Assembly (NCBI GenBank): GCA_023145835.1
Contig: JAGLDH010000001.1
Coordinates: forward strand, 1-64,000
Source: Methylococcales bacterium
GTDB taxonomy: Bacteria; Pseudomonadota; Gammaproteobacteria; Methylococcales; Methylomonadaceae
DNA length: 64,000 bases
Reading direction: 5' to 3'
Shown: positions 1-64,000 of the stretch, piece after piece
Layout: every line of letters begins with the position of its first letter
Numbering within the stretch: the stretch's first letter is position 1
Notes under the pieces: model-generated
Databases searched by the model: none
What the model was told of the DNA's origin: nothing
Seen by the model: the letters and a program-made list of their open reading frames with translations, nothing else
Translations under genes and position numbers: made by a program

Positions 1-1628
<1,628 letters not shown>

Positions 1629-1666
1629 TCAATCCTATTAAAAAAGGTTAGTAATAAATCGAGTGT

Positions 1667-1954
1667 TTAACCCAAAATACCCATGATGTCTTCTTCTCGC
1701 ATAACGATAAGTTCTTCACCATCAATTTTGACTTCATTGCCAGAGTATTTGCCAAAAAGTACTTTATCGCCAACCTTTACTTCCAATGCACGTACTTCAC
1801 CGCTATCTAGCTGTTTACCAGTACCTACAGCTAAAACTTCACCTTCACTTGGCTTTTCTGTAGCTGAGCCAGGTAAAACGATACCACCAGCAGAAGTAGT
1901 TTCTTCTTCAACGCGTTTAACGATGATTCTGTCGTGTAACGGACGTATATTCAT
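1667..1954 (-). CDS. groES: GroES co-chaperonin (10 kDa)
   Basis: Heptameric lid that caps GroEL and triggers release of the folded client. The 95-residue length is standard. It begins [14 protein letters not shown] and contains the mobile-loop segment ([10 protein letters not shown], about residues 20-30) and the C-terminal core [15 protein letters not shown], all characteristic of GroES. An AGGAG ribosome binding site precedes ATG at 1954. It is the first gene of the groES-groEL operon, with the promoter expected between it and the divergent moeB-like gene. Confidence 0.98.
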
Positions 1955-1981
1955 CTTTTGTTCTCCTAAACAATAATATAA

Positions 1982-2002
1982 TTAAGTTAAAAATCTCGTC
2001 AT
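1982..2002 (-). other. possible six-codon leader ORF upstream of groES
   Basis: On the minus strand an AAGGAG Shine-Dalgarno lies six bases before an ATG at 2002. The frame reads M-T-R-F-L-T and then stops at 1982, 27 bases before the groES start. Spacing and Shine-Dalgarno strength are as good as those of the real genes around it, so ribosomes would probably initiate here if the transcript starts upstream. A regulatory role is inference only; chance is a real alternative. Confidence 0.25.
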
Positions 2003-2109
2003 GAAGTTCTCTCCTTAAATAAAAGGAAAGAACATTAAAACAATCAGATTTTGCACTCTGTCCAGTGTGTGTCATTATTCTCTTTCTTCATCACCGCTTA
2101 AATCACCTA

Positions 2110-2853
2110 ATGAACGACCACCAATTACTTCTGTATAGCCGTCAAATTATGCTTCCTCAAATTGATATTGAGGGTCAGCAAAAACTCTTAGCCGCCAAAA
2201 TTCTTATCGTTGGTGCTGGTGGATTAGGTTCTCCCGCATCCATTTACCTTGCCGCAGCAGGGGTTGGTCACATAACTATTTACGATGATGACGAGGTTGA
2301 TTTATCAAACCTACAGAGACAGATTGCTCATCATACGAATGATATTGGGACAGACAAAGTTATTTCAACCCAAGAGACACTGAAAAAAATAAACCCTGAA
2401 ATAGAAGTCATTGCTGTTAAACAACGATTAGAAGGAAATCAGCTTGAAATGGAAGTAAACAATGCTGATGTGGTACTAGATTGTAGTGATAACTTTAGCA
2501 CTCGCTTTGCCATTAATTCTGCGTGTGTACAAAAAAAAACACCTTTAGTTTCTGGAGCAGCCATTCGATTTGAAGGCCAGTTATCTGTTTTTACTCCAGG
2601 ATTAAATAACAGCCCCTGCTACAACTGTCTTTACACTGATAATGGAGACGAAATGCAAAATTGTGCAACAAATGGAGTTATAGCACCAGTAACGGGTATT
2701 ATTGGAAGTATTCAAGCGATGGAAGCAATAAAACTTATTGTCCATATCGGAGAAACATTAACAGGAAGACTCCTATTGCTAGATGGGCTTTCTATGCAAT
2801 GGAATGAAATGAAATTACAAAAAAATATCAATTGCCCAACATGTAAAGAATAG
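2110..2853 (+). CDS. moeB: MoeB/ThiF-family adenylyltransferase (E1-like)
   Basis: ATP-dependent enzyme that adenylates the C-terminal glycine of a small sulfur carrier such as MoaD or ThiS, for molybdopterin or thiamine synthesis. The 247 residues from ATG 2110 begin MNDHQLLLYSRQIMLPQ and match the usual length of about 250; the in-frame ATG at 2065 would add 15 residues unlike the family. Visible features are the Rossmann nucleotide loop GAGGLGSP (about residues 34-41), the DDDEVDLSNLQRQ motif, and two zinc-binding Cys pairs (CYNC, and CPTC near the C terminus). No MoaD or ThiS gene is adjacent, so the choice between MoeB and ThiF is not settled by context. It is divergent from groES. Confidence 0.85.
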   Translation: MNDHQLLLYSRQIMLPQIDIEGQQKLLAAKILIVGAGGLGSPASIYLAAAGVGHITIYDDDEVDLSNLQRQIAHHTNDIGTDKVISTQETLKKINPEIEVIAVKQRLEGNQLEMEVNNADVVLDCSDNFSTRFAINSACVQKKTPLVSGAAIRFEGQLSVFTPGLNNSPCYNCLYTDNGDEMQNCATNGVIAPVTGIIGSIQAMEAIKLIVHIGETLTGRLLLLDGLSMQWNEMKLQKNINCPTCKE

Positions 2854-2867
2854 ATTTTAAGCCTTTA

Positions 2868-2942
2868 GGACTGAGAATTTTATAAAACCCGAAACTGACG
2901 TGTCTTTTCGTCCAGTTTCGGGTTTTATTTCATCCTCAGTCC
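2868..2942. terminator. nested bidirectional terminator hairpin
   Basis: A perfect 16-bp inverted repeat (2882-2897 with 2913-2928, arm ATAAAACCCGAAACTG) sits inside a second 8-bp inverted repeat (GGACTGAG 2868-2875 with CTCAGTCC 2935-2942). It lies between the convergent moeB-like gene and the small membrane protein gene. U-rich flanks exist on both sides, so it can terminate both transcripts. Confidence 0.85.
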
Positions 2943-2978
2943 TTAGTAAGGAGAACAATGCTCACCTTACTACTAAAC

Positions 2979-3188
2979 TTATTTTTTACCCATCAAGCCT
3001 TTTATTTTATTAATTACCTGCTCAGCAATATCCAATACTTTAGACTCGCTATCTCCATGAGGCTCCGTATCGCCAAAAGGCTCTCCATTCTTCCTAGTAT
3101 ACATATAAATGAAATAACCTAGAGGTGCAAACGCACAAAGAGCAACAACCCACATCAAAATTGTAACTGCGATTAAATCACCAACCAT
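2979..3188 (-). CDS. small single-pass membrane protein, unknown function
   Basis: A 69-residue protein with one hydrophobic segment (about residues 4-30, including LIAVTILMWVVALCAFAPLGYFIY), a short charged loop with two G-D-x-E/S-like turns (GDTEPHGDSES), and an amphipathic basic C-terminal helix (VLDIAEQVINKIKGLMGKK). A strong AGGAGGG ribosome binding site precedes ATG 3188 and a strong terminator follows it, so it is probably a genuine monocistronic gene. I do not recognise the family. It stands divergent to the pqq promoter; no functional link to PQQ is shown. Confidence 0.75.
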   Translation of the reverse strand: MVGDLIAVTILMWVVALCAFAPLGYFIYMYTRKNGEPFGDTEPHGDSESKVLDIAEQVINKIKGLMGKK

Positions 3189-3348
3189 AAAACCCTCCTA
3201 AAACCTTTATTATTTTTAACCTTACGAATATAACGCTCTATTTATCTGTATACAAGTAAAAGCACTTAATTATAGAAAGTTTTGGCTTATTATTTTTATA
3301 ATTATAAAAAATAACCTCGATAAACTCACAGATAATGTTTTTAATATG

Positions 3349-3377
3349 TTGCACAAAAAAAAAGTTCGTCGTATACT
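3349..3377 (+). promoter_or_regulatory. sigma-70 promoter of the pqq operon
   Basis: TTGCAC at 3349-3354 and TATACT at 3372-3377 are separated by exactly 17 bases. The -10 hexamer lies 63 bases upstream of the pqqA start. The predicted start of transcription is near 3384. The resulting leader carries a palindrome, CTTGATCAAG (3392-3401), embedded in a TAGCTT/AAGCTA inverted repeat, a possible operator or leader hairpin. Confidence 0.7.
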
Positions 3378-3439
3378 TCAAATTAGCTTAACTTGATCAA
3401 GCTAGCAAGAAAATAAAATTTATTTTGGAGGTAAATACT

Positions 3440-3514
3440 ATGAAATGGGAAAAACCAGCTTACACAGACCTACGTTTTGGTTTTGAAGTAACAATGTACA
3501 TCTACAACCGTTAA
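3440..3514 (+). CDS. pqqA: PqqA, precursor peptide of PQQ
   Basis: A 24-residue ribosomal peptide whose Glu and Tyr side chains become the whole skeleton of the redox cofactor pyrroloquinoline quinone. The required E-x-x-x-Y core is present as E16-V-T-M-Y20, in the near-invariant context [14 protein letters not shown] consensus GGAGG ribosome binding site stands ten bases from the ATG. It is the first gene of pqqABCDE and is followed at once by an intrinsic terminator, which should make it the most abundant product of the operon. PqqE with PqqD crosslinks E16 to Y20. Confidence 0.97.
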
Positions 3515-3534
3515 GTTTTTTTTTCGGTTTAGAT

Positions 3535-3565
3535 AAAAAAGGGAGCAATTTGCTCCTTTTTTTTT
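3535..3565 (+). terminator. intrinsic terminator or attenuator between pqqA and pqqB
   Basis: GGAGCA (3542-3547) pairs with TGCTCC (3551-3556) across a three-base loop. The stem is extended by A6 upstream and at least eight T downstream. No second promoter is obvious before pqqB, so partial read-through would set a high ratio of pqqA to pqqBCDE, as reported for other pqq operons. Confidence 0.85.
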
Positions 3566-3660
3566 GCCTAATAATTCTAGTTTGAATCGCACAACAACGT
3601 GCATAATTGTTAGTAATACCGTATCATTTATGACTTGTCTAAACAGATACAATAAAAAAC

Positions 3661-4569
3661 ATGAAGATCAGAGTTCTCGGTTCAGGTGCAGGAGGAGGTT
3701 TTCCTCAATGGAATTGTAGCTGCCCCAATTGTAAAGCCGTCAGGGCGGGCTCTATCAAAGCCAGCACTCGCAACCAATCATCTATTGCTGTTTCATCTGA
3801 TGGAGAGCGCTGGGTGCTGTTTAATGCATCACCTGACGTACGCACGCAATTAGAGAATTTTCCAGAAATTCACCCTAAAAACAAAGTTCGTGGTACAGGC
3901 ATTGAGGCAATTGTCATGATCGACTCTCAAATCGACCATGCAACGGGATTACTTATTCTTCGTGAAGGTGACCCGCTAACTATTTATTGTACAGACATGG
4001 TGAAGCAAGACCTCACAACAGGCTTTCCTATTTTTAATATATTGGAACACTTTTGTGGCGTGATCGATCACCCTATCCCATTGAATGGTGACTCCTTTAC
4101 CATACCTAACATTGATGACTTGGAGTTCACTGCTTTACCACTTAAAAGCAAAGCCCCCCCTTATTCCCCCCACAGAGATGACCCGCACGAAGGTGATAAT
4201 ATAGGCGTGGTCATTCGCCAAATTTCAACGGGTAAAACAACCTTTTACGCACCTGGCTTAGGGGCTATAGAAGCACACGTAGAAAAAGCAATGACTGAAG
4301 CCGACTGCGTTATGGTAGACGGCACATTTTGGACAGATGATGAACTAGCCTCTGTTGGCCGACCTTTATTAGCAAGATCTATTGGTCATATACCCCAATC
4401 AGGTGAAGGCGGCATGATCGAAATTTTAAATTCAATGGAAAAACCTCGTAAAATATTGATCCATATCAATAACACAAATCCCATTTTAGACGACAATTCT
4501 AGACAACGTAAAATTCTAGATAAATCAGGTATTGAAGTATCTTACGATAATATGAAAATTGAATTATAA
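3661..4569 (+). CDS. pqqB: PqqB, PQQ biosynthesis metallo-hydrolase-fold protein
   Basis: Metallo-beta-lactamase-fold protein needed for late PQQ biosynthesis; it is reported to hydroxylate the tyrosine-derived part of the intermediate. At 302 residues it is the normal length. It begins MKIRVLGSGAGGGFPQWNCSCPNC, with the N-terminal Cys pair that binds structural zinc in the family. It also shows the modified metal motif seen in PqqB (MIDSQIDHATG, about residues 88-98, in place of HxHxDH) and SIGHIPQSGEGG near residue 240. The start codon lies beyond the pqqA terminator without a strong Shine-Dalgarno, consistent with lower expression. Confidence 0.96.
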   Translation: MKIRVLGSGAGGGFPQWNCSCPNCKAVRAGSIKASTRNQSSIAVSSDGERWVLFNASPDVRTQLENFPEIHPKNKVRGTGIEAIVMIDSQIDHATGLLILREGDPLTIYCTDMVKQDLTTGFPIFNILEHFCGVIDHPIPLNGDSFTIPNIDDLEFTALPLKSKAPPYSPHRDDPHEGDNIGVVIRQISTGKTTFYAPGLGAIEAHVEKAMTEADCVMVDGTFWTDDELASVGRPLLARSIGHIPQSGEGGMIEILNSMEKPRKILIHINNTNPILDDNSRQRKILDKSGIEVSYDNMKIEL

Positions 4570-4645
4570 ATAATTGTAGAGCGCACTTCAGTTAGTTTTA
4601 CTTTCAACTTGCGAACAAATTCGCACTACACAACAGGTTAAACAG

Positions 4646-5377
4646 ATGGGTTGTTGTTCTAATAAAGCATGGTCTAAAGAAGAATTTGAAGCCAAATTAC
4701 GTGGTATGGAAAAAATGTACCACATTCATCACCCTATGCATACGTTGATGAATGAAGGTAAACTCACTCAAAAACAATTACAAGGCTGGGTTGCCAATCG
4801 GTTTTATTATCAAATAATGATTCCAATTAAAGATGCCAATATTTTAGCTAACTGCCCAGATCGTGAAACACGTTCCATTTGGACTCAGCGTATCCTTGAT
4901 CATGATGGTCAACCTGGTGATACAGGAGGCATTGAAGCTTGGGTTCAGTTAGGTATAGCCGTTGGGATGACAAGGGAAGAAATTACTTCATTAGAGCATG
5001 TATTGCCTGCTGTACGTTTTGCAGTTGATGCTTATGTTAATTTTGCAAGACGCTCTGAGTGGCATGAGGCAGCAAGCTCATCATTAACAGAAATGTTTGC
5101 CCCTAAAATTCATAAACAGCGTTTAGATAACTGGCCAGAACTGTACCCTTGGATCAAGGAAGAAGGTTATATTTATTTTAAAAAACGCCTTTCAGAAGCC
5201 AGAAGAGATGTGGAGCATGGCTTGGAAATCACCTTAGACTGGTATAAAACGCGTGAGCAACAAAATCGTATGGTTGAAATACTTCAATTTAAACTTAATG
5301 TTTTATGGTCTATGGCTGATGCAATGTATATGGCTTATGTAAATGATATGCCTCCCTATTTTAATGTTGAAAAATAA
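4646..5377 (+). CDS. pqqC: PqqC, pyrroloquinoline-quinone synthase
   Basis: Cofactorless oxidase that performs the final ring closure and eight-electron oxidation giving PQQ. It is 243 residues, close to the family norm of about 250. The protein is all-helical, and conserved segments are present in order: YHIHHPMH (about residues 25-32), [40 protein letters not shown], and [16 protein letters not shown]. The conserved His and Arg residues of the substrate pocket fall in these segments. A 110-base gap without a gene follows it before pqqD. Confidence 0.97.
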
Positions 5378-5487
5378 GAGACATGGAGGTTAGATAACTA
5401 ACACTTGGTTACATTCGAATAATATCGAAGAGTAATTTCACTTATCTAGCCAACGAAGAACTCAGTCAACAGGAGTAATAAAATAAT

Positions 5488-5760
5488 ATGAGTTTAGATC
5501 CAAATTTAAAAATCAAATTCTCCCCCATGCATCGTTTACAATGGGAAGATGCACAGCAAAAACATGTTATTCTTTATCCAGAAGGTATGGTAGAGCTTAA
5601 TCCAAGTTCTGCTGAAATTTTACAGTTATGTGATGGCTCACGTGACCTAAGTCAAATTGTTACAGAATTAGAAGAAATTTTTTCTACAAGTGATTTAAAA
5701 GACGATATTAATAGTTTCCTAGAAGTGGCATTAAAAAATGGCTGGATCGAGCAACCTTAA
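5488..5760 (+). CDS. pqqD: PqqD, PqqA-binding chaperone
   Basis: Small RiPP-recognition-element protein that binds PqqA and presents it to PqqE. It is 90 residues, normal for a stand-alone PqqD, with the conserved [28 protein letters not shown] start and the [15 protein letters not shown] helix. Its last 23 bases overlap the pqqE start, a translational-coupling arrangement that suits the PqqD-PqqE complex. Confidence 0.96.
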
Positions 5761-6862
5761 CATCACCCCTCCTCGCTGGTTACTGGCAGAACTGACCTAT
5801 AAATGTCCGTTACAATGCCCTTACTGCTCTAATCCACTAGACTATACAAAACACGATACGCAAATAAGCACCGAAGATTGGAAACGCGTATTAAGTCAGG
5901 CTAGAAAAATGGGAGCTGTTCAGCTAGGCTTTTCTGGTGGAGAACCTTTAACCCGCCCTGATTTAGTTGAATTAGTCGCTCACGCACGCCAGCTAGGTTA
6001 TTATTCAAACCTGATTACATCAGGTTATGGACTAACAGAAGAAAAAATAATTCAGTTAAAAGACGCAGGGTTAGATCATATTCAAATCAGTATTCAAGCC
6101 AGCACTCAAGAGCTTAACGACCACTTAGCTGGAACCGAATCTTACAAAACTAAAAAACAAGTTGCCCGTTTAGTCAAAAAGCATGGTTACCCAATGGTGC
6201 TCTGCGTTGTCATTCACCGGGAGAACATACACCAAATGACTCAAATTCTGGAAATGGCAGAAGAGCTAGGTGCTGATTATTTGGAGTTAGCAAATACACA
6301 ATACTATGGATGGGCGCATACAAACAGAGATTTGCTAATGCCAACTATAGAACAATTTGATAAGGCTGAGTCCATAGCCCAGGCATTCAAAGAAAAAGTC
6401 GAGGGTAAAATGAAAATTTATTATGTTATCCCCGATTATTACGAAGATCGACCTAAAGCTTGCATGAATGGCTGGGGAACGACCTTTTTAACAATTGCAC
6501 CTGATGGTGTTGCCTTACCTTGCCACTCAGCACGAGATTTACCAGGGTTAGATTGTCCTAATGTAAACGAGTACAACATTGAAGAAATTTGGAATGAATC
6601 TAAAGCTTTCAACTTCTTTCGAGGCAATGACTGGATGAAAGAACCTTGCCGTAGCTGTGATGAAAAGGATAAAGACTTTGGAGGCTGCCACTGTCAGGCA
6701 TATATGTTAACTGGAGACATGTACACTGCGGATCCAGTTTGCAGTAAATCACCTGAACATCATGTAATTCAAGAGGCATTAGATTCAGCAAGAGAAAGTG
6801 CTTTATCTAAAAATGAACAACCCCTTATTTTTCGTAATAGTAAAAACTCTAAAAAATTCTAA
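5738..6862 (+). CDS. pqqE: PqqE, radical SAM enzyme for the PqqA Glu-Tyr crosslink
   Basis: Radical S-adenosylmethionine enzyme that forms the first carbon-carbon bond in PQQ synthesis, between Glu and Tyr of PqqA. The protein is 374 residues. The radical SAM motif C23-x3-C27-x2-C30 is followed by the GGE motif (FSGGEPL, about residues 67-73). The C-terminal SPASM-type region carries Cys for auxiliary iron-sulfur clusters ([33 protein letters not shown]). It is the last recognisable pqq gene here. No pqqF or pqqG protease gene follows, so precursor cleavage must be encoded elsewhere or done by a general protease. Confidence 0.97.
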
Positions 6863-6995
6863 AAGTTAGTGAGAGCATATCTAGTTCACTCTATTACCCC
6901 CCATATTTTATACACTCTCATGCTTTGAACTAACAAAAGCAGCTATTGTCCCTATTTACACGGGACTTCCTAGAATACTTGCATTGGATAGAAAC

Positions 6996-9215
6996 ATGTC
7001 TTTCATCGCCACCCTTTTTCTTAGTTTTTTTATTTTAGTCACTCACCAGGCTCAGGCTTTAGGCACAAGTGGCTTATTAACTGCCGACAAAGCCTTTTCT
7101 ATTTCTGCAAAAGCAATTTCTGCAGAAAAAATAGAGGTATCCTGGGCTATTGCTGATGGCTATTATCTATACCAAAGCAAAACTAAAATAATATCTCAAA
7201 CGGAAGAAGTTCAAATCGGCAAACTTAACATGCCAGCAGGAAAACCTAAGCATGATGATTTTTTTGGTGACATGGTTATTTATACCAACCAACTTAATGT
7301 ATCGGCTCCGATCACGAATAAAAGTGCGTTATCTTCAGTTAAACTCCTTATTAAATATCAAGGTTGTTCAGAAAGTGGTATCTGTTACCCTCCACAACAA
7401 AAAACGCTCACTCTAAATATACCTCAACCTAAGACCTCTACCAGCTCAGATTCGATTAACCAACTTCTCAATGGATTTAGTCATTTAAAAAACAATATAT
7501 TTCAAGATGAGTTGCTACCTGGCGACCAAGCATTTCAACTATTTGCCTCTATAAAAGATGCAAACACACTTCATGTTAATTGGGTGATTGCAGATGGATA
7601 TTATCTGTATAAAGAAAAAACAAAACTCTCTTTACTTAACAGTGCATCAACCCAATTAGGCACAATTACTCTTCCACAAGGCACGCCTTATCATGATGAA
7701 TCATTTGGCCAAGTACACATTTTTCATAATGAACTCAGCTTTGACGTCCCTCTCAATCGTACTGATAAAAGATCACATTCGATCTCATTATTGGTTAAAT
7801 ATCAAGGTTGCGCTGACCGTGGTGTTTGTTATCCTCCAATGGAAAAGACCATAGAATTACTGCTACCTGAAACATTAACTCTAAACAAACCATCGACCGC
7901 TCCAAAAGAAAAACTATCTGAACAAGATCAAATTTTTCAATCATTACAGCATGATTCTTTTGGCTTAACATTACTCAGCTTTTTTGGATTTGGACTTTTG
8001 CTAGCTTTTACCCCTTGTATTTTTCCAATGATTCCCATTTTATCAGGGATTATTGTTGGGCAAGGAGAAAACGTTACCACCCGAAAAGCATTTTTACTCT
8101 CCCTGAGCTATGTCATCGCCTCGGCATTAACTTATACTGTTTTTGGCATATTAGCGGCTCTGTTCGGTAGTAACTTACAAATTATCTTTCAAGAACCCTG
8201 GGTTATTGCCGTTTTTAGTGGTATTTTCATACTACTCTCTTTCTCTATGTTTGGTTTTTATAACCTTGAATTACCCAAAACTTTTCAAGCCAAATTACAT
8301 AATTCTAGCGACAGTCATCGCGACGGTTCTTATATTGGTGCCGCTATAATGGGCGCACTTTCATCACTCATTGTTGGCCCTTGCGTTGCAGCACCTTTAG
8401 CTGGAGCACTTGTTTATATAGGACAAACTGGGGATGTTATCTTAGGTGGGTCTGCATTATTTATGATGGGCTTTGCTATGGGAACCCCTTTGTTATTACT
8501 AGGCGCTTCAGCTGGATCCTTATTACCTAAAGCAGGCCACTGGCTAAATTCAACCAAAGCCGTTTTTGGCGTTATTATGCTAGCTGTCTCTGTATGGATG
8601 CTAGATCGCATATTACCGGCTTCAATCACCATGTTGCTAACAGCTTCATTATTAATTATTCCTGCTATTTACCTTCGAGCAATAGACCCTTTGCCCGAAA
8701 ACATCTCTGGCTGGCCTAAACTGTGGAAAGGTTTCGGTCTGATGCTATTAGTTTATGGCGTTTTATTACTCATTGGCTTAAGCATGGGAAATACTAATCC
8801 GCTACAACCCTTGCAAGGAATCGGCAGCATTAATACTTCATCAGAACAGAAACATGGTCTTACTTTTAAAAGGGTTGCATCCCTTGCTGAATTAGATGAA
8901 GTACTAGAAAAAGCAAGTAAAGACAACCAATGGGTTATGCTAGATTTCTATGCAGACTGGTGTATCTCCTGTAAAGAAATGGAGGCCTATACCTTTACTG
9001 ATGAGAAAGTTAAACAAAAATTATCAGACTTTGTCTTGATTCAGGCAGATGTCACCAAAAACTCAGCTGATGATAAAGCCTTACTAGAACGTTTCAACCT
9101 CATTGGGCCACCTGCCATTATTTTCTTTGGTTCTGATAAACAAGAAAGAAAGGCATCCAGAGTCATAGGTTATCAAAATAGCGATACCTTTTTGTCAAAC
9201 CTAAATAGCCTGTAA
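6996..9215 (+). CDS. dsbD: DsbD, thiol:disulfide interchange protein with duplicated N-terminal domain
   Basis: Inner-membrane reductase that moves electrons from cytoplasmic thioredoxin to periplasmic partners such as DsbC and cytochrome c maturation proteins. At 739 residues it exceeds the usual 560-600 because the periplasmic alpha domain occurs twice: about residues 31-145 (C124-x5-C130 in YQGCSESGICYPP) and about 175-300 (C272-x5-C278 in YQGCADRGVCYPP). An eight-helix-type membrane core follows, with FTPC (C341) and GPC (C463), then a C-terminal thioredoxin domain with C656-I-S-C659. I start at ATG 6996, which begins a clear signal peptide; an upstream TTG at 6984 is less likely. It lies 130 bases after pqqE and four bases before a TlpA-like gene. 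Confidence 0.93.
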   Translation: MSFIATLFLSFFILVTHQAQALGTSGLLTADKAFSISAKAISAEKIEVSWAIADGYYLYQSKTKIISQTEEVQIGKLNMPAGKPKHDDFFGDMVIYTNQLNVSAPITNKSALSSVKLLIKYQGCSESGICYPPQQKTLTLNIPQPKTSTSSDSINQLLNGFSHLKNNIFQDELLPGDQAFQLFASIKDANTLHVNWVIADGYYLYKEKTKLSLLNSASTQLGTITLPQGTPYHDESFGQVHIFHNELSFDVPLNRTDKRSHSISLLVKYQGCADRGVCYPPMEKTIELLLPETLTLNKPSTAPKEKLSEQDQIFQSLQHDSFGLTLLSFFGFGLLLAFTPCIFPMIPILSGIIVGQGENVTTRKAFLLSLSYVIASALTYTVFGILAALFGSNLQIIFQEPWVIAVFSGIFILLSFSMFGFYNLELPKTFQAKLHNSSDSHRDGSYIGAAIMGALSSLIVGPCVAAPLAGALVYIGQTGDVILGGSALFMMGFAMGTPLLLLGASAGSLLPKAGHWLNSTKAVFGVIMLAVSVWMLDRILPASITMLLTASLLIIPAIYLRAIDPLPENISGWPKLWKGFGLMLLVYGVLLLIGLSMGNTNPLQPLQGIGSINTSSEQKHGLTFKRVASLAELDEVLEKASKDNQWVMLDFYADWCISCKEMEAYTFTDEKVKQKLSDFVLIQADVTKNSADDKALLERFNLIGPPAIIFFGSDKQERKASRVIGYQNSDTFLSNLNSL

Positions 9216-9219
9216 TTTT

Positions 9220-9738
9220 ATGAATAAAAACACGCTTTATATTGTTTTTGCAGCAGTTATCGCAACGGCGGGAGGTTTTTTTTCACACTCTCTATCTAAT
9301 AGTTCTGACAATATAAAACCAAATACGCCTTTAATAGATTTTAGTTTACCTGACTTAACAGGCAAACAGCGCAACATTACAGAATGGCAAGGAAAAATAC
9401 GTATTATTAATTTTTGGGCAACATGGTGCCCTCCATGCTTAAAAGAAATTCCTGAATTTATTAAACTACAAAATGAATTTAAATCTAATAATATACAGTT
9501 TATTGGTATAGCAATTGAAGACTCTCAGTCTGTTAAAGAATACCTAGACACCATTAATATTAATTACCCTATATTAGTGGGTGGAGATGAAGCTATTGCC
9601 CTGTCACATCAGCTAGGAAATATCGTTAATGCTGTTCCATTTACCGTGTTTGTTAATCCCCGAGGACAGGTTATTCATAGACAACCCGGAGAAATTGATA
9701 GAGACAATTTAATCAAAATCATTACCCCTCTTCTATGA
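9220..9738 (+). CDS. TlpA/ResA-like periplasmic thioredoxin
   Basis: Membrane-anchored or exported thiol-disulfide oxidoreductase of the AhpC/TSA-Redoxin type. It has 172 residues: an N-terminal hydrophobic segment (about residues 5-22), the family opening PLIDFSLPDLTGKQRNITEWQGK, and the active site WATWC70-P-P-C73, as in TlpA and ResA. The cis-Pro region is AVPFTVFVNPRG. It begins four bases after the dsbD stop, so the two are surely cotranscribed, and DsbD is the natural electron donor. Likely roles are haem-site apocytochrome reduction or disulfide repair; the substrate cannot be told from sequence. Confidence 0.9.
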   Translation: MNKNTLYIVFAAVIATAGGFFSHSLSNSSDNIKPNTPLIDFSLPDLTGKQRNITEWQGKIRIINFWATWCPPCLKEIPEFIKLQNEFKSNNIQFIGIAIEDSQSVKEYLDTININYPILVGGDEAIALSHQLGNIVNAVPFTVFVNPRGQVIHRQPGEIDRDNLIKIITPLL

Positions 9739-9780
9739 TTACCCTCTGTAATTTAGATTTCTGCCTAATGTAATTTTCAT

Positions 9781-9801
9781 GAGTATTGTACAGTAATACT
9801 C
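9781..9801. terminator. small inverted repeat between convergent genes
   Basis: GAGTATT (9781-9787) and AATACTC (9795-9801) form a perfect 7-bp stem with a 7-base loop between the convergent tlpA-like and FG-GAP genes. No clear T-tract follows, so terminator function is tentative. Confidence 0.35.
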
Positions 9802-9909
9802 TACCTTAACGATGAAACTAATAACCACTCCTCATATATAAGAGTGATCAAAAATGGATTAACGGATTCAATATAATATTCTGTCAAATATATTATTCAT
9901 TAAGTTTAT

Positions 9910-12678
9910 TTAGGGTAATATGCCGGGTTTAGGTATTAGTAGTGAAGGAGTTGTTCCATTAGAATTGTTCAACGTGGCTCCCCAGAAGCCCATCCATGGT
10001 TCCAAATTATTATTTGCATTAATAACTGAATAACTAGAACCGTTATAACTCCAAAGTTGATTATTGAAAATACTCCCATCTTTAGCCTCTAAGACTGTAC
10101 AGCCAGATGAATTACAAGGCGCGGTGTTAGTGTGAACCCTGCTTTTTGAAAATAATTGGCTAGTTCCGTAAGGATAACCGATCATTTGCCATTGCGTTGT
10201 AGCGGCTTGTGTACCCAAAGCAATCTGAAAACAACTTACTGAAGAGCAACCGGCAGGAGCAGGCAATGCTGTGGATATTGTTGCACTTCCAATAGGCATT
10301 TCTAATGTTTTATTACTCCCTGTAGTCTGAATTATCCAATAACCAACACCAGGGCTAAGCGTATTAGTTAACGCAAGCTTTACATAGCTGTTACTATTTA
10401 TGTTGTAATAAAAAACTCTCCAGTTAGTATTATATGTTCCAAGTCCGTCATCACCAAAAACATTTGCAACAGTATTCTTGGCCTTAGGATCCATAGGTAA
10501 GCTAACTTGGTGCCATTGGTTATTAGGGAGTACATGGGGAGGAATAGTAGTAAAAACATAGGCTGCACCGGAGTTTGGAGACAAATTACTTAGGCTGCCA
10601 TCTACTCCTATACTATCTTCACGTCCAGCACCCACCACTAAAGTATCACCTGAAATAGCGACATTCCAGCTAAAGGTATCATAAGCACCTGTATTAGAAG
10701 CTTTCAAATAGGCATGCTGAAGCCATGATGATCCGGCTCTAGTAAAGACATAAGCTGCTCCAGACCCAGCAGCTAAATTATTACTTTGATTTCCATTGAC
10801 CCCTGTACTATTACTGTCTTCATTTTGAGTGCCCACGACTATCGTATTACCAGAAATAGCAACAGACCAACCAAACTCGCTATCGGCTTTTGTATTAGAA
10901 GCCTTCAAGTAAGCCTGTTGACTCCATGTCGATCCAGTTCGAATGAAAACAAAAGCAGCACCGGAAGCACTAGCAGAAAAATCACTGTCATCTCCATTAA
11001 CGCCTCGGCTATTACTCTCTTCATAATTAGCCCCTACCACTAGGGTATTACCAGAAATAGCCACAGACCAACCAAAAGCATCTTCAAAATCCGTATTAGA
11101 AGCCTTCAAATAAGCCTGCTGACTCCATATCGCGCCAGCACGGGTGAAGACATAGGCTGCACCAGAGTCAGTAGATAAATTATTACTTTGATTACCATTA
11201 ACCCCCGTGCTTTCACTGTCTTCCTCCCTAGCACCCACCACTATCGTATTACCAGAAATACTAATAGATTTACCAAAGTCATCCCCAGCTCCTGTATTAG
11301 AAGCCTTTAGATAGGCCTGCTGGCTCCATGTAGCTCCAGCACGAGTAAAAACATAGGCTGCACCGGAACTATCTGCTAAGTTATTATTTTGACCATTCCC
11401 ATTGACTCCTGTGCTACTGCTGTCTTCAAGATAAGCTCCTACCACCAGTGTATTACCAGCAATGGCGACAGAATAACCAAATTTGTCACCTGTTTCCGCA
11501 TTAGATGCTTTCAGATAGGCTTGCTGACTCCATGTCGTTCCCGTACGAGTAAATACATAAGCTGCACCAGAATCACTGGCTGAATTATTACTTTGACTAC
11601 CATTAACTCCAACACTATTACTGTCTTCACTAATAGCACCCACCACCAAAGTATTACCAGAAATGGCGACAGAATAACCAAATTTATCACCTCCACCCGT
11701 ATTAGATGGTTTTAAGTAAGCCTGCTGACTCCATGTCGACCCAGTTCGAGTAAAAACATAGACTGCACCAGAAAAACCTGCTGAATTATTACTTTGATTA
11801 CTATTGACACCTACACTGTTACTGTCTTCATCCCTAGCACCCACTACCAGCGTATTGCCAGAAACAGCGACAGACCAACCAAAGATATCATAAGTTTCTA
11901 AATTAGAAGCCTTCAAATAGGCCTGTTGTGTAAAGCTGGGATCCACCGTTAGAGGATACTGAGCAAATTGATCATTGATTAATAAACTAAGGGTATTACC
12001 TTCTAATTGCATATCAGCTGAAATTTCCTTACCGTTAGCATCCCAAACTTTTAATTTATTATAGGTAATGTTTGTTTCTGCCAAATCAGAAAAAGACAGT
12101 GTTTTATCATTCAGCTGAGCGTTTAGCTCGCTGTGCAGGGTCATCTGCAAAGTCAATGGCAGACCTTTGTCACTACCCTCTGGTTTTTGTTCAAGTACAA
12201 ACCATTGTTCCAGTTGTTGATCAGAGTTAATCCACCTTTCACGCAGATTCTCATTCCATTGATAGCTAACTGTAAAGTCTTTCTGGCTAATAGATTGTGG
12301 GTGATTTAAAGTTTTCATGGTTTGATATCCAATAGCACTTAACTTCATCCCCAAGTGATAAGGTTTAACAGTTTTACTACGTGGTGAGAGAGTGGTCATA
12401 CCATTGGCTGCATAGTGGATTTTCCAACCATGAGCAGGGTTAGCAGAATAAAACCCACCTCTTTCATCAGGGTAGAGTCGATATTTAGCACGTTTAACCT
12501 GATTTTGAATACTGCTCCATTCGTTGCCAGTCAATCCTTGCGGTATTTCTCCTTGTTGAAGGGTTTGAGTGTAACGTTCAGGCTTTGGTTGATTAGCTAA
12601 CACATAGGGTATAGGGCTAAGCAAGGATAAAACCGAAACAAAAGAAAATAGTTTAAAAAGTTTTATTAGCATACACAT
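9910..12678 (-). CDS. secreted FG-GAP seven-repeat beta-propeller protein
   Basis: A 922-residue exported protein. After an N-terminal signal peptide (about residues 4-28, ending VLANQ) comes a domain of about 215 residues ending in the motif YPLTVDPSF. Seven FG-GAP-type repeats of about 67 residues follow (about residues 250-710), each reading QQAYLKASN…FGxSVAISGNTLVVGA…SGAAYVFTR. Seven repeats are the right number for a closed integrin-alpha-like propeller. The C-terminal 210 residues contain two related segments on the pattern NQWHQVSLPM/ATTQWQMIGYP with paired Cys, perhaps a cell-surface or export module. Function is unknown; adhesion or matrix binding is the usual suggestion. It may use ATG 12672 instead of 12678. 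Confidence 0.85.
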   Translation of the reverse strand: MCMLIKLFKLFSFVSVLSLLSPIPYVLANQPKPERYTQTLQQGEIPQGLTGNEWSSIQNQVKRAKYRLYPDERGGFYSANPAHGWKIHYAANGMTTLSPRSKTVKPYHLGMKLSAIGYQTMKTLNHPQSISQKDFTVSYQWNENLRERWINSDQQLEQWFVLEQKPEGSDKGLPLTLQMTLHSELNAQLNDKTLSFSDLAETNITYNKLKVWDANGKEISADMQLEGNTLSLLINDQFAQYPLTVDPSFTQQAYLKASNLETYDIFGWSVAVSGNTLVVGARDEDSNSVGVNSNQSNNSAGFSGAVYVFTRTGSTWSQQAYLKPSNTGGGDKFGYSVAISGNTLVVGAISEDSNSVGVNGSQSNNSASDSGAAYVFTRTGTTWSQQAYLKASNAETGDKFGYSVAIAGNTLVVGAYLEDSSSTGVNGNGQNNNLADSSGAAYVFTRAGATWSQQAYLKASNTGAGDDFGKSISISGNTIVVGAREEDSESTGVNGNQSNNLSTDSGAAYVFTRAGAIWSQQAYLKASNTDFEDAFGWSVAISGNTLVVGANYEESNSRGVNGDDSDFSASASGAAFVFIRTGSTWSQQAYLKASNTKADSEFGWSVAISGNTIVVGTQNEDSNSTGVNGNQSNNLAAGSGAAYVFTRAGSSWLQHAYLKASNTGAYDTFSWNVAISGDTLVVGAGREDSIGVDGSLSNLSPNSGAAYVFTTIPPHVLPNNQWHQVSLPMDPKAKNTVANVFGDDGLGTYNTNWRVFYYNINSNSYVKLALTNTLSPGVGYWIIQTTGSNKTLEMPIGSATISTALPAPAGCSSVSCFQIALGTQAATTQWQMIGYPYGTSQLFSKSRVHTNTAPCNSSGCTVLEAKDGSIFNNQLWSYNGSSYSVINANNNLEPWMGFWGATLNNSNGTTPSLLIPKPGILP
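10549..11930 (-). repeat. seven tandem FG-GAP coding repeats of about 200 bp
   Basis: The DNA encoding the propeller repeats in steps of about 201 bp. The boxes for the QQAYLKASN and SGAAYVFTR segments are nearly identical between copies, whereas the acidic loop after VVGA varies. The high nucleotide identity implies recent duplication or gene conversion and makes the copy number prone to change and to misassembly. Confidence 0.85.
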
Positions 12679-13195
12679 AAAATAAACATCCAGTAATTAT
12701 ACCTTAAATTTCAACAAGCTACCTTATCACAAAAAATCTTCAGCTTAACTCTGAGAACCTCTATAAATCAATCTCAGCGATGAAACAGCAGAATACCTAT
12801 CCAACGAGAAAAATAGAATTTCGAGGGGATTCAAAACCTAAAAAGCCTTTTGTAGGTTTTGGTCAGGAACTATTAGGTCTTATTTAATTAGTAGGATATA
12901 TTTTGGCTGAAGATTTTCTCTAACTAAGTAGTTATACATTAAATAACCACAAAAAGATAGTTCCTTTAACCATAGAGCATTAATTGTCACAAGACATAAA
13001 AACACTCATTCAAGAAGCAATTAAGCATCACAAATTAAGAGTTATCAGAGCAAATTAAACCCATAAGAAATATTTTTAACTGGATAATCAAATATTGAAA
13101 ATACGTTAATATATTACAAGCTACAAGCCTAGAATACTAAAAAAGGCTCGTAGAAGTTAAGTAATAAAAAATAAATCTGAAAGAATCAAACTAAC
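12679..13195. other. 517-bp stretch without an intact gene
   Basis: This separates the ferritin-like gene from the FG-GAP gene, both on the minus strand. It holds two hairpins: 12832-12861 (9-bp perfect stem CAAAACCTA/TAGGTTTTG with an inner AAAA/TTTT) and 13121-13153 (CTACAAGCC/GGCTCGTAG, 8 of 9 paired), the latter a possible terminator of the ferritin-like gene. A 24-codon plus-strand frame (TTG at 12984 to TAA at 13058) looks like the opening helix of a TPR-type protein and may be a gene relic. Nothing else is recognised. Confidence 0.5.
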
Positions 13196-14095
13196 CTAAC
13201 TAGTTGCAAAACAGTATGAAGGTATCCAGCTACGCGCTAACATATGCTCAGGAAGTTGATTAAAATCAAATGCCAAACCATCTTTTATCATTTGTTTAAC
13301 ATCAAATAATTCTGCAACTTCAGGGATATCATTAAAAAACATGGTGTAAAAAGGACTTACCAATACTTTAGAGACTTTCATGCCTATTGGTCCAATAAAA
13401 TTTCTTCGTTGCCCAACATGTGCAACTTCATCAATGGTGATTTCATCTAACAACTCTTTAAGACGATCACGTACTTCTGGCTCATCAACCAATACTTCAT
13501 CAAATAATGCATATAGGTGGCAATAAAAAGTAACTCCCATTAATTCAGTAACAAAAGCAGGTGTATCCACTAAAAAACCGGGAAACTTTGGGAATTGTTC
13601 ATAGATTTTTTCTTTAATCGGCCCTAAAGGAACCCACTCAACTTTATCTAATCCACACGTTTTGAGCATTTCGTCAAACAAGCGTACATGACAAAATTCC
13701 TCAGCAAGGTGAACACGACTGATTTTATCTTCTACTGTATGACAATTTACCATATCAGGCACTGAGTCCCACGCACCTTTTATCCCTACCCATTCATGTC
13801 GAGCAAATTTATACATACCTGTTAACATTAAAACCATGCGGTCCAAAGACTTAGGATCATCCTGCATCTCAACATAATTTCTGTAAAATGCGTCAGGATC
13901 AGCCAAAGGTTGCCGTAATTTAACTGGATTATCTTGAAAATGTTTCAATCTAGCTCTTTTTATAGCTAAATCTCTGTCTTTTTCAAAAAGCTCTCCTCCA
14001 TGTTGCTGGGTAAATTCCCAATAATCTTCAAAATTTGCTTTTCTTTGTTCTTCTGTAGCGGGTGTAAAAACAGATAAATATTTACTATTTGCCAT
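13196..14095 (-). CDS. ferritin-like diiron protein, unknown substrate
   Basis: A 299-residue, mostly helical soluble protein. The spacing of putative ligands fits a ferritin-like four-helix diiron site: E101 (in RHEWVG), E133-x2-H136 (in HLAEEFCHVRLF), E184 (in FVTELMG) and E223-x2-H226 (in IDEVAHVGQRR). That is the pattern of carboxylate-bridged diiron oxygenases, oxidases and AurF-like N-oxygenases. No signal peptide is seen. It is flanked by clpB upstream on the same strand, 104 bases away with a terminator between, so it is probably a separate unit. I do not recognise a named family, and the reaction is unknown. Confidence 0.75.
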   Translation of the reverse strand: MANSKYLSVFTPATEEQRKANFEDYWEFTQQHGGELFEKDRDLAIKRARLKHFQDNPVKLRQPLADPDAFYRNYVEMQDDPKSLDRMVLMLTGMYKFARHEWVGIKGAWDSVPDMVNCHTVEDKISRVHLAEEFCHVRLFDEMLKTCGLDKVEWVPLGPIKEKIYEQFPKFPGFLVDTPAFVTELMGVTFYCHLYALFDEVLVDEPEVRDRLKELLDEITIDEVAHVGQRRNFIGPIGMKVSKVLVSPFYTMFFNDIPEVAELFDVKQMIKDGLAFDFNQLPEHMLARSWIPSYCFATS

Positions 14096-14142
14096 AACTA
14101 AAAGTTCTCATTGTCATTTTATAACATTAGCATAATACCCCG

Positions 14143-14180
14143 AAAAAAAAGCTGCCACCAGTTTTATGATGCCAGCTTTT
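14143..14180 (-). terminator. intrinsic terminator of clpB
   Basis: Read on the minus strand, AAAAGCTG (14180-14173) pairs with CAGCTTTT (14154-14147) and the run of T continues to 14143. It begins 20 bases past the clpB stop codon. Confidence 0.8.
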
Positions 14181-14199
14181 CAATTTCCTTTTTTACATC

Positions 14200-16773
14200 T
14201 TATTTGGTGAACGTTAGTTTTCCATTTTCTACATCTATTTTCACCTTATCCCCTGCAACAAAATTTCCTGACAATATCTCATTAGCAAGTGGGTTTTCTA
14301 ATTGATTTTGAATCGCTCTTTTAAGAGGTCTTGCGCCATAAACTGGATCAAATCCAGCTTCACCCAATAAATCAAGAGCCTGCTCACTTATTTCAAAACC
14401 AACTTCTCTTTCAAGTAGTCGTTTCTTCAAATGATGAACCTGAATCGTTGCGATAGATCTAATTTGTTCCTTCCTCAATGGATGAAAGACAACGGATTCA
14501 TCAATTCTGTTAATGAATTCAGGGCGAAACTGAGTACCTACGATATCCATAACTGCATCTTTCATTAACTCATAATTTTCATCACCTGCTAATTCCTGAA
14601 TCCGATCAGACCCTAGGTTAGATGTCATCACAATGACTGTATTCCTAAAATCAACAGTCCTTCCTTGTCCATCAGTTAAACGCCCATCATCCAAAACTTG
14701 TAATAAAATATTAAAGACATCAGGATGTGCTTTTTCTACTTCATCCATCAAAATAACAGAATAAGGTTTTCTTCTCACTGCTTCTGTTAAATACCCCCCT
14801 TCTTCATATCCCACATAACCTGGAGGAGCACCAATCAGACGAGCAACAGAATGTTTTTCCATAAACTCAGACATGTCTATCCTCACCATCGAGTCCTCTG
14901 TATCAAACATAAATTCCGCTAACGCCTTGCATAATTCTGTTTTACCTACACCTGTAGGGCCTAAGAATAAAAACGCCCCATTAGGCCTGTTAGGATCAGA
15001 TATCCCGGCTCTTGAACGCCGAATAGCATTACTCACAGCACGTACAGCCTCTTTTTGCCCAATGACTCTATTGCCTAACTCTTCTTCCATTCTTAATAGC
15101 TTATCTCTTTCTCCCTCCATCATTTTTGCAACCGGAATGCCTGTCCATTTAGAAACCACTTCCGCGATTTCTTCTTCTGTAACTTTATTTCTTAATAAGC
15201 TCATTTCCTGCATTTCAGCCTGTGAAGCCAAATCCAACTCTTTTTCCAGTTTAGGAATTTCCCCATACTGAAGCTCAGACATTAAAGCTAGATCATTTGA
15301 CCTGCTTGCAGTTTCTAATTTAAACCTCGCTTGCTCTAATTGCTCTTTTATTAAAGCAGACCCTTGTAGAGCTGCTTTTTCAGCTTTCCATATTTCTTCA
15401 AAGTCAGAATACTCTTTTTCAAGCTCATAAATTTCAGTTTCCAGTATTTTTAGCCTTTTTTGAGACGCTTTATCCGACTCATTTTTCATTGCTTCACGTT
15501 CAATTTTTAATTGAATTAAACGTCTATCCAGCTTATCCATCACTTCTGGCTTAGAATCCATTTCCATACGAATACGGCTTCCTGCTTCGTCTATTAAATC
15601 AATCGCTTTGTCAGGTAATTGTCGATCAGAAATATATCGATGAGATAAAGTTGCAGCAGCAACAATTGCTGGATCGGTAATATCAACACCATGATGCACT
15701 TCGTAACGCTCTTTAAGCCCTCGTAATATTGCAACCGTATCTTCAACTGTTGGCTCATCAACTTGAACCTTTTGAAAACGTCGCTCTAATGCCGCATCTT
15801 TTTCAATGTACTGCCTATATTCATCTAAGGTAGTTGCACCGACACAATGTAATTCACCACGCGCCAAAGCTGGCTTTAGCATATTACCTGCATCCATTGC
15901 ACCTTCAGCTTTTCCCGCGCCAACCATTGTATGCAATTCATCAATAAAAAGTATTATCTGACCTTCTTCCTTGGAAACGTCATTTAATACAGCCTTTAAG
16001 CGCTCCTCAAATTCTCCACGAAATTTTGCACCGGCAATCAAAGCAGCCATATCTAATGATAATAATTGCTTTCCTTTAATCCCTTCAGGCACCTCGCCAT
16101 TGACAATTCTCTGAGCCAACCCTTCCACAATCGCTGTTTTACCAACACCTGGATCACCAATTAAAACAGGATTATTTTTAGTCCTACGTTGTAAAACCTG
16201 AATAGTTCGCCTAATTTCATCATCTCTTCCAATCACCGGATCAAGTTTCCCTTGTTCGGCCCTTTCTGTCATATTAATGGTATATTTTTTTAATGCTTGT
16301 CTTTGGTCCTCAGCATTAGCATCATCAACAGGCTGACCACCACGCATATTATCAATTGCCTGCTCTATCGCTTGTTTATTAACACCATATTTCTTCAGTA
16401 ACCCTTGCAACGTACCGCTTGCTTCAACAGCAGCCAACAAAAATAATTCGCTGGAAATAAAGTTATCCTTGCGTTTTTGTGCCATCTTATCGGTTAAGTT
16501 CAGCATTCTAGATAATTCATTAGATAGCTGTACGTCTCCACCTGAACCCGAAACAATTGCTATTCTATCAATTTCTTGAGCAATTTCAGCTCTCATTGCT
16601 ATAGCGTTTATTCCTGTTTGTATCAATAAAGGTTTAATACTACCGCCTTCTTGATCCAATAATGTCAACATAACATGTACAGGCTCAATAAACTGATGAT
16701 CTTTTCCTAAAGCCAAACTTTGAGCATCAGCTAAAGCTTGCTGAAATTTACTGGTTAATTTATCCATTCGCAT
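14200..16773 (-). CDS. clpB: ClpB disaggregase (HSP100)
   Basis: Hexameric AAA+ ATPase that, with DnaK, pulls proteins out of aggregates after heat stress. From ATG 16773 it is 857 residues, the same length as the E. coli protein, and it is preceded by AAAGGGG six bases upstream. The open frame extends to 16848, but those 25 extra residues are unlike the family. Domains in order are the N domain (1-150), AAA-1 with Walker A GDPGVGKT (about 206), the coiled-coil M domain (about 410-530), and AAA-2 with Walker A GPTGVGKT (about 605) and the sequence [13 protein letters not shown]. ClpP-binding loops are absent, as expected. Confidence 0.98.
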
Positions 16774-17233
16774 AAAGTACCCCTTTAAATAAACATAATT
16801 AGTTAACTCTAATATGGGGTAAAAAAGACTATTTTCAACTCGACACACAACATTTACTGCCGTTTTAAATATTGATTTTTATCGATATTAGCATTCTAAA
16901 ATAAATAGCAGTACAATGCTCTATTACCAACGACACTGGTCTCGACCAAATTAATTGCAATTTAACAGAATAAATTTGACATTAATTCCAGTATAAAAGT
17001 AATCTAAACAAGACTATGATTCATTCGCTGTTCATTAGCAATAGAGCCTAATAACGCTTATATCTTATATTACAATATCTTACAGTCAGAACACGTAAAT
17101 ACACATAAGACAACCTGAAATGTATTATTAAATAGTTGACACGTAAAAATAATGACAACCCAATAGCAATATAAATTTAAACTAATAAAACAAGATCAAC
17201 TTTAAGGTTCAAGCAACGTGCTAGGATATTCTT
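16774..17233. other. divergent intergenic region, clpB and ExeA-like gene
   Basis: 460 bases, AT-rich, without a coding frame of family-like composition. It must hold the promoters of clpB (minus) and of the ATPase gene (plus). I see neither a convincing sigma-32 motif for clpB nor a well-spaced sigma-70 pair for the other gene. Confidence 0.5.
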
Positions 17234-19279
17234 ATGAATACTAAAACTGTCGAATTCAACCAATCCATTTTTACACTGTTAACTCCAGAGCAGAGTTTTC
17301 TTAGTCATTCAAATCAGAATCTTCTCAATTATTTAATAGCTGATCTTAATAATAATAAAAAACTTTTGCTTATTGCCGGCCCCAGAGAATGTGGAAAAAC
17401 AACGTTAGTTCAAAGGGCAATCAGTAACTTAGAAAACAAATCGTTTCTAATTGATATCACCCCTGAAACCCTTACTTATGAGGAATTGCTTGACTCTATA
17501 GGAAATAAACTCAAAGAAGGTTTCTCATCAAAAGCTTATTCAGATGTCAAAAGCTCTAATTTATTAGATATAAAAGCAGCTACTTTAAAAGGGCTAATCA
17601 AAACAAAGTCGATAAAACACATCGTTTTATTTGTTAATCAATCACTTAAATACGAACCGTCTATATTAAAAAAAATTTTAAAGCTAATTAATTCTACAGC
17701 TTTTGGTTCCTGTCAGTCACATTTAATAGTCACGGGGTCACCTGAACTTGAATCAGAAATCAACGAATCTGATTTTCCAGCGACTTTAATCAATAATTTC
17801 GGCTCATATCAGATGGAACCTTTATCAGAAAATGAGATCAGATCATATATCAACTTTCATTTAAAAGATTTAGAAGAGTATGGTCAAGATGTATTTTCTA
17901 ATGCTGCAATTGAATCCATTATTATCTATTCAAAAGGCTTGCCAGGGTTAATAAACAACCTTTGCACTCAAGGCTTACTAACAGCGAATATTGAAGAAAG
18001 AACGACTATAACTGAAGAGGTTATGGATGAAGTTTTAGAGAATAGTATATTTCTTGGAAATGAATTTGACTACACAACTCAAGACCCCCAGCTTCCTGAC
18101 TTGCTTTCTTTTAACAATACTGAATCATCTAAACAACCCATAGAGGATAATCAAGAATTACCTATTAAGAATAAACTATTTCAACCTGATTTACATGATG
18201 AAGCTATGTCCCAAAACAGTACTAAGAAAAAAATCATATTACCAAGCAATGAACGACATCAGAAAATAATAAGTGAAGCTCATTCGAGCAATCAAATACA
18301 TAGCTTAAAAAAAAGCAAGACACCTGTTGATCGGTCTCCCAAAACAATTTTTATTTTTGCATTTGTAATGGGAATTATTGCTACAACGCTAGTGAGTTCA
18401 GGCTTGAATTTTATAACAGGAGATAAACAAGATTCAGACCCTAGTAACCCTTATTCTGACGTTGAGCCCAAGCCTACTAACCAACAACAAGCTCAAAAAA
18501 ACCTTATTATAGAAAACAAAGAAGTATTAACTCAAAGTGAGGAATTACCTAAGCAGAACACAGAGATTACTCAGAGTATTGAGCCCCCCTCCTCACCTGA
18601 CAGAACTAAAGAAATAAGAGCTCTACTACAACGAGCTGAACATCAATTTATTAACAAACAATTAGTATCTCCTGCTGAAGATAATGCCTGGACAACGTAT
18701 AAAAAAATACTGGAGTTAAACCCAGATAATCATCAAGCTTTATCAGGCATCAATATCATAAAAGAAACTTATCTTGGTTGGGCTAAAAACGAAATAAGTA
18801 AAGGAAACACCACTCAAGCAAAGTTCTTCTTAAACAAAGCATTAGAAGTTGCACCTAATGATACCAAAGCATTAGAAGCATTATTATCACTTAAAAAGAC
18901 TCCGCAATCTGAGGAATTTAAGTATATTGCAGAACTAAATAATGATTTATATAAATTACTTGATAAGCCTAATGGTATACCAGAACTATTATCCCTCGCA
19001 CAACAAAGAATTACTGAGAAAAACCTTACGACTCCAGCAAACAACAATGCCCTTAGCATTTTCAAACTTATTCTCAGTCGTTTTCCAGATAATAAACAAG
19101 CGCTTACTGGCGTTAAAACAATCAAAAACAAATATCTCACATGGGCAAAACATGAAATAAAAAAGGGAAATTTTCAACATGCTGAATATCTTTATACTAA
19201 AGCTTTAGAAGTTTCTCCTTCCGACCCAGAAGCTCAATCTGATTTAGATCAGCTTAGAAATACTACTGACAATTTCTAA
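17234..19279 (+). CDS. ExeA/DamX-like AAA ATPase with membrane segment and TPR tail
   Basis: A 681-residue protein of three parts. The N-terminal AAA ATPase (about residues 15-280) has Walker A GPRECGKTT near residue 50 and a hydrophobic strand ending HIVLFVNQS, and resembles the cytoplasmic domain of ExeA/GspA, MshM and DamX. One transmembrane helix follows (about 370-392, IFIFAFVMGIIATTLVSSG). The periplasmic tail holds two similar TPR-like units (about 465-555 and 590-675), each with a YLxWAKxEIxKGN segment and a KALEVxPxD turn. ExeA-type proteins assemble envelope machines across peptidoglycan, and DamX acts at the septum. No LysM, SPOR or peptidoglycan-binding motif is visible here, so the TPRs may replace it. 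Confidence 0.8.
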   Translation: MNTKTVEFNQSIFTLLTPEQSFLSHSNQNLLNYLIADLNNNKKLLLIAGPRECGKTTLVQRAISNLENKSFLIDITPETLTYEELLDSIGNKLKEGFSSKAYSDVKSSNLLDIKAATLKGLIKTKSIKHIVLFVNQSLKYEPSILKKILKLINSTAFGSCQSHLIVTGSPELESEINESDFPATLINNFGSYQMEPLSENEIRSYINFHLKDLEEYGQDVFSNAAIESIIIYSKGLPGLINNLCTQGLLTANIEERTTITEEVMDEVLENSIFLGNEFDYTTQDPQLPDLLSFNNTESSKQPIEDNQELPIKNKLFQPDLHDEAMSQNSTKKKIILPSNERHQKIISEAHSSNQIHSLKKSKTPVDRSPKTIFIFAFVMGIIATTLVSSGLNFITGDKQDSDPSNPYSDVEPKPTNQQQAQKNLIIENKEVLTQSEELPKQNTEITQSIEPPSSPDRTKEIRALLQRAEHQFINKQLVSPAEDNAWTTYKKILELNPDNHQALSGINIIKETYLGWAKNEISKGNTTQAKFFLNKALEVAPNDTKALEALLSLKKTPQSEEFKYIAELNNDLYKLLDKPNGIPELLSLAQQRITEKNLTTPANNNALSIFKLILSRFPDNKQALTGVKTIKNKYLTWAKHEIKKGNFQHAEYLYTKALEVSPSDPEAQSDLDQLRNTTDNF

Positions 19280-19286
19280 TAATCCA

Positions 19287-19327
19287 CGTTATGACTACAA
19301 ACCGTTTTTTAGTTTGTAGTCATAACG
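19287..19327. terminator. strong hairpin between convergent genes
   Basis: A perfect 16-bp inverted repeat, CGTTATGACTACAAAC (19287-19302) with its complement at 19312-19327, and a 9-base loop. It lies between the ExeA-like gene (plus) and mpl (minus). No long T-tract follows on either strand, but position and stem strength favour bidirectional termination. Confidence 0.7.
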
Positions 19328-19379
19328 GCATCAATATAAAAACATTGATCGTATTAATTATGAAACTCACACGTTTTGA

Positions 19380-20762
19380 TTATAACTCTTTTTTCAAACG
19401 TTGATATATCCCTCCAAAACTGCCATTACTCATTAAGACAAAATGGCTTTCCCCATTAGATTCAGCCTTTAATTTGTCAATAATGGCATCCAATGTCGAG
19501 TATATTTTAATGTTTTCATTATATTTTTTTAATGCTGACAAATCCCAGTCTAAGTTATCTGGTTGGTAAACTATTGCTATATCAGCTGTATTTAAAGACT
19601 CAGCAAGTGATTGAGTATGAACGCCCATCCGCATTGTATTGGAACGCGGTTCTACAATAGCAATTATTTTTTCTGATCCTACTTTTTTTCTTAAACCTTC
19701 CAAGGTCATTTGTATCGCTGTCGGATGATGAGCAAAATCATCATAAATGGTTACTCCATTTATGTTAGCGATCATTTCCATTCGTCGCTTTACATTTTTA
19801 AACTTTTTAAGAGCATTAATTGCATCAGCGGGAAGGATACCTATATGCTTAGCCGCAGCTATTGCTGCCATTCCATTGTAGACATTATGATCCCCCGTTA
19901 ACGACCAATCTACAACACCGTGTTCTTCTCCGTTACATACCACTGTATATTCACTTCCATCTGGTTTGTTCAATTGCGCATACCATGGAGCATCAGAATT
20001 AATAGCTGTTTTTACAACAGGTGTCCAGCACCCCATGTGTAATACATCAGTAATATTCTGATCAACTTCAGGCGCAATAATTAATCCATCACCAGGAATT
20101 GTTCTCACTAAATGATGAAATTGTTTTTTAATGGCATCAAGATCATCAAAAATATCCGCATGATCAAATTCAAGATTATTTAAAATTACTGTTCTTGGGA
20201 GATAATGAACAAATTTTGAGCGTTTATCAAAAAAGGCACTGTCATATTCATCTGCCTCAATAACAAAAAAATCAGTTTCTCCCAAACGTGCAGAAAGCCC
20301 AAAATTCAATGGGATGCCTCCTATCAAAAAGCCTGGTTTAAAACCTTGGTATTCCAAAACCCAAGCGAGCATACTACTTGTAGTCGTTTTACCATGAGTC
20401 CCTGCAACACCCAACACCCACTTATCTTGTAATACGTGCTCTGATAACCACTGAGGCCCTGAAATATATTTAAGCCCCTGATTTAAAACTGCTTCAACCT
20501 CCTCATTCCCTCGGGACATAGCATTACCTATAACCACCAAATCAGGCTTACAATTTAGGTTTTCTGCTTTATAACCATTCATAAGTTGAATACCTTGCTC
20601 TTCAAGCTGAGTACTCATCGGGGGATACACATTTTGATCAGAACCACTGACTTTATAGCCCAACTCTCTAGCTATTAATGCAAGCCCGCCCATAAAAGTG
20701 CCGCATATCCCTAATATATGAATATGTATGGGTTGACTTTTATTTGATTCATTTTCACTCAT
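19380..20762 (-). CDS. mpl: Mpl, murein tripeptide ligase (recycling)
   Basis: Joins UDP-MurNAc to the recycled tripeptide L-Ala-gamma-D-Glu-meso-diaminopimelate using ATP, returning old wall peptide to new precursor. At 460 residues it is the usual length. It shows the Mpl-type N terminus IHIHILGICGTFMGGLALIARELG, the Mur-ligase P-loop [12 protein letters not shown] (about residue 118), a DEYDSAFFDKRSKF segment, and a C-terminal domain with DDFAHHPTA. The gene is six bases downstream of the ankyrin-repeat gene on the same strand, so they share a transcript. It complements the de novo Mur ligases encoded at 49-58 kb. Confidence 0.95.
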   Translation of the reverse strand: MSENESNKSQPIHIHILGICGTFMGGLALIARELGYKVSGSDQNVYPPMSTQLEEQGIQLMNGYKAENLNCKPDLVVIGNAMSRGNEEVEAVLNQGLKYISGPQWLSEHVLQDKWVLGVAGTHGKTTTSSMLAWVLEYQGFKPGFLIGGIPLNFGLSARLGETDFFVIEADEYDSAFFDKRSKFVHYLPRTVILNNLEFDHADIFDDLDAIKKQFHHLVRTIPGDGLIIAPEVDQNITDVLHMGCWTPVVKTAINSDAPWYAQLNKPDGSEYTVVCNGEEHGVVDWSLTGDHNVYNGMAAIAAAKHIGILPADAINALKKFKNVKRRMEMIANINGVTIYDDFAHHPTAIQMTLEGLRKKVGSEKIIAIVEPRSNTMRMGVHTQSLAESLNTADIAIVYQPDNLDWDLSALKKYNENIKIYSTLDAIIDKLKAESNGESHFVLMSNGSFGGIYQRLKKEL

Positions 20763-20768
20763 TGTTAT

Positions 20769-21275
20769 TTATTCCTTATTTTCTTCAATGGTATCGTCTG
20801 GTTTTGTAGACGGATCAGTTTCTGTTTTTTCTTCTACTGCCGTCACTAATGGTTCTAAAATTTTTACAATATTGATATATTTTGTCTTTTTTGCTTTATC
20901 GATAACCGACATATTTTGTTTATCGAATGCATCTATATTTGCACCTGCTGTTATAAGTAATTTAACCAAATCTTCACTTCCAAAAACGACTGCATCCATT
21001 AATGCAGTAATTCCCATCTTATCGGCTAAGTTAACGTCTGCACCGTAAGTAAGGAGAAGTCGAACCACACGTTCATTACCATTAAAACATGCCGCCATCA
21101 TTGCAGTTCTTCCTGTTATTGTTACTGCATCAACATCTACACCCTTAGCCAATAATGATTTAACTCTTTCCGTTTTCCCTAAAATAGCAGCAGAAAATAA
21201 ATAATCACTATCCATGGCTAAAACAGGTTGAGCCAAAAATAGAAATCCTAATAAAAACAAACATCTAATAGTCAT
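20769..21275 (-). CDS. exported ankyrin-repeat protein
   Basis: A 168-residue protein with a signal peptide (MTIRCLFLLGFLFLAQPVLA). Three to four ankyrin repeats follow (about residues 24-140: the pattern LLxxGADVNxxDxxGxTALMxAxxxGxxxxVKLL), then an acidic, Glu/Thr-rich tail. Ankyrin repeats bind proteins, so it is probably a periplasmic adaptor; the partner is unknown. Its tight coupling to mpl hints at an envelope role, but this is inference. Confidence 0.85.
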   Translation of the reverse strand: MTIRCLFLLGFLFLAQPVLAMDSDYLFSAAILGKTERVKSLLAKGVDVDAVTITGRTAMMAACFNGNERVVRLLLTYGADVNLADKMGITALMDAVVFGSEDLVKLLITAGANIDAFDKQNMSVIDKAKKTKYINIVKILEPLVTAVEEKTETDPSTKPDDTIEENKE

Positions 21276-21441
21276 TGATTAAAAATTGTTGTGATACACC
21301 TATGATTATGAGCCAAAAACACTCAGTAATTATAACAAGTTAAGCTATACTCTTAAGAATAAGTCTACTTAAGTTGCTAATTCACATCAGTATCTTATTT
21401 ACTACAAGTATAGTACGTCTAATTGTTATATCATCTTAACT

Positions 21442-21822
21442 ATGAGCAAAAAAAAAAATAATATTATAGTTGAAGCCAAGCCCCAATATATTGAATCTCA
21501 ATCGTCACCAAAAGATGAACGTTACGTTTTTTCCTACACAATTACTATAACTAATGCAGGTGTAATTCCAGCAAAATTATTATCTCGCCATTGGCTAATT
21601 ACCGACTCAAATGGTAAAGTTCAAGAAATCATAGGTGATGGAGTGATTGGAGAACAACCCTATTTAAAATCAGGGGAGTCGTTTCGCTATTCTAGCGGAG
21701 CCATGATTGAAACTCCCATTGGTGTAATGCAGGGTAAATATTTAATGATTTCAGACTCAGGTGATAATTTTAAAGCCTCCATTCCAAAGTTCACCTTATC
21801 TATTCCACGAATAATACATTAG
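21442..21822 (+). CDS. apaG: ApaG (DUF525) protein
   Basis: Small immunoglobulin-like-fold protein of 126 residues. Family signatures are FSYTITITNAG, LLSRHWLITDSNG, VxEIxGDGVIGEQPxLxxGESFRYSSG and the C-terminal IPKFTLSIPR. Its biochemical role in bacteria is unsettled. It is followed 12 bases later by apaH, the common arrangement. Promoter elements for this pair and the divergent ankyrin-mpl unit must share the 166 bases upstream. Confidence 0.96.
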   Translation: MSKKKNNIIVEAKPQYIESQSSPKDERYVFSYTITITNAGVIPAKLLSRHWLITDSNGKVQEIIGDGVIGEQPYLKSGESFRYSSGAMIETPIGVMQGKYLMISDSGDNFKASIPKFTLSIPRIIH

Positions 21823-21834
21823 TCACTACAAAAT

Positions 21835-22656
21835 ATGGCTATCTATGCAATTGGTGATATTCAAGGCTGTTTTGATGATTTATTAAAGCTCTTAGATTTA
21901 ATAAAGTTTGATGATAAATCAGACAAACTGTGGTTTGCTGGCGACCTTGTCAACCGCGGGCCAAAATCATTAGAAACATTACGCTTTGTTAAATCATTGG
22001 GTAGTTCAGCACAAACTGTTTTAGGAAATCATGATTTACATTTATTAGCGACAGCGTTTAAACAAAGAACACCTCGTAAAAAAGATTCTCTATCTCAAGT
22101 GTTGAAAGCACCCGATTGTGATGATCTTCTTCATTGGTTAAGGCACCAGCCTTTATTTCATTACAACAATACATTCTGTTTGTTACATGCAGGCTTACCT
22201 CCTCAATGGGATTTTTCTCAAACAAAAAAAATGGCAAAAAAAGCAGAAAAAACTCTACAAGGCTCTAACTACATGAATTTTTTTAAAGTCATGTATGGTG
22301 ACAAACCTAATAAGTGGTCTCCTGAATTAAAAGGCATGGAGAAAATCCGATTTATCATTAACTGCTTTACACGGATGCGCTATTGCGAAGTTAATGGTAG
22401 ACTTGATTTCACACATTCTGGTTCAATTGGCTCACAGCCAAAAAACTTAATGCCCTGGTTTACTGTACCCAATAGAAGATCATCTGAGATGAAAATTATT
22501 TTTGGCCATTGGTCTACCTTAGGCTATTATCAAGAACAGAATATTTATGCCATTGATACTGGCTGCCTTTGGGGTGGCCAATTAACAGCGATAAGACTAG
22601 GTGAAAAAATTAAACCATTTAGTATTGAGTCAGATGGATATTTAATACCTCATTAA
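21835..22656 (+). CDS. apaH: ApaH, symmetrical diadenosine tetraphosphate hydrolase
   Basis: Metallophosphoesterase that splits Ap4A into two ADP, keeping this alarmone low, and that can remove Np4 caps from RNA. It is 273 residues. The calcineurin-like motifs are all visible: GDIQGCFDDL (residues 7-16), GDLVNRGPKS (about 41-50), GNHDLH (about 64-69) and FGHWS near residue 223. It is cotranscribed with apaG. Confidence 0.97.
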   Translation: MAIYAIGDIQGCFDDLLKLLDLIKFDDKSDKLWFAGDLVNRGPKSLETLRFVKSLGSSAQTVLGNHDLHLLATAFKQRTPRKKDSLSQVLKAPDCDDLLHWLRHQPLFHYNNTFCLLHAGLPPQWDFSQTKKMAKKAEKTLQGSNYMNFFKVMYGDKPNKWSPELKGMEKIRFIINCFTRMRYCEVNGRLDFTHSGSIGSQPKNLMPWFTVPNRRSSEMKIIFGHWSTLGYYQEQNIYAIDTGCLWGGQLTAIRLGEKIKPFSIESDGYLIPH

Positions 22657-22704
22657 GACTATGCCATTTTTATAGCTAATCCACCATAAACGCCTTCTGG
22701 ATTT

Positions 22705-25098
22705 ATGAAACAGATATCTCTCTCTACATATCCTCATATTCCTAGCTATACCAACTTTATTTATTATCTTGCTTGTCTATTTTTTATAATGGCTTCTACT
22801 ACGGGTTATACAGCTGAAATTCAATATTACCCTCCTGAACTAGCTCAACAATTACATGCATCCTTTACCTCAAAAGGAAAAAACTATAAGCCACGCACTA
22901 AAAATATATTAGATAATGGTCAACCATCATATATCAACCAACTGATCCTGCAAGACTCACCTTATTTATTACAACATGCCCATAACCCTGTACATTGGTA
23001 TCCATGGGGAAATGAGGCTTTTGCTAAGGCCAAACGAGAAAATAAACCCATATTTTTGTCTATTGGGTATTCGACGTGCCATTGGTGTCATGTGATGGAG
23101 GAAGAAAGCTTTGATAACCCCAAAATTGCAGCATTGTTAAATAAATATTTTATCTCAATAAAAGTAGACAGAGAAAGTAGGCCTGATGTTGATGCTATTT
23201 ATATGGAAGCCGTCACTTTATTAACTGGCCGGGGTGGCTGGCCCATGTCAAATTTTGTTACCCCCGAAGGTAAAACATTTTTAGGTGATAGTTATTTTCC
23301 TCCAGAACCGTTTAAAAAACTTTTACTTCGTGTTCAAGAAGTATGGACTCAACAAAATACTTTAGTGTTAAAACGTGCAGATGAGGTCGCTGCGGCAGTG
23401 ACTAATACTCAAAAATCAAGTAAACAAACCCAGTCACTCAACTTAAACTTGCTACAACAAACAGCAAATCAGTTAACCAAAGTACAAGACCCTCAGTATG
23501 GTGGCTTTGGTCAAAATATAAAATTCCCCAATGAACTTCTACTTTCCTATTTACTTGAAGCTTACCAGCGTTTTAATGATAAAAAAGCTCTAAAAGTTGT
23601 AGAGTCCAGCTTACAAGCAATGTTGCAAGGTGGGATTTATGACCAAGTTGGAGGTGGGTTTCATCGCTATTCTACTGACAGAGAATGGCTCGTCCCACAT
23701 TTTGAAAAAATGCTGTATAACCAAGCTCAACTAGCAAAAGTTTATCTGCAAGCTTACCAACTTACGGGTAATGATGAATACGCCCGGATAGCCAAACAAA
23801 CATTAAATTATGTGCTTAAGGACATGCAGGCAGTAAAGGGAGGGTTTTATTCTGCGACAGATGCCGATAGCAATGGTGTAGAAGGCGAGTTTTTTGTCTG
23901 GACACCTAATCAAATAAAACAAGCTTTATCTCCTAAACTTGCCACACGTGCTATAGATTTATACGGCGTAACACCCTTAGGTAATTTTGAAGGTCATTCA
24001 ATTTTATATCTAGCTACTAAACTAGAAAATTATGCTCAAAAACATGATGTGACGATACAAGCGTTACTTTCTCAAATTGAGCAAATAAGAAAAGACCTAA
24101 AATCCTTTCGTCAACAACGCGTTCCTCCCTTGCTTGATGACAAAATCGTAACGGCATGGAATGCCATGATGATAGACACACTAGTCTTAGCATTTGAAGT
24201 TCTAAAACAACCTGAATACCTTACAGCAGCAGAAAAAACTGCTCATTGGTTGTGGGATAATAATCGTCAACCATCAGGGGACCTCTGGCGAATTCATTGG
24301 CAAGGACATTCATCGGTCACTGGCAATCAACAAGATTATGCTTTTTTTTCTAATGCATTAATAAAACTATATGATCAAACGGGAAATGAGCAATGGCTTA
24401 CTAAGGCTCAGCTATTAACAGACACCATGATCCAATTGTTTTGGGATGAGAAAAACCATGGTTTTTTTATGAATACAGCCACTGAAAGCCAGTCTATGAT
24501 GGTACGGCCAAAAGATATTAAAGACAGTGCTATACCCTCTGCTAATGCAGTTGCCACCCATGTTTTAGCAAAATTAACTAAACGCACTACACTATTAAAT
24601 TATCCTAGAAAAGCAAAAGCTATATTAGCTGCATTTTCCACTAAAATTAATAATAGCCCTACAAGTTTTACCCATTTTTTAAGTGCAGCAGCATTACTTA
24701 ATGAGGCTGAAATAAGTTCAGTTCAATATGCAGCCAAAGGTGCCGTTGCTGTTCGGGCTAATCGTTCAGAAGATAATAAACTCTTCATATTTATTAATAT
24801 AAAACCAGGTTGGCATATTAATGCTCATCAACCTTTGCAAAATAATTTAATTCCCACCAAAGTAAGTTTGATTGAAAATAAACTTAACCAAATTATTTAT
24901 CCAACACCAATCATTAAAAAATTGAGCTTTGGACAAAAAGAACTCGCATTATATGAAAATAAAGTTATTCTGAAAGCCACGCTTCCTGATGAACTAGAAC
25001 ATAACTCAAGTATTGCCGCTCAAGTCCAATTACAAGCTTGTAATGACAAACACTGTTTAGCTCCAGAGACAATCGATATTAAAATCTTCTCACTATAA
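22705..25098 (+). CDS. DUF255/YyaL-type thioredoxin-like protein fused to a DsbD-alpha-like domain
   Basis: A 797-residue protein. A possible signal peptide or anchor (about residues 15-37) is followed by the DUF255 thioredoxin-like domain ([18 protein letters not shown]…STC125-H-W-C128HVMEEESF), then a six-hairpin glycosidase-like (alpha/alpha)6 barrel (about 270-640) with [14 protein letters not shown] and [16 protein letters not shown]. From about residue 678 a separate domain reads [15 protein letters not shown] and ends QAC779-x4-C784LAPE, closely resembling the DsbD alpha domain. Family members usually stop near 680 residues, so this is a C-terminal fusion. Function is unknown; the fusion and the export signal suggest periplasmic redox chemistry. 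Confidence 0.85.
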
Positions 25099-25100
25099 TC

Positions 25101-25130
25101 GCCTATTCATGAACCATACATGAATTAGGC
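25101..25130 (+). terminator. hairpin after the DUF255 gene
   Basis: GCCTATTCATG (25101-25111) pairs with CATGAATTAGGC (25119-25130) with one bulged base. It sits two bases past the stop codon; the following T-tract is weak. Confidence 0.6.
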
Positions 25131-25264
25131 ATTTATCAAACCACATTAAAAACTATAACCCTCTTACCTTGTTTTTACCCTTGATAAATCATTAGAACCA
25201 GCGTATAAAAATACCCTTTTAGATAATAATGATTATCCTTTTTCCACAAAATAGGAGTACACAC

Positions 25265-26092
25265 ATGATTTTTAAGGGTATAACAAGATACGCTTTTTTT
25301 GGCTTAATAACACTTAGCTCAGCATTTTCTTTTGCAGCCACTGTGAACCTTACAGCAAATCCGGGAGTCACCGCCACTGCGAGCAAATCATTAAACGAAT
25401 TTAAGCCAGAAAATGCTATCGATTCAAACCCATTAACAGGCTGGAATTCTGGAATAAACCCCCCTCAATGGATAGAAATCAATTTAGGCTCTAGAAAAGA
25501 AATATCAGAAATAAAAGCAGTAGTTGACCAATCACCCGCAGGAAATACAATCCACAATGTGTATTTTGATAATGTACTAAGTCATACATGGGATCAAGTG
25601 ACAGAGAAAAGTAGCCCCTTAACATTGACATTACCGTCACCCATAAAAGCTCAAAAAATCAGAATTGAAACAACTACCTCACCTTCTTGGGTAGCTTGGT
25701 ATGAAGTTTCCGTATTTGGTTCTGATACAACCACACCTCCTTCTGCAGAATATCAAAATAATGCAACGACTCTCACACAAAGCAGGGAGTTATCCATTCC
25801 TGTCATTGAGTATCAAAGAGTAGGACAGCAACCATTATTTTATTCAGCGACATTAATTCCGCATGGAAAAAATGCAGCAGGTGACTTATTATGGAAACTA
25901 AAAAGCTATGCTCCTGTGGCAAGCGTACCACTCAACACAGTTTCAGCTCATCTTTCCGACAACCCAAGTACCTTTTTTATGAAATTTGATTCAGTAAAAC
26001 AAGGCCAAAATAATTATTGGGCTCAATTTGCATTTGAAGGTAATACTGGAGGAGATTTGGTTTGGAAACTACTGGATTTTGGTTCTAACTAA
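25265..26092 (+). CDS. exported discoidin (F5/8 type C) domain protein
   Basis: From ATG 25265, preceded by AGGAG, the protein is 275 residues with a signal peptide (FFGLITLSSAFSFAA). A discoidin-like jelly roll follows (about residues 22-155): TASKSLNEFKPENAIDSNPLTGWNSG, PQWIEINLGSRKEISEI and the closing RIETTTSPSWVAWYEVSVFG. Such domains bind carbohydrate or lipid head groups at surfaces. The remaining 115 residues form an unidentified domain containing two related strands (AAGDLLWKLKSYAP and TGGDLVWKLLDFGSN), a probable small internal duplication. It is monocistronic with hairpins on both sides. Ligand unknown. Confidence 0.8.
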   Translation: MIFKGITRYAFFGLITLSSAFSFAATVNLTANPGVTATASKSLNEFKPENAIDSNPLTGWNSGINPPQWIEINLGSRKEISEIKAVVDQSPAGNTIHNVYFDNVLSHTWDQVTEKSSPLTLTLPSPIKAQKIRIETTTSPSWVAWYEVSVFGSDTTTPPSAEYQNNATTLTQSRELSIPVIEYQRVGQQPLFYSATLIPHGKNAAGDLLWKLKSYAPVASVPLNTVSAHLSDNPSTFFMKFDSVKQGQNNYWAQFAFEGNTGGDLVWKLLDFGSN

Positions 26093-26108
26093 TCGACCAA
26101 TCGTCTAA

Positions 26109-26145
26109 ATGTAAACATGATCTGCTCCATTGATCATGTTTACAT
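26109..26145. terminator. bidirectional hairpin between convergent genes
   Basis: A perfect 14-bp inverted repeat, ATGTAAACATGATC (26109-26122) with 26132-26145, between the discoidin gene and ribA. The plus-strand side is followed by CTTTAT. Confidence 0.75.
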
Positions 26146-26173
26146 CTTTATAAAACGTAAGAGGCACACCTGA

Positions 26174-26812
26174 TTATTTTGAATCTTTCTTATCAGACAT
26201 AGTTAACATATGGCTCATTTTTTCAACTTTAGTCTTTAAATAATCCACATTATCATGGTGAATATGAGTTTCTATGGGAATACGCTGATCAACTTGTACA
26301 CCTAATTTAATAAGTTCTTCGATCTTTTTAGGGTTATTAGTAATTAAAGAAATCGACTCTACACTAAGATCTTCCAACATCAATGCAGCAAAGTCATATA
26401 CTCTTTCATCTGCAAGATGACCTAAATGAATATTAGCATCAACGGTATCTAATCCTTTATCTTGAAGATTATAAGCTTGTAATTTTTTTAATAGCCCAAT
26501 ACCACGACCTTCTTGCCTTAAATAAATCAAAATACCGCAGCCCGCCTTATCTATCAGCTTTAAAGCCATATCAAGTTGTTCACCACAATCACAACGACGA
26601 GAACCTAAAACATCGCCCGTAAAGCATTCTGAATGAATTCGAACAGGAATACCTTTTTTATTAGTCACATCCCCTTTCACAAAAGCAATATGTTCTTTAT
26701 CATCAATATTATTACTAAAATAGTGTAAGACAAATTCTCCATGCGCGGTTGGAATACGTGTTTGAACTATATTTTTTAATTGAGCTATCACTTGTTTAGC
26801 AGTATTCTTCAA
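26174..26812 (-). CDS. ribA: RibA, GTP cyclohydrolase II
   Basis: Zinc enzyme that opens GTP to start riboflavin synthesis, releasing formate and pyrophosphate. At 212 residues it is a stand-alone RibA without a RibB domain. The zinc site SECFTGDVLGSRRCDCGEQL (about residues 61-80) has the three ligand Cys. YLRQEGRGIGLL (about 97-108) and the Arg/Tyr catalytic segment are present. It is the last gene of a minus-strand operon, 18 bases after the methyltransferase gene. No other riboflavin genes are nearby. Confidence 0.96.
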   Translation of the reverse strand: MKNTAKQVIAQLKNIVQTRIPTAHGEFVLHYFSNNIDDKEHIAFVKGDVTNKKGIPVRIHSECFTGDVLGSRRCDCGEQLDMALKLIDKAGCGILIYLRQEGRGIGLLKKLQAYNLQDKGLDTVDANIHLGHLADERVYDFAALMLEDLSVESISLITNNPKKIEELIKLGVQVDQRIPIETHIHHDNVDYLKTKVEKMSHMLTMSDKKDSK

Positions 26813-26830
26813 TGATTTACCTTAATTACT

Positions 26831-27451
26831 TTATTGCTTTATTGCTTGTATTATTTTCACTGTGTCACTACTGGCAGGATCTACCAGTACCTTTTCAAAC
26901 CCACATGCTTGAACATTTTTGACTGTTTGTCTATTAATATTAGCACCAAAGAATAGTGCAACAAACGGGTTTAAAAAGTTCATTATTGCTGACTTAATCG
27001 TGCTTGAACTAAGAACATGTTCCAATAAAAGAATCTGTCCTCCTGGCTTACAAACCCTATATAGTTCTTGTAATCCCTTAATAGGCTGAGGAACAGAACA
27101 AAAAACGAAAGATGCTATGATAGTATCAAAGCTATTATCTGCATAACATAAAGATTGCACATCCATCAAAACCAACTCGACTGAAACTTTATTTTTATGA
27201 CGCTTCTTTCTAGCTTCTCTTAACATATCCTGGCTAAAATCTACTGCTGTAACTCGAATATCTGGAGGATAGAAAGAAAAGTTTTTGCCTGTTCCGACAC
27301 CCACCTCCAATAGATCCTCACCTTTAACTTTGCTCCATAAAATTTTTCGGCGCTGTTTAAAAGCTATCCCCTCTAAAAAACCTTCCAAGGCATCAAAAAA
27401 AGGAGCTATCCGATTATATCTTTTTTTTACTTTTTCGCTATCAGCTTGCAT
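26831..27451 (-). CDS. class I SAM-dependent methyltransferase
   Basis: A 206-residue Rossmann-fold methyltransferase of the UbiE/COQ5-like type. Motif I is LLEVGVGTGKNFSFYP (about residues 45-60). The acidic SAM-ribose position is in VTAVDFSQDML, and post-motif segments FDTIIASFVFCSVPQP and RVCKPGGQILLLEHV follow. The C-terminal stretch NPFVALFFGANINRQT resembles phospholipid N-methyltransferase-like proteins, but the substrate cannot be assigned. It lies between a Tim44-like gene and ribA in one operon. Confidence 0.85.
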   Translation of the reverse strand: MQADSEKVKKRYNRIAPFFDALEGFLEGIAFKQRRKILWSKVKGEDLLEVGVGTGKNFSFYPPDIRVTAVDFSQDMLREARKKRHKNKVSVELVLMDVQSLCYADNSFDTIIASFVFCSVPQPIKGLQELYRVCKPGGQILLLEHVLSSSTIKSAIMNFLNPFVALFFGANINRQTVKNVQACGFEKVLVDPASSDTVKIIQAIKQ

Positions 27452-27463
27452 TTTAACTCTCTA

Positions 27464-28420
27464 TTACTCTAATTGCTGAATTCCATCAAGATACCATTTA
27501 GGTTGTAAACTGTTTTTAGACTTTATAAAATGCCAAACTTCTCTTACCTGATTTGCCTGACTATCAGTATTCTCCCTAATAATAGAATCAAATAAAACGA
27601 CAGCTTCTAACTCAGAACTTATCTCTCTTATGCTCAATAATTCTGCATCCACTTTTAACACATCGGTTTGATTTGTTTCAGCAGATGCTTTTAACTGCCC
27701 CTGAATTTCAGCAAAAACCTTGTCTGTAGTTAACCCTCTAATCTCTACTAAATCTTGTTTATCCCACGCTGTTTGCAAATCCTTAAATGCACCTGTTGCT
27801 CCCTTAAGAAAATCAGATTCATCAAAACCAGCAGGAACAGTATTTTCTTCAAAATCAGCATCATCTTGAAAATTGGTATCAGATAAAGAATTTTTCTTAT
27901 TTTCTTTGTTGAACATAACATCGGTATCAAAACTAGCTGAACTTTGTCTTGATGATGAAGAAAATGGTTCCGGTTTATAACCATTCTGCTGAGCAGTATA
28001 GTCACTTCGACTATATGCAGGTCGCTGTCTTGCGCCTGATTTAGCTGCAAATAATTTAAAGAGTAGGTAAGCTATTCCTCCAAAGATCAAAATATCCATA
28101 AAGTTGATCCCTTCAAATGCACCACCAAATAGCATTGCACCTATCATACCACCCAGTGCCAAGCCTCCTAACATCCCCATTAATCCTCCACGACGACTCA
28201 TATTTTGTCTAGACGCCTGATTATGATTGTAAGCTTTTTGCTGGCTTGCTGAACGTTTAGGGGTTGAATTATTAGATTGACGAAAAGGTTTGCTAAAAGA
28301 CGATTTCCCTCCAAAAGACCCACCAGATCCAAATCGTTTAGCTTCAGCATCGGGAATACTCGACAAAGCTAAAGTAAGGCTAATTAACAATGTTACAAAT
28401 AATCCCGTGTTTTTCTTCAT
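27464..28420 (-). CDS. Tim44-like domain membrane protein
   Basis: A 318-residue protein with a signal sequence (about residues 5-27), a Gly/Ser/Asn/Gln-rich low-complexity region (RFGSGGSFGGKSSF…), and one or two membrane helices (about 80-125, GLMGMLGGLALGGMIGAMLFGG and ILIFGGIAYLLFKLF). A C-terminal Tim44/MRPL45-like domain (about 195-318) begins at DESDFLKGATGAFKDLQTAWDKQDL. This is a widespread proteobacterial architecture of unknown function, possibly lipid binding or envelope transport. It is first in the operon with the methyltransferase and ribA. Confidence 0.88.
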   Translation of the reverse strand: MKKNTGLFVTLLISLTLALSSIPDAEAKRFGSGGSFGGKSSFSKPFRQSNNSTPKRSASQQKAYNHNQASRQNMSRRGGLMGMLGGLALGGMIGAMLFGGAFEGINFMDILIFGGIAYLLFKLFAAKSGARQRPAYSRSDYTAQQNGYKPEPFSSSSRQSSASFDTDVMFNKENKKNSLSDTNFQDDADFEENTVPAGFDESDFLKGATGAFKDLQTAWDKQDLVEIRGLTTDKVFAEIQGQLKASAETNQTDVLKVDAELLSIREISSELEAVVLFDSIIRENTDSQANQVREVWHFIKSKNSLQPKWYLDGIQQLE

Positions 28421-28525
28421 AATTTCTCAAATAAACTATTGCTATTTTTAACACATCAGAAATAAAATTAGTGTTTTCTTATATTTATAGTTACAATTAT
28501 ACCTCTAGTCACACTCTCTACTTAA

Positions 28526-28924
28526 ATGTTTTTATCGCCGACTAAATTGCTCACTACTCTATTGGTATTGCTACAATTGATAGCACCATTAATGCATGTA
28601 CATGCAAGTGGAGAATCATTTGATAATGGAATTCATCTCCCAGGGTTAGAACATTTTAGTGTAACGAATGACTCTCCCACCTTCCTACCAATAAATCACC
28701 CCTTAACTGATGAACACACAATAATCAGTATTGGGGCTGCCATAAAACAAAATAAGATACTTTCTGATAGTTCACAAGTTTTTTATTTGCTCAACAGCAT
28801 ATTTACGCTTAATTCTGTGATCAATAGAGTATCTATTTTTGACTCTCTCTATTACCATCAAAATCATATTTCTACAGCACATTATACTTTGCTGCCTTCT
28901 CGTGCCTCCCCAACCAAGATATAA
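28526..28924 (+). CDS. small exported protein preceding a metal-efflux operon
   Basis: A 132-residue protein with an N-terminal hydrophobic signal (LLTTLLVLLQLIAPLMHVHA) and then a short His-containing motif (HVHASGESFDNGIHLPGLEHF). The rest has no recognised domain and ends in a conserved-looking LLPSRASPTKI. It is followed after 242 bases by the RND efflux genes and could be a periplasmic metal-binding or sensing accessory; His at the mature N terminus fits, but this is inference. I do not recognise a named family. Confidence 0.6.
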   Translation: MFLSPTKLLTTLLVLLQLIAPLMHVHASGESFDNGIHLPGLEHFSVTNDSPTFLPINHPLTDEHTIISIGAAIKQNKILSDSSQVFYLLNSIFTLNSVINRVSIFDSLYYHQNHISTAHYTLLPSRASPTKI

Positions 28925-29086
28925 CTATTTTCTAATAAAAACTCTAACCTATCTCTCAAATTCAATATATTTCGACTAGAATTACTGTGTGATTTCTTAG
29001 AGCCAACTCAAAATTTTTCTACACTATTATCAATTGTTTTCAAGCAAAAAATAGCCAAACATTTCATTTCGTAAATTATAAGGTTA

Positions 29087-29120
29087 ATCATTACCGGCCG
29101 ATAATCAATCGTGTAATGAT
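29087..29120. promoter_or_regulatory. inverted repeat upstream of the RND operon, possible operator
   Basis: ATCATTAC (29087-29094) and GTAATGAT (29113-29120) form an exact 8-bp inverted repeat with an 18-base centre, ending 46 bases before the CzcC-like start. Placement suits a regulator site or a leader hairpin. No metal-regulator gene is adjacent. Confidence 0.3.
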
Positions 29121-29166
29121 GACATTTTTGTACTTACTTACAAACAACTTTACCTGGAGTTCCATC

Positions 29167-30423
29167 ATGTCTAACTTTAGACATATTATAAGATCACTGT
29201 TTTTAATACTGTTAGCTTCGCCCATTTGCTATGCCCATGAGCACGCTATCGTTGATCATCATCACTATTTTCAAATTGATAAAACGCTAACTCTATCTAA
29301 AGTCATCAAACTAACTTTAGAAAAGTTTCCAGATCAAATGCTGAGCTCTGCACTAAAACAAGAAGCAGATGCTTTGCAACAAAGAGGTCATAGTTTATTA
29401 GCTGGAGCCCCAACTTTTGCCATGCGTTATCAAGATGATTTACCTGGTGATGATATTGGTTCCAGAGAAATTGAAGCCGAATTAGAACTCCCTTTATGGA
29501 ATTGGGGTCAACGTTCTGCCGGACAGGCCGTTGCAGAACAAGCACACCTTGTTGCAAAGGGACAATCTTCAGTTATACTGTTAAATGTAGCAGGATTAGT
29601 TAGATCTGCTTTATGGAATATAGAGCTAGAAACTCTTCGCCACGAACAAGCCATATTAAACTTAGGTATTTCTGAAAAACTCCTCAATAAAGTAAAACGC
29701 AGACTTGAATTAGGTGATTTACCTCGCTCAGATTTATTACTAGCTCAAAGTGATCATCTAGAAAAACGCGCCTTACTAGCAAAAGCCGAGGCTGAACTAA
29801 TGCATGCTCGCAAGGGCTATATTAGCCTAACTCAAATAACGATACTTCCCTCCTCTTTCAAAGAAGAACTAAGTTCTATTAAAGAAATCACAGAAAATCA
29901 TCCCAAGCTATTTGCCATTAATGCTGTTGTTAATCGAAAACAAGCAGAGCTTAACTGGGTAAAATCTGCCGGCTCAGGTCAAAACAGCTTTATTCTGGGA
30001 GGAAAAAGTGAAAAAGGTGATGAAAATGATGATGATATTGAAAGCATGAGTGTAGAAGTATCCATCCCATTTGGTGGTAGTGCTCATCTAGCACCTGAAA
30101 TTGCCTCTGCAAATATTGAACTAACAGAGGCACTAGCACAAAGATCGCACCTTTTTCGAGATTTAGAAAAAGAACACCATGAAGCAGAGCATGCTTTAGA
30201 AGTAACTAGAACCGAACTAAAAATTGCCAATGAACTCAAACAAATTGCCGAACATCATTTAAAAATGACGGATCTAAGTTTTGCTGCAGGTGAAATCAAT
30301 TTAATGGATTTACTCAAAATTCAAGCTCGAACACATAACGCTACTCTTTTAGCTAACGAGCATGAAATTATGTTACAGAAAAACATTGCCCTATATAACC
30401 AAGCAGTTGGAGTACTACCATGA
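29167..30423 (+). CDS. CzcC/CusC-like outer-membrane efflux protein
   Basis: TolC-family outer-membrane channel of a tripartite metal efflux pump. From ATG 29167, preceded by GGAG at the right spacing, it has 418 residues; the frame opens upstream at 29116 but lacks that site. A signal peptide ends CYAHEHA, and the mature N terminus is His-rich (HEHAIVDHHHYF). The OEP region follows, with long helices such as LETLRHEQAILNLGISEKLLNKVKR…LGDLPRSDLLLAQSD, typical of CzcC. Its stop overlaps the next start by four bases (ATGA). Confidence 0.9.
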   Translation: MSNFRHIIRSLFLILLASPICYAHEHAIVDHHHYFQIDKTLTLSKVIKLTLEKFPDQMLSSALKQEADALQQRGHSLLAGAPTFAMRYQDDLPGDDIGSREIEAELELPLWNWGQRSAGQAVAEQAHLVAKGQSSVILLNVAGLVRSALWNIELETLRHEQAILNLGISEKLLNKVKRRLELGDLPRSDLLLAQSDHLEKRALLAKAEAELMHARKGYISLTQITILPSSFKEELSSIKEITENHPKLFAINAVVNRKQAELNWVKSAGSGQNSFILGGKSEKGDENDDDIESMSVEVSIPFGGSAHLAPEIASANIELTEALAQRSHLFRDLEKEHHEAEHALEVTRTELKIANELKQIAEHHLKMTDLSFAAGEINLMDLLKIQARTHNATLLANEHEIMLQKNIALYNQAVGVLP

Positions 30424-31517
30424 AAAAAACTTTGCTCGTATTTTTGTTTTTAACATGTACTGCTACTAAAGCTAGTGACAACCAAATAATGCTAACCCCG
30501 TCTCAGCTTAATAATCTAGGGGTAAAAATAGATAAACTGAAATCTGTTCAAGATATTCCACTGCTTTATGCACCAGCAAAAGTAGTTATTCCACCTAGTC
30601 AAGAATACATTGTAAGTACAGCACAAGCTGGATTAGTCAGTAAACTTTATGTTGCTATCGGAGATAAAGTCGAAAAAGATCAGATACTCGCATTAATTAA
30701 AAGCCCAGAGCTATTATCTCTTCAACGTCAATATCTTAAGGCGCAAAACGAGAAAAAACTCGCATGGACAAGTTACCAAAGAAATGAAAAGCTTTTAAAA
30801 GAAGGCATTATTTCTAATCGCCGCTGGCAGGAAAATCGTAATAATTATTTTGCTTTTGTGGCAGAAGCTAACGAAGCCAAGCAACTCCTGGAAATTGCAG
30901 GCATGTCTTCTAGTGACTTAAAAAAACTGACTACCCATCGCAAGCTAAGCAGCGAGTTAAGTATTCGTTCACCGATTAAAGGTGTCATTTTAAATCGTAT
31001 GGGTACTGCCGGCGAAAGACTTGATGTTCTTGCGCCTATCTATCGCATTGCTAATTTGGATCAACTTTGGCTAGAGATCAATATTCCACAAGAGCGTATT
31101 GGGAAAATACTAATAACAGACAAAGTTAAGATAGATGGTACAGATGTGAGTGGAACCATCAGTTTAATAGGTCAAAGTGTAAACTCTCAAACACAAACCA
31201 TACTAACCAGAGCAATTATCTCTGACAAACAGCCTAGCTTAAGAGCAGGACAAAATGTTAACGTACAAATTATTAAAGCTAGCACCCAACCAACATTTGT
31301 CATCCCAAACGCTGCTATAGCACAAAGCGAGGGGCAAGCTTATCTATTTATTCGGAATGACCAAGGGTTTAAAGTTAGCCCTATCAACGTTGTTGGTAAA
31401 CAGAAACATCATTCTATTCTTACTGGTACAGATGCATTAAAAGAAAATATAGAAGTAGCTATTCGAGGCACCGTTGCTCTTAAAGCAAGTTGGTTAGACT
31501 TAGGGGGTGATGAATAA
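30420..31517 (+). CDS. CusB/CzcB-like periplasmic adaptor
   Basis: Membrane-fusion protein linking the RND pump to the outer-membrane channel. It has 365 residues: a signal peptide ending about residue 19, a barrel-sandwich segment (QAGLVSKLYVAIGDKVEKDQILALIKSPEL, about 72-100), a helical hairpin (about 100-165), and the second half-lipoyl plus beta-barrel region with SPIKGVILNRMGTAGERLD (about 183-200). No long N-terminal Met-rich metal site as in CusB and no extra metal-binding domain is seen. It overlaps its neighbours at both ends (ATGA and TAATG). Confidence 0.92.
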   Translation: MKKTLLVFLFLTCTATKASDNQIMLTPSQLNNLGVKIDKLKSVQDIPLLYAPAKVVIPPSQEYIVSTAQAGLVSKLYVAIGDKVEKDQILALIKSPELLSLQRQYLKAQNEKKLAWTSYQRNEKLLKEGIISNRRWQENRNNYFAFVAEANEAKQLLEIAGMSSSDLKKLTTHRKLSSELSIRSPIKGVILNRMGTAGERLDVLAPIYRIANLDQLWLEINIPQERIGKILITDKVKIDGTDVSGTISLIGQSVNSQTQTILTRAIISDKQPSLRAGQNVNVQIIKASTQPTFVIPNAAIAQSEGQAYLFIRNDQGFKVSPINVVGKQKHHSILTGTDALKENIEVAIRGTVALKASWLDLGGDE

Positions 31518-34500
31518 TGTCAAACCTCATACGCTTTGCTCTGTCTCAGCGAATACTTATTGTCTTGCTGATTTTTCTGTTAGTGGGCGTTGGTTATTAC
31601 TCAGTAAAAAATATTCCTATCGATGCCTTTCCAGAAGTATCTCCAACCCAAGTAAAAGTCATTGTTAAAGCAAATGGAATGACACCTGAGGAGGTTGAAA
31701 CAAGTATTACAGCGCCAATTGAAGTTGAATTACTTGGTATCCCCAAACAGACTATGCTTCGCTCATTAGCAAAGTATGCACTGACAGATATTACTATTGA
31801 TTTTGAAGAAGGCACTGATATTTTTTGGGCTCGTCAGCAAGTTGCTGAACGACTCAATACGATATGGAGTGATTTACCAGAAGGAGTTGAAGGTGGTATA
31901 GCTCCCATGACCACACCTTTAGGTGAAATGTTTATGTTCGCTATTGAAGGAGGTAATTTAACCCTGATGGAGCGTCGTAGTTTACTTGATTGGGTTATCC
32001 GCCCCGCATTACGAACTGTTCCTGGCGTTGCTGATGTCAATGCACTTGGAGGTTTAGTTCGTAGCTTTGAAGTATCCCCTGATAACATTCGTATGTCAGC
32101 GAGAAATATCAGTACCAACCAACTGATTGATGCACTTAAATCAAATAACAGAAATGATGGTGCTGGCAGGTTAAAAGAAGGTGAAGAAGCATTAATAGTG
32201 CGCGCAGAAGGTCGAATAAAGACATTAGATGATATTCGTTCTATTGTTGTTGATCAAAGATCTGGTTCACCAATTACTGTTAGTGATGTCGCCGATATAA
32301 AAATAGGCTCTTTAACCCGTTATGGAGCGGTTACAAAAGATGGTATAGGTGAAGCAGTCACAGGCTTAGTATTAAGTTTGCGTGGTGCTAATGCCCGACA
32401 AACAGTGATTGAGGTAGAAAAAAAACTAGCCGAAATTAGCCCTGGTTTTCCTGAAGGAGTAAAAATTAATATTTTTTATAACAGAGGAGACTTAATCGAC
32501 AAAGCTGTCAGCACAGTTTCAAATGCATTAATACAAGCTATTGTATTGGTGGTCATTTTACTTATTTTATTTTTAGGAAACCTTAGAGCAGCTTTGACCG
32601 TTGCACTTTCACTTCCCATGGCAGCTATGGTGACATTTATTCTAATGAAAAATATGGATATGTCCGCCAATCTAATGAGTTTAGGCGGGCTAGTAATAGC
32701 AATTGGTATGTTAGTCGATAGCGCAATTGTGGTCGTAGAAAATATTTCGACTCATCTAGCCGACAAAGAAAAATCACAAAGACTCCCTCACCTACATATT
32801 ATTTATAGAGCAACGAAGGAAGTTGCACTTCCAGTTACATCCGGCACTTTGATTATCATCATCGTATTTTTACCTCTATTAACCTTACAAGGCTTAGAGG
32901 GCAAATTATTTACCCCGGTTGCTCTTACGATTGTTTTTGCACTAAGCGGTGCTTTATTATTAGCTTTTACAGCCATTCCTGTACTTTCATCTTGGTTATT
33001 AACACATATTTCAGCTGAAGAACCCTGGCTGCCAAGACAATTACAAAGACTCTATCAACCGGTTCTACTCTGGAGCTTAAGTAATACTAAGAAAGTGTTT
33101 TCTATCGCAGCAGGACTTTTAGTTGTGACTGGTATTATCTTTACCCAAATTGGCAGCACCTTTATGCCAACTTTGGATGAAGGAGACATTGTCTTACAAG
33201 TAGAAAAGTTGCCATCTATCACATTAGAACAAACGGTTGCACTAGATGTTCAGGTTCAGAAAAACCTACTTAAAAATATCCCAGAAATTATTAATATAAT
33301 CTCTCGCGTAGGGACAGATGAGTTAGGTCTAGATCCAATGAGTTTAAATGACACAGATGCATTCTTGGTTTTAAAACCGAAAGATCAATGGCGCATGGAG
33401 AGTAAAGAAGAGTTAATAGAAGAAATTCGACAGATCATGAGCCAAACACCTGGACTTGCTTTTGGCTTTACCCAACCGATTGAAATGCGTGTTTCAGAGA
33501 TGCTAACAGGCTCCCGTGGAGATGTTGCTGTTAAATTATTTGGATCAGATCTTGATGAATTAAATGCAAAAGCCAAAGAAATTGAAACTATACTTAAATC
33601 TATTAAGGGGGCAACGGATGTTTTTGCTAGTGAAAATGAAGGTATTCAATTCTTGCAGCTATCTATTGATCATCAAGCAGCGGGTCGGTTAGGACTCAGT
33701 AGTGATGATATTGCAGCCCTATTACGCTCCCAGATTGAGGGACTTAATATTGGTATTATCCAAGAAGGCATAACTCGAACTCCCTTAATCATACGTGGAT
33801 CGAGTGATATTTCTACCTTTGAAAACCTACAAATCACTTTGCCAAGCGGAGGACATGTACCCATTACCGCTGTAGCCAAACTAGACCGAGTAGAGGGTGT
33901 TGTATCGATTGATAGGGAGCGAGGACAACGTTTTGTAGTTATTCAAAGTAATGTTGAAGGGCGTGATTTAGTTGGTTTCGTAGATGAAGCACGCAAAATA
34001 ATTAAAGAAAAACTCAATCTACCAACAGGCTATTATGTAGAATTTGGAGGGGAATTTGAAAACCAGCAGCGTGCTTCTGCCCGCTTAGCACTCGTTGTTC
34101 CTATTTCACTAATTTTGATTTTCTTATTACTTTTTTCAACTTTTTCTTCAGTTAAGCAAGCAGGTTTAATTCTATCCAATATCCCTCTCGCCATGATTGG
34201 CGGCGTATTTGCCCTGTGGGTATCAGGAGAATACTTATCTGTGCCAGCATCTATTGGTTTTATCGCCCTACTTGGAATTGCCGTATTAAATGGGGTTGTT
34301 ATGGTCAGTTATTTTAATCAACTACGCGCAACAGGCATGGACTTAGCTCAGGTAGTGATTATCGGCTCAACACGTCGATTACGCCCGGTCATGATGACGG
34401 CTACCACCGCAGCTTTTGGATTAATGCCTTTATTAATTGCATCGGGACCAGGCTCAGAGGTACAGCGCCCCTTGGCAATTGTAGTTATTGGGGGCTTAGT

Positions 34501-34588
34501 TTCTTCAACCTTACTAACATTGATTTTACTGCCAATGTTATATCAATTATTTATGGATAAAACTAATCAGGAGATAAGTAATGGATAA
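31517..34588 (+). CDS. heavy-metal RND efflux pump (CusA/CzcA family)
   Basis: Proton-driven inner-membrane pump of the HME-RND family, 1023 residues, normal length. It shows the N-terminal IPIDAFPEVSPTQVKV signature, twelve expected membrane helices and two large periplasmic loops. The TM4 charge-relay segment reads IAIGMLVDSAIVVVEN (about residues 394-409), closer to the CusA form (VDAAIVMIEN) than to CzcA (DFG…VDGAVVIVEN); the DFG Asp of CzcA is absent. The central loop has EMLTGSRGDVAVKLFG, the position of one CusA methionine. The substrate, monovalent Cu/Ag or a divalent ion, is not settled. Confidence 0.93.
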   Translation: MSNLIRFALSQRILIVLLIFLLVGVGYYSVKNIPIDAFPEVSPTQVKVIVKANGMTPEEVETSITAPIEVELLGIPKQTMLRSLAKYALTDITIDFEEGTDIFWARQQVAERLNTIWSDLPEGVEGGIAPMTTPLGEMFMFAIEGGNLTLMERRSLLDWVIRPALRTVPGVADVNALGGLVRSFEVSPDNIRMSARNISTNQLIDALKSNNRNDGAGRLKEGEEALIVRAEGRIKTLDDIRSIVVDQRSGSPITVSDVADIKIGSLTRYGAVTKDGIGEAVTGLVLSLRGANARQTVIEVEKKLAEISPGFPEGVKINIFYNRGDLIDKAVSTVSNALIQAIVLVVILLILFLGNLRAALTVALSLPMAAMVTFILMKNMDMSANLMSLGGLVIAIGMLVDSAIVVVENISTHLADKEKSQRLPHLHIIYRATKEVALPVTSGTLIIIIVFLPLLTLQGLEGKLFTPVALTIVFALSGALLLAFTAIPVLSSWLLTHISAEEPWLPRQLQRLYQPVLLWSLSNTKKVFSIAAGLLVVTGIIFTQIGSTFMPTLDEGDIVLQVEKLPSITLEQTVALDVQVQKNLLKNIPEIINIISRVGTDELGLDPMSLNDTDAFLVLKPKDQWRMESKEELIEEIRQIMSQTPGLAFGFTQPIEMRVSEMLTGSRGDVAVKLFGSDLDELNAKAKEIETILKSIKGATDVFASENEGIQFLQLSIDHQAAGRLGLSSDDIAALLRSQIEGLNIGIIQEGITRTPLIIRGSSDISTFENLQITLPSGGHVPITAVAKLDRVEGVVSIDRERGQRFVVIQSNVEGRDLVGFVDEARKIIKEKLNLPTGYYVEFGGEFENQQRASARLALVVPISLILIFLLLFSTFSSVKQAGLILSNIPLAMIGGVFALWVSGEYLSVPASIGFIALLGIAVLNGVVMVSYFNQLRATGMDLAQVVIIGSTRRLRPVMMTATTAAFGLMPLLIASGPGSEVQRPLAIVVIGGLVSSTLLTLILLPMLYQLFMDKTNQEISNG

Positions 34589-34886
34589 TGAAGAGTTTTT
34601 AGTTATCTTAACTGTGCCTTATAGTCTTGAAGAAGCAATTATAGATTGTTTGCTAACATTTGAAGTAGATTACGGCTTTAGTAGTTTTCCTGTCAGTGCA
34701 CATGACCATAAAAATAAAGGATTATCTCTGGCTGAACAAGTGAGGGGAAAACAACAACAAATACGCTTTCAGATGTATGTTGCTAAACATGACTTACCAA
34801 CTCTGACCCATCGTTTAAAAACCGAGTTTTCAGGCTCAGGAATTACCTATTCAGTTTTACCTGTTATTGAAAGAGGAGTTATTTAA
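34581..34886 (+). CDS. DUF3240 protein of the metal-efflux operon
   Basis: A 101-residue soluble protein with a ferredoxin-like/PII-like pattern: LVILTVPYSLEEAIIDCLLTF at the start and VAKHDLPTLTHRLKTEFSGSGITYSVLPVIERG at the end. It resembles DUF3240 proteins encoded next to HME-RND pumps. It overlaps the end of the pump gene by eight bases, so it is translated with it. A cytosolic metal-sensing or pump-regulating role is plausible by position but unproven. Confidence 0.8.
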   Translation: MDNEEFLVILTVPYSLEEAIIDCLLTFEVDYGFSSFPVSAHDHKNKGLSLAEQVRGKQQQIRFQMYVAKHDLPTLTHRLKTEFSGSGITYSVLPVIERGVI

Positions 34887-34891
34887 TTTTC

Positions 34892-34930
34892 TTAAGGAAC
34901 CTCTGATTAAGTTGATTAGAGGTTTCTTAA
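34892..34930 (+). terminator. terminator of the RND operon
   Basis: TTAAGGAACCTCT (34892-34904) pairs with AGAGGTTTCTTAA (34918-34930), 12 of 13 positions, starting six bases after the DUF3240 stop. The tail is only moderately T-rich, so some read-through into the next gene is possible. Confidence 0.65.
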
Positions 34931-34977
34931 ATAAAGATAAAGATAAAAAATGTTACCAAGGCTACTGACAATAAAAA

Positions 34978-36105
34978 ATGCAAGAAAAGGCAAATAAGGT
35001 AGGCGGGAGATTTCTTGGCTATTACCTAAAACTATCCCTCTTACTACTGCTGATTTGCCCCCCATGTTATTCTCACCAACTTTATGAATCATATATATTT
35101 ATCGATTTAAAAGACTCTAGTTCACCAACACTGCGCTGGGAAGTAGAATCTAATAACTTAGAGTCCATTTTTCAATTAGATAGAAATAAAAATGAAATTA
35201 TTAGCTGGAAAGAAATTAAACTATTCCAAGACCCTATTATTACTTATGTGAAACAACATTTTCAGTTATCAATAGATAATCAAGAAATCAACTTGAATTT
35301 TGAATCATTTGATCTCGAAAGAAAGGATGATCAAACATTTCTTATTTTTACACAGTTACTTGAGCCACAACCGTCAATTCAGTCTATCAGCATCAAATAC
35401 GACCTTTTCTTTGATATAGATAATAAACAAATCTGCTACGTCCATATCCAACAGAAAAACGCCCCTATTCTTGAAACTCTAAAACTTGATAAAAGCCACA
35501 TCCAGGTTCTATTAGAAACCTTTTCTATTACCACGTCGATGTTTAATTTCTTTATAGAAGGTATATGGCATATTTGGCTTGGAATAGATCATCTTTTATT
35601 TTTATTAATGCTTTTACTTCCTAGCCTCAATCACTATTTATTAACAAAAACATCGACTCAAGTTGGTAAGGACATTATTAAAATTGTCACCAGCTTTAGT
35701 GCAGCTCACACGATTACCCTCATACTATCTGTATTAGGAGTAGTATCATTACCTATAAAACTAATTGAAGTCTCCATAGCTATATCAGTCTTTATCACTG
35801 CATTTGCTAACGTTCGGCATAAACAGATGGATTTTTTATGGCAAGCTGCTTTTATTTTTGGCCTTATCCATGGCTTTGGGTTTGCTAATGCTCTACAAGA
35901 AATGAAGCTAGATAGTGAATATTTAGTTTTTTTATTACTTAGCTTTAATGTTGGAGTTGAAATAGGGCAACTTGTTTTAGTACTCATCACATTACCTATT
36001 TTAATGGCTATCAAGAAACACTCGTCCGTTTATCCTCTTACTATGAAAATTATTTCAAGCCTAACAGCTTTAATTTCACTTAGCTGGATAATAGAAAGGG
36101 TTTAA
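34978..36105 (+). CDS. HupE/UreJ-like membrane protein with an EF-hand-like N-terminal domain
   Basis: A 375-residue protein: signal peptide (about residues 13-33), then a periplasmic domain of about 150 residues containing a calcium-loop-like sequence (LDRNKNEIISWKEIK, about 68-82). The C-terminal half has about seven membrane helices, with the HupE/UreJ signature GIWHIWLGIDHLLFLLMLLLPSL (about 196-218) and GLIHGFGFAN (about 297-306). HupE-type proteins are linked to nickel or cobalt uptake, and relatives with this architecture occur near metal-efflux genes. The conserved His and Asp are present. The metal and transport direction are unknown. It probably belongs with the preceding efflux operon by read-through. 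Confidence 0.8.
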   Translation: MQEKANKVGGRFLGYYLKLSLLLLLICPPCYSHQLYESYIFIDLKDSSSPTLRWEVESNNLESIFQLDRNKNEIISWKEIKLFQDPIITYVKQHFQLSIDNQEINLNFESFDLERKDDQTFLIFTQLLEPQPSIQSISIKYDLFFDIDNKQICYVHIQQKNAPILETLKLDKSHIQVLLETFSITTSMFNFFIEGIWHIWLGIDHLLFLLMLLLPSLNHYLLTKTSTQVGKDIIKIVTSFSAAHTITLILSVLGVVSLPIKLIEVSIAISVFITAFANVRHKQMDFLWQAAFIFGLIHGFGFANALQEMKLDSEYLVFLLLSFNVGVEIGQLVLVLITLPILMAIKKHSSVYPLTMKIISSLTALISLSWIIERV

Positions 36106-36108
36106 ACT

Positions 36109-37122
36109 TTAAAAATGAATATTCTGAAATTGTTTTAATGCAGGTTTTGGAGTACCTTTAGAATCCACTATGCCAAAATGCTTTTCTGCCTCCTTAAAAT
36201 ATCCTACATGATGAGGCACATCCATTAAATGAAATGAATTAAATCCAATTAAATTTCCTTGGGAAATAAATTCAGGCATTAATTTAGCAAAACCTTGATA
36301 AACTTTCTCTTGAATTTTTAGTCCATTATCACCATAACTTGAAAGTGCTAAATAGGCTAAAAAAGTGGGTTTGTGATATCTTTTAGTTAAATATTTAGCA
36401 AATGCCAACGACCTTTCGGGTGTTTTTAAAATTTCCTCTGATCTATTTCTCGTACTACCCCGCATTTCCTGAAAGGTAATAAAATCAACATGCTGAATTG
36501 CTCTATGAACACTTAGGTGAAAACCTTGCCAATTTTTTTTGTCAGATATATTTTGATAATTCCCAAAGTCTCCCATACAAAAACTGACCTTCGTTTGTTT
36601 TACCTGTTTAACCAAGTTGATGCTGTCTATTAATAAATCATTAAAAGGCTCATAACTTTCAATACCATTCTCATTAAACTCTGGATTGAGGATAACAACT
36701 TTCTCTCCATCTAATTGGTCAAGAAACCAAACCATTCGCCTCAAAGCAGTAAAATATTTTTTTTTATTTTCTTTTATAAATTTTGGCGAAATATCATCAG
36801 CAAACCAATAAAAAATAAAAATAGGTGTATATCCTCGATCAATAATATTAGACTGGATATCCTCTATTTTATACCAACTCTCTTGCCAATCTCGATTAAT
36901 CCAAATAGTCACTGAGTTTGTATTTGGTGCTATATCTTTAATAACCTCATTAATAAAAACTTTTCTCTCTGGTGGACACTGTTTGTCAAATGCAATAATA
37001 TTTCCATTAACACTCTTACAATATTCATACCCTCCAACAGCAACATACCCTTTTTTATTAAATTGACTACATCCACTTATTAGAACCAAAAAAAAGATTG
37101 ATACTGAGATACGTACTTTCAT
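36109..37122 (-). CDS. glycoside-hydrolase-like lipoprotein of the exopolysaccharide operon
   Basis: A 337-residue lipoprotein; the lipobox LISGC places the acylated Cys at residue 18. The body reads as a TIM-barrel hydrolase: strands VTIWINRDW, TPIFIFYWFAD, KVVILNPEFNEN, TKVSFCMGDFG, DFITFQEMRG and PTFLAYLALSS occur in order. Candidate catalytic carboxylates are E in NPEFNEN (about residue 149) and E in FQEMRG (about residue 216). It could trim or release the polymer, as the PgaB or PelA hydrolase domains do. It is the last gene of the operon, its start overlapping the deacetylase stop by four bases (ATGA). I cannot place it in a numbered GH family. Confidence 0.65.
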   Translation of the reverse strand: MKVRISVSIFFLVLISGCSQFNKKGYVAVGGYEYCKSVNGNIIAFDKQCPPERKVFINEVIKDIAPNTNSVTIWINRDWQESWYKIEDIQSNIIDRGYTPIFIFYWFADDISPKFIKENKKKYFTALRRMVWFLDQLDGEKVVILNPEFNENGIESYEPFNDLLIDSINLVKQVKQTKVSFCMGDFGNYQNISDKKNWQGFHLSVHRAIQHVDFITFQEMRGSTRNRSEEILKTPERSLAFAKYLTKRYHKPTFLAYLALSSYGDNGLKIQEKVYQGFAKLMPEFISQGNLIGFNSFHLMDVPHHVGYFKEAEKHFGIVDSKGTPKPALKQFQNIHF

Positions 37123-38954
37123 TGTAATGAGTATTCAGCAATCAGGTTTAAAGAAGATAATGGGTTTATTATTGAAATAGTAATATCGGTAAATCGTGCT
37201 TTTAGGTTATTTTTGTACGTAACCCCTATTCCTCTAATTTCTGACCGAACATTTTCAATTTGAATAGGTTTTGTCCAAAAAACTCTAAAAGATAGTTTTT
37301 CAAGACTATCAATATTTTTATTTTTTACATTAATTAAAAAATTCTTAGCTGTTTGTTTTATATCGTAAGATATTTGTTCTCTTTTTTTAACTTTATCAAT
37401 TAACCCTTGGCCAGTTAATGCTGTTAATTTGGAGTTCTTGCTAACGTATTCAAAATATTTTTCAAGCATTTCTATATTATTTTTATACGCCATTAGGTGA
37501 GTATGAACACTTAGACTATAAATACCATCTAATGAAGTAATAAATTCAGTTTCAAATATCATTCTTTGGACAATTTCATCTTGTCCCCATTCTAAACTGA
37601 CTAAATATTGATAATCATCTGTTGCAGTTCTTGGAATAATGTACAACCCTTCGTGTTCTTCATGTGGGTATAAATAACCTTTATTTTTCTCCAAAACATA
37701 GCTATACCCTGCATCAATTAATTCATTAATCATGGCATCATCTAACTCTTCTCTAGGAGGCCTAAACCCAGTGATTTTCCGTTGACTTATTTGATCAATA
37801 ATTTCCTTAGACTTTTTAACTTCCAATCTAATGTTTTCTACCGAGGTTCCTAGAATTTTTTTATGTGAATGGCTATGAGATCCAATTTCAATAAAAGGAG
37901 ATTTTGCAGCCATTTTCATTAAGGGTAGATATTCCTCCTTTTCAGCTAAACTAGAAACACAATAAGCACTTACTGGAATTTTATATTTCTCAGCTGCATT
38001 AATAAAATTTTTAAACGATGAATATTTATATTCTGTATCTTCTGAAACTAGCACCACTTTTTTTACATCAATATAAGGGTAACTTATAGGAGTCGCCGTT
38101 TTAGATGCATACTCTACAATGCTCCCTAATATTGTTCTAAAAGTAGGCACAGCCTCCTCAATAGAAAATAGGCTATAAGAAGGAAATGAAATATAAGTCC
38201 AGTTTCCTTTTTTATATCCACCGTGCCAAATTGCACCTGCTTGTTCAGAACTCGCCTCCATATTTCCTTTTATTAAGGGAGGAGAACTTAATGTCCAATT
38301 TGATAACTTCATATCTGGCTCTAACCCTTTATCAGAAATAAATACAGGTAAAGGGTCAACGGTATATAGCTCAACACGTTTAGTAAATGGAATTATATTC
38401 TGAGTAATGGGAGATAAAATCCTAGGTATGAGAAACATACCTTCTTTACTTAAAATATGATTATTCTTTTTAGTGCTCTTTAAACCGGTAATGCGTCGAA
38501 TAACCTCATCATCTCGAAATCCACTTTTCGAATTATAAGCAAAATGATAATTAAAGACTAAAAAGCCTCCTTCTGAAACATAATTTTCTATATCTTTTAC
38601 ACTATTATTACTTAAAGAAATCGTATCTAATGCAAATAAAACCGAGTCTCGAGGTAAAGCAGCCAGCTCCTTTTCATCAATATACTTGACAACATACCCT
38701 TCTTGAAACAATAGCTTTTCTACTTGTTCTAATCGATTTAAATATCCTTTTTTATTAATACCAAAGGATTCTAGTTTTTCAATAGTCTCAGTAGATTTTA
38801 AAAAAAATACTTCTTCATCACCTCGTGTTCCAGAAAAAGCGAAAGTGTCATAGGGCACATAGTTTTCAAAAATTTGATGAAAAACAACACTAGATAAAAG
38901 TAAAAGTAGAATAACTAAAACTCCAACTTTTATGCCATACCATCGATTCATCAT
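37119..38954 (-). CDS. membrane-anchored polysaccharide deacetylase with a large N-terminal domain
   Basis: About 611 residues from ATG 38954 (the frame is open to 39050, but that would overlap the preceding small gene by 77 bases). One N-terminal membrane helix (VGVLVILLLLLSSVVF) is followed by an alpha/beta domain of about 240 residues resembling a glutamine-amidotransferase-like fold (DSVLFALDTISLSNNSVKDIENYVSEGGFLVFNY). The NodB-like deacetylase starts near residue 298: SEDTE (about 303), HSHSHKK (about 361) and GFRPPRE (about 400) match the metal Asp, His-x3-His and Arg motifs. It probably N-deacetylates the nascent polymer in the periplasm. The domain order recalls PelA more than PgaB. 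Confidence 0.75.
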   Translation of the reverse strand: MMNRWYGIKVGVLVILLLLLSSVVFHQIFENYVPYDTFAFSGTRGDEEVFFLKSTETIEKLESFGINKKGYLNRLEQVEKLLFQEGYVVKYIDEKELAALPRDSVLFALDTISLSNNSVKDIENYVSEGGFLVFNYHFAYNSKSGFRDDEVIRRITGLKSTKKNNHILSKEGMFLIPRILSPITQNIIPFTKRVELYTVDPLPVFISDKGLEPDMKLSNWTLSSPPLIKGNMEASSEQAGAIWHGGYKKGNWTYISFPSYSLFSIEEAVPTFRTILGSIVEYASKTATPISYPYIDVKKVVLVSEDTEYKYSSFKNFINAAEKYKIPVSAYCVSSLAEKEEYLPLMKMAAKSPFIEIGSHSHSHKKILGTSVENIRLEVKKSKEIIDQISQRKITGFRPPREELDDAMINELIDAGYSYVLEKNKGYLYPHEEHEGLYIIPRTATDDYQYLVSLEWGQDEIVQRMIFETEFITSLDGIYSLSVHTHLMAYKNNIEMLEKYFEYVSKNSKLTALTGQGLIDKVKKREQISYDIKQTAKNFLINVKNKNIDSLEKLSFRVFWTKPIQIENVRSEIRGIGVTYKNNLKARFTDITISIINPLSSLNLIAEYSLQ

Positions 38955-38973
38955 TTTTTCAAGACGACTTTCT

Positions 38974-39156
38974 TTATTTATCGAAGAAGATGAAATCAGT
39001 ACCGAGCTCAATACATTTCTCCTCATAGTTTGTAGGGATCCGTTTAGCATTTTTTTTATCTCTTATTTTATACATAAAATAAGCGATCACTCCAAACACC
39101 AACGTAAAAATAGTAATCACAAGAATTACTATAGACATAATACCTATCAAGTTCAT
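38974..39156 (-). CDS. 60-residue membrane protein in the exopolysaccharide operon
   Basis: A short protein with one strong transmembrane helix (about residues 5-29, IMSIVILVITIFTLVFGVIAYFMY) and a basic then polar cytosolic tail (KIRDKKNAKRIPTNYEEK…). Its ATG directly abuts the synthase stop (TAAATG) and has GGGGAG eight bases upstream, so translation is likely. Position after the GT2 gene is that of PgaD in pga operons, but PgaD is over twice as long with two helices, and no similarity is seen. It may be a small synthase subunit. Confidence 0.65.
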   Translation of the reverse strand: MNLIGIMSIVILVITIFTLVFGVIAYFMYKIRDKKNAKRIPTNYEEKCIELGTDFIFFDK

Positions 39157-40461
39157 TTACAATCTCCCCTTACGGTCTAATTTTCCCCATTCCATTTCTG
39201 TATTAGTCCATTCTTCAATAGTTGCAAAAATTTTAGACACATTAATAATTGAAATAAAATACAATCTATAAAGTATTGCGTAAAATGATAAATACAACGA
39301 TTCACCTGTCATCATTAAGCAATATAAAGCACCCGCAACATCCATTACGGTAAACAACATCCACCAATAGAAGAGAAGTGAACTTTCTCCATATATAAAT
39401 GCGATATATAGACAAAAAAGAGTACCAAATACATCAAATATAGGCCAAAAAATAGCCTCAAAAAGCATATACCATAAAATTAAACTAATCGATGGAGTCT
39501 TAAAGACATGTAATAGTTTTGCTTTATGCTTTCCCAATGACTGTAAAATTCCTCGGGTCCATCTATATCTCTGTTTAATTAAATCTAATAACTCTTCAGG
39601 TGCTTCGGTATAAGCAACAGCTTCAGATTCAAACTCTACCTTGTACCCATTTCCAATTAAGTTCATTGTTAAATCGGCATCTTCTGCAAAAGTATCACTT
39701 TCATAACCTCCGACCTTTTGAAGAGCTGATTTTCTAAACATACCAATAGGTCCCGGAATAATAGAAACAAGTTGAAAAAAAGCTTGCCCATTTCTAACCA
39801 TATTCAAACCTTCAATATATTCTAAGGCTTGTAACTTAGTTAATAAATTGACCCTATTGCTAATAAAAACTGATCCTGCAACCGCACCTATTTTCTCATC
39901 ATTAAAATGACTCACCATTAATTCAACAGCACCATCAGATAATTTCGAATCAGAATCAACGACCATAACCAGGTCGCCAGTACTTTTTTTAATACCATAA
40001 TTTAAGGCAATCGCTTTTCCGCCATTTGGCTTTGTAAGTACCACTAACGATTTATTTCCTTGATTAAATTCAAGCTTTTTTGCTAGTTTATATGTTTGAT
40101 CACTAGAACCATCGTCTACAACAATTATTTCAATAAAAGGGTAATTTTGTTGCATCAACGACTGGATTGATTTAACAATAACCAATTCTTCATTGTAAGC
40201 AGGGACGATAATAGAAACCTTAAATAACTCATTTGATCTTTTTACAGGCTTTGAAGTTATTTTAATCGTCTTTAACATTGAAAAAAATAACAGTAATAAA
40301 TAACGAGCAATAATGATCACTGTAAATGCCATGATCAATAAAGCGCCTACTTTCAAAAAATCTGACTGAAAAGTCAGTAACATTTGCTGTAAATTGACGA
40401 CTGAATAAAAAGCCAAAGAACATAAAATACTAAAAAAAAGAAAAACAGATAATGTCCTCAT
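39157..40461 (-). CDS. processive GT2 glycosyltransferase, exopolysaccharide synthase
   Basis: Inner-membrane synthase of 434 residues, similar in plan to PgaC/IcaA. Two N-terminal helices (about residues 5-25 and 37-60) precede the catalytic domain VSIIVPAYNEE (82-92). Catalytic residues are D116-D117, D169-x-D171, the base in TFAEDADLTM (E260-D261) and Q297-x2-R-W301, the processive QxxRW motif. Helices at about 320-400 complete the translocation channel. The ATG at 40461 overlaps the upstream stop (ATGA); the frame also has GTG at 40467. The substrate is probably a UDP-hexosamine given the downstream deacetylase, which is inference. Confidence 0.88.
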   Translation of the reverse strand: MRTLSVFLFFSILCSLAFYSVVNLQQMLLTFQSDFLKVGALLIMAFTVIIIARYLLLLFFSMLKTIKITSKPVKRSNELFKVSIIVPAYNEELVIVKSIQSLMQQNYPFIEIIVVDDGSSDQTYKLAKKLEFNQGNKSLVVLTKPNGGKAIALNYGIKKSTGDLVMVVDSDSKLSDGAVELMVSHFNDEKIGAVAGSVFISNRVNLLTKLQALEYIEGLNMVRNGQAFFQLVSIIPGPIGMFRKSALQKVGGYESDTFAEDADLTMNLIGNGYKVEFESEAVAYTEAPEELLDLIKQRYRWTRGILQSLGKHKAKLLHVFKTPSISLILWYMLFEAIFWPIFDVFGTLFCLYIAFIYGESSLLFYWWMLFTVMDVAGALYCLMMTGESLYLSFYAILYRLYFISIINVSKIFATIEEWTNTEMEWGKLDRKGRL

Positions 40462-43400
40462 TTCCACTCATACTCTAACGTTGCTAAACAATTATTCGAA
40501 TGATAATTTTCTCCGCCCGCACTGGCACTACCTACATTACTTCTTTCACAACCTGCCTTAGCTTTGAGTCCCTTATTAATTCTATATTGAGCCCACGCTC
40601 CATAACGATAAATAATATTATTCACATCAACTGAATACCCTATTGCAGCCGATGAAATAAGATCAAAGTCTTTACTTACTTTAAATACAGGCCTAAAACT
40701 AAAAGAAGTGGAATCAAAAAATTCTGGTGAATAATAGTCATTAGTTTCTTTCTTATTCCACATATAATATCCTTCTATTGCGAATTCATAATCAACAGGA
40801 ATATATCGATTTTTAAATTTATCTCGGTAAACTATTAAATTAAATTGAGGTATTACTTCGATATTATCATCATCTATATATCCAGCATCAACGGAATACC
40901 ACAACGATTGTTTTTTAGAAAAACTCATGTTCCCTGAAACCTGAACCCCATATCGGTCTATATGTTTAGTCAGAGCTTTACATGCAAGCTTTTCATAAAA
41001 CAAAGGCCTTTTATAAAGTTGAATATCAATATTACTCTGATCAAATATCAAACGAGAATTAATAAAGGGTGAAAATATTGTTTTACCATCTAGTTGGTCG
41101 ACCCTTAACCCACCGCCATATTGTAATGAAGTAGATTTTTCATACATCCCTGAAAGCTCTACTGACCCACCAGCCTTTCCTGACTCTACAGTATCGTCAT
41201 TACAAAACTCATCCTCAAAAGTAAATCCTCCACCTGAAAAATTTATTTCATAAGGCCAGGAATTGTATTGAGCTTTAATACGAGGACTGTTAAAGTCAAC
41301 CCCTACACGATCAGATGTATGATGATAATCCAGTTCAATTCTTTTCGTATCACGAGATGAATAGTAAAGTATATCTTCAGCAACAAAAGAAGAATGCGCT
41401 TTATTTTGACTGAGTTGAACAGGCGTCACAAAAGTATCAGAAAGTACTTTACTCTCTGGACTGAGTAATTTTTTAACCCCTCCTCCCAAATAAATACCAT
41501 TAATTACGACATCCTTATTCTTTTCAAGAACATCTAATCGTTTTCTTGCTAATTCATTAAGCTTTGCTTTTGAATTTTTTTTATTTCCTGATAACTTTGT
41601 TGCTGCTTTCGTCTTATTAATAATGTGAGTATAGATTTTCTTAGCTTGTTGATACTTTTCACTTTGCTCTAAGTTGTATGCATAATGATATTGAATATTC
41701 AAATCATTTGGCTTAGCTCGTACAACTCTAGAAAACTCTTTCACTGCCTTACTATAACTACCAATTTGCCCTAATGCGTAAGCATATCTATGTCTAATAT
41801 AATAATCATTGGAATACTGATTAAGGTACTTATGATAGAGATGAGCCGCTTCTCTAAAATTTCTTTCTTTGTATTTTTTATTTGCAACGATTAAATTTTG
41901 ATCTCTCCCTGCAAGAGGTGCTTTCAATACCTTTTCTTTTAATTTAACCGCTTTTGTAGAATTAGGATAATAAGCTTGTAACTTCTTTATTACCTCAAGA
42001 GAGTTTTCATTAAACCCATTCCAATGATAATTGTTTGCTAAATTCATCAACGACTTTTCAGTATGTAATCGATAAGCGTAGCGCTTAAGAAACTTAAACC
42101 CAAGGTCAAACTTTTTTTGAGTTAAATAGAGTAACCCCATTGCTTTCTCTACTTTTATATCAGTACGTTTAATTCGCCGGTATCGCTCATAATACTGAAG
42201 TGCTTTACTATTAAATTTAGCCGCTTCATATAAATTTGCTAATCGTAAAATGACTTGTGCATTATTAGAATCACCTTTTAACTGTTGTTCATACTGATCA
42301 ATCAATGGATTATATTTATTTTTTGCAAGCATATAAGCTTCTTGTACAGCCATATTTGATGGATATTCTTTTGCTAAAGGAGCTAATATTTTTTGAGCGT
42401 TTAACTTATCTCCCTGCCATAGATAAGTATTTCCTAACAATAAACTTACATCACGAACAAAGTCATCAGTGTAAGCAAAATCATTATTTACCTCGACCTG
42501 GCTCACCAATTTGTTAAGAATTGTTTGTGCTTCTTCTGTACTCCCACCTTTCCAAGACAAGTACTTGGCTAGTAAAAATTGTGATTCAGGTGTTTGTTGT
42601 TCAAAAGACCTAAGCATTTTAATTGCTGAATCAACCTGTTGATTAGAAGCAAATTGTTTAGCAAAAAACAACTTAACTTCATCATTTTTTGGGTATTCTT
42701 TAATAAACTTATATAATAAGTTGTAGGCCTTTTCTTTATTTCCACTCTGAAATAAAGATTGAGTAAAGCTTTTAATCGTAGCTGTTGAAGGTTTTTCTCG
42801 ATATTCTTTTTCAGCAACGGCAACACGCCCTTTAAATAAACCAGCCACTTTCTTGGTAAGATTTATTGCCTTAGGTTCATTAATATAGTGTTTGTTTATT
42901 TCGACAGACACACTATCTGCATCTAGAACTCGACCTTGTTGAATTAAAATCTCAGCTAACTGCAATCCTATCTCTAAATCTCCTGTAGAATTAAACAAAG
43001 CCTCTAAAGGGCTCGTAGCACATTCAAAGTTTTCTAAGACAGAGCATGTTTCAGCCAAAAGCTTCTGTACACGTTCATCAGACTGATCCTCGATCATTTC
43101 AATCATATTCATCGCTTGTTTGTATTTTTTTTGCTCCACCAATACAGCCGCACAAACAATTTGACTTTGTTGACTTAAACCAATATTTTTTTCTTCTAAT
43201 ATATTAAAAAGTTGATCGAGTAAATCAAATTCCTTTTTTGAAAATAATTTTTCAACAACAGTGTCAACGACAGCTTCATCAGTTAAATCAAGAATATTTA
43301 ATTCTTGTAATAACTGCTCGCTTTTTTTAGCAGAAAGCCATCTATTCTGGAGCTTTAGTGCCATTCTATTATCATTTTCCTGCTTTAATGCAATATCAAT

Positions 43401-43574
43401 CAGCTTCTCGGATTTGCTTAGGTTTCCTATTTTAAGATAGTAACTCGCCAATAAAAGCCTAGTTTCAATATCATCAGGATTCTCTGTAAGAATAGATTCT
43501 AGATACTTTGAATCTAGTGCTATTTCGGCATAAACAGGAGTAACAACAAAAAGTAATAATACTAATAATCTCAT
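40458..43574 (-). CDS. TPR plus outer-membrane beta-barrel exporter (PgaA/PelB-like)
   Basis: A 1038-residue outer-membrane protein. A signal peptide (LLVLLLFVVTPVYA) precedes a long helical superhelix of TPR units (about residues 25-690), with clear repeats such as HLYHKYLNQYSNDYYIRHRYAYALGQ and VVRAKPNDLNIQYHYAYNLEQ. The C-terminal 330 residues alternate polar and aromatic residues as a porin barrel and end YEWK. PgaA, PelB, AlgK/E and BcsC share this plan, in which TPRs guide polymer and recruit the deacetylase. The last residue is Lys rather than the usual aromatic. It overlaps both neighbours by four bases. Confidence 0.85.
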   Translation of the reverse strand: MRLLVLLLFVVTPVYAEIALDSKYLESILTENPDDIETRLLLASYYLKIGNLSKSEKLIDIALKQENDNRMALKLQNRWLSAKKSEQLLQELNILDLTDEAVVDTVVEKLFSKKEFDLLDQLFNILEEKNIGLSQQSQIVCAAVLVEQKKYKQAMNMIEMIEDQSDERVQKLLAETCSVLENFECATSPLEALFNSTGDLEIGLQLAEILIQQGRVLDADSVSVEINKHYINEPKAINLTKKVAGLFKGRVAVAEKEYREKPSTATIKSFTQSLFQSGNKEKAYNLLYKFIKEYPKNDEVKLFFAKQFASNQQVDSAIKMLRSFEQQTPESQFLLAKYLSWKGGSTEEAQTILNKLVSQVEVNNDFAYTDDFVRDVSLLLGNTYLWQGDKLNAQKILAPLAKEYPSNMAVQEAYMLAKNKYNPLIDQYEQQLKGDSNNAQVILRLANLYEAAKFNSKALQYYERYRRIKRTDIKVEKAMGLLYLTQKKFDLGFKFLKRYAYRLHTEKSLMNLANNYHWNGFNENSLEVIKKLQAYYPNSTKAVKLKEKVLKAPLAGRDQNLIVANKKYKERNFREAAHLYHKYLNQYSNDYYIRHRYAYALGQIGSYSKAVKEFSRVVRAKPNDLNIQYHYAYNLEQSEKYQQAKKIYTHIINKTKAATKLSGNKKNSKAKLNELARKRLDVLEKNKDVVINGIYLGGGVKKLLSPESKVLSDTFVTPVQLSQNKAHSSFVAEDILYYSSRDTKRIELDYHHTSDRVGVDFNSPRIKAQYNSWPYEINFSGGGFTFEDEFCNDDTVESGKAGGSVELSGMYEKSTSLQYGGGLRVDQLDGKTIFSPFINSRLIFDQSNIDIQLYKRPLFYEKLACKALTKHIDRYGVQVSGNMSFSKKQSLWYSVDAGYIDDDNIEVIPQFNLIVYRDKFKNRYIPVDYEFAIEGYYMWNKKETNDYYSPEFFDSTSFSFRPVFKVSKDFDLISSAAIGYSVDVNNIIYRYGAWAQYRINKGLKAKAGCERSNVGSASAGGENYHSNNCLATLEYEWK

Positions 43575-44965
43575 TTAGTTTTATTTTGATAATCAAAACT
43601 ATATTTCACGGCATCCTTAGATCCAATCATTTTTACATTTTCACTAATTGCAGAAAATTTTGCCTCTATTGCAGGCCTATTTTTTTCCATTGTATTAACT
43701 AAAAACAAATAAATTAATTTTTCTTCCTTGTTAATAAGTGCCACATCAAAAGCTCGACCAAGATTTTTTTTCACATCCTCTGCCGAAAGAGTCGCTTCGT
43801 ATTTAAATTTAAAGACTGTAAAGAAAAGGTTCTTACATAAAAAAGCAACAATAAACTTTTGAAATATTCCTTGGTCATATATCACATAAGTTTTATTGGG
43901 AATTTTTTGCATTTCATCACTATAAAAAGGTACCCCTAAGGCTCTTTCTATTGACAATATAAGATCTTCAATATAAAAATCTTTTTCCTGAACATCACAA
44001 AAGCCACTTTGCAAAATCTCAGCTTTATCTTGTCTTCTCAAAATAGATCGTGGAGAAATAAAAAGCACTTTGACATTGCTGTTTTTCACCGACTTACTTA
44101 TTTTTTTTAGCTCAGCTATTGATTGATGTTCTGAAGGATTAAAAATAACGAGTTGTGGCTCATCACTTATTACATTCATAATCTCAGTTAAATGAGGTTC
44201 AACCTGGCTTAATGTAAAGTTATTACCATCAAACAAGTATTTCACCACTCCTGCTAAAGTAGAAGATTGACTAGCCAATATTATTCGGTAAACTTTGGAT
44301 TCTTGATCATCTTGCTCCCCATATTTATTGGGTACCAAATCAAATTGTTTTGTTTTCGCATTTAATTCAAAAGAAAATTTTGAATGTTGAACTGAAAACA
44401 AAGAAGAAACCAGCTCCACATCCCGTGCTTTAGCATCATAAAGTCTTTTAGAAATAACAAATTCTGAATCAATATTTTTTTCAAAATATTCATAAATATA
44501 ATGGGAGTTGTTATTCCCCGTACTAACAGTAAAAATCAATGATTTTTCTGCTGCCTGAGCAATAGTAATCATATTAAAAAGAAAATTTTCAATTTCATTA
44601 GCATCATGAATCTCAAAAAACTCATCAACCCTATGAATAATAACAAGCTCTCTTGCACCGCCTATTATTTTTTCAATATCTTTTAAAAGAAAAGCATAGC
44701 CATATTTATTTTTTAATAACTTCCAATTTTCTCTTAGATTATATTGATCAATTCGTTCTAAAATAGATTGTAAATTTGAATTTAACTGTAAAGTAGCCTG
44801 CCTTTTTTTATTGAAAAAATTTTTACTAAAAGGGCTAATTAAAGTAACGGGGTTTTGCGTCATCTGTGAAGCACAATACATGGCAAACGTTAATTTACCA
44901 CTTTGCCTGTCACCGGAAATGGCAATAGAACTAAGTGACTGAAAATCTTCAAAATATTTATTCAT
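43571..44965 (-). CDS. cytosolic P-loop-like/receiver-like regulator heading the exopolysaccharide operon
   Basis: A 464-residue soluble protein without membrane segments. Residues 1-200 form a RecA/KaiC-like core with a degenerate Walker A, GDRQSGKLT (18-26), and a hydrophobic beta strand with Asp/Glu (ARELVIIHRVDEFFEIHD). About 225-340 resemble a response-regulator fold (YRIILASQSSTLAGVVKYLF…PQLVIFNPSE…KVLFISPRS) without a clear phospho-acceptor triad. About 350-455 form a third alpha/beta domain. NTPase-like, receiver-like and degenerate third domain is the order seen in the cellulose regulator BcsE, but no RxGD di-GMP site is visible. Sequence similarity to BcsE is not evident, so this rests on layout alone. 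Confidence 0.55.
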   Translation of the reverse strand: MNKYFEDFQSLSSIAISGDRQSGKLTFAMYCASQMTQNPVTLISPFSKNFFNKKRQATLQLNSNLQSILERIDQYNLRENWKLLKNKYGYAFLLKDIEKIIGGARELVIIHRVDEFFEIHDANEIENFLFNMITIAQAAEKSLIFTVSTGNNNSHYIYEYFEKNIDSEFVISKRLYDAKARDVELVSSLFSVQHSKFSFELNAKTKQFDLVPNKYGEQDDQESKVYRIILASQSSTLAGVVKYLFDGNNFTLSQVEPHLTEIMNVISDEPQLVIFNPSEHQSIAELKKISKSVKNSNVKVLFISPRSILRRQDKAEILQSGFCDVQEKDFYIEDLILSIERALGVPFYSDEMQKIPNKTYVIYDQGIFQKFIVAFLCKNLFFTVFKFKYEATLSAEDVKKNLGRAFDVALINKEEKLIYLFLVNTMEKNRPAIEAKFSAISENVKMIGSKDAVKYSFDYQNKTK

Positions 44966-45675
44966 TTACAACATCATTTCCGCAAATAATATTCAGACAG
45001 ACAACCCATCTAATTAAACCTTCTTGATAAAGTATAGTACAGTTATTTATTTAAAAACATTAATCACTTTACTCTTAACTATCAAGTACAAAGTCAGATT
45101 ATACAGTTAATAAAGTTAGTACAAGCTGAACAAGGAAGCTTCTTTCATATCTAATAAAAAGTATATTTGATCCATTATTTTTCCACTAATAAAATAAATT
45201 ATACGTATACATTAAAAACAACACATCTCCCATAAAGCCAATCTTTAATAAATAACTAATAATATCAACAAAATAAACCTACAGTTAAAAAAAGTTTTTA
45301 TTATTTTTTAAAACAAATGAACCATCCGACAAAATAAACATCTTTCAAAAAAAGACTTAGCTCGATGCTAAACCTAAATATAACCCTTTAATTTAATTGC
45401 CAATATCCTTTTTTATCCTCTATTTTTGATCATCAGGTAATGATAATTCAATTTTATTTATGTTAACAGTGCTTAAGAAGACAATAAAAACTGCCTATTG
45501 TTTTTTTTACCAAAATTTATTTTCGATTTTACTGTGTAATATTTCAACTTAAAACAGCTAAGTAACATCCTGAAAAATATAATTATTTAATTTCCTATTT
45601 TTTATCTTCTATTGCCCCCTGCCTAATCAACCCTAAGTCATTGTAGAAAAAGAAAGTATTTATCAGAAATCATTC
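44966..45675. other. AT-rich intergenic region between divergent operons
   Basis: About 710 bases with no credible coding frame and no recognisable structural RNA, very rich in A and T runs. It separates the minus-strand exopolysaccharide operon from the dcw cluster and must hold the exopolysaccharide promoter and its control sites. I could not pick out a convincing minus-strand promoter. Confidence 0.5.
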
Positions 45676-45704
45676 TTGACGTTCAATAGATAGAAAACTA
45701 TAGT
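45676..45704 (+). promoter_or_regulatory. sigma-70 promoter of the dcw cluster
   Basis: TTGACG (45676-45681) and TATAGT (45699-45704) are separated by 17 bases, a near-consensus pair. The predicted transcription start near 45711 lies just ahead of the MraZ boxes and 54 bases before mraZ. Confidence 0.75.
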
Positions 45705-45712
45705 TGTACCTA

Positions 45713-45738
45713 AAGTGGGAAAAAGTGGGAAAATAGGG
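45713..45738 (+). promoter_or_regulatory. MraZ operator, 10-bp-spaced TGGGA boxes
   Basis: GTGGGA occurs at 45715-45720 and again at 45725-45730, with a third degenerate copy (TAGGG) at 45734-45738. MraZ is known to repress its own operon by binding such TGGGA direct repeats with 5-bp spacers. Here they overlap the predicted start of transcription, which fits repression. Confidence 0.8.
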
Positions 45739-45764
45739 TTTTTTTTGTTTATCTGGGGGTTTTT

Positions 45765-46232
45765 GTGTTTCGAGGCGTTAGTTCAATCAATTTGGATTCT
45801 AAAGGGCGACTTGCAATTCCAACTCGATACCGGGCGGAATTACAAGATGCTTGCGATCGCCAGATGATTGTAACCGTTGCTGTTGATGACAAATGTGTCG
45901 GTGAGGCAGGCTGCCTCTGGCTATACCCTTTACCTGAGTGGGACAAACTTGAAAATACCATTAGTAAGCTACCAACTCTAAATAAAATGGCTGTAAAACT
46001 ACGCAGATTTCTAATAGGTAACGCCAGTGAATGTGAAATGGATGGCCAAGGCAGACTGTTATTACCTGAAAAATTAAGGACTTTTTCTGGAATGGAAAAA
46101 CGAGTTGTTTTGGTCGGCCAGTTAAACAAGTTTGAAATATGGAATGAAACAGCTTGGACAGATAAAGAAAGTGAATGGATGAATGGAGATGACACAGAAG
46201 GACTTGAGGAACTTGGTTCCTTATCATTTTAA
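45765..46232 (+). CDS. mraZ: MraZ, DNA-binding repressor of the dcw cluster
   Basis: A 155-residue SpoVT-AbrB-fold protein that forms rings and binds TGGGA repeats at its own promoter. It begins at GTG 45765 with GGGGG five bases upstream, giving the family opening MFRGVSSINLDSKGRLAIPTRYR. The second half repeats the fold (MDGQGRLLLPEKLR, about residues 87-100). Its stop overlaps the rsmH start by one base (TAATG). Autoregulation is supported by the boxes immediately upstream. Confidence 0.96.
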   Translation: MFRGVSSINLDSKGRLAIPTRYRAELQDACDRQMIVTVAVDDKCVGEAGCLWLYPLPEWDKLENTISKLPTLNKMAVKLRRFLIGNASECEMDGQGRLLLPEKLRTFSGMEKRVVLVGQLNKFEIWNETAWTDKESEWMNGDDTEGLEELGSLSF

Positions 46233-47158
46233 TGGAGCATTTATCCGTATTATTTAAAGAATCTATACAAGAACTGAACATACAGCCTGATGGTCATTAT
46301 ATAGATTGTACTTTTGGGCGAGGGGGTCATAGCCAAGGAATTCTGGCCAAGTTGAGTGAAAAAGGCAGGCTATTAGCATTCGATCGAGATATAGATGCGG
46401 TTAACTCATCGCTAGCTAAAGCAATGAGCAAAGATTCAAGGTTTAATTTACACCATGGATGTTTTTCTGACTTGGAAGAGGTTGTAACTCAGTTCGGTTG
46501 GCAGGGAAAGGTAGATGGCGTATTAATGGACTTAGGTGTTTCATCGCCCCAACTAGATGACTCTTCAAGAGGATTTAGTTTTTTACGAAATGGACCGCTT
46601 GATATGCGCATGGATACTAGCAAAGGAATATCCGCAGCAAAATGGCTTACACAAGTTGATGAGAAACTTTTAGTTACCGTGTTATTTGAATATGGAGAAG
46701 AGCGTTTTGCTAGGCAAATTGCTAAAGCAATAATTGAAAAAAGACAAAGTTATCAGATTAATACGACTCATGATTTAGCACGATTAATTGAGGAGGTTAT
46801 TCCAAAACGTGAAAAAAACAAACATCCTGCAACAAGGAGTTTTCAGGCAATACGAATTGAAATTAATAACGAACTAGAGGAAATTAAAACAGGTTTACAG
46901 CAGTCAGTTAATGTTTTAAGCCCTAAAGGCAGACTAGTCGTTATCTCCTTTCATTCACTAGAAGACAGGATTGTTAAACGTTTTATTAGAAACGAATCTG
47001 GACGGAAGTTTAACCCAGGTAAGTTACCAATAAAAGAAGTAGATATTGAGCAAGGAGTATTAATAAAAATGGGGAAACCAATTAAAGCCTCAAAATTAGA
47101 ATTACAAAAAAACCCAAGAGCCAGAAGTGCTGTTATGCGCGTGGCAGAAAGAGTGTAG
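46232..47158 (+). CDS. rsmH: RsmH, 16S rRNA m4C1402 methyltransferase
   Basis: SAM-dependent enzyme that N4-methylates C1402 in the ribosomal P site. It has 308 residues, with HLSVLFKESIQ, the SAM-binding YIDCTFGRGGHSQ (about residues 24-36), DLGVSSPQLDDSSRGFSF and the C-terminal VVISFHSLEDRIVKRF, all family signatures. It is second in the dcw cluster, as in most bacteria. Confidence 0.97.
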   Translation: MEHLSVLFKESIQELNIQPDGHYIDCTFGRGGHSQGILAKLSEKGRLLAFDRDIDAVNSSLAKAMSKDSRFNLHHGCFSDLEEVVTQFGWQGKVDGVLMDLGVSSPQLDDSSRGFSFLRNGPLDMRMDTSKGISAAKWLTQVDEKLLVTVLFEYGEERFARQIAKAIIEKRQSYQINTTHDLARLIEEVIPKREKNKHPATRSFQAIRIEINNELEEIKTGLQQSVNVLSPKGRLVVISFHSLEDRIVKRFIRNESGRKFNPGKLPIKEVDIEQGVLIKMGKPIKASKLELQKNPRARSAVMRVAERV

Positions 47159-47162
47159 TTAT

Positions 47163-47429
47163 TTGTTTTATTCTAAAGTTTGGTTGGCATTAATTGTATT
47201 ATTACTTATATCTGCAATGGCAGTTATTTTAAGCAAATACCGATCACGATCGTTATTTATAGAGATTCAAAAACAAGAAAAAACTTTAGATAACTATGAA
47301 ATAGCGTGGGGGCAATTACAACTAGAATTAATGACCTTAAAAGAAGAAAACAGAGTCGAGCGAGTGGCTAAAAAACAATTGAAATTAAGAATACCAGAAC
47401 GTAAAAATATTATTTATCTTAAGCCTTAA
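47163..47429 (+). CDS. ftsL: FtsL, small bitopic divisome protein
   Basis: Part of the FtsQLB complex that activates septal wall synthesis. One transmembrane helix (WLALIVLLLISAMAVIL) is followed by a leucine-zipper-like coiled coil and the C-terminal KKQLKLRIPERKNIIYLKP. No ATG starts the frame: TTG 47163 gives 88 residues and lies just after the rsmH stop with GAAAGAG upstream, while GTG 47127 would give 100 residues overlapping rsmH by 32 bases. I prefer TTG. The stop overlaps the ftsI ATG by one base. Confidence 0.85.
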   Translation: MFYSKVWLALIVLLLISAMAVILSKYRSRSLFIEIQKQEKTLDNYEIAWGQLQLELMTLKEENRVERVAKKQLKLRIPERKNIIYLKP

Positions 47430-49189
47430 TGATGGTGGGCTTGAAATATACAAAAACAGAACGAGTAAAGCCAGCTGCTTTTGCTATAAGAAAAAAATTA
47501 CTACTAAGTTTAATGTTATTTTCAATGGTATTACTTGTTAGTAGAGCTGTTTTTTTACAAATTATTAACACCCAGTTTCTACAGAAACAAGGTGATAGAC
47601 GCCATATTGGAGTTGCTTCTGTTTCAGCATATAGAGGGAAAATTTTAGACCGAAATAATAAGCCATTAGCTATTAGTACTCCTGTAGAGTCGGTCTGGAT
47701 CAACCCGCAGCATATTGAAGAGGATGAAAAAGATAAACTTAAACAAATAGCCAAGCTATTAAAAATTTCAGATAAGAGAATTACAAGCCTGTTAAATGCA
47801 AATAGTAAAAAACGATTTGCTTATTTAAAGCGACGAATAAACCCTAACTTGGTAAAAAAAATAAAGGGCTTGAATGTAAAAGGAGTCTATTTTGAAAGGG
47901 AATTTAAACGTTTTTACCCCTCAGGAGCTGCTTCTGCTCATGTTGTGGGATTTACAAGTGTAGATGATGTCGGCCAAGAAGGAATGGAACGGGCTTACGA
48001 ACAGAGTTTAAAAGGTGTTGCAGGTAAAAAAAGAGTTATTAGAGATGGCAAACGTAGAGTTATTAAAGATATTGAAAATATTAAAGCGCCTATTTCCGGA
48101 CAAGATCTTGTTTTAAGCATAGATCACCGACTTCAATATCTTGCTTTTAAAGCTTTACAGTCAGGATTTATAGAACATAAAGCATTTTCTGCATCATTAG
48201 TTATCTTAGATGCTAAAAATGGACAGGTTTTAGCTGCGGTCAGCCAACCCGCCTACAACCCTAACAATAGAAAAGGATTAAAAGGCAGGTTATATAGAAA
48301 TAGAGCGATGCTGGATATTTATGAACCAGGATCAACAGTAAAACCTTTTGTTATTGCGGCAGCATTAGACGGTGGGTTTATAGATGAAGACATCCAAGTT
48401 GAAACACATGGGTTTTACAGGGTTGGACGAAATTTAGTTAAGGATATACATGATTATGGCACCTTGGATTTAATGCATATTTTAAAAAAGTCTAGCAATG
48501 TAGCTGTAAGCAAAATCGCATTAATGATGCCAAGCGAGTATTTCTGGAGTAAATACAAGCAATTAGGCTTTGGTAACTCAGCAAACGTTGGATTTCCTGG
48601 TGAACCTAGTGGTAAATTATTGGATTTTCAAACATGGCATGATTTTGAACAAGCTACTTTATCCTATGGATATGGTGTTTCATCATCTACTCTGCAGCTA
48701 GCAAGAGCTTATACTGCTTTAGCTGATGATGGAATTTTACATTCTGTTAGCTTGCTAAAACAGGAAAAGGATCAGTATGCAACAAGAGTATTTAGTAAAA
48801 AAACGGCTAAAAAAGTAAGAGAAATGCTTGAGCATGTCATAAAAAAAGATGGAACAGCTCCTCAAGCAAATGTTGATGGCTACAGGGTAGCAGGAAAAAC
48901 AGGAACCGTAAAAAAGGCCATGGCAGGAGGTTACTCTGATGATCGCTATTTAGCAGTTTTTGCAGGATTGGCTCCAGTGAGTGACCCACGCTTCGTAATT
49001 GCCGTCATGGTTGACGAACCTACCGCAGGAAAATACTACGGAGGACAGGTTGCAGCCCCTATCTTTGCCAAAGTAATGGCTGGAGCATTAAGAACATATG
49101 GTGTAGAACCAGATAAAGAGGATACCGTCCCTGTATTACTAACAAATGAAAATAAACCTAACGGAATTATTAAACGGGATAACAGATGA
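47429..49189 (+). CDS. ftsI: FtsI (PBP3), septal peptidoglycan transpeptidase
   Basis: Bitopic class B penicillin-binding protein that crosslinks wall at the division site, partner of FtsW. It is 586 residues. One N-terminal membrane helix (about residues 22-42) precedes the pedestal domain with YRGKILDRNNKPLAIS. The transpeptidase motifs are SxxK in YEPGSTVKPF (about 304), SxN in KKSSNVAVSK and KTG in VAGKTGTVKK. Its 3' end overlaps the murE start by 44 bases, the longest overlap in the cluster. Confidence 0.97.
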   Translation: MMVGLKYTKTERVKPAAFAIRKKLLLSLMLFSMVLLVSRAVFLQIINTQFLQKQGDRRHIGVASVSAYRGKILDRNNKPLAISTPVESVWINPQHIEEDEKDKLKQIAKLLKISDKRITSLLNANSKKRFAYLKRRINPNLVKKIKGLNVKGVYFEREFKRFYPSGAASAHVVGFTSVDDVGQEGMERAYEQSLKGVAGKKRVIRDGKRRVIKDIENIKAPISGQDLVLSIDHRLQYLAFKALQSGFIEHKAFSASLVILDAKNGQVLAAVSQPAYNPNNRKGLKGRLYRNRAMLDIYEPGSTVKPFVIAAALDGGFIDEDIQVETHGFYRVGRNLVKDIHDYGTLDLMHILKKSSNVAVSKIALMMPSEYFWSKYKQLGFGNSANVGFPGEPSGKLLDFQTWHDFEQATLSYGYGVSSSTLQLARAYTALADDGILHSVSLLKQEKDQYATRVFSKKTAKKVREMLEHVIKKDGTAPQANVDGYRVAGKTGTVKKAMAGGYSDDRYLAVFAGLAPVSDPRFVIAVMVDEPTAGKYYGGQVAAPIFAKVMAGALRTYGVEPDKEDTVPVLLTNENKPNGIIKRDNR

Positions 49190-50639
49190 ATATAAACTTT
49201 CTGAACCGGAATGCAATTTTGAAATTAAAGGCTTATCTCTAGATAGTAGAAAAGTTGAAAAAGGATTCATTTTTATCGCAGTTGCCGGAGCAACTCAACA
49301 TGGTTTGTTTTTTATACAACAAGCCATAAAAAACGGAGCTTTTAGTGTTGTTTATGATCCACAAGGAAGTGAATCATTCCCATTGGATGAATTAGCTATT
49401 CATTCAATAGGAATAAAAAATTTAGGATCAAAACTGGGCGTTATTGCCAACCGTTTTTATCAATTTCCTTCCACTGAACTGGATGTAATAGGAATAACCG
49501 GTACCAATGGAAAAACAACTTGTAGCCAGTTTTTGTTACAAGTTTTACCTAGATGTGGAGTAATCGGAACACTAGGCTGGGGTGAAAAAGGAGGGTTAAA
49601 AGAAACCGTCAATACAACACCCGATGCCTTGGCAGTACATAGTATGTTGGCTAATTTTGTCAACTCGAATAAAAAAACAGTTGTGATGGAAGTTTCATCA
49701 CATGGTTTACAGCAAGGAAGAGTAAATTCAGTCAGTTTTAAAGGTACATTATTTATAAATTTAAGCCGTGATCATTTAGATTATCACGGCTCAATGGCTG
49801 AATATTTACAAGCCAAGTTAGCATTATTTAAACAACCTGACTTACAGTTTGTTGTAGTAAATACTGATGATACCAATAGCGAGTTATTTTTAGCAGCAGC
49901 TCCTAAACAAGCAAAACAATGGGGCTTTAGTGTCGCAGGAAATAAAAACCATTCAACAGAAAATGTTGTGGCAGATAAAATTGATTGTAGCTTGAATGGA
50001 GTCAAGTTTTTAGCTTACTGGAGAAATGAAAAAGCTTGGGTGCAGACAAAAATTGTAGGTGACTTTAATGTAGAAAACCTACTTGCAGTTATTACCGTAC
50101 TTTTGGCTCAAGGATATTCCTTAAATGTAGCCGCTAAAATGGTAGAACAGCTGATTCCAGTAAAAGGACGAATGGAAAATTTTGGTGGTGAAGGTAAACC
50201 CATTGTTTTTGTGGATTATGCTCATACTCCAGATGCTTTAGAAAAATTACTAAAAAATTTGAACAAATATAGTGCTGAAAAAATATATTTAATTTTTGGC
50301 TGTGGCGGTAATAGAGACAAAGGCAAGAGAGCACAAATGGCTAAAATTGCAGAAAATTTTGCTGATCATATTGTTATTACAAATGATAACCCTCGATTTG
50401 AAAGGCCAGAACAAATCGTTAAAGAGATTATATACGGATTTAAAAACAAAGAATGTGAAGTCATTCAAAATAGAGAAAAAGCGATTCAAAAAGTGATAAA
50501 AAAAGCAAACAAAAATGACTGTGTTGTTATTGCAGGTAAAGGGCATGAAGAATATCAAGAAATCAATGGAATTAAACATCCTTTTAGTGACCAAGATATT
50601 GTTATGCGTGAATTACACCAATGGACTCCTTCACAATGA
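49146..50639 (+). CDS. murE: MurE, UDP-MurNAc-dipeptide:meso-diaminopimelate ligase
   Basis: Adds the third residue of the stem peptide. It is 497 residues, with SLDSRKVEKGFIFIAVAG (UDP-sugar binding, about residues 30-47), the P-loop GITGTNGKTT (about 115) and, diagnostically, DNPR (in ITNDNPRFE), the motif that selects meso-diaminopimelate over lysine. The start at 49146 inside ftsI is needed to supply the family N terminus (INLTELLNGI). Confidence 0.97.
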   Translation: MKINLTELLNGITDEYKLSEPECNFEIKGLSLDSRKVEKGFIFIAVAGATQHGLFFIQQAIKNGAFSVVYDPQGSESFPLDELAIHSIGIKNLGSKLGVIANRFYQFPSTELDVIGITGTNGKTTCSQFLLQVLPRCGVIGTLGWGEKGGLKETVNTTPDALAVHSMLANFVNSNKKTVVMEVSSHGLQQGRVNSVSFKGTLFINLSRDHLDYHGSMAEYLQAKLALFKQPDLQFVVVNTDDTNSELFLAAAPKQAKQWGFSVAGNKNHSTENVVADKIDCSLNGVKFLAYWRNEKAWVQTKIVGDFNVENLLAVITVLLAQGYSLNVAAKMVEQLIPVKGRMENFGGEGKPIVFVDYAHTPDALEKLLKNLNKYSAEKIYLIFGCGGNRDKGKRAQMAKIAENFADHIVITNDNPRFERPEQIVKEIIYGFKNKECEVIQNREKAIQKVIKKANKNDCVVIAGKGHEEYQEINGIKHPFSDQDIVMRELHQWTPSQ

Positions 50640-51997
50640 AAATGATGTTAAGTGAAATTAGCTCACATGTAAATGGGCGTTTATTAGGACAGGATTTATC
50701 AATTTCTTCTGTCAGCATAGACACGCGTACATTATCAGAAGGCGACCTTTATCTTGCCATCAAAGGTGAAAACTTTGATGGCCATACTTTTATCAATAAA
50801 GCTAAATCTGCTGGTGCTAGTGCGGTATTAGTTGAAAATGAGACTAAAACACAACTTCCATCCGTCGTTGTAGAAGATAGCCATTTAGCATTAGCTGAGT
50901 TAGCAGGTGCATGGAAATCTAAAACATCAGTAAAAACTATTGGTATTACAGGAAGTAATGGAAAAACAACTGTAAAAGAAATGACTTCGGCAATCTTAGG
51001 CGTCAATTCTAACGTTTTGTTTACACAAGGGAACCTAAACAATGACATTGGAGTTCCTTTAACTCTTTTAAAGATAAACGAACAACATGAATTTGCAGTA
51101 ATAGAAATCGGAGCCAATCATTCAAAAGAAATAAAATATAGCAGCCATTATGTTAAGCCAGATATAGCCGTTATTACTAATGTAGGCTCTGCACATATAG
51201 AAGGCTTTGGCAGCCTTGAAAGAACAGCTCTCGCAAAAGGTGAGATTATTGAAAGTTTAACGGGTGATGGCATCGTCATACTTAATATAGACGATCCTTT
51301 TTTCCCTTTATGGATGGAAATAGCCAAAGACAGAAAAGTTGTCACTTTCGGCCTAGATATAAAAGCAGAAGTCAATGCTCAAGCCATTTTTTCAGAGATA
51401 AAAAACAATAAATTTTATACTCACTTCACCCTATTAACGGAGAAAGGTGAAATAAACATAAAACTAAAGCTAGCGGGGAAACATAATGTCATTAATGCCC
51501 TTCCTGCTGTAGCCAGCTGTCTGCAGCTAGGCATTGAATTAGAACAAATAAAACAGGGGCTAGAAAACTTAGAACCCGTTGCGGGAAGATTACAGCCCTT
51601 AGTAGATGAACAGGATAACCTTTTTATAGATGACACTTATAACGCGAACCCTAGCTCATTAAAAGCGGCTTTAAATGTTTTAATGCAATGCAATGGAGAT
51701 CATTGGGTTATTTTAGGTGCATTGGCTGAAATGGGAGCCTGTAGCAAACAAATTCACAAAGAATTAGGTGCTCAAATCAAGTCCATGGGAGTTGTTAGGT
51801 TGTTCACAGTAGGTGCAGATGCAAAATATACAGTTGAAGGATTTGGGGAGGGTGCTGAATTTTTCACCTCTCAAGAACGACTCATAAAGGCACTAAAAAA
51901 AGAATTAAAGAGCAATACAACTTTATTAGTCAAAGGCTCTCGCACTCAAAAAATGGAAAATGTAGTTGCTGCATTTATCAATGACTTCAGAACATAA
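50636..51997 (+). CDS. murF: MurF, UDP-MurNAc-tripeptide:D-Ala-D-Ala ligase
   Basis: Completes the UDP-MurNAc-pentapeptide. From ATG 50636 (ATGA overlap with the murE stop) it has 453 residues; the frame is open from 50621. Key segments are SIDTRTLSEGDLYLAIKGENFDGHTF (about 28-53), P-loop GITGSNGKTTVKEM (about 102-115), FTQGNLNNDIGVPLTLL and IDDTYNANPSS near residue 337, all MurF hallmarks. Confidence 0.97.
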   Translation: MKMMLSEISSHVNGRLLGQDLSISSVSIDTRTLSEGDLYLAIKGENFDGHTFINKAKSAGASAVLVENETKTQLPSVVVEDSHLALAELAGAWKSKTSVKTIGITGSNGKTTVKEMTSAILGVNSNVLFTQGNLNNDIGVPLTLLKINEQHEFAVIEIGANHSKEIKYSSHYVKPDIAVITNVGSAHIEGFGSLERTALAKGEIIESLTGDGIVILNIDDPFFPLWMEIAKDRKVVTFGLDIKAEVNAQAIFSEIKNNKFYTHFTLLTEKGEINIKLKLAGKHNVINALPAVASCLQLGIELEQIKQGLENLEPVAGRLQPLVDEQDNLFIDDTYNANPSSLKAALNVLMQCNGDHWVILGALAEMGACSKQIHKELGAQIKSMGVVRLFTVGADAKYTVEGFGEGAEFFTSQERLIKALKKELKSNTTLLVKGSRTQKMENVVAAFINDFRT

Positions 51998-52006
51998 AAG
52001 AAACCA

Positions 52007-53089
52007 ATGTTACTTTATTTAACCGATTATTTAATGAATTTCGATAGTAGTTTCCGGGTATTTCAATATCTGACACTACGCGCTATTTTGGGGGCATTAA
52101 CTGCCCTCATCATTTCATTTCTTATCGGCCCTGTGATGATTAGAAAATTGACTCGAAAAAAAATTGGTCAATCTATTCGCGATGACGGCCCAGAAAGTCA
52201 TTATCAAAAAGCAGGTACCCCAACGATGGGAGGCACTTTAATTTTAGTCGCCATAGCAATTAGTACATTACTATGGGCTGACCTTGAAAATCGCTACGTT
52301 TGGGCTGTACTGCTTGTTACGCTTGGACATGGAATGATAGGTTTTGTAGATGATTATAGAAAAGTTATGCAAGGGAATAGTGATGGGCTATCGGCAAAAG
52401 CTAAAATATTTTGGCAATCAGTCATCGCATTAAGTGCCGGCACCTACCTTTTCTTAACCGCAGAAATACCGGCAGAAACTCAATTTATTGTGCCCTTCTT
52501 TAAAGATGTAATGATAGATATGGGTTGGACATATATTGTTGTTGCTTATTTTATTATTGTAGGCTCAAGTAACGCGGTTAATTTAACCGATGGTTTAGAT
52601 GGCCTGGCTATTATGCCAACGGTAATGGTTGCTGCTGCATTGGGAATCTTTGCCTATTTATCTGGACACATTAATTTTTCTGAATATTTGGCCATACCCT
52701 ATTTACCTAAATCAGGTGAGTTAATCGTCTTTTGTGCCTCATTAGTAGGAGCAGGATTAGGTTTTTTATGGTTCAACGCATATCCTGCTATGGTCTTTAT
52801 GGGTGATGTAGGTGCATTAGCACTAGGTGCAGCACTCGGTATATTAGCTCTTTTAGTTCGTCAAGAAATCGTCCTCATTATTATGGGAGGCGTTTTTGTG
52901 GTTGAAACCATATCAGTCATTATCCAGGTAGCTTCATATAAAATGAGAGGGAAGCGTGTGTTTTTAATGGCACCGATTCATCATCACTATGAGTTAAAAG
53001 GCTGGCCAGAACCAAGAATTATCGTTCGTTTTTGGATTATTACCGTGATTTTAGTCTTGATCGGTTTAGCAACTTTGAAATTAAGATAA
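52007..53089 (+). CDS. mraY: MraY, phospho-MurNAc-pentapeptide translocase
   Basis: Integral membrane enzyme that transfers phospho-MurNAc-pentapeptide to undecaprenyl phosphate, making lipid I. It is 360 residues, exactly the E. coli length, with about ten helices. It contains the Mg-binding DDYRK loop ([21 protein letters not shown], about residues 114-134), [10 protein letters not shown] (about 195-204), [11 protein letters not shown] and the [12 protein letters not shown] segment. It ends one base into murD (TAATG). Confidence 0.98.
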
Positions 53090-54456
53090 TGAATAACGAA
53101 GAAATTTCAAAATCATTAAACACACAACTTTCCTTGGATGAAAATTCAAAGATTTTGGTCGTCGGCTTAGGTGAGACAGGGTTTTCAGTGGCTAAATTTT
53201 TACATCAACACGCACTTTCATTTGCTGTTATCGATAGTAGAAAGAAACCACCCTTTAATGATGCCCTTTTACAAGACTTTCCTGATACCCCTGTATTTAC
53301 AGGTCAGTTTGATAAAACGCCTTTTGATGTGGCAACGCATTTAGTAGTAAGCCCTGGTATTTCCTTGCAAGAGGAGCTAGTCCAAAAAGCAATATTGTCA
53401 GGAACCCAATTAATCAGTGATATAGATTTATTTGCTTGCTCAACTAATAAACCCATTATTGCAATAACGGGATCTAATGGAAAAAGTACTGTCACCACCA
53501 TGCTTGGTCTAATGGGTAATGCTGCTAATACAAAAACAGCAATAGGTGGAAACTTAGGAAAGCCTGCTTTAGATCTATTAAATGAAGACGTTAAATTATA
53601 TGTAGTAGAGCTTTCCAGTTTTCAGCTAGAAAGAATCTCTGTTCTTAATGCAAGTATTGCAACAATATTAAACATTTCAGCTGACCATATGGATAGGCAT
53701 GACGATATAGCAAGTTATGCAGCGGAAAAACAAAAGATTTTTTCTGGCGATGGAATTATGGTGCTAAATGATGATGACACCCTAGTTAAAGCAATGAAAA
53801 GAAAAGAAAGAAAATCATTTTCTTTTTCTGTAATTAACAAAAAGGGGTTTCATCTTGAAACTCAGCAAGACGAAGAATGGTTAATGAGCACAGACCAGCC
53901 TTTAATGCGAAAAGTCGATTTATCCGTTGAAGGTTTACATAATGTTGCTAATGCACTTGCTGCATTAGCACTAGGAACAGCTGCAGGATTAAATACCCAA
54001 GCTATGTGCAATGCTTTACGTTCATTTAAAGGATTGGATCATCGAATGCAAAAAATAGCCAATATAAAAGGTGTCACTTGGGTTAATGATTCAAAAGCAA
54101 CCAATATGGGAGCATGCATTGCCGCACTTAAAGGCTATCAAGATAAAGTTATTCTGATTGCCGGTGGTGATTCTAAGGGAGCAGATATACAAGAGCTCAT
54201 TCCCGTTATCAAAGAAAAAGCAAAGTGTGTGGTCTTGCTTGGAAAAGATGCTGAAAAAATAGATAAAGCGATTAATGGTAGCGTTCCATCATATAGAGCC
54301 GAATCAATAAAAGAAGCCGTTCAAATAGCAGCAACATTAGCAACAAAAGGTGAAAACGTTCTTCTAAGCCCTGCCTGTGCCAGTATTGATCAATATAAAA
54401 ATTACCAAGAAAGAGGTGATAAATTTATTGCCGCCGTTAAGGAGTTAGCAGCATGA
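53089..54456 (+). CDS. murD: MurD, UDP-MurNAc-L-Ala:D-glutamate ligase
   Basis: Adds D-Glu to UDP-MurNAc-L-Ala. I start at ATG 53089 (TAATG with mraY), giving 455 residues; the open frame to 53032 lies wholly within mraY. Visible are the Rossmann N-terminal VVGLGETGFSVAKFL, the P-loop AITGSNGKSTVTTM (about 122-135), GGNLGKPALDLL, and VNDSKATNMGACIAAL in the C-terminal domain. It overlaps ftsW by four bases. Confidence 0.97.
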   Translation: MNNEEISKSLNTQLSLDENSKILVVGLGETGFSVAKFLHQHALSFAVIDSRKKPPFNDALLQDFPDTPVFTGQFDKTPFDVATHLVVSPGISLQEELVQKAILSGTQLISDIDLFACSTNKPIIAITGSNGKSTVTTMLGLMGNAANTKTAIGGNLGKPALDLLNEDVKLYVVELSSFQLERISVLNASIATILNISADHMDRHDDIASYAAEKQKIFSGDGIMVLNDDDTLVKAMKRKERKSFSFSVINKKGFHLETQQDEEWLMSTDQPLMRKVDLSVEGLHNVANALAALALGTAAGLNTQAMCNALRSFKGLDHRMQKIANIKGVTWVNDSKATNMGACIAALKGYQDKVILIAGGDSKGADIQELIPVIKEKAKCVVLLGKDAEKIDKAINGSVPSYRAESIKEAVQIAATLATKGENVLLSPACASIDQYKNYQERGDKFIAAVKELAA

Positions 54457-55625
54457 ACGACAAATTTATTATACAAAAGAAGTCTTTCCATGTAGACCTG
54501 TATCTACTGTTAATTTGTACAAGCTTACTTATTATTGGCTATGTGATGGTCGTCTCTGCATCACTGCACTTGGGTGAAAAAGCAACTAATAATAGTATGT
54601 ACTATCCAATACGGCAATTTATTCATATCGTGGTGGGTATTATAGTAGCCTTTGGTATTGCATTAGTCCCTTTAAAAATATGGGAAAAACTAGGGTCGTG
54701 GATGTTTATTGCTGGACTTGCTCTACTTGTCTTTGTATTAATTCCAGGCATTGGAGTCAAAGTAAACGGTAGTATCCGATGGATAGGATTAGGTGGATTC
54801 AGAGTTCAAGTGTCTGAGATTGTAAAGTTTATTTCTGTTGTTTATATGGCAGGATATGTAACAAGGCATCAGGAACATGTTCGAGAATCAACTTATGGTC
54901 TAGTCAAACCCTTATTATTGTTTTCAGTTGCTTGCTTATTATTACTTCTAGAACCTGATTTTGGTTCATCCATCGTTATTCTAACAATCGCTATGGGGGT
55001 CATGTACCTGAGTGGTGCTCGTCTATGGCAATTTTTAACATTAATAGCAATTATTGCCATATTAGCCATGTTGCTGGTTTATTTTTCCCCTTATCGCTGG
55101 GCTAGAGTCACTGCATTTATTAATCCCTGGGCTGACGCTCAAGATACTGGGTTTCAATTGGTACATGCTTTGATTTCGTTTGGTCGAGGTGAACTTTTTG
55201 GTGTTGGCTTAGGAAGTGGAATTCAAAAATTATTTTACTTACCTGAAGCACACACAGATTTTCTATTTTCAGTCATAGCAGAAGAGTTAGGCTTATTAGG
55301 TGTTCTTATAATCATTTGCCTATTTACCCTTCTCCTTTGCCGCACATTTGCTATTGCCTCTAAAGCGGAACAAGCAGGAGAAAAATTTTCAGCTTTTGTC
55401 GCTTATGGTTTAGGTATTTGGTTTGGTTTTCAAGCCTTTATAAACATGGGGGTCAATATGGGGATATTACCTACTAAAGGCCTAACATTACCGCTAATGA
55501 GTTATGGTGGAGGAAGTATGGTCATCATGTGTGCGGCAATGGCCTTGTTATTTCGCATACATAGTGAAATTATTGAAAAACAAAAAAGTGTACCTAGTGG
55601 GAGGTCTGAATGGATCAACGCATAA
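54453..55625 (+). CDS. ftsW: FtsW, septal SEDS peptidoglycan polymerase
   Basis: Polytopic SEDS-family glycosyltransferase that polymerises lipid II at the septum together with FtsI. It is 390 residues with about ten helices. SEDS signatures are GVKVNGSIRWIGLGGFRVQVSEIVKF (about residues 106-131), LEPDFGSSIVIL, YLPEAHTDFLFSVIAEELG with the catalytic Asp region, and the C-terminal NMGVNMGILPTKGLTLPLMSYGGGS. It overlaps murG by 16 bases. Confidence 0.97.
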   Translation: MNDKFIIQKKSFHVDLYLLLICTSLLIIGYVMVVSASLHLGEKATNNSMYYPIRQFIHIVVGIIVAFGIALVPLKIWEKLGSWMFIAGLALLVFVLIPGIGVKVNGSIRWIGLGGFRVQVSEIVKFISVVYMAGYVTRHQEHVRESTYGLVKPLLLFSVACLLLLLEPDFGSSIVILTIAMGVMYLSGARLWQFLTLIAIIAILAMLLVYFSPYRWARVTAFINPWADAQDTGFQLVHALISFGRGELFGVGLGSGIQKLFYLPEAHTDFLFSVIAEELGLLGVLIIICLFTLLLCRTFAIASKAEQAGEKFSAFVAYGLGIWFGFQAFINMGVNMGILPTKGLTLPLMSYGGGSMVIMCAAMALLFRIHSEIIEKQKSVPSGRSEWINA

Positions 55626-56668
55626 TTATTATGGCGGGAGGCACTGGCGGACACATTTTCCCAGCACTAGCAGTTGCACTTTTTTTAAAAGATAAAAAGT
55701 GGGATGTAAGTTGGATAGGGACACAGCGTGGTATGGAAAACAGGATTATTCAGGCTCAAGATATTGAAATTGACTGGTTATCTGTTGCAGGAATACGAGG
55801 CAAAGGTTTAACTTCTAAATTACATAATAGCATGCTCTTAGTTAAATCATTTTGGGAAGCATTTAAAATTTTCCGCCGCCGTAAACCTGATGTCGTTATA
55901 GGGTTTGGCGGGTATGTTGCTGGCCCTGGAGGATTAGTAGCATCATTGCTAAGAGTCCCTTTAGTGATACATGAACAAAACAGGATACCAGGTACAACTA
56001 ATAAACTATTGGTTAATAAGGCAAACAAAGTTTTAGAAGCATTTCCTGAAAGTTTCTCAGAAAATGTAAAAGCAAAATTTACTGGAAACCCTTTAAGATC
56101 TGATTTTTTAAGTTTTCCTGTAAAGGATATCTGGACTAAAAAATCGGGCAGAGACTTTAGGGTTTTGGTTATTGGAGGCAGCCAGGGAGCAAAAATATTA
56201 AATGAAACTGTCCCTCTCACAATGGCACAGTTAAAGAATATAGAAGTAAAACACCAAACAGGAACCGCAGCATTAGAACAAGTTTCAAAAAAATATGCAG
56301 AACTCTCAATTAATGCTCAAGCTGTTGCATTTATTGACGATATTTCTTCTTCATACCTATGGGCAGACATTATTATTTGTCGCTCTGGAGCGATGACAGT
56401 TAGTGAAGTTGCAGCAGCTGGTTTACCTGCTATTTTCATTCCATTGCCTCATGCGATTGATGATCATCAAACTGCTAACGCTAAATATTTAACTGATGCC
56501 GGTGCGGGAATTTTATTAGCCCAATCAAATTTAACTGCTGACTCATTATTAGTGGCAATTGAAGAAATGAAAAATTCATTAAATGAAATGAGTAGCCATG
56601 CAAAAAATAAAGCTAAATTAAATGCAACACAGGATGTCGCAACAATTTGTATGGAGGAAACAGTCTAA
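55610..56668 (+). CDS. murG: MurG, lipid II-forming GlcNAc transferase
   Basis: Membrane-associated GT28 enzyme that adds GlcNAc to lipid I, giving lipid II. It is 352 residues, with the first G-loop [16 protein letters not shown] (about residues 8-23), [26 protein letters not shown], the second G-loop [12 protein letters not shown] (about 187-198) and [32 protein letters not shown] in the UDP-GlcNAc site. GGGAGG precedes the ATG inside the ftsW gene. Confidence 0.98.
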
Positions 56669-58107
56669 TGAATATGCCTGATATAAAAATTTCAACTCAA
56701 GGACTAGGAAATGTAGATAAAATTCATTTTGTCGGTATCGGTGGCACAGGAATGAGTGGTATTGCTGAGGTATTATCAAACTTAGGTTACACAGTGTCAG
56801 GTTCAGACATTAAACAAAGTGCTGTAACAAAAAGATTAGAAAGCCAAGGCGTAACAGTACACATTGGACATTCGAAAGAAAATATTAAAAATGTTGATGT
56901 TGTCGTTGCATCAACAGCAATAAATAAAAGCAACGAAGAAGTAGAAGCTTCCTATGAAAATAGAATTCCTGTCATTCCTCGGGCTGAAATGCTAGCTGAG
57001 TTAATGCGTTTTAGGTTTGGTATTGCCATAGCAGGTACTCATGGAAAAACAACAACAACAAGTTTAACTGCAAGCATTCTGGCAGAGGGTGGATTTGATC
57101 CAACGTTTGTCATTGGAGGTCGTTTAAATAGTGCCGGAACGAATGCAAAACTGGGCTTAGGTAAATATTTTGTTGCTGAGGCAGATGAAAGTGATGCTTC
57201 TTTTTTGCACTTACAACCAATGATTTCAGTGGTAACCAATATTGACCAAGATCACATGGAAACCTATGGGGGCAGCTATCAACGTCTAAAAGAAACCTTT
57301 TTAGAATTTTTACATCACCTACCTTTTTATGGTTTAGCGGTCATGTGTATTGATGATACGGGAGTTCAAGATATCTTAACTGAGATAGCCAAACCTATAA
57401 AAACATATGGTGTACACAAAGATGCAGATATTCGAGCCACTGCTATCAATCAACAAGGCATGCAAACCAGTTTCACAGTCATTCGAAATGGTGGTCATCA
57501 ACCATTAAACGTTATGTTAAATATGCCGGGGTGGCACAACATGCTAAATGCCTTGGCATCAATCGCTATCGCCACTCATTTAAATGTAAATGATCAAGCA
57601 ATTATAAAAAGCCTCGAAACTTTTGAGGGCATAGGTCGACGTTTTCAGTTAAATGGTGATATTAAATTTAACAACGGCCTTATTTCTTTTGTAGATGATT
57701 ATGGTCATCACCCAAGAGAAGTTGCTGCGACGCTAGAAGCATTAGGTCAAGCCTGGCCAAACAGAAGAAAGGTTATTGTCTTTCAACCCCACCGATACAC
57801 AAGAACAAGAGATCTATTTGAAGATTTTGTCGACGTCCTTTCTACAGCAGATATATTGGTTTTATTAGATATTTATACCGCTGGAGAACCTGAAATTATT
57901 GGTGCTGATGGACAAGCATTATCTAGAGCCATTCGAACAAGAGGCCAAGTTGACCCCGTATTTGTCAAAGACCATAATGATCTTGCAACTATTTTATCTG
58001 GCATTGTGCAAGAAGATGATGTGATCATAACGATGGGGGCAGGTAATGTAGGTCAAATTGCAACGGAATTACCAGAAAAACTAGCACAAGAGCTTGAACT
58101 AAAATGA
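56668..58107 (+). CDS. murC: MurC, UDP-MurNAc:L-alanine ligase
   Basis: Adds the first stem-peptide residue. I start at ATG 56668 (TAATG with murG, GGAGG upstream), giving 479 residues; the frame is open from 56647. Motifs are [18 protein letters not shown] (about 16-33), P-loop [15 protein letters not shown] (about 122-136), [12 protein letters not shown] and [15 protein letters not shown] (about 342-356). It is the de novo counterpart of Mpl at 19.4-20.8 kb. Confidence 0.98.
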
Positions 58108-58976
58108 GTGGTTCTTTATTAAAAAATGAGCCTTTGGCAAAATATACAAGCTGGCGCGTAGGCGGACCGGCGGACCAAATGTATTTGCCAGAAAATAAAC
58201 AAGACTTAATTGACTTTTTAGCAACATTGCCTAAACATGAAAATATTTTCTGGCTAGGTTTAGGAAGTAACTTATTAGTACGTGATGGTGGAGTCAAAGG
58301 AACTGTTATTAACACAAGAGGACGACTTAAAGTAATGCAGTTAATTGATTCGACAAAGGTATATGTAGAAGCCGGCGTAGCATGCCCTCATGTTGCTCGA
58401 TTTTGTACTGATCTTGGTCTATCAGGAGCAGAGTTTTTGGCAGGAATTCCGGGAACAATAGGTGGTGCATTAAAAATGAATGCGGGGGCTTTTGGTGGTG
58501 AAACATGGAATATAGTTGACCGTTTAGAAATGGTCAATTCTAATGGGCATGTCACCAACCGCGGAACAGATCAATTTGAAGTAGCTTACCGAACAGTAAA
58601 AGGAATAAAAAATGAGTGGTTTTTATCGGTCATATTAACCCTTAAAAAAGGTGAAACTCAAATTAGCCAACAAAAAATTAAAACATTATTAGAGCAAAGA
58701 TCATTAACACAACCAACTAATAAACCAACTTGTGGGTCAGTATTTAAAAATCCTCCTGGGGATTATGCAGCTAGATTAATCGAATCATGTAACCTAAAAG
58801 GTTATGCCTTAGGTGGTGCTTGTGTTTCTAAAAAACATGCCAACTTTATTGAGAATACTGGACAAGCAACAGCCGCTGATATTGAAAAACTAATTGAACA
58901 TATTCAACAACAAGTTAAGCAACTACATGATATTAATTTGCATACAGAAGTTTGTAGAGTTGGAGAATCATTATGA
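58104..58976 (+). CDS. murB: MurB, UDP-N-acetylenolpyruvoylglucosamine reductase (type II length)
   Basis: FAD enzyme that reduces UDP-GlcNAc-enolpyruvate to UDP-MurNAc. At 290 residues it belongs to the shorter type II class rather than the 342-residue E. coli type I. FAD-binding features are [17 protein letters not shown] (about residues 13-29), [16 protein letters not shown] and [20 protein letters not shown]. The catalytic Ser is in [15 protein letters not shown] and the late Glu in NLHTEV. It lies between murC and ddlB with ATGA overlaps on both sides. Confidence 0.96.
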
Positions 58977-59908
58977 ACCCATTAACCATTAAACAAGCCA
59001 ATCTATTTGGTACTGTTGCCGTTTTAATGGGAGGTGCATCTGCAGAAAGAGAGATATCATTATTAAGTGGGAATGCAGTATTTGAAGCACTAAAAAGACT
59101 TAATATTGATGCAGTTAACATTGAAGTAAGTGAAAACCCCATTCCTGCTTTAGTAGGACAAAAGATTGATAGAGTCTTTAATATCATTCATGGTCGAGGT
59201 GGGGAAGATGGCATTTTACAAAGTGTATTAGAACTAATGAAAATCCCTTACACTGGGTCAGGTATAATGGCTTCAGCACTTACTATGGACAAATTACGCA
59301 CAAAACTTTGCTGGCAAGGATATGGCTTGTCCACACCAAAATGGTTTGTTTTAAAAAATGAAGGCGACATAGAAACATGTATTAAAGAATTAGACTTTCC
59401 AGTTATCGTTAAACCTTCTAAAGAAGGCTCAAGTATTGGAATGAGTAAGGCCAATAATAAAGATGAATTAAAACGCGCTCTAGTTGTCGCATTGAAATAT
59501 CAGTGTGATGTTTTTGCAGAAGCATGGGTTAAAGGAGAAGAATATACTGTTGCAGTCATTAATGGAGAGGCATTACCTGTTGTCCGCTTTGAAACACCGA
59601 ATGAATTTTATGACTTTGAAGCTAAATATAATTCAAACTCTACAAAATACCATAGCCCCTGTGGATTATCCGAACAACAAGAAAATGAATTAAAAGTATT
59701 AGCTTTAAAGGCATGTAACGTTGTAGGAGTAGAAGGCTGGGGACGAGTTGATTTATTTATTGATGAATCAAATATTGCACAACTAATAGAAGTAAATACA
59801 GTACCTGGTATGACAGACCATAGCTTAGTTCCTATGGCAGCAAAAGCAAATGGAATAGAATTTGATGAGCTGGTCTGGCGTATTCTAGAAAGCAGCATAA
59901 ATGAATAA
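58973..59908 (+). CDS. ddlB: DdlB, D-alanine:D-alanine ligase
   Basis: ATP-grasp enzyme making the D-Ala-D-Ala dipeptide used by MurF. It is 311 residues: VLMGGASAEREISLLSGNAV (about 18-37), HGRGGEDGILQSVLELMKIPYTGSG, PVIVKPSKEGSSIGMSK and the metal-binding LIEVNTVPGMTDHSLVP (about 276-292). The family Tyr/Lys loop that selects D-Ala over D-Lac cannot be judged with certainty by eye. It overlaps ftsQ by eight bases. Confidence 0.97.
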   Translation: MNPLTIKQANLFGTVAVLMGGASAEREISLLSGNAVFEALKRLNIDAVNIEVSENPIPALVGQKIDRVFNIIHGRGGEDGILQSVLELMKIPYTGSGIMASALTMDKLRTKLCWQGYGLSTPKWFVLKNEGDIETCIKELDFPVIVKPSKEGSSIGMSKANNKDELKRALVVALKYQCDVFAEAWVKGEEYTVAVINGEALPVVRFETPNEFYDFEAKYNSNSTKYHSPCGLSEQQENELKVLALKACNVVGVEGWGRVDLFIDESNIAQLIEVNTVPGMTDHSLVPMAAKANGIEFDELVWRILESSINE

Positions 59909-60653
59909 ACCATTGATTCGATTTTTACTAGGAATCACTATTTTATTCATAATTTGCAGCCTAGGATGGAAGGAAGTAAAAAAACAAGGTATGAATTGGC
60001 TTCCTATTAAATATGTAAGAGTTGAAGGTACATTTCAACATATAGCAAAAATTAAAATTAAACAAGTACTAAAAGGTCAGATGAATAATGGGTTATACAA
60101 TGCAAACCTTCAAAATATCCAACAATCTGTTGTACAGTTACCCTGGGTAAAAAATGTAAAGATTAAAAGAGTATGGCCCGATACAATTAATATAAGAATT
60201 AATGAACAAGCACCGATTGCTAGGTGGAGTTCAACAGACTTAATTAATAAAGATGGTGATCTATTTAGACCCACTGATATTAATAGATTTGACCATTTAC
60301 CAATGATAAGTGGTCACACTGGAAATAAAAAAAAACTGTTACAAATAATGGATGATTTAATAATTGTTTTAAAAGGTAAAAAAATGAAACTGACAGAGTT
60401 TCGTGTAAGCGATAGGAGAGCGTGGTATTTAACATTACAACGTGGAATAGAATTAAAACTAGGCAGAAACGAGCCTTTTAAAAAGCTTCAACTGTTTTTA
60501 AAAACATTACCATTATTAGGCGAAGAACAAATAAAAAAAATTACAGTCGTTGATTTGAGATATCCCAATGGATATGCTGTGACATGGAAACCAGCAGAGG
60601 AACAAATTAACTGGAAATTAATAGCAGATAAGAATAAAGACATAGCGTATTAA
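59901..60653 (+). CDS. ftsQ: FtsQ, bitopic divisome protein
   Basis: Scaffold of the FtsQLB complex. It is 250 residues with a short cytoplasmic start, one transmembrane helix (about 7-23, FLLGITILFIICSLGW), a POTRA domain (YVRVEGTFQHIAKIKIKQVLKG, about 38-110) and the beta domain with INIRINEQAPIARWSSTDLINKDGDLF. It ends with the conserved VVDLRYPNGYAVTWK segment. It lies two bases before ftsA. Confidence 0.95.
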   Translation: MNKPLIRFLLGITILFIICSLGWKEVKKQGMNWLPIKYVRVEGTFQHIAKIKIKQVLKGQMNNGLYNANLQNIQQSVVQLPWVKNVKIKRVWPDTINIRINEQAPIARWSSTDLINKDGDLFRPTDINRFDHLPMISGHTGNKKKLLQIMDDLIIVLKGKKMKLTEFRVSDRRAWYLTLQRGIELKLGRNEPFKKLQLFLKTLPLLGEEQIKKITVVDLRYPNGYAVTWKPAEEQINWKLIADKNKDIAY

Positions 60654-60655
60654 GC

Positions 60656-61882
60656 ATGGCAAAAAAAACAGATCGAAATATCATTGTAGGACTGGATATT
60701 GGCACTTCAAAAGTTGCAGCAATAGTAGCTGAGCATACAGGTAACAATGAAATTGAAATTATAGGTATTGGAGTTGCTCCATCAAAAGGCTTAAAAAAAG
60801 GTGTTGTCGTTAACCTTGAATCAACAGCTCACTCTATTCAAAGAGCCGTTGAAGAAGCTGAGTTGATGGCTGGTTGCGAAATAAAGTCAGTTTTTGCAGG
60901 TATTGCAGGAAGCCATATTAAAAGCCTCAATTCCCACGGAATTGTCGCTATTAAAGAAAAAGAAGTTACTCAGTATGATATAGATAGAGTGATTGATTCG
61001 GCTAGAGCTGTTGCGATTCCAGCAGACCAGAAAATTCTTCATATTCTACCTCAAGAATTTGTTATTGATCAACAAGAAGGTATTAAAGAACCTATTGGGA
61101 TGTCAGGTATTCGGTTAGAAGCAAAAGTACATATGGTAACAGGCAGTGTGAGTGCTGCTCAAAATATTATTAAATGTATTAGACGCTGTGGTTTGGAAGT
61201 TGAAGACATTGTGCTTGAACAATTAGCATCATGTACATCCGTATTAACAGAGGATGAGAAAGAGCTTGGTGTTTGTTTAGTCGATATTGGGGGTGGAACA
61301 ACTGATATCGCTATTTTTTCTGATGGTGCCATTAAACATACAGCAGTCATTCCAATAGCGGGTGACCAAGTAACGAATGATATAGCTGTCGCGTTAAGAA
61401 CACCGACAAAAAGTGCGGAAGAAATAAAGTGCAGATATGCATGCGCTTTAACTCAACTAACTGATGTAGAACAAGTATTAACAGTACCTAGTATAGGTGA
61501 TAGAGAACCAAGAAAAATATCTTCTCAAAATTTGGCTGAAATTATAGAGCCAAGATATGAAGAACTCATGCTTTTAGTACAAGCAGAACTAAGACGCAGC
61601 GGATACGAAGACTTAATAGCTGCAGGAATGGTATTAACCGGAGGAAGTTCAAAAGTAAAAGGATTGCCTGATCTTGCTGAAGAAATTTTCCATATGCCTG
61701 TTCGCCTGGGATTTCCTCAACATGTATCAGGATTAACAGATGTTGTACAAAACCCAGTGTATTCGACTGGGGTTGGATTGTTATTATTTGGAAAAGATCA
61801 TCAAGGGCGAACATCAAGATTTAATACAGATGGACACAGTATATTTGCAACAATAAAAAATTGGTTTCAAGGTAATTTTTAA
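60656..61882 (+). CDS. ftsA: FtsA, actin-like membrane tether of FtsZ
   Basis: ATP-binding actin homologue that anchors the Z ring. It is 408 residues. Actin-fold motifs are VGLDIGTSKVAAIVAE (about residues 12-27), CLVDIGGGTTDIAIFSDG (about 206-223) and GMVLTGGSSKVKGL. The C-terminal amphipathic membrane-binding helix is visible as FATIKNWFQGNF. It is followed by 40 AT-rich bases and ftsZ. Confidence 0.98.
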   Translation: MAKKTDRNIIVGLDIGTSKVAAIVAEHTGNNEIEIIGIGVAPSKGLKKGVVVNLESTAHSIQRAVEEAELMAGCEIKSVFAGIAGSHIKSLNSHGIVAIKEKEVTQYDIDRVIDSARAVAIPADQKILHILPQEFVIDQQEGIKEPIGMSGIRLEAKVHMVTGSVSAAQNIIKCIRRCGLEVEDIVLEQLASCTSVLTEDEKELGVCLVDIGGGTTDIAIFSDGAIKHTAVIPIAGDQVTNDIAVALRTPTKSAEEIKCRYACALTQLTDVEQVLTVPSIGDREPRKISSQNLAEIIEPRYEELMLLVQAELRRSGYEDLIAAGMVLTGGSSKVKGLPDLAEEIFHMPVRLGFPQHVSGLTDVVQNPVYSTGVGLLLFGKDHQGRTSRFNTDGHSIFATIKNWFQGNF

Positions 61883-61922
61883 ATTTAATTAATTAATTTA
61901 GATAGTGAACGAGGAAAATAAA

Positions 61923-63077
61923 ATGACATATGAATTATTAGAAATGAGTAGCGAAGATGCCATTATAAAAGTTATTGGTATTGGCGGTGGCGGTGGTAAT
62001 GCGGTTAATCATATGATGGAAAACATTATTGATGGCGTACAATTTTTGTGTGCAAATACTGATGCCCAAGCATTACGCAGATTAGAAGTTGATACAAAAA
62101 TTCAATTAGGTGTAGAACTAACAAAAGGTCTTGGTGCAGGAACTAGACCAGAAATAGGTAAACAAGCCGCGGAAGAAAATAGATCACATATCAAAGAAGT
62201 ATTAGAAGGTGCTGACATGGTTTTCTTAACTGCTGGCATGGGAGGTGGTACAGGAACAGGTGCAATATCAGTGATTGCATCAATTGCTAAAGAGCTTGGT
62301 ATTCTTACTGTAGCAGTTGTGACAAAACCATTTGATTTTGAAGGAAAAAAGAAAAAAGCTGTTGCTGACGCAGGGATTAGAGAGCTGGAAAAACATGTTG
62401 ATTCATTAATCACTATTCCAAATCAAAAATTACTCCCTGTCTTAGGTAATAACTTATCTCTTCTTAATGCATTTAAAGTAGCCAATGACGTGTTATTAGA
62501 TGCTGTTCAAGGTATAACAGAATTAATCACACACCCAGGTTTAATTAATGTTGACTTTGCAGATGTTAAAACCGTTATGTCCAACATGGGGCCAGCGATT
62601 ATGGGTTCTGGCACAGCAACGGGTGATAATAGAGCGAGAGAAGCAGCAGAAAAAGCCATTGCTTGCCCATTATTAGAAGATGTTAACTTACAAGGTGCAA
62701 ATGGTATTTTAGTTAATATCACGGCATCTGACATTAACTTAACTGAATTTGATGAAATTGGTAGCATTATGCATGCTTTTGCATCAGATGAAGCTGACAT
62801 GAAAATTGGTACTGCAATTAATCCAGAAATGGGCGATGAAATTAAAGTCACTGTTGTTGCCACAGGCATGGGAGATACCGCTCATCTAACTTCACCTATA
62901 AAATTGGTACAAAAAGCAGCAACAGGTGATGTCAATTATGATGTTTTAGATAAACCCACTGTTATTCGTCATAATAAACAAGAAACAAGAGAAACACGTT
63001 TTGGAGCACAACCTAAGAATGATACAGAACTAGATTATCTTGATGTTCCTGCATTTTTAAGACGCCAAGCAGATTAA
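61923..63077 (+). CDS. ftsZ: FtsZ, tubulin-like division GTPase
   Basis: Polymerises into the Z ring. I start at ATG 61923, preceded by GAGGAAA at proper spacing; a GTG at 61905 opens the frame but encodes the Shine-Dalgarno. That gives 384 residues, one more than E. coli. The tubulin signature GGGTGTG lies near residue 105, with IKVIGIGGGGGNAVNHM at the start and the NxxDFAD T7 loop in NVDFADVKTVM. The C-terminal partner-binding tail LDYLDVPAFLRRQAD binds FtsA and ZipA. Confidence 0.98.
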   Translation: MTYELLEMSSEDAIIKVIGIGGGGGNAVNHMMENIIDGVQFLCANTDAQALRRLEVDTKIQLGVELTKGLGAGTRPEIGKQAAEENRSHIKEVLEGADMVFLTAGMGGGTGTGAISVIASIAKELGILTVAVVTKPFDFEGKKKKAVADAGIRELEKHVDSLITIPNQKLLPVLGNNLSLLNAFKVANDVLLDAVQGITELITHPGLINVDFADVKTVMSNMGPAIMGSGTATGDNRAREAAEKAIACPLLEDVNLQGANGILVNITASDINLTEFDEIGSIMHAFASDEADMKIGTAINPEMGDEIKVTVVATGMGDTAHLTSPIKLVQKAATGDVNYDVLDKPTVIRHNKQETRETRFGAQPKNDTELDYLDVPAFLRRQAD

Positions 63078-63083
63078 GGCTAT

Positions 63084-63136
63084 GTTACTCAGTAACTGTA
63101 TGAAATAAATTTCTATTCGTACATGTTACTGAGTAA
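63084..63136 (+). terminator. paired palindromes between ftsZ and lpxC
   Basis: GTTACTCAGTAAC (63084-63096) and GTTACTGAGTAA (63125-63136) are each palindromic and are inverted copies of one another (12 of 13). They can form one long stem with a 28-base loop or two small hairpins. There is no T-tract, so this may be a partial terminator, an RNA-processing site or an operator in front of lpxC. Confidence 0.4.
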
Positions 63137-63214
63137 AACCATATTTCCAATCATCAAGTGTATCTATGATAAAATACTGGGTTAGTTCCCCCTTATTAAT
63201 GTTGACAATACTTT

Positions 63215-64000
63215 ATGATTAAGCAAAGAACCCTAAAAAATACGATTAGAGCAACAGGTATAGGGTTGCACAGTGGCGATAAAGTTTATCTAACTTTACA
63301 CCCAGCTGAAATTAATTCTGGAATATCTTTCCGACGCGTTGATATTGATGAACCAGTAACAATCAAAGCTACGCCCGAAAATGTTGGAGAAACAATGCTT
63401 TCTACAACATTGGCTAAAGGTAAAATAAAAGTTGCAACCATTGAACATTTATTATCTGCATTAGCCGGCCTAGGAATAGACAATGCATTAATTGATGTAA
63501 GTGCTGCTGAAGTTCCCATCATGGATGGTAGTGCAGGACCATTCATATTTTTACTCCAATCTGCAGGTGTAGTTGAACAAGATGCACCAAAACACTATAT
63601 TCGCATAAAAAGAGCAATACGAGTTGAAGAAGCTGATAAATGGGCCGCCTTTGAACCTTTCGATGGATTTAAAGTTACTTTTACTATCGATTTTGACCAT
63701 CCTGCATTCCCTGATCATTTAAAAACATCAGTCATGGACTTTTCATCGACCACTTTTGTTAAAGAAGTCAGTAGAGCAAGAACCTTTGGCTTCATGAAAG
63801 ATATTGAATTTTTAAGAGAAAACAATTTAGCACTAGGTGGTAGTCTCGATAATGCTATTGTTGTTGATGATGATAAAGTCCTAAACGAAGATGGTTTACG
63901 TTATGCAGATGAATTTGTAAAACATAAAATATTAGATGCAATAGGCGATTTATACTTACTAGGACATAGTCTAATTGGTGAGTTTAAAGGTTTTAAATCA
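63215..64000 (+). CDS. lpxC: LpxC, UDP-3-O-acyl-GlcNAc deacetylase, 3' end cut by window edge
   Basis: Zinc deacetylase for the first committed step of lipid A synthesis. The visible 262 codons begin [24 protein letters not shown]. They include the zinc-ligand H78 in [28 protein letters not shown] (about residues 97-108) and [13 protein letters not shown] (about 187-199), and stop within [26 protein letters not shown], which holds further zinc ligands. The usual length is about 305, so roughly 40 codons lie beyond the edge. It is the canonical last gene of the dcw cluster. Confidence 0.97.

Follow-up and report, generated by a model that had tools for sequence, protein, structure and literature searches.

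A conserved six-gene operon, probably for exopolysaccharide secretion, with a BcsE-type leader in a Methylococcales genome

The type II cellulose system of Escherichia coli comprises BcsA with its PilZ domain, BcsB, BcsG, a TPR exporter, the GH8 hydrolase BcsZ, the c-di-GMP receptor BcsE and a small membrane protein, BcsF, encoded in the same operon. BcsF has a single helix, and its cytosolic tail contributes a strand to the NTPase-like domain of BcsE. BcsE itself is made up of three degenerate domains and offers c-di-GMP two RxxD I-sites, namely, R306ATD and R415TGD (PMC11470070). In the PgaABCD system for PNAG, the GT2 synthase PgaC operates with a TPR exporter, PgaD and PgaB, with both deacetylase and hydrolase activities being expected in the periplasm. 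The Pel system relies on the GT4 enzyme PelF and on PelA, in which a CE21 deacetylase is joined to a GH166 hydrolase, while c-di-GMP control involves the degenerate GGDEF domain of PelD, as outlined in PMC7439463.

The operon considered here lies in the window, i.e., the whole 64,000-nucleotide stretch of Methylococcales DNA that was analysed. It shares with the cellulose system a BcsE-like leader, a single-helix small membrane protein, a TPR exporter and, in the related loci termed class II, a GH8 hydrolase, yet its six genes include no BcsA, PilZ domain, BcsB or BcsG, encoding a deacetylase instead. Searches of an open-access library brought up no description of this operon. In our view, the operon quite probably specifies a synthase-dependent exopolysaccharide secretion system for which no described counterpart was found, in which a leader of the BcsE type would bind c-di-GMP, be tethered at the membrane and switch on the synthesis of a polymer that would then be deacetylated and exported.

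The six-gene locus and its conservation

Six minus-strand ORFs are found where a reading made from the sequence only had placed them, with ATGA overlaps at 43574, 40461 and 37122 and an abutting TAAATG at 39156 that agree with their coordinates. The leader, the presumed regulator, is encoded first (43571..44965; 464-aa ORF), followed by a TPR protein with a signal helix, presumed to serve as periplasmic guide and outer-membrane exporter (40458..43574; 1038-aa ORF), and by the GT2 synthase (39157..40461; 434-436 aa), the ORF of which extends to a GTG at 40467, two codons ahead of the ATG at 40461. Next come a 60-aa single-helix membrane protein, a possible tether for the leader (38974..39156), a membrane-anchored deacetylase comprising a helix, an alpha/beta domain, a CE4-like domain and a C-terminal stretch (37119..38954), and a 337-aa TIM-barrel hydrolase-like lipoprotein (36109..37122). 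One point needs correction: the deacetylase ORF (643 aa, reaching 39050) opens within the small gene; the likely start, and the one that fits the relatives, is an ATG-ATG near 38954, which lies about 20 nt past the stop of the small gene and gives a protein of about 611 aa. The six genes are genuine, closely spaced and conserved together.

All six are collinear with the window in locus L010 of G116, a genome from the same class but only distantly related, with identities of 61% for the GT2, 50% for the hydrolase, 37% for the deacetylase, 26% for the exporter (23% for its C-terminal part), 24% for the regulator and 69% over 35 aa for the small protein. The reading frame of the L010 small gene is broken within a run of A. 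Further relatives were gathered by scanning a collection of 84,980 species once, using two peptide patterns taken from the C-terminal part of the synthase. This returned 57 further loci, which belong to Campylobacterota, Beta- and Gammaproteobacteria, Myxococcota, Lentisphaerota and Acidobacteriota. In these, the synthase is preceded by a TPR exporter (56/57) and followed by a small single-helix protein (53/57); 52 of the loci also encode a deacetylase and 50 a leading regulator. Gaps are operon-like, that between the regulator and the next gene having a median of 0.5 nt in the 46 loci measured. Conservation of the block across genera, named at the outset as the test of a true system, is thus borne out and reaches across phyla.

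Among close relatives, the block is rare. The deacetylase query, run on the window's genome together with 60 related ones, yielded only partial deacetylase-domain matches in three others, and the hydrolase query, run on 301 genomes from the order, recovered only the window's own copy. Viral contigs held no relative when synthase or hydrolase queries were used, and plasmids held only GT2 enzymes of less than 60% identity (at most 39.5% among the 15 matches listed).

The leader and its putative I-sites

The predicted structure of the leader (pLDDT 84.9, pTM 0.56) shows a degenerate KaiC/RecA-like domain (about residues 1-217), a REC-like domain (about 225-345) and a GGDEF-like domain (about 360-464), the same domains in the same order as in BcsE. 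The suggestion that the operon opens with a pseudo-NTPase is borne out by this model. The five best PDB matches in a Foldseek search were chains of BcsE length in E. coli Bcs entries, with whole-chain TM-scores of about 0.3, a value that counts against the BcsE reading. REC profiles in the PDB matched alignment columns 229-346, and VIA matched residues 1-217 to KaiC and other RecA-like chains; the absence of BcsE among the 50 VIA matches listed carries no weight against BcsE.

Two RxxD motifs were found, R310-D313 in the REC-like domain and R404-D407 in the GGDEF-like domain, their counterparts in an alignment with E. coli BcsE being R306ATD and R415TGD. In an alignment of 18 leaders, from which the 143-aa cut leader of L028 was left out, R310, R404 and D407 are present in all and D313 in 17, even though these relatives are only 16-29% identical to the window's leader and the two RxxD motifs are among the few fixed residues. 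The REC-domain site reads REQE in G116 and R-x-x-N in the betaproteobacterial leaders aligned. One further alignment covered 13 of the 29 BcsE-type leaders.

With Pfam BcsE (PF10995), the window's leader scored 11 bits for a cut-off of 25, and it is therefore filed as BcsE-like rather than as a member of the Pfam family. By contrast, the three betaproteobacterial leaders scanned lie well above that cut-off (219-249 bits). Single Pfam BcsE matches were found in five of 12 genomes with the system, four of the five adjoining the operon. In L053 and L059, a different gene occupies the leader position. The window's genome holds 32 GGDEF matches. The leader, for which a comparison with BcsE had been suggested earlier, is best read as a receptor of the BcsE type, a kind so far known from cellulose secretion, that has a dead NTPase domain and would bind c-di-GMP.

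Synthase, exporter and periplasmic enzymes compared with Pga and Pel

The synthase matches Glycos_transf_2 (5.9e-35) and contains no PilZ domain in the Pfam scan. It has the hydrophobic segments of a membrane GT2, and D119, D171-x-D173, E262-D263 and Q299-R-Y-R-W303, i.e., the DxD, ED and QxxRW motifs of synthase-dependent systems, are invariant in the 23 sequences aligned out of 60 GT2 pieces (the GT2 tree was computed without the two pieces of L059). PgaC and NodC are its nearest profiles, and synthases of chondroitin and hyaluronan are among the PDB profile matches. Enzymes of this processive GT2 group are known to form beta linkages. The exporter matches TPR families in Pfam and has a hydrophobic N-terminus (residues 3-21); it presumably includes an outer-membrane barrel.

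The first description of the operon as Pga-like is right only as regards the classes to which synthase and exporter belong: the GT2 scored 195.4 bits with PgaC_IcaA, its best NCBIfam match, for a cut-off of 422.3, and the exporter 17.4 bits with PgaA for a cut-off of 366.65. The GT2 also fell short of CelA (80 bits, cut-off 699), in agreement with the original judgement that no classical system is matched.

The small protein presents a helix at residues 6-24 and then a tail. No Pfam family was found above cut-off for this 60-aa protein, nor was PgaD found in Pfam and NCBIfam scans, while its relatives (28 of 55 sequences aligned) gave no convincing Pfam family and no match to BcsF. Comparison with E. 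coli BcsF by hhalign likewise did not show homology (probability 1.5%), with only 60 residues to compare. The protein would probably hold the leader at the membrane.

Could this be a diverged pga operon, making ordinary beta-1,6-poly-GlcNAc, with the GT2 as PgaC, the small protein in the place of PgaD and PgaB split into deacetylase and hydrolase? The top rank of PgaC_IcaA and the shared functional set of TPR exporter, deacetylase and hydrolase speak for this, but both Pga cut-offs are missed by far, the small-protein scans found no PgaD, the class II hydrolase is a GH8 enzyme and a BcsE-type leader is not known from pga. A pga origin is thus considered unlikely.

In the deacetylase, Polysacc_deac_1 was matched at ORF residues 331-452 (2.2e-15). 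The metal residues D338, H392 and H396 are kept in 22 of the 25 sequences aligned (out of 55), being lost in L068, L072 and L075. The PelA-like architecture ascribed to this protein stands as far as an alpha/beta domain, a CE4-like domain and a C-terminal stretch are concerned, but a profile search returned CE4 enzyme structures and GH42-type domains, not PelA.

No Pfam match was obtained for the TIM-barrel protein, the predicted structure of which (pLDDT 86.2) resembles clan GH-A structures (Foldseek E 4.8e-11; VIA Z 21.8). In clan GH-A, the catalytic glutamates follow strands 4 and 7. Of the invariant acids (E148, D185, E219, D301 and E313), E148 follows strand 4 and E219 lies on strand 6, while strand 7 (253-260) has none of D185, E219, D301 and E313 on it or immediately after it. 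A homologue is encoded in L010 and in six of the 57 loci, and a GH8 hydrolase in seven of nine class II loci. The lipobox of the last gene was read as ISGC; among seven relatives compared, only that of L072 is similar (LAGC).

The same hydrolase domain was met in four genomes from one family of another class, inside a frame of 845-888 aa; in one of these, L017, TPR-like sequence precedes it and the surrounding genes are unrelated, and the other window proteins had no match in the four loci. The twisted-stalk sfz/sfb cluster, considered on account of these genomes, resembles the present operon in comprising six genes for a polysaccharide, one of them for a hydrolase, and in being suspected of control by c-di-GMP, but as outlined in PMC8250860 its gene set differs, including BcsB-like Sfz1, Sfz2, GH10-like Sfz4 and the CotH protein Sfz6. 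The psc clusters of Rubrivivax, as outlined in PMC3684757, are also unlike this gene set.

A Pel-like system, in which the hydrolase and deacetylase would be a split PelA acting on an alpha-1,4-GalNAc polymer, draws on the order of the deacetylase domains, which resembles that of PelA behind its hydrolase domain, on the positions of E148 and E219 as compared with the PelA acids D160 and E218 (both PMC12022489), and on the BcsE GGDEF-like domain being structurally closest to PelD (PMC7439463). Yet, no further Pel-like gene is present among the six, hydrolase and deacetylase are encoded separately and PelA was absent from the profile searches and the 50 fold matches listed, this last being a weak argument. 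The only glycosyltransferase, moreover, is a GT2 and not a GT4 enzyme, and beta linkages are what such processive GT2 enzymes form. A Pel-like system hence appears highly unlikely.

The preferred reading, a separate c-di-GMP-switched system, could operate as follows. Upon a rise in c-di-GMP, the leader, with its dead NTPase domain, would bind the dinucleotide at its two RxxD sites and, kept close to the synthase in the inner membrane by the 60-aa single-helix protein, would switch on the PilZ-less GT2, which would polymerise and extrude a chain, most likely of N-acetylhexosamine. The anchored periplasmic deacetylase would remove part of the acetyl groups, the TPR protein would guide the chain through an outer-membrane barrel and the TIM-barrel hydrolase, or a GH8 enzyme in a sister group, would trim it.

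Cellulose loci and the possible origin of BcsE

When BcsE was sought without regard to the synthase, six of seven instances lay in cellulose (bcs) loci, a count that leaves out the below-cut-off match in G1114; the notion that BcsE usually sits in the present operon was accordingly dropped. CelA was found above cut-off in 10 of 20 genomes carrying the system, with none above cut-off in the window's genome or G116. Several genomes with no CelA above cut-off hold weaker cellulose-synthase-like matches. Among class III loci, cellulose genes lie near the system in L053 (BcsB) and L040 (BcsC), and the class III leader could also serve nearby cellulose genes. That the leader has no functional tie to the operon, serving cellulose synthesis or being a general c-di-GMP protein located here by chance, would accord with these BcsE, CelA and class III observations but is very improbable, given a leader abutting the operon in 50 of 57 loci, the absence of CelA above cut-off from the window's genome and G116 and the separate grouping of class I and II leaders.

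That grouping comes from a tree with many long branches, which took in 26 of the 29 BcsE-type leaders, 6 of the 18 class I/II leaders and no KaiC-type leaders. Class I and II leaders form a group of their own, while the seven cellulose-linked BcsE proteins form one clade (99/99) that, viewed from the class I/II leaders, lies beside or within the operon-linked ones. With all seven in one such clade, a single switch from this operon to cellulose would suffice. In Myxococcota members, a KaiC-REC-GGDEF leader is still recognisable. A broader view, which we put forward tentatively and at less than even weight, is that the operon represents an old and separate class of c-di-GMP-switched polysaccharide machine, present in several phyla and secreting a chitosan-like polymer, that was the source of the BcsE of cellulose systems such as that of E. 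coli, its KaiC-REC-GGDEF ancestor having decayed into a pure c-di-GMP receptor for which a very small membrane protein serves as tether.

With a distinct system of this kind, the few known classes of synthase-dependent exopolysaccharide system would gain another, its hosts including little-studied Campylobacterota, freshwater-type Betaproteobacteria and a genome that carries a pMMO/AMO-family gene. It makes testable both the origin of BcsE as a dead-enzyme receptor for c-di-GMP and whether such a receptor switches a PilZ-less synthase. Should the polymer be a deacetylated beta-1,4-GlcNAc chain, the operon would offer a bacterial route to chitosan-like material.

Setting and conservation of the six-gene block

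The six-gene block (36109-44965, minus strand) is bounded on its left by an efflux set and a HupE/UreJ-family gene and on its right by the mraZ-to-ftsA cell-wall cluster, all on the plus strand. The adjoining left-hand stretch (28526-36105, plus strand) comprises OEP, HlyD-type, AcrB-type and DUF3240 genes, followed by the HupE/UreJ-family gene, the product of which bears a DUF6702 domain. The G+C content of the block (31.5%) is lower than that of its flanks (36.5-36.6%), while a tRNA search of the window found none and no Rfam family reached the gathering score across the window. Between the divergent leader gene and mraZ lie some 800 AT-rich bases (44966-45764) without a plausible gene. The promoter of the block should be found here, yet scans of this region for promoter consensus sequences gave matches not above chance.

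Profile scans assigned TPR repeats to the exporter, Polysacc_deac_1 (residues 331-452) to the deacetylase and GT2 to the synthase, for which the top NCBIfam profile was PgaC/IcaA (195 bits, below the cut-off of 422), followed by NodC (133), with CelA at 80; the domain profile scan listed no PilZ domain in the synthase. For the leader, the small protein and the hydrolase, such scans returned no family above cut-off.

When the leader served as query against 369 genomes of the class, a single match besides the window's own genome was obtained, in the distantly related genome G116, where all six genes are present in the same order. A collection of 84,980 species was also scanned once. The patterns used came solely from the synthase's C-terminal part, such that the other genes of the block count as independent evidence. 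The 57 loci detected are a lower bound, as the scan recognizes only genomes containing one of two exact peptide patterns. Around these synthases were found the exporter (56 loci), the small protein (53), the deacetylase (52), a leader (50) and a hydrolase of the type seen in the window (6), with operon-like intergenic gaps. Typed by profiles built from these same loci, the leaders comprised 17 of class I/II, 29 of the BcsE type and four of a KaiC-REC type. Among the seven loci lacking a leader, three (L051, L054 and L048) hold no more than about 500 bases ahead of the exporter or GT2 gene, while L075 contains a KaiC-type gene downstream; in L077, a leader was not found. In the related loci L053 (6369-7322) and L059 (278-1504), a different gene, 80% identical between the two, occupies the leader position, and the L053 genome contains BcsE on a separate contig.

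Four arrangements were distinguished. In class I (the window, G116, Marinobacterium, Campylobacterota and one further bacterium), the order is leader, exporter, GT2, small protein, deacetylase and, mostly, TIM-barrel hydrolase. In class II (Campylobacterota), the exporter precedes the leader, and GT2, small protein and deacetylase are followed by GH8, a relative of which was seen in seven of nine loci. Class III, mainly from Betaproteobacteria, consists of a BcsE-type leader, a mostly shorter TPR exporter, GT2, small protein and deacetylase. Class IV, Myxococcota by tree labels, is defined by leaders with recognizable KaiC and response-regulator domains, based on Pfam matches in all three leaders scanned and on four loci recognized by the class's own leader profile. 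The Pfam-matched leaders lie before the same GT2 operon at L072:5920-7701, L073:6388-7980 and L074:4612-6465. Because the REC domain of the L073 leader scores well (79.6 bits), leaders of this kind may retain a phosphorylation input. In the GT2 tree, class I forms a single group of 10 rows (97/93) in which Gammaproteobacteria and Campylobacterota are mixed; this, together with the lack of the system in the near relatives searched, points to horizontal spread.

A BcsE-like leader and its putative c-di-GMP sites

The model of the 464-residue leader, built from an 18-row alignment (mean pLDDT 84.9, pTM 0.56), contains RecA/KaiC-like, REC-like and GGDEF-like parts. In a Foldseek search of the PDB, the five top-ranked matches were all chains from Bcs structures of E. 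coli, with E-values between 2.5e-17 and 6.7e-15, and KaiC came next. These chains were identified as BcsE given their lengths (475-511 residues) and the title of entry 9fo7, which names only BcsE and BcsF. VIA aligned residues 1-216 with KaiC (Z 19.0, 200 residues, 2.9 A). Whole-chain TM-scores were low (0.27-0.30), such that the likeness of the leader to BcsE rests on the kind and order of its domains rather than on their mutual position. The leaders of the window and G116 have a P-loop that follows the GxxxxGK pattern but lacks the usual S/T; in class II leaders, the P-loop is absent.

Across 18 class I/II leaders only 16-29% identical to that of the window, F117, D166, R310, E340, F347, Y348, R404 and D407 are invariant, as is D313 in 17 of the 18. 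When 14 leaders were aligned with E. coli BcsE, the sole invariant columns were R310, G321, R404 and D407, and the two RxxD motifs of the leader fell on R306ATD and R415TGD, which PMC11470070 describes as the two c-di-GMP I-sites of BcsE. Counting against this match, the REC site deviates in G116, where it reads REQE, and in three betaproteobacterial leaders of the BcsE alignment, where it reads R-x-x-N. In betaproteobacterial-type leaders, R437-x-G439-D440 was kept in 13 of 13 aligned, and the three scanned matched the Pfam BcsE family PF10995 at 219-249 bits (cut-off 25). Profile-profile comparison of class I/II with class III leaders matched 397 columns (E 7e-5, probability 63%). The window's genome contains 32 GGDEF matches and one AMO/pMMO-family match; a GGDEF-domain gene (697-aa frame, G000:C1:66275-66754) lies just right of the window, some 21 kb from the leader.

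The small protein consists of one hydrophobic helix (residues 6-24) followed by a basic segment and a tail. The tail ends in hydrophobic sequence, which is DFIFFDK in the window's protein and AIFLKRYVP in that of L047. In E. coli, according to PMC11470070, BcsF is a single-helix peptide, the tail of which contributes an extra strand to the NTPase-like domain in BcsE. The layout of the small protein is closely parallel, although homology to BcsF was unsupported in profile comparison; by analogy, it would perform a BcsF-like job for the leader.

BcsE in cellulose loci and in this operon

Among 12 genomes with the system searched with PF10995, five, all of class III, gave one match each, and four of these five matches adjoin this operon. 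CelA scored above cut-off in 10 of 20 genomes with the system and in none of the other 10, including the window's genome and G116; as several CelA-negative genomes contain weaker cellulose-synthase-like matches, those may nonetheless make cellulose. One such match, in L053, adjoins BcsB and falls below the CelA cut-off. Cellulose-type genes within 10 kb of a class III operon were seen at L053:14811-20129 (BcsB), L040:13676-17728 (BcsC) and L069:15123-20696 (a 705-aa GT2).

In samples chosen independently of the synthase (369 and 200 genomes, the second drawn around G1047, itself a genome with the system), seven PF10995 matches exceeded the cut-off, six by bcs genes and one, in G1047, in this operon. 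The neighbors of the six bcs-linked genes include BcsG in all six cases and BcsA in three. BcsE thus occurs in two contexts, cellulose loci and this operon. A tree built from 39 leaders places the seven bcs-linked ones in one clade (99/99). The 26 operon-linked class III leaders do not form one group, as L067 is the first to branch off, although this is weakly supported (85/24); the opposite side of the tree is made up of class I/II leaders. Because the genes downstream are the same whichever of the four classes a leader belongs to, a single move of BcsE from this operon into cellulose loci could explain the pattern, a direction offered as a hypothesis given the long branches in the tree.

Putative modifying enzymes and the predicted polymer

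Compared with the PDB, the deacetylase profile matched CE4-type enzymes (best E 1.3e-16) and its N-terminal domain matched GH42-type beta-galactosidases (2.9e-6). D338, H392 and H396 are retained in 22 of 25 deacetylase rows, and E337 in 16 of 17 class I/II rows. Since the former three residues are lost in L068, L072 and L075, some distant members probably contain a dead deacetylase. A second deacetylase-domain gene (L036:2837-5653, minus strand) lies beside an AlgF/DUF4397 gene near a class III operon, and similar minus-strand matches were seen in several other betaproteobacterial loci.

The putative hydrolase was modeled as a TIM barrel (pLDDT 86.2, pTM 0.86), with clan GH-A enzymes of families GH53, GH26, GH5, GH1 and GH2 as its best structural matches (VIA Z 20.4-21.8). 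E148, D185, E219, D301 and E313 are invariant among the acids checked; by our own strand count, E148 follows strand 4 and E219 lies on strand 6, with strand 7 lacking an invariant acid. This domain recurs in 845-888 aa frames in four small genomes from one family of another class (L017:8466-10997, L018, L019 and L020:11296-13884), in L017 after TPR-like sequence and apart from any of the six genes. The replacement of the hydrolase by an unrelated GH8 in class II suggests that its role can be filled by different enzymes. Because the GH8 family found in this place counts both beta-1,4-glucanases and chitosanases among its members, the favored polymer is a beta-1,4-linked chain bearing free amines.

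Among the papers listed by searches of an open-access library, some of them run with other aims, none had a title or abstract opening that dealt with this gene set or with BcsE outside cellulose; as that library covers few subscription papers, an earlier description is possible. In passages of a survey of synthase-dependent operons (PMC7112194), bcsE is mentioned once, as an accessory gene left out. A BcsE-type receptor, predicted to bind c-di-GMP, is unexpected in such an operon. The block is well supported as a unit and adds a new class to an already known kind of machine, for which both the product and binding by the receptor are predicted.
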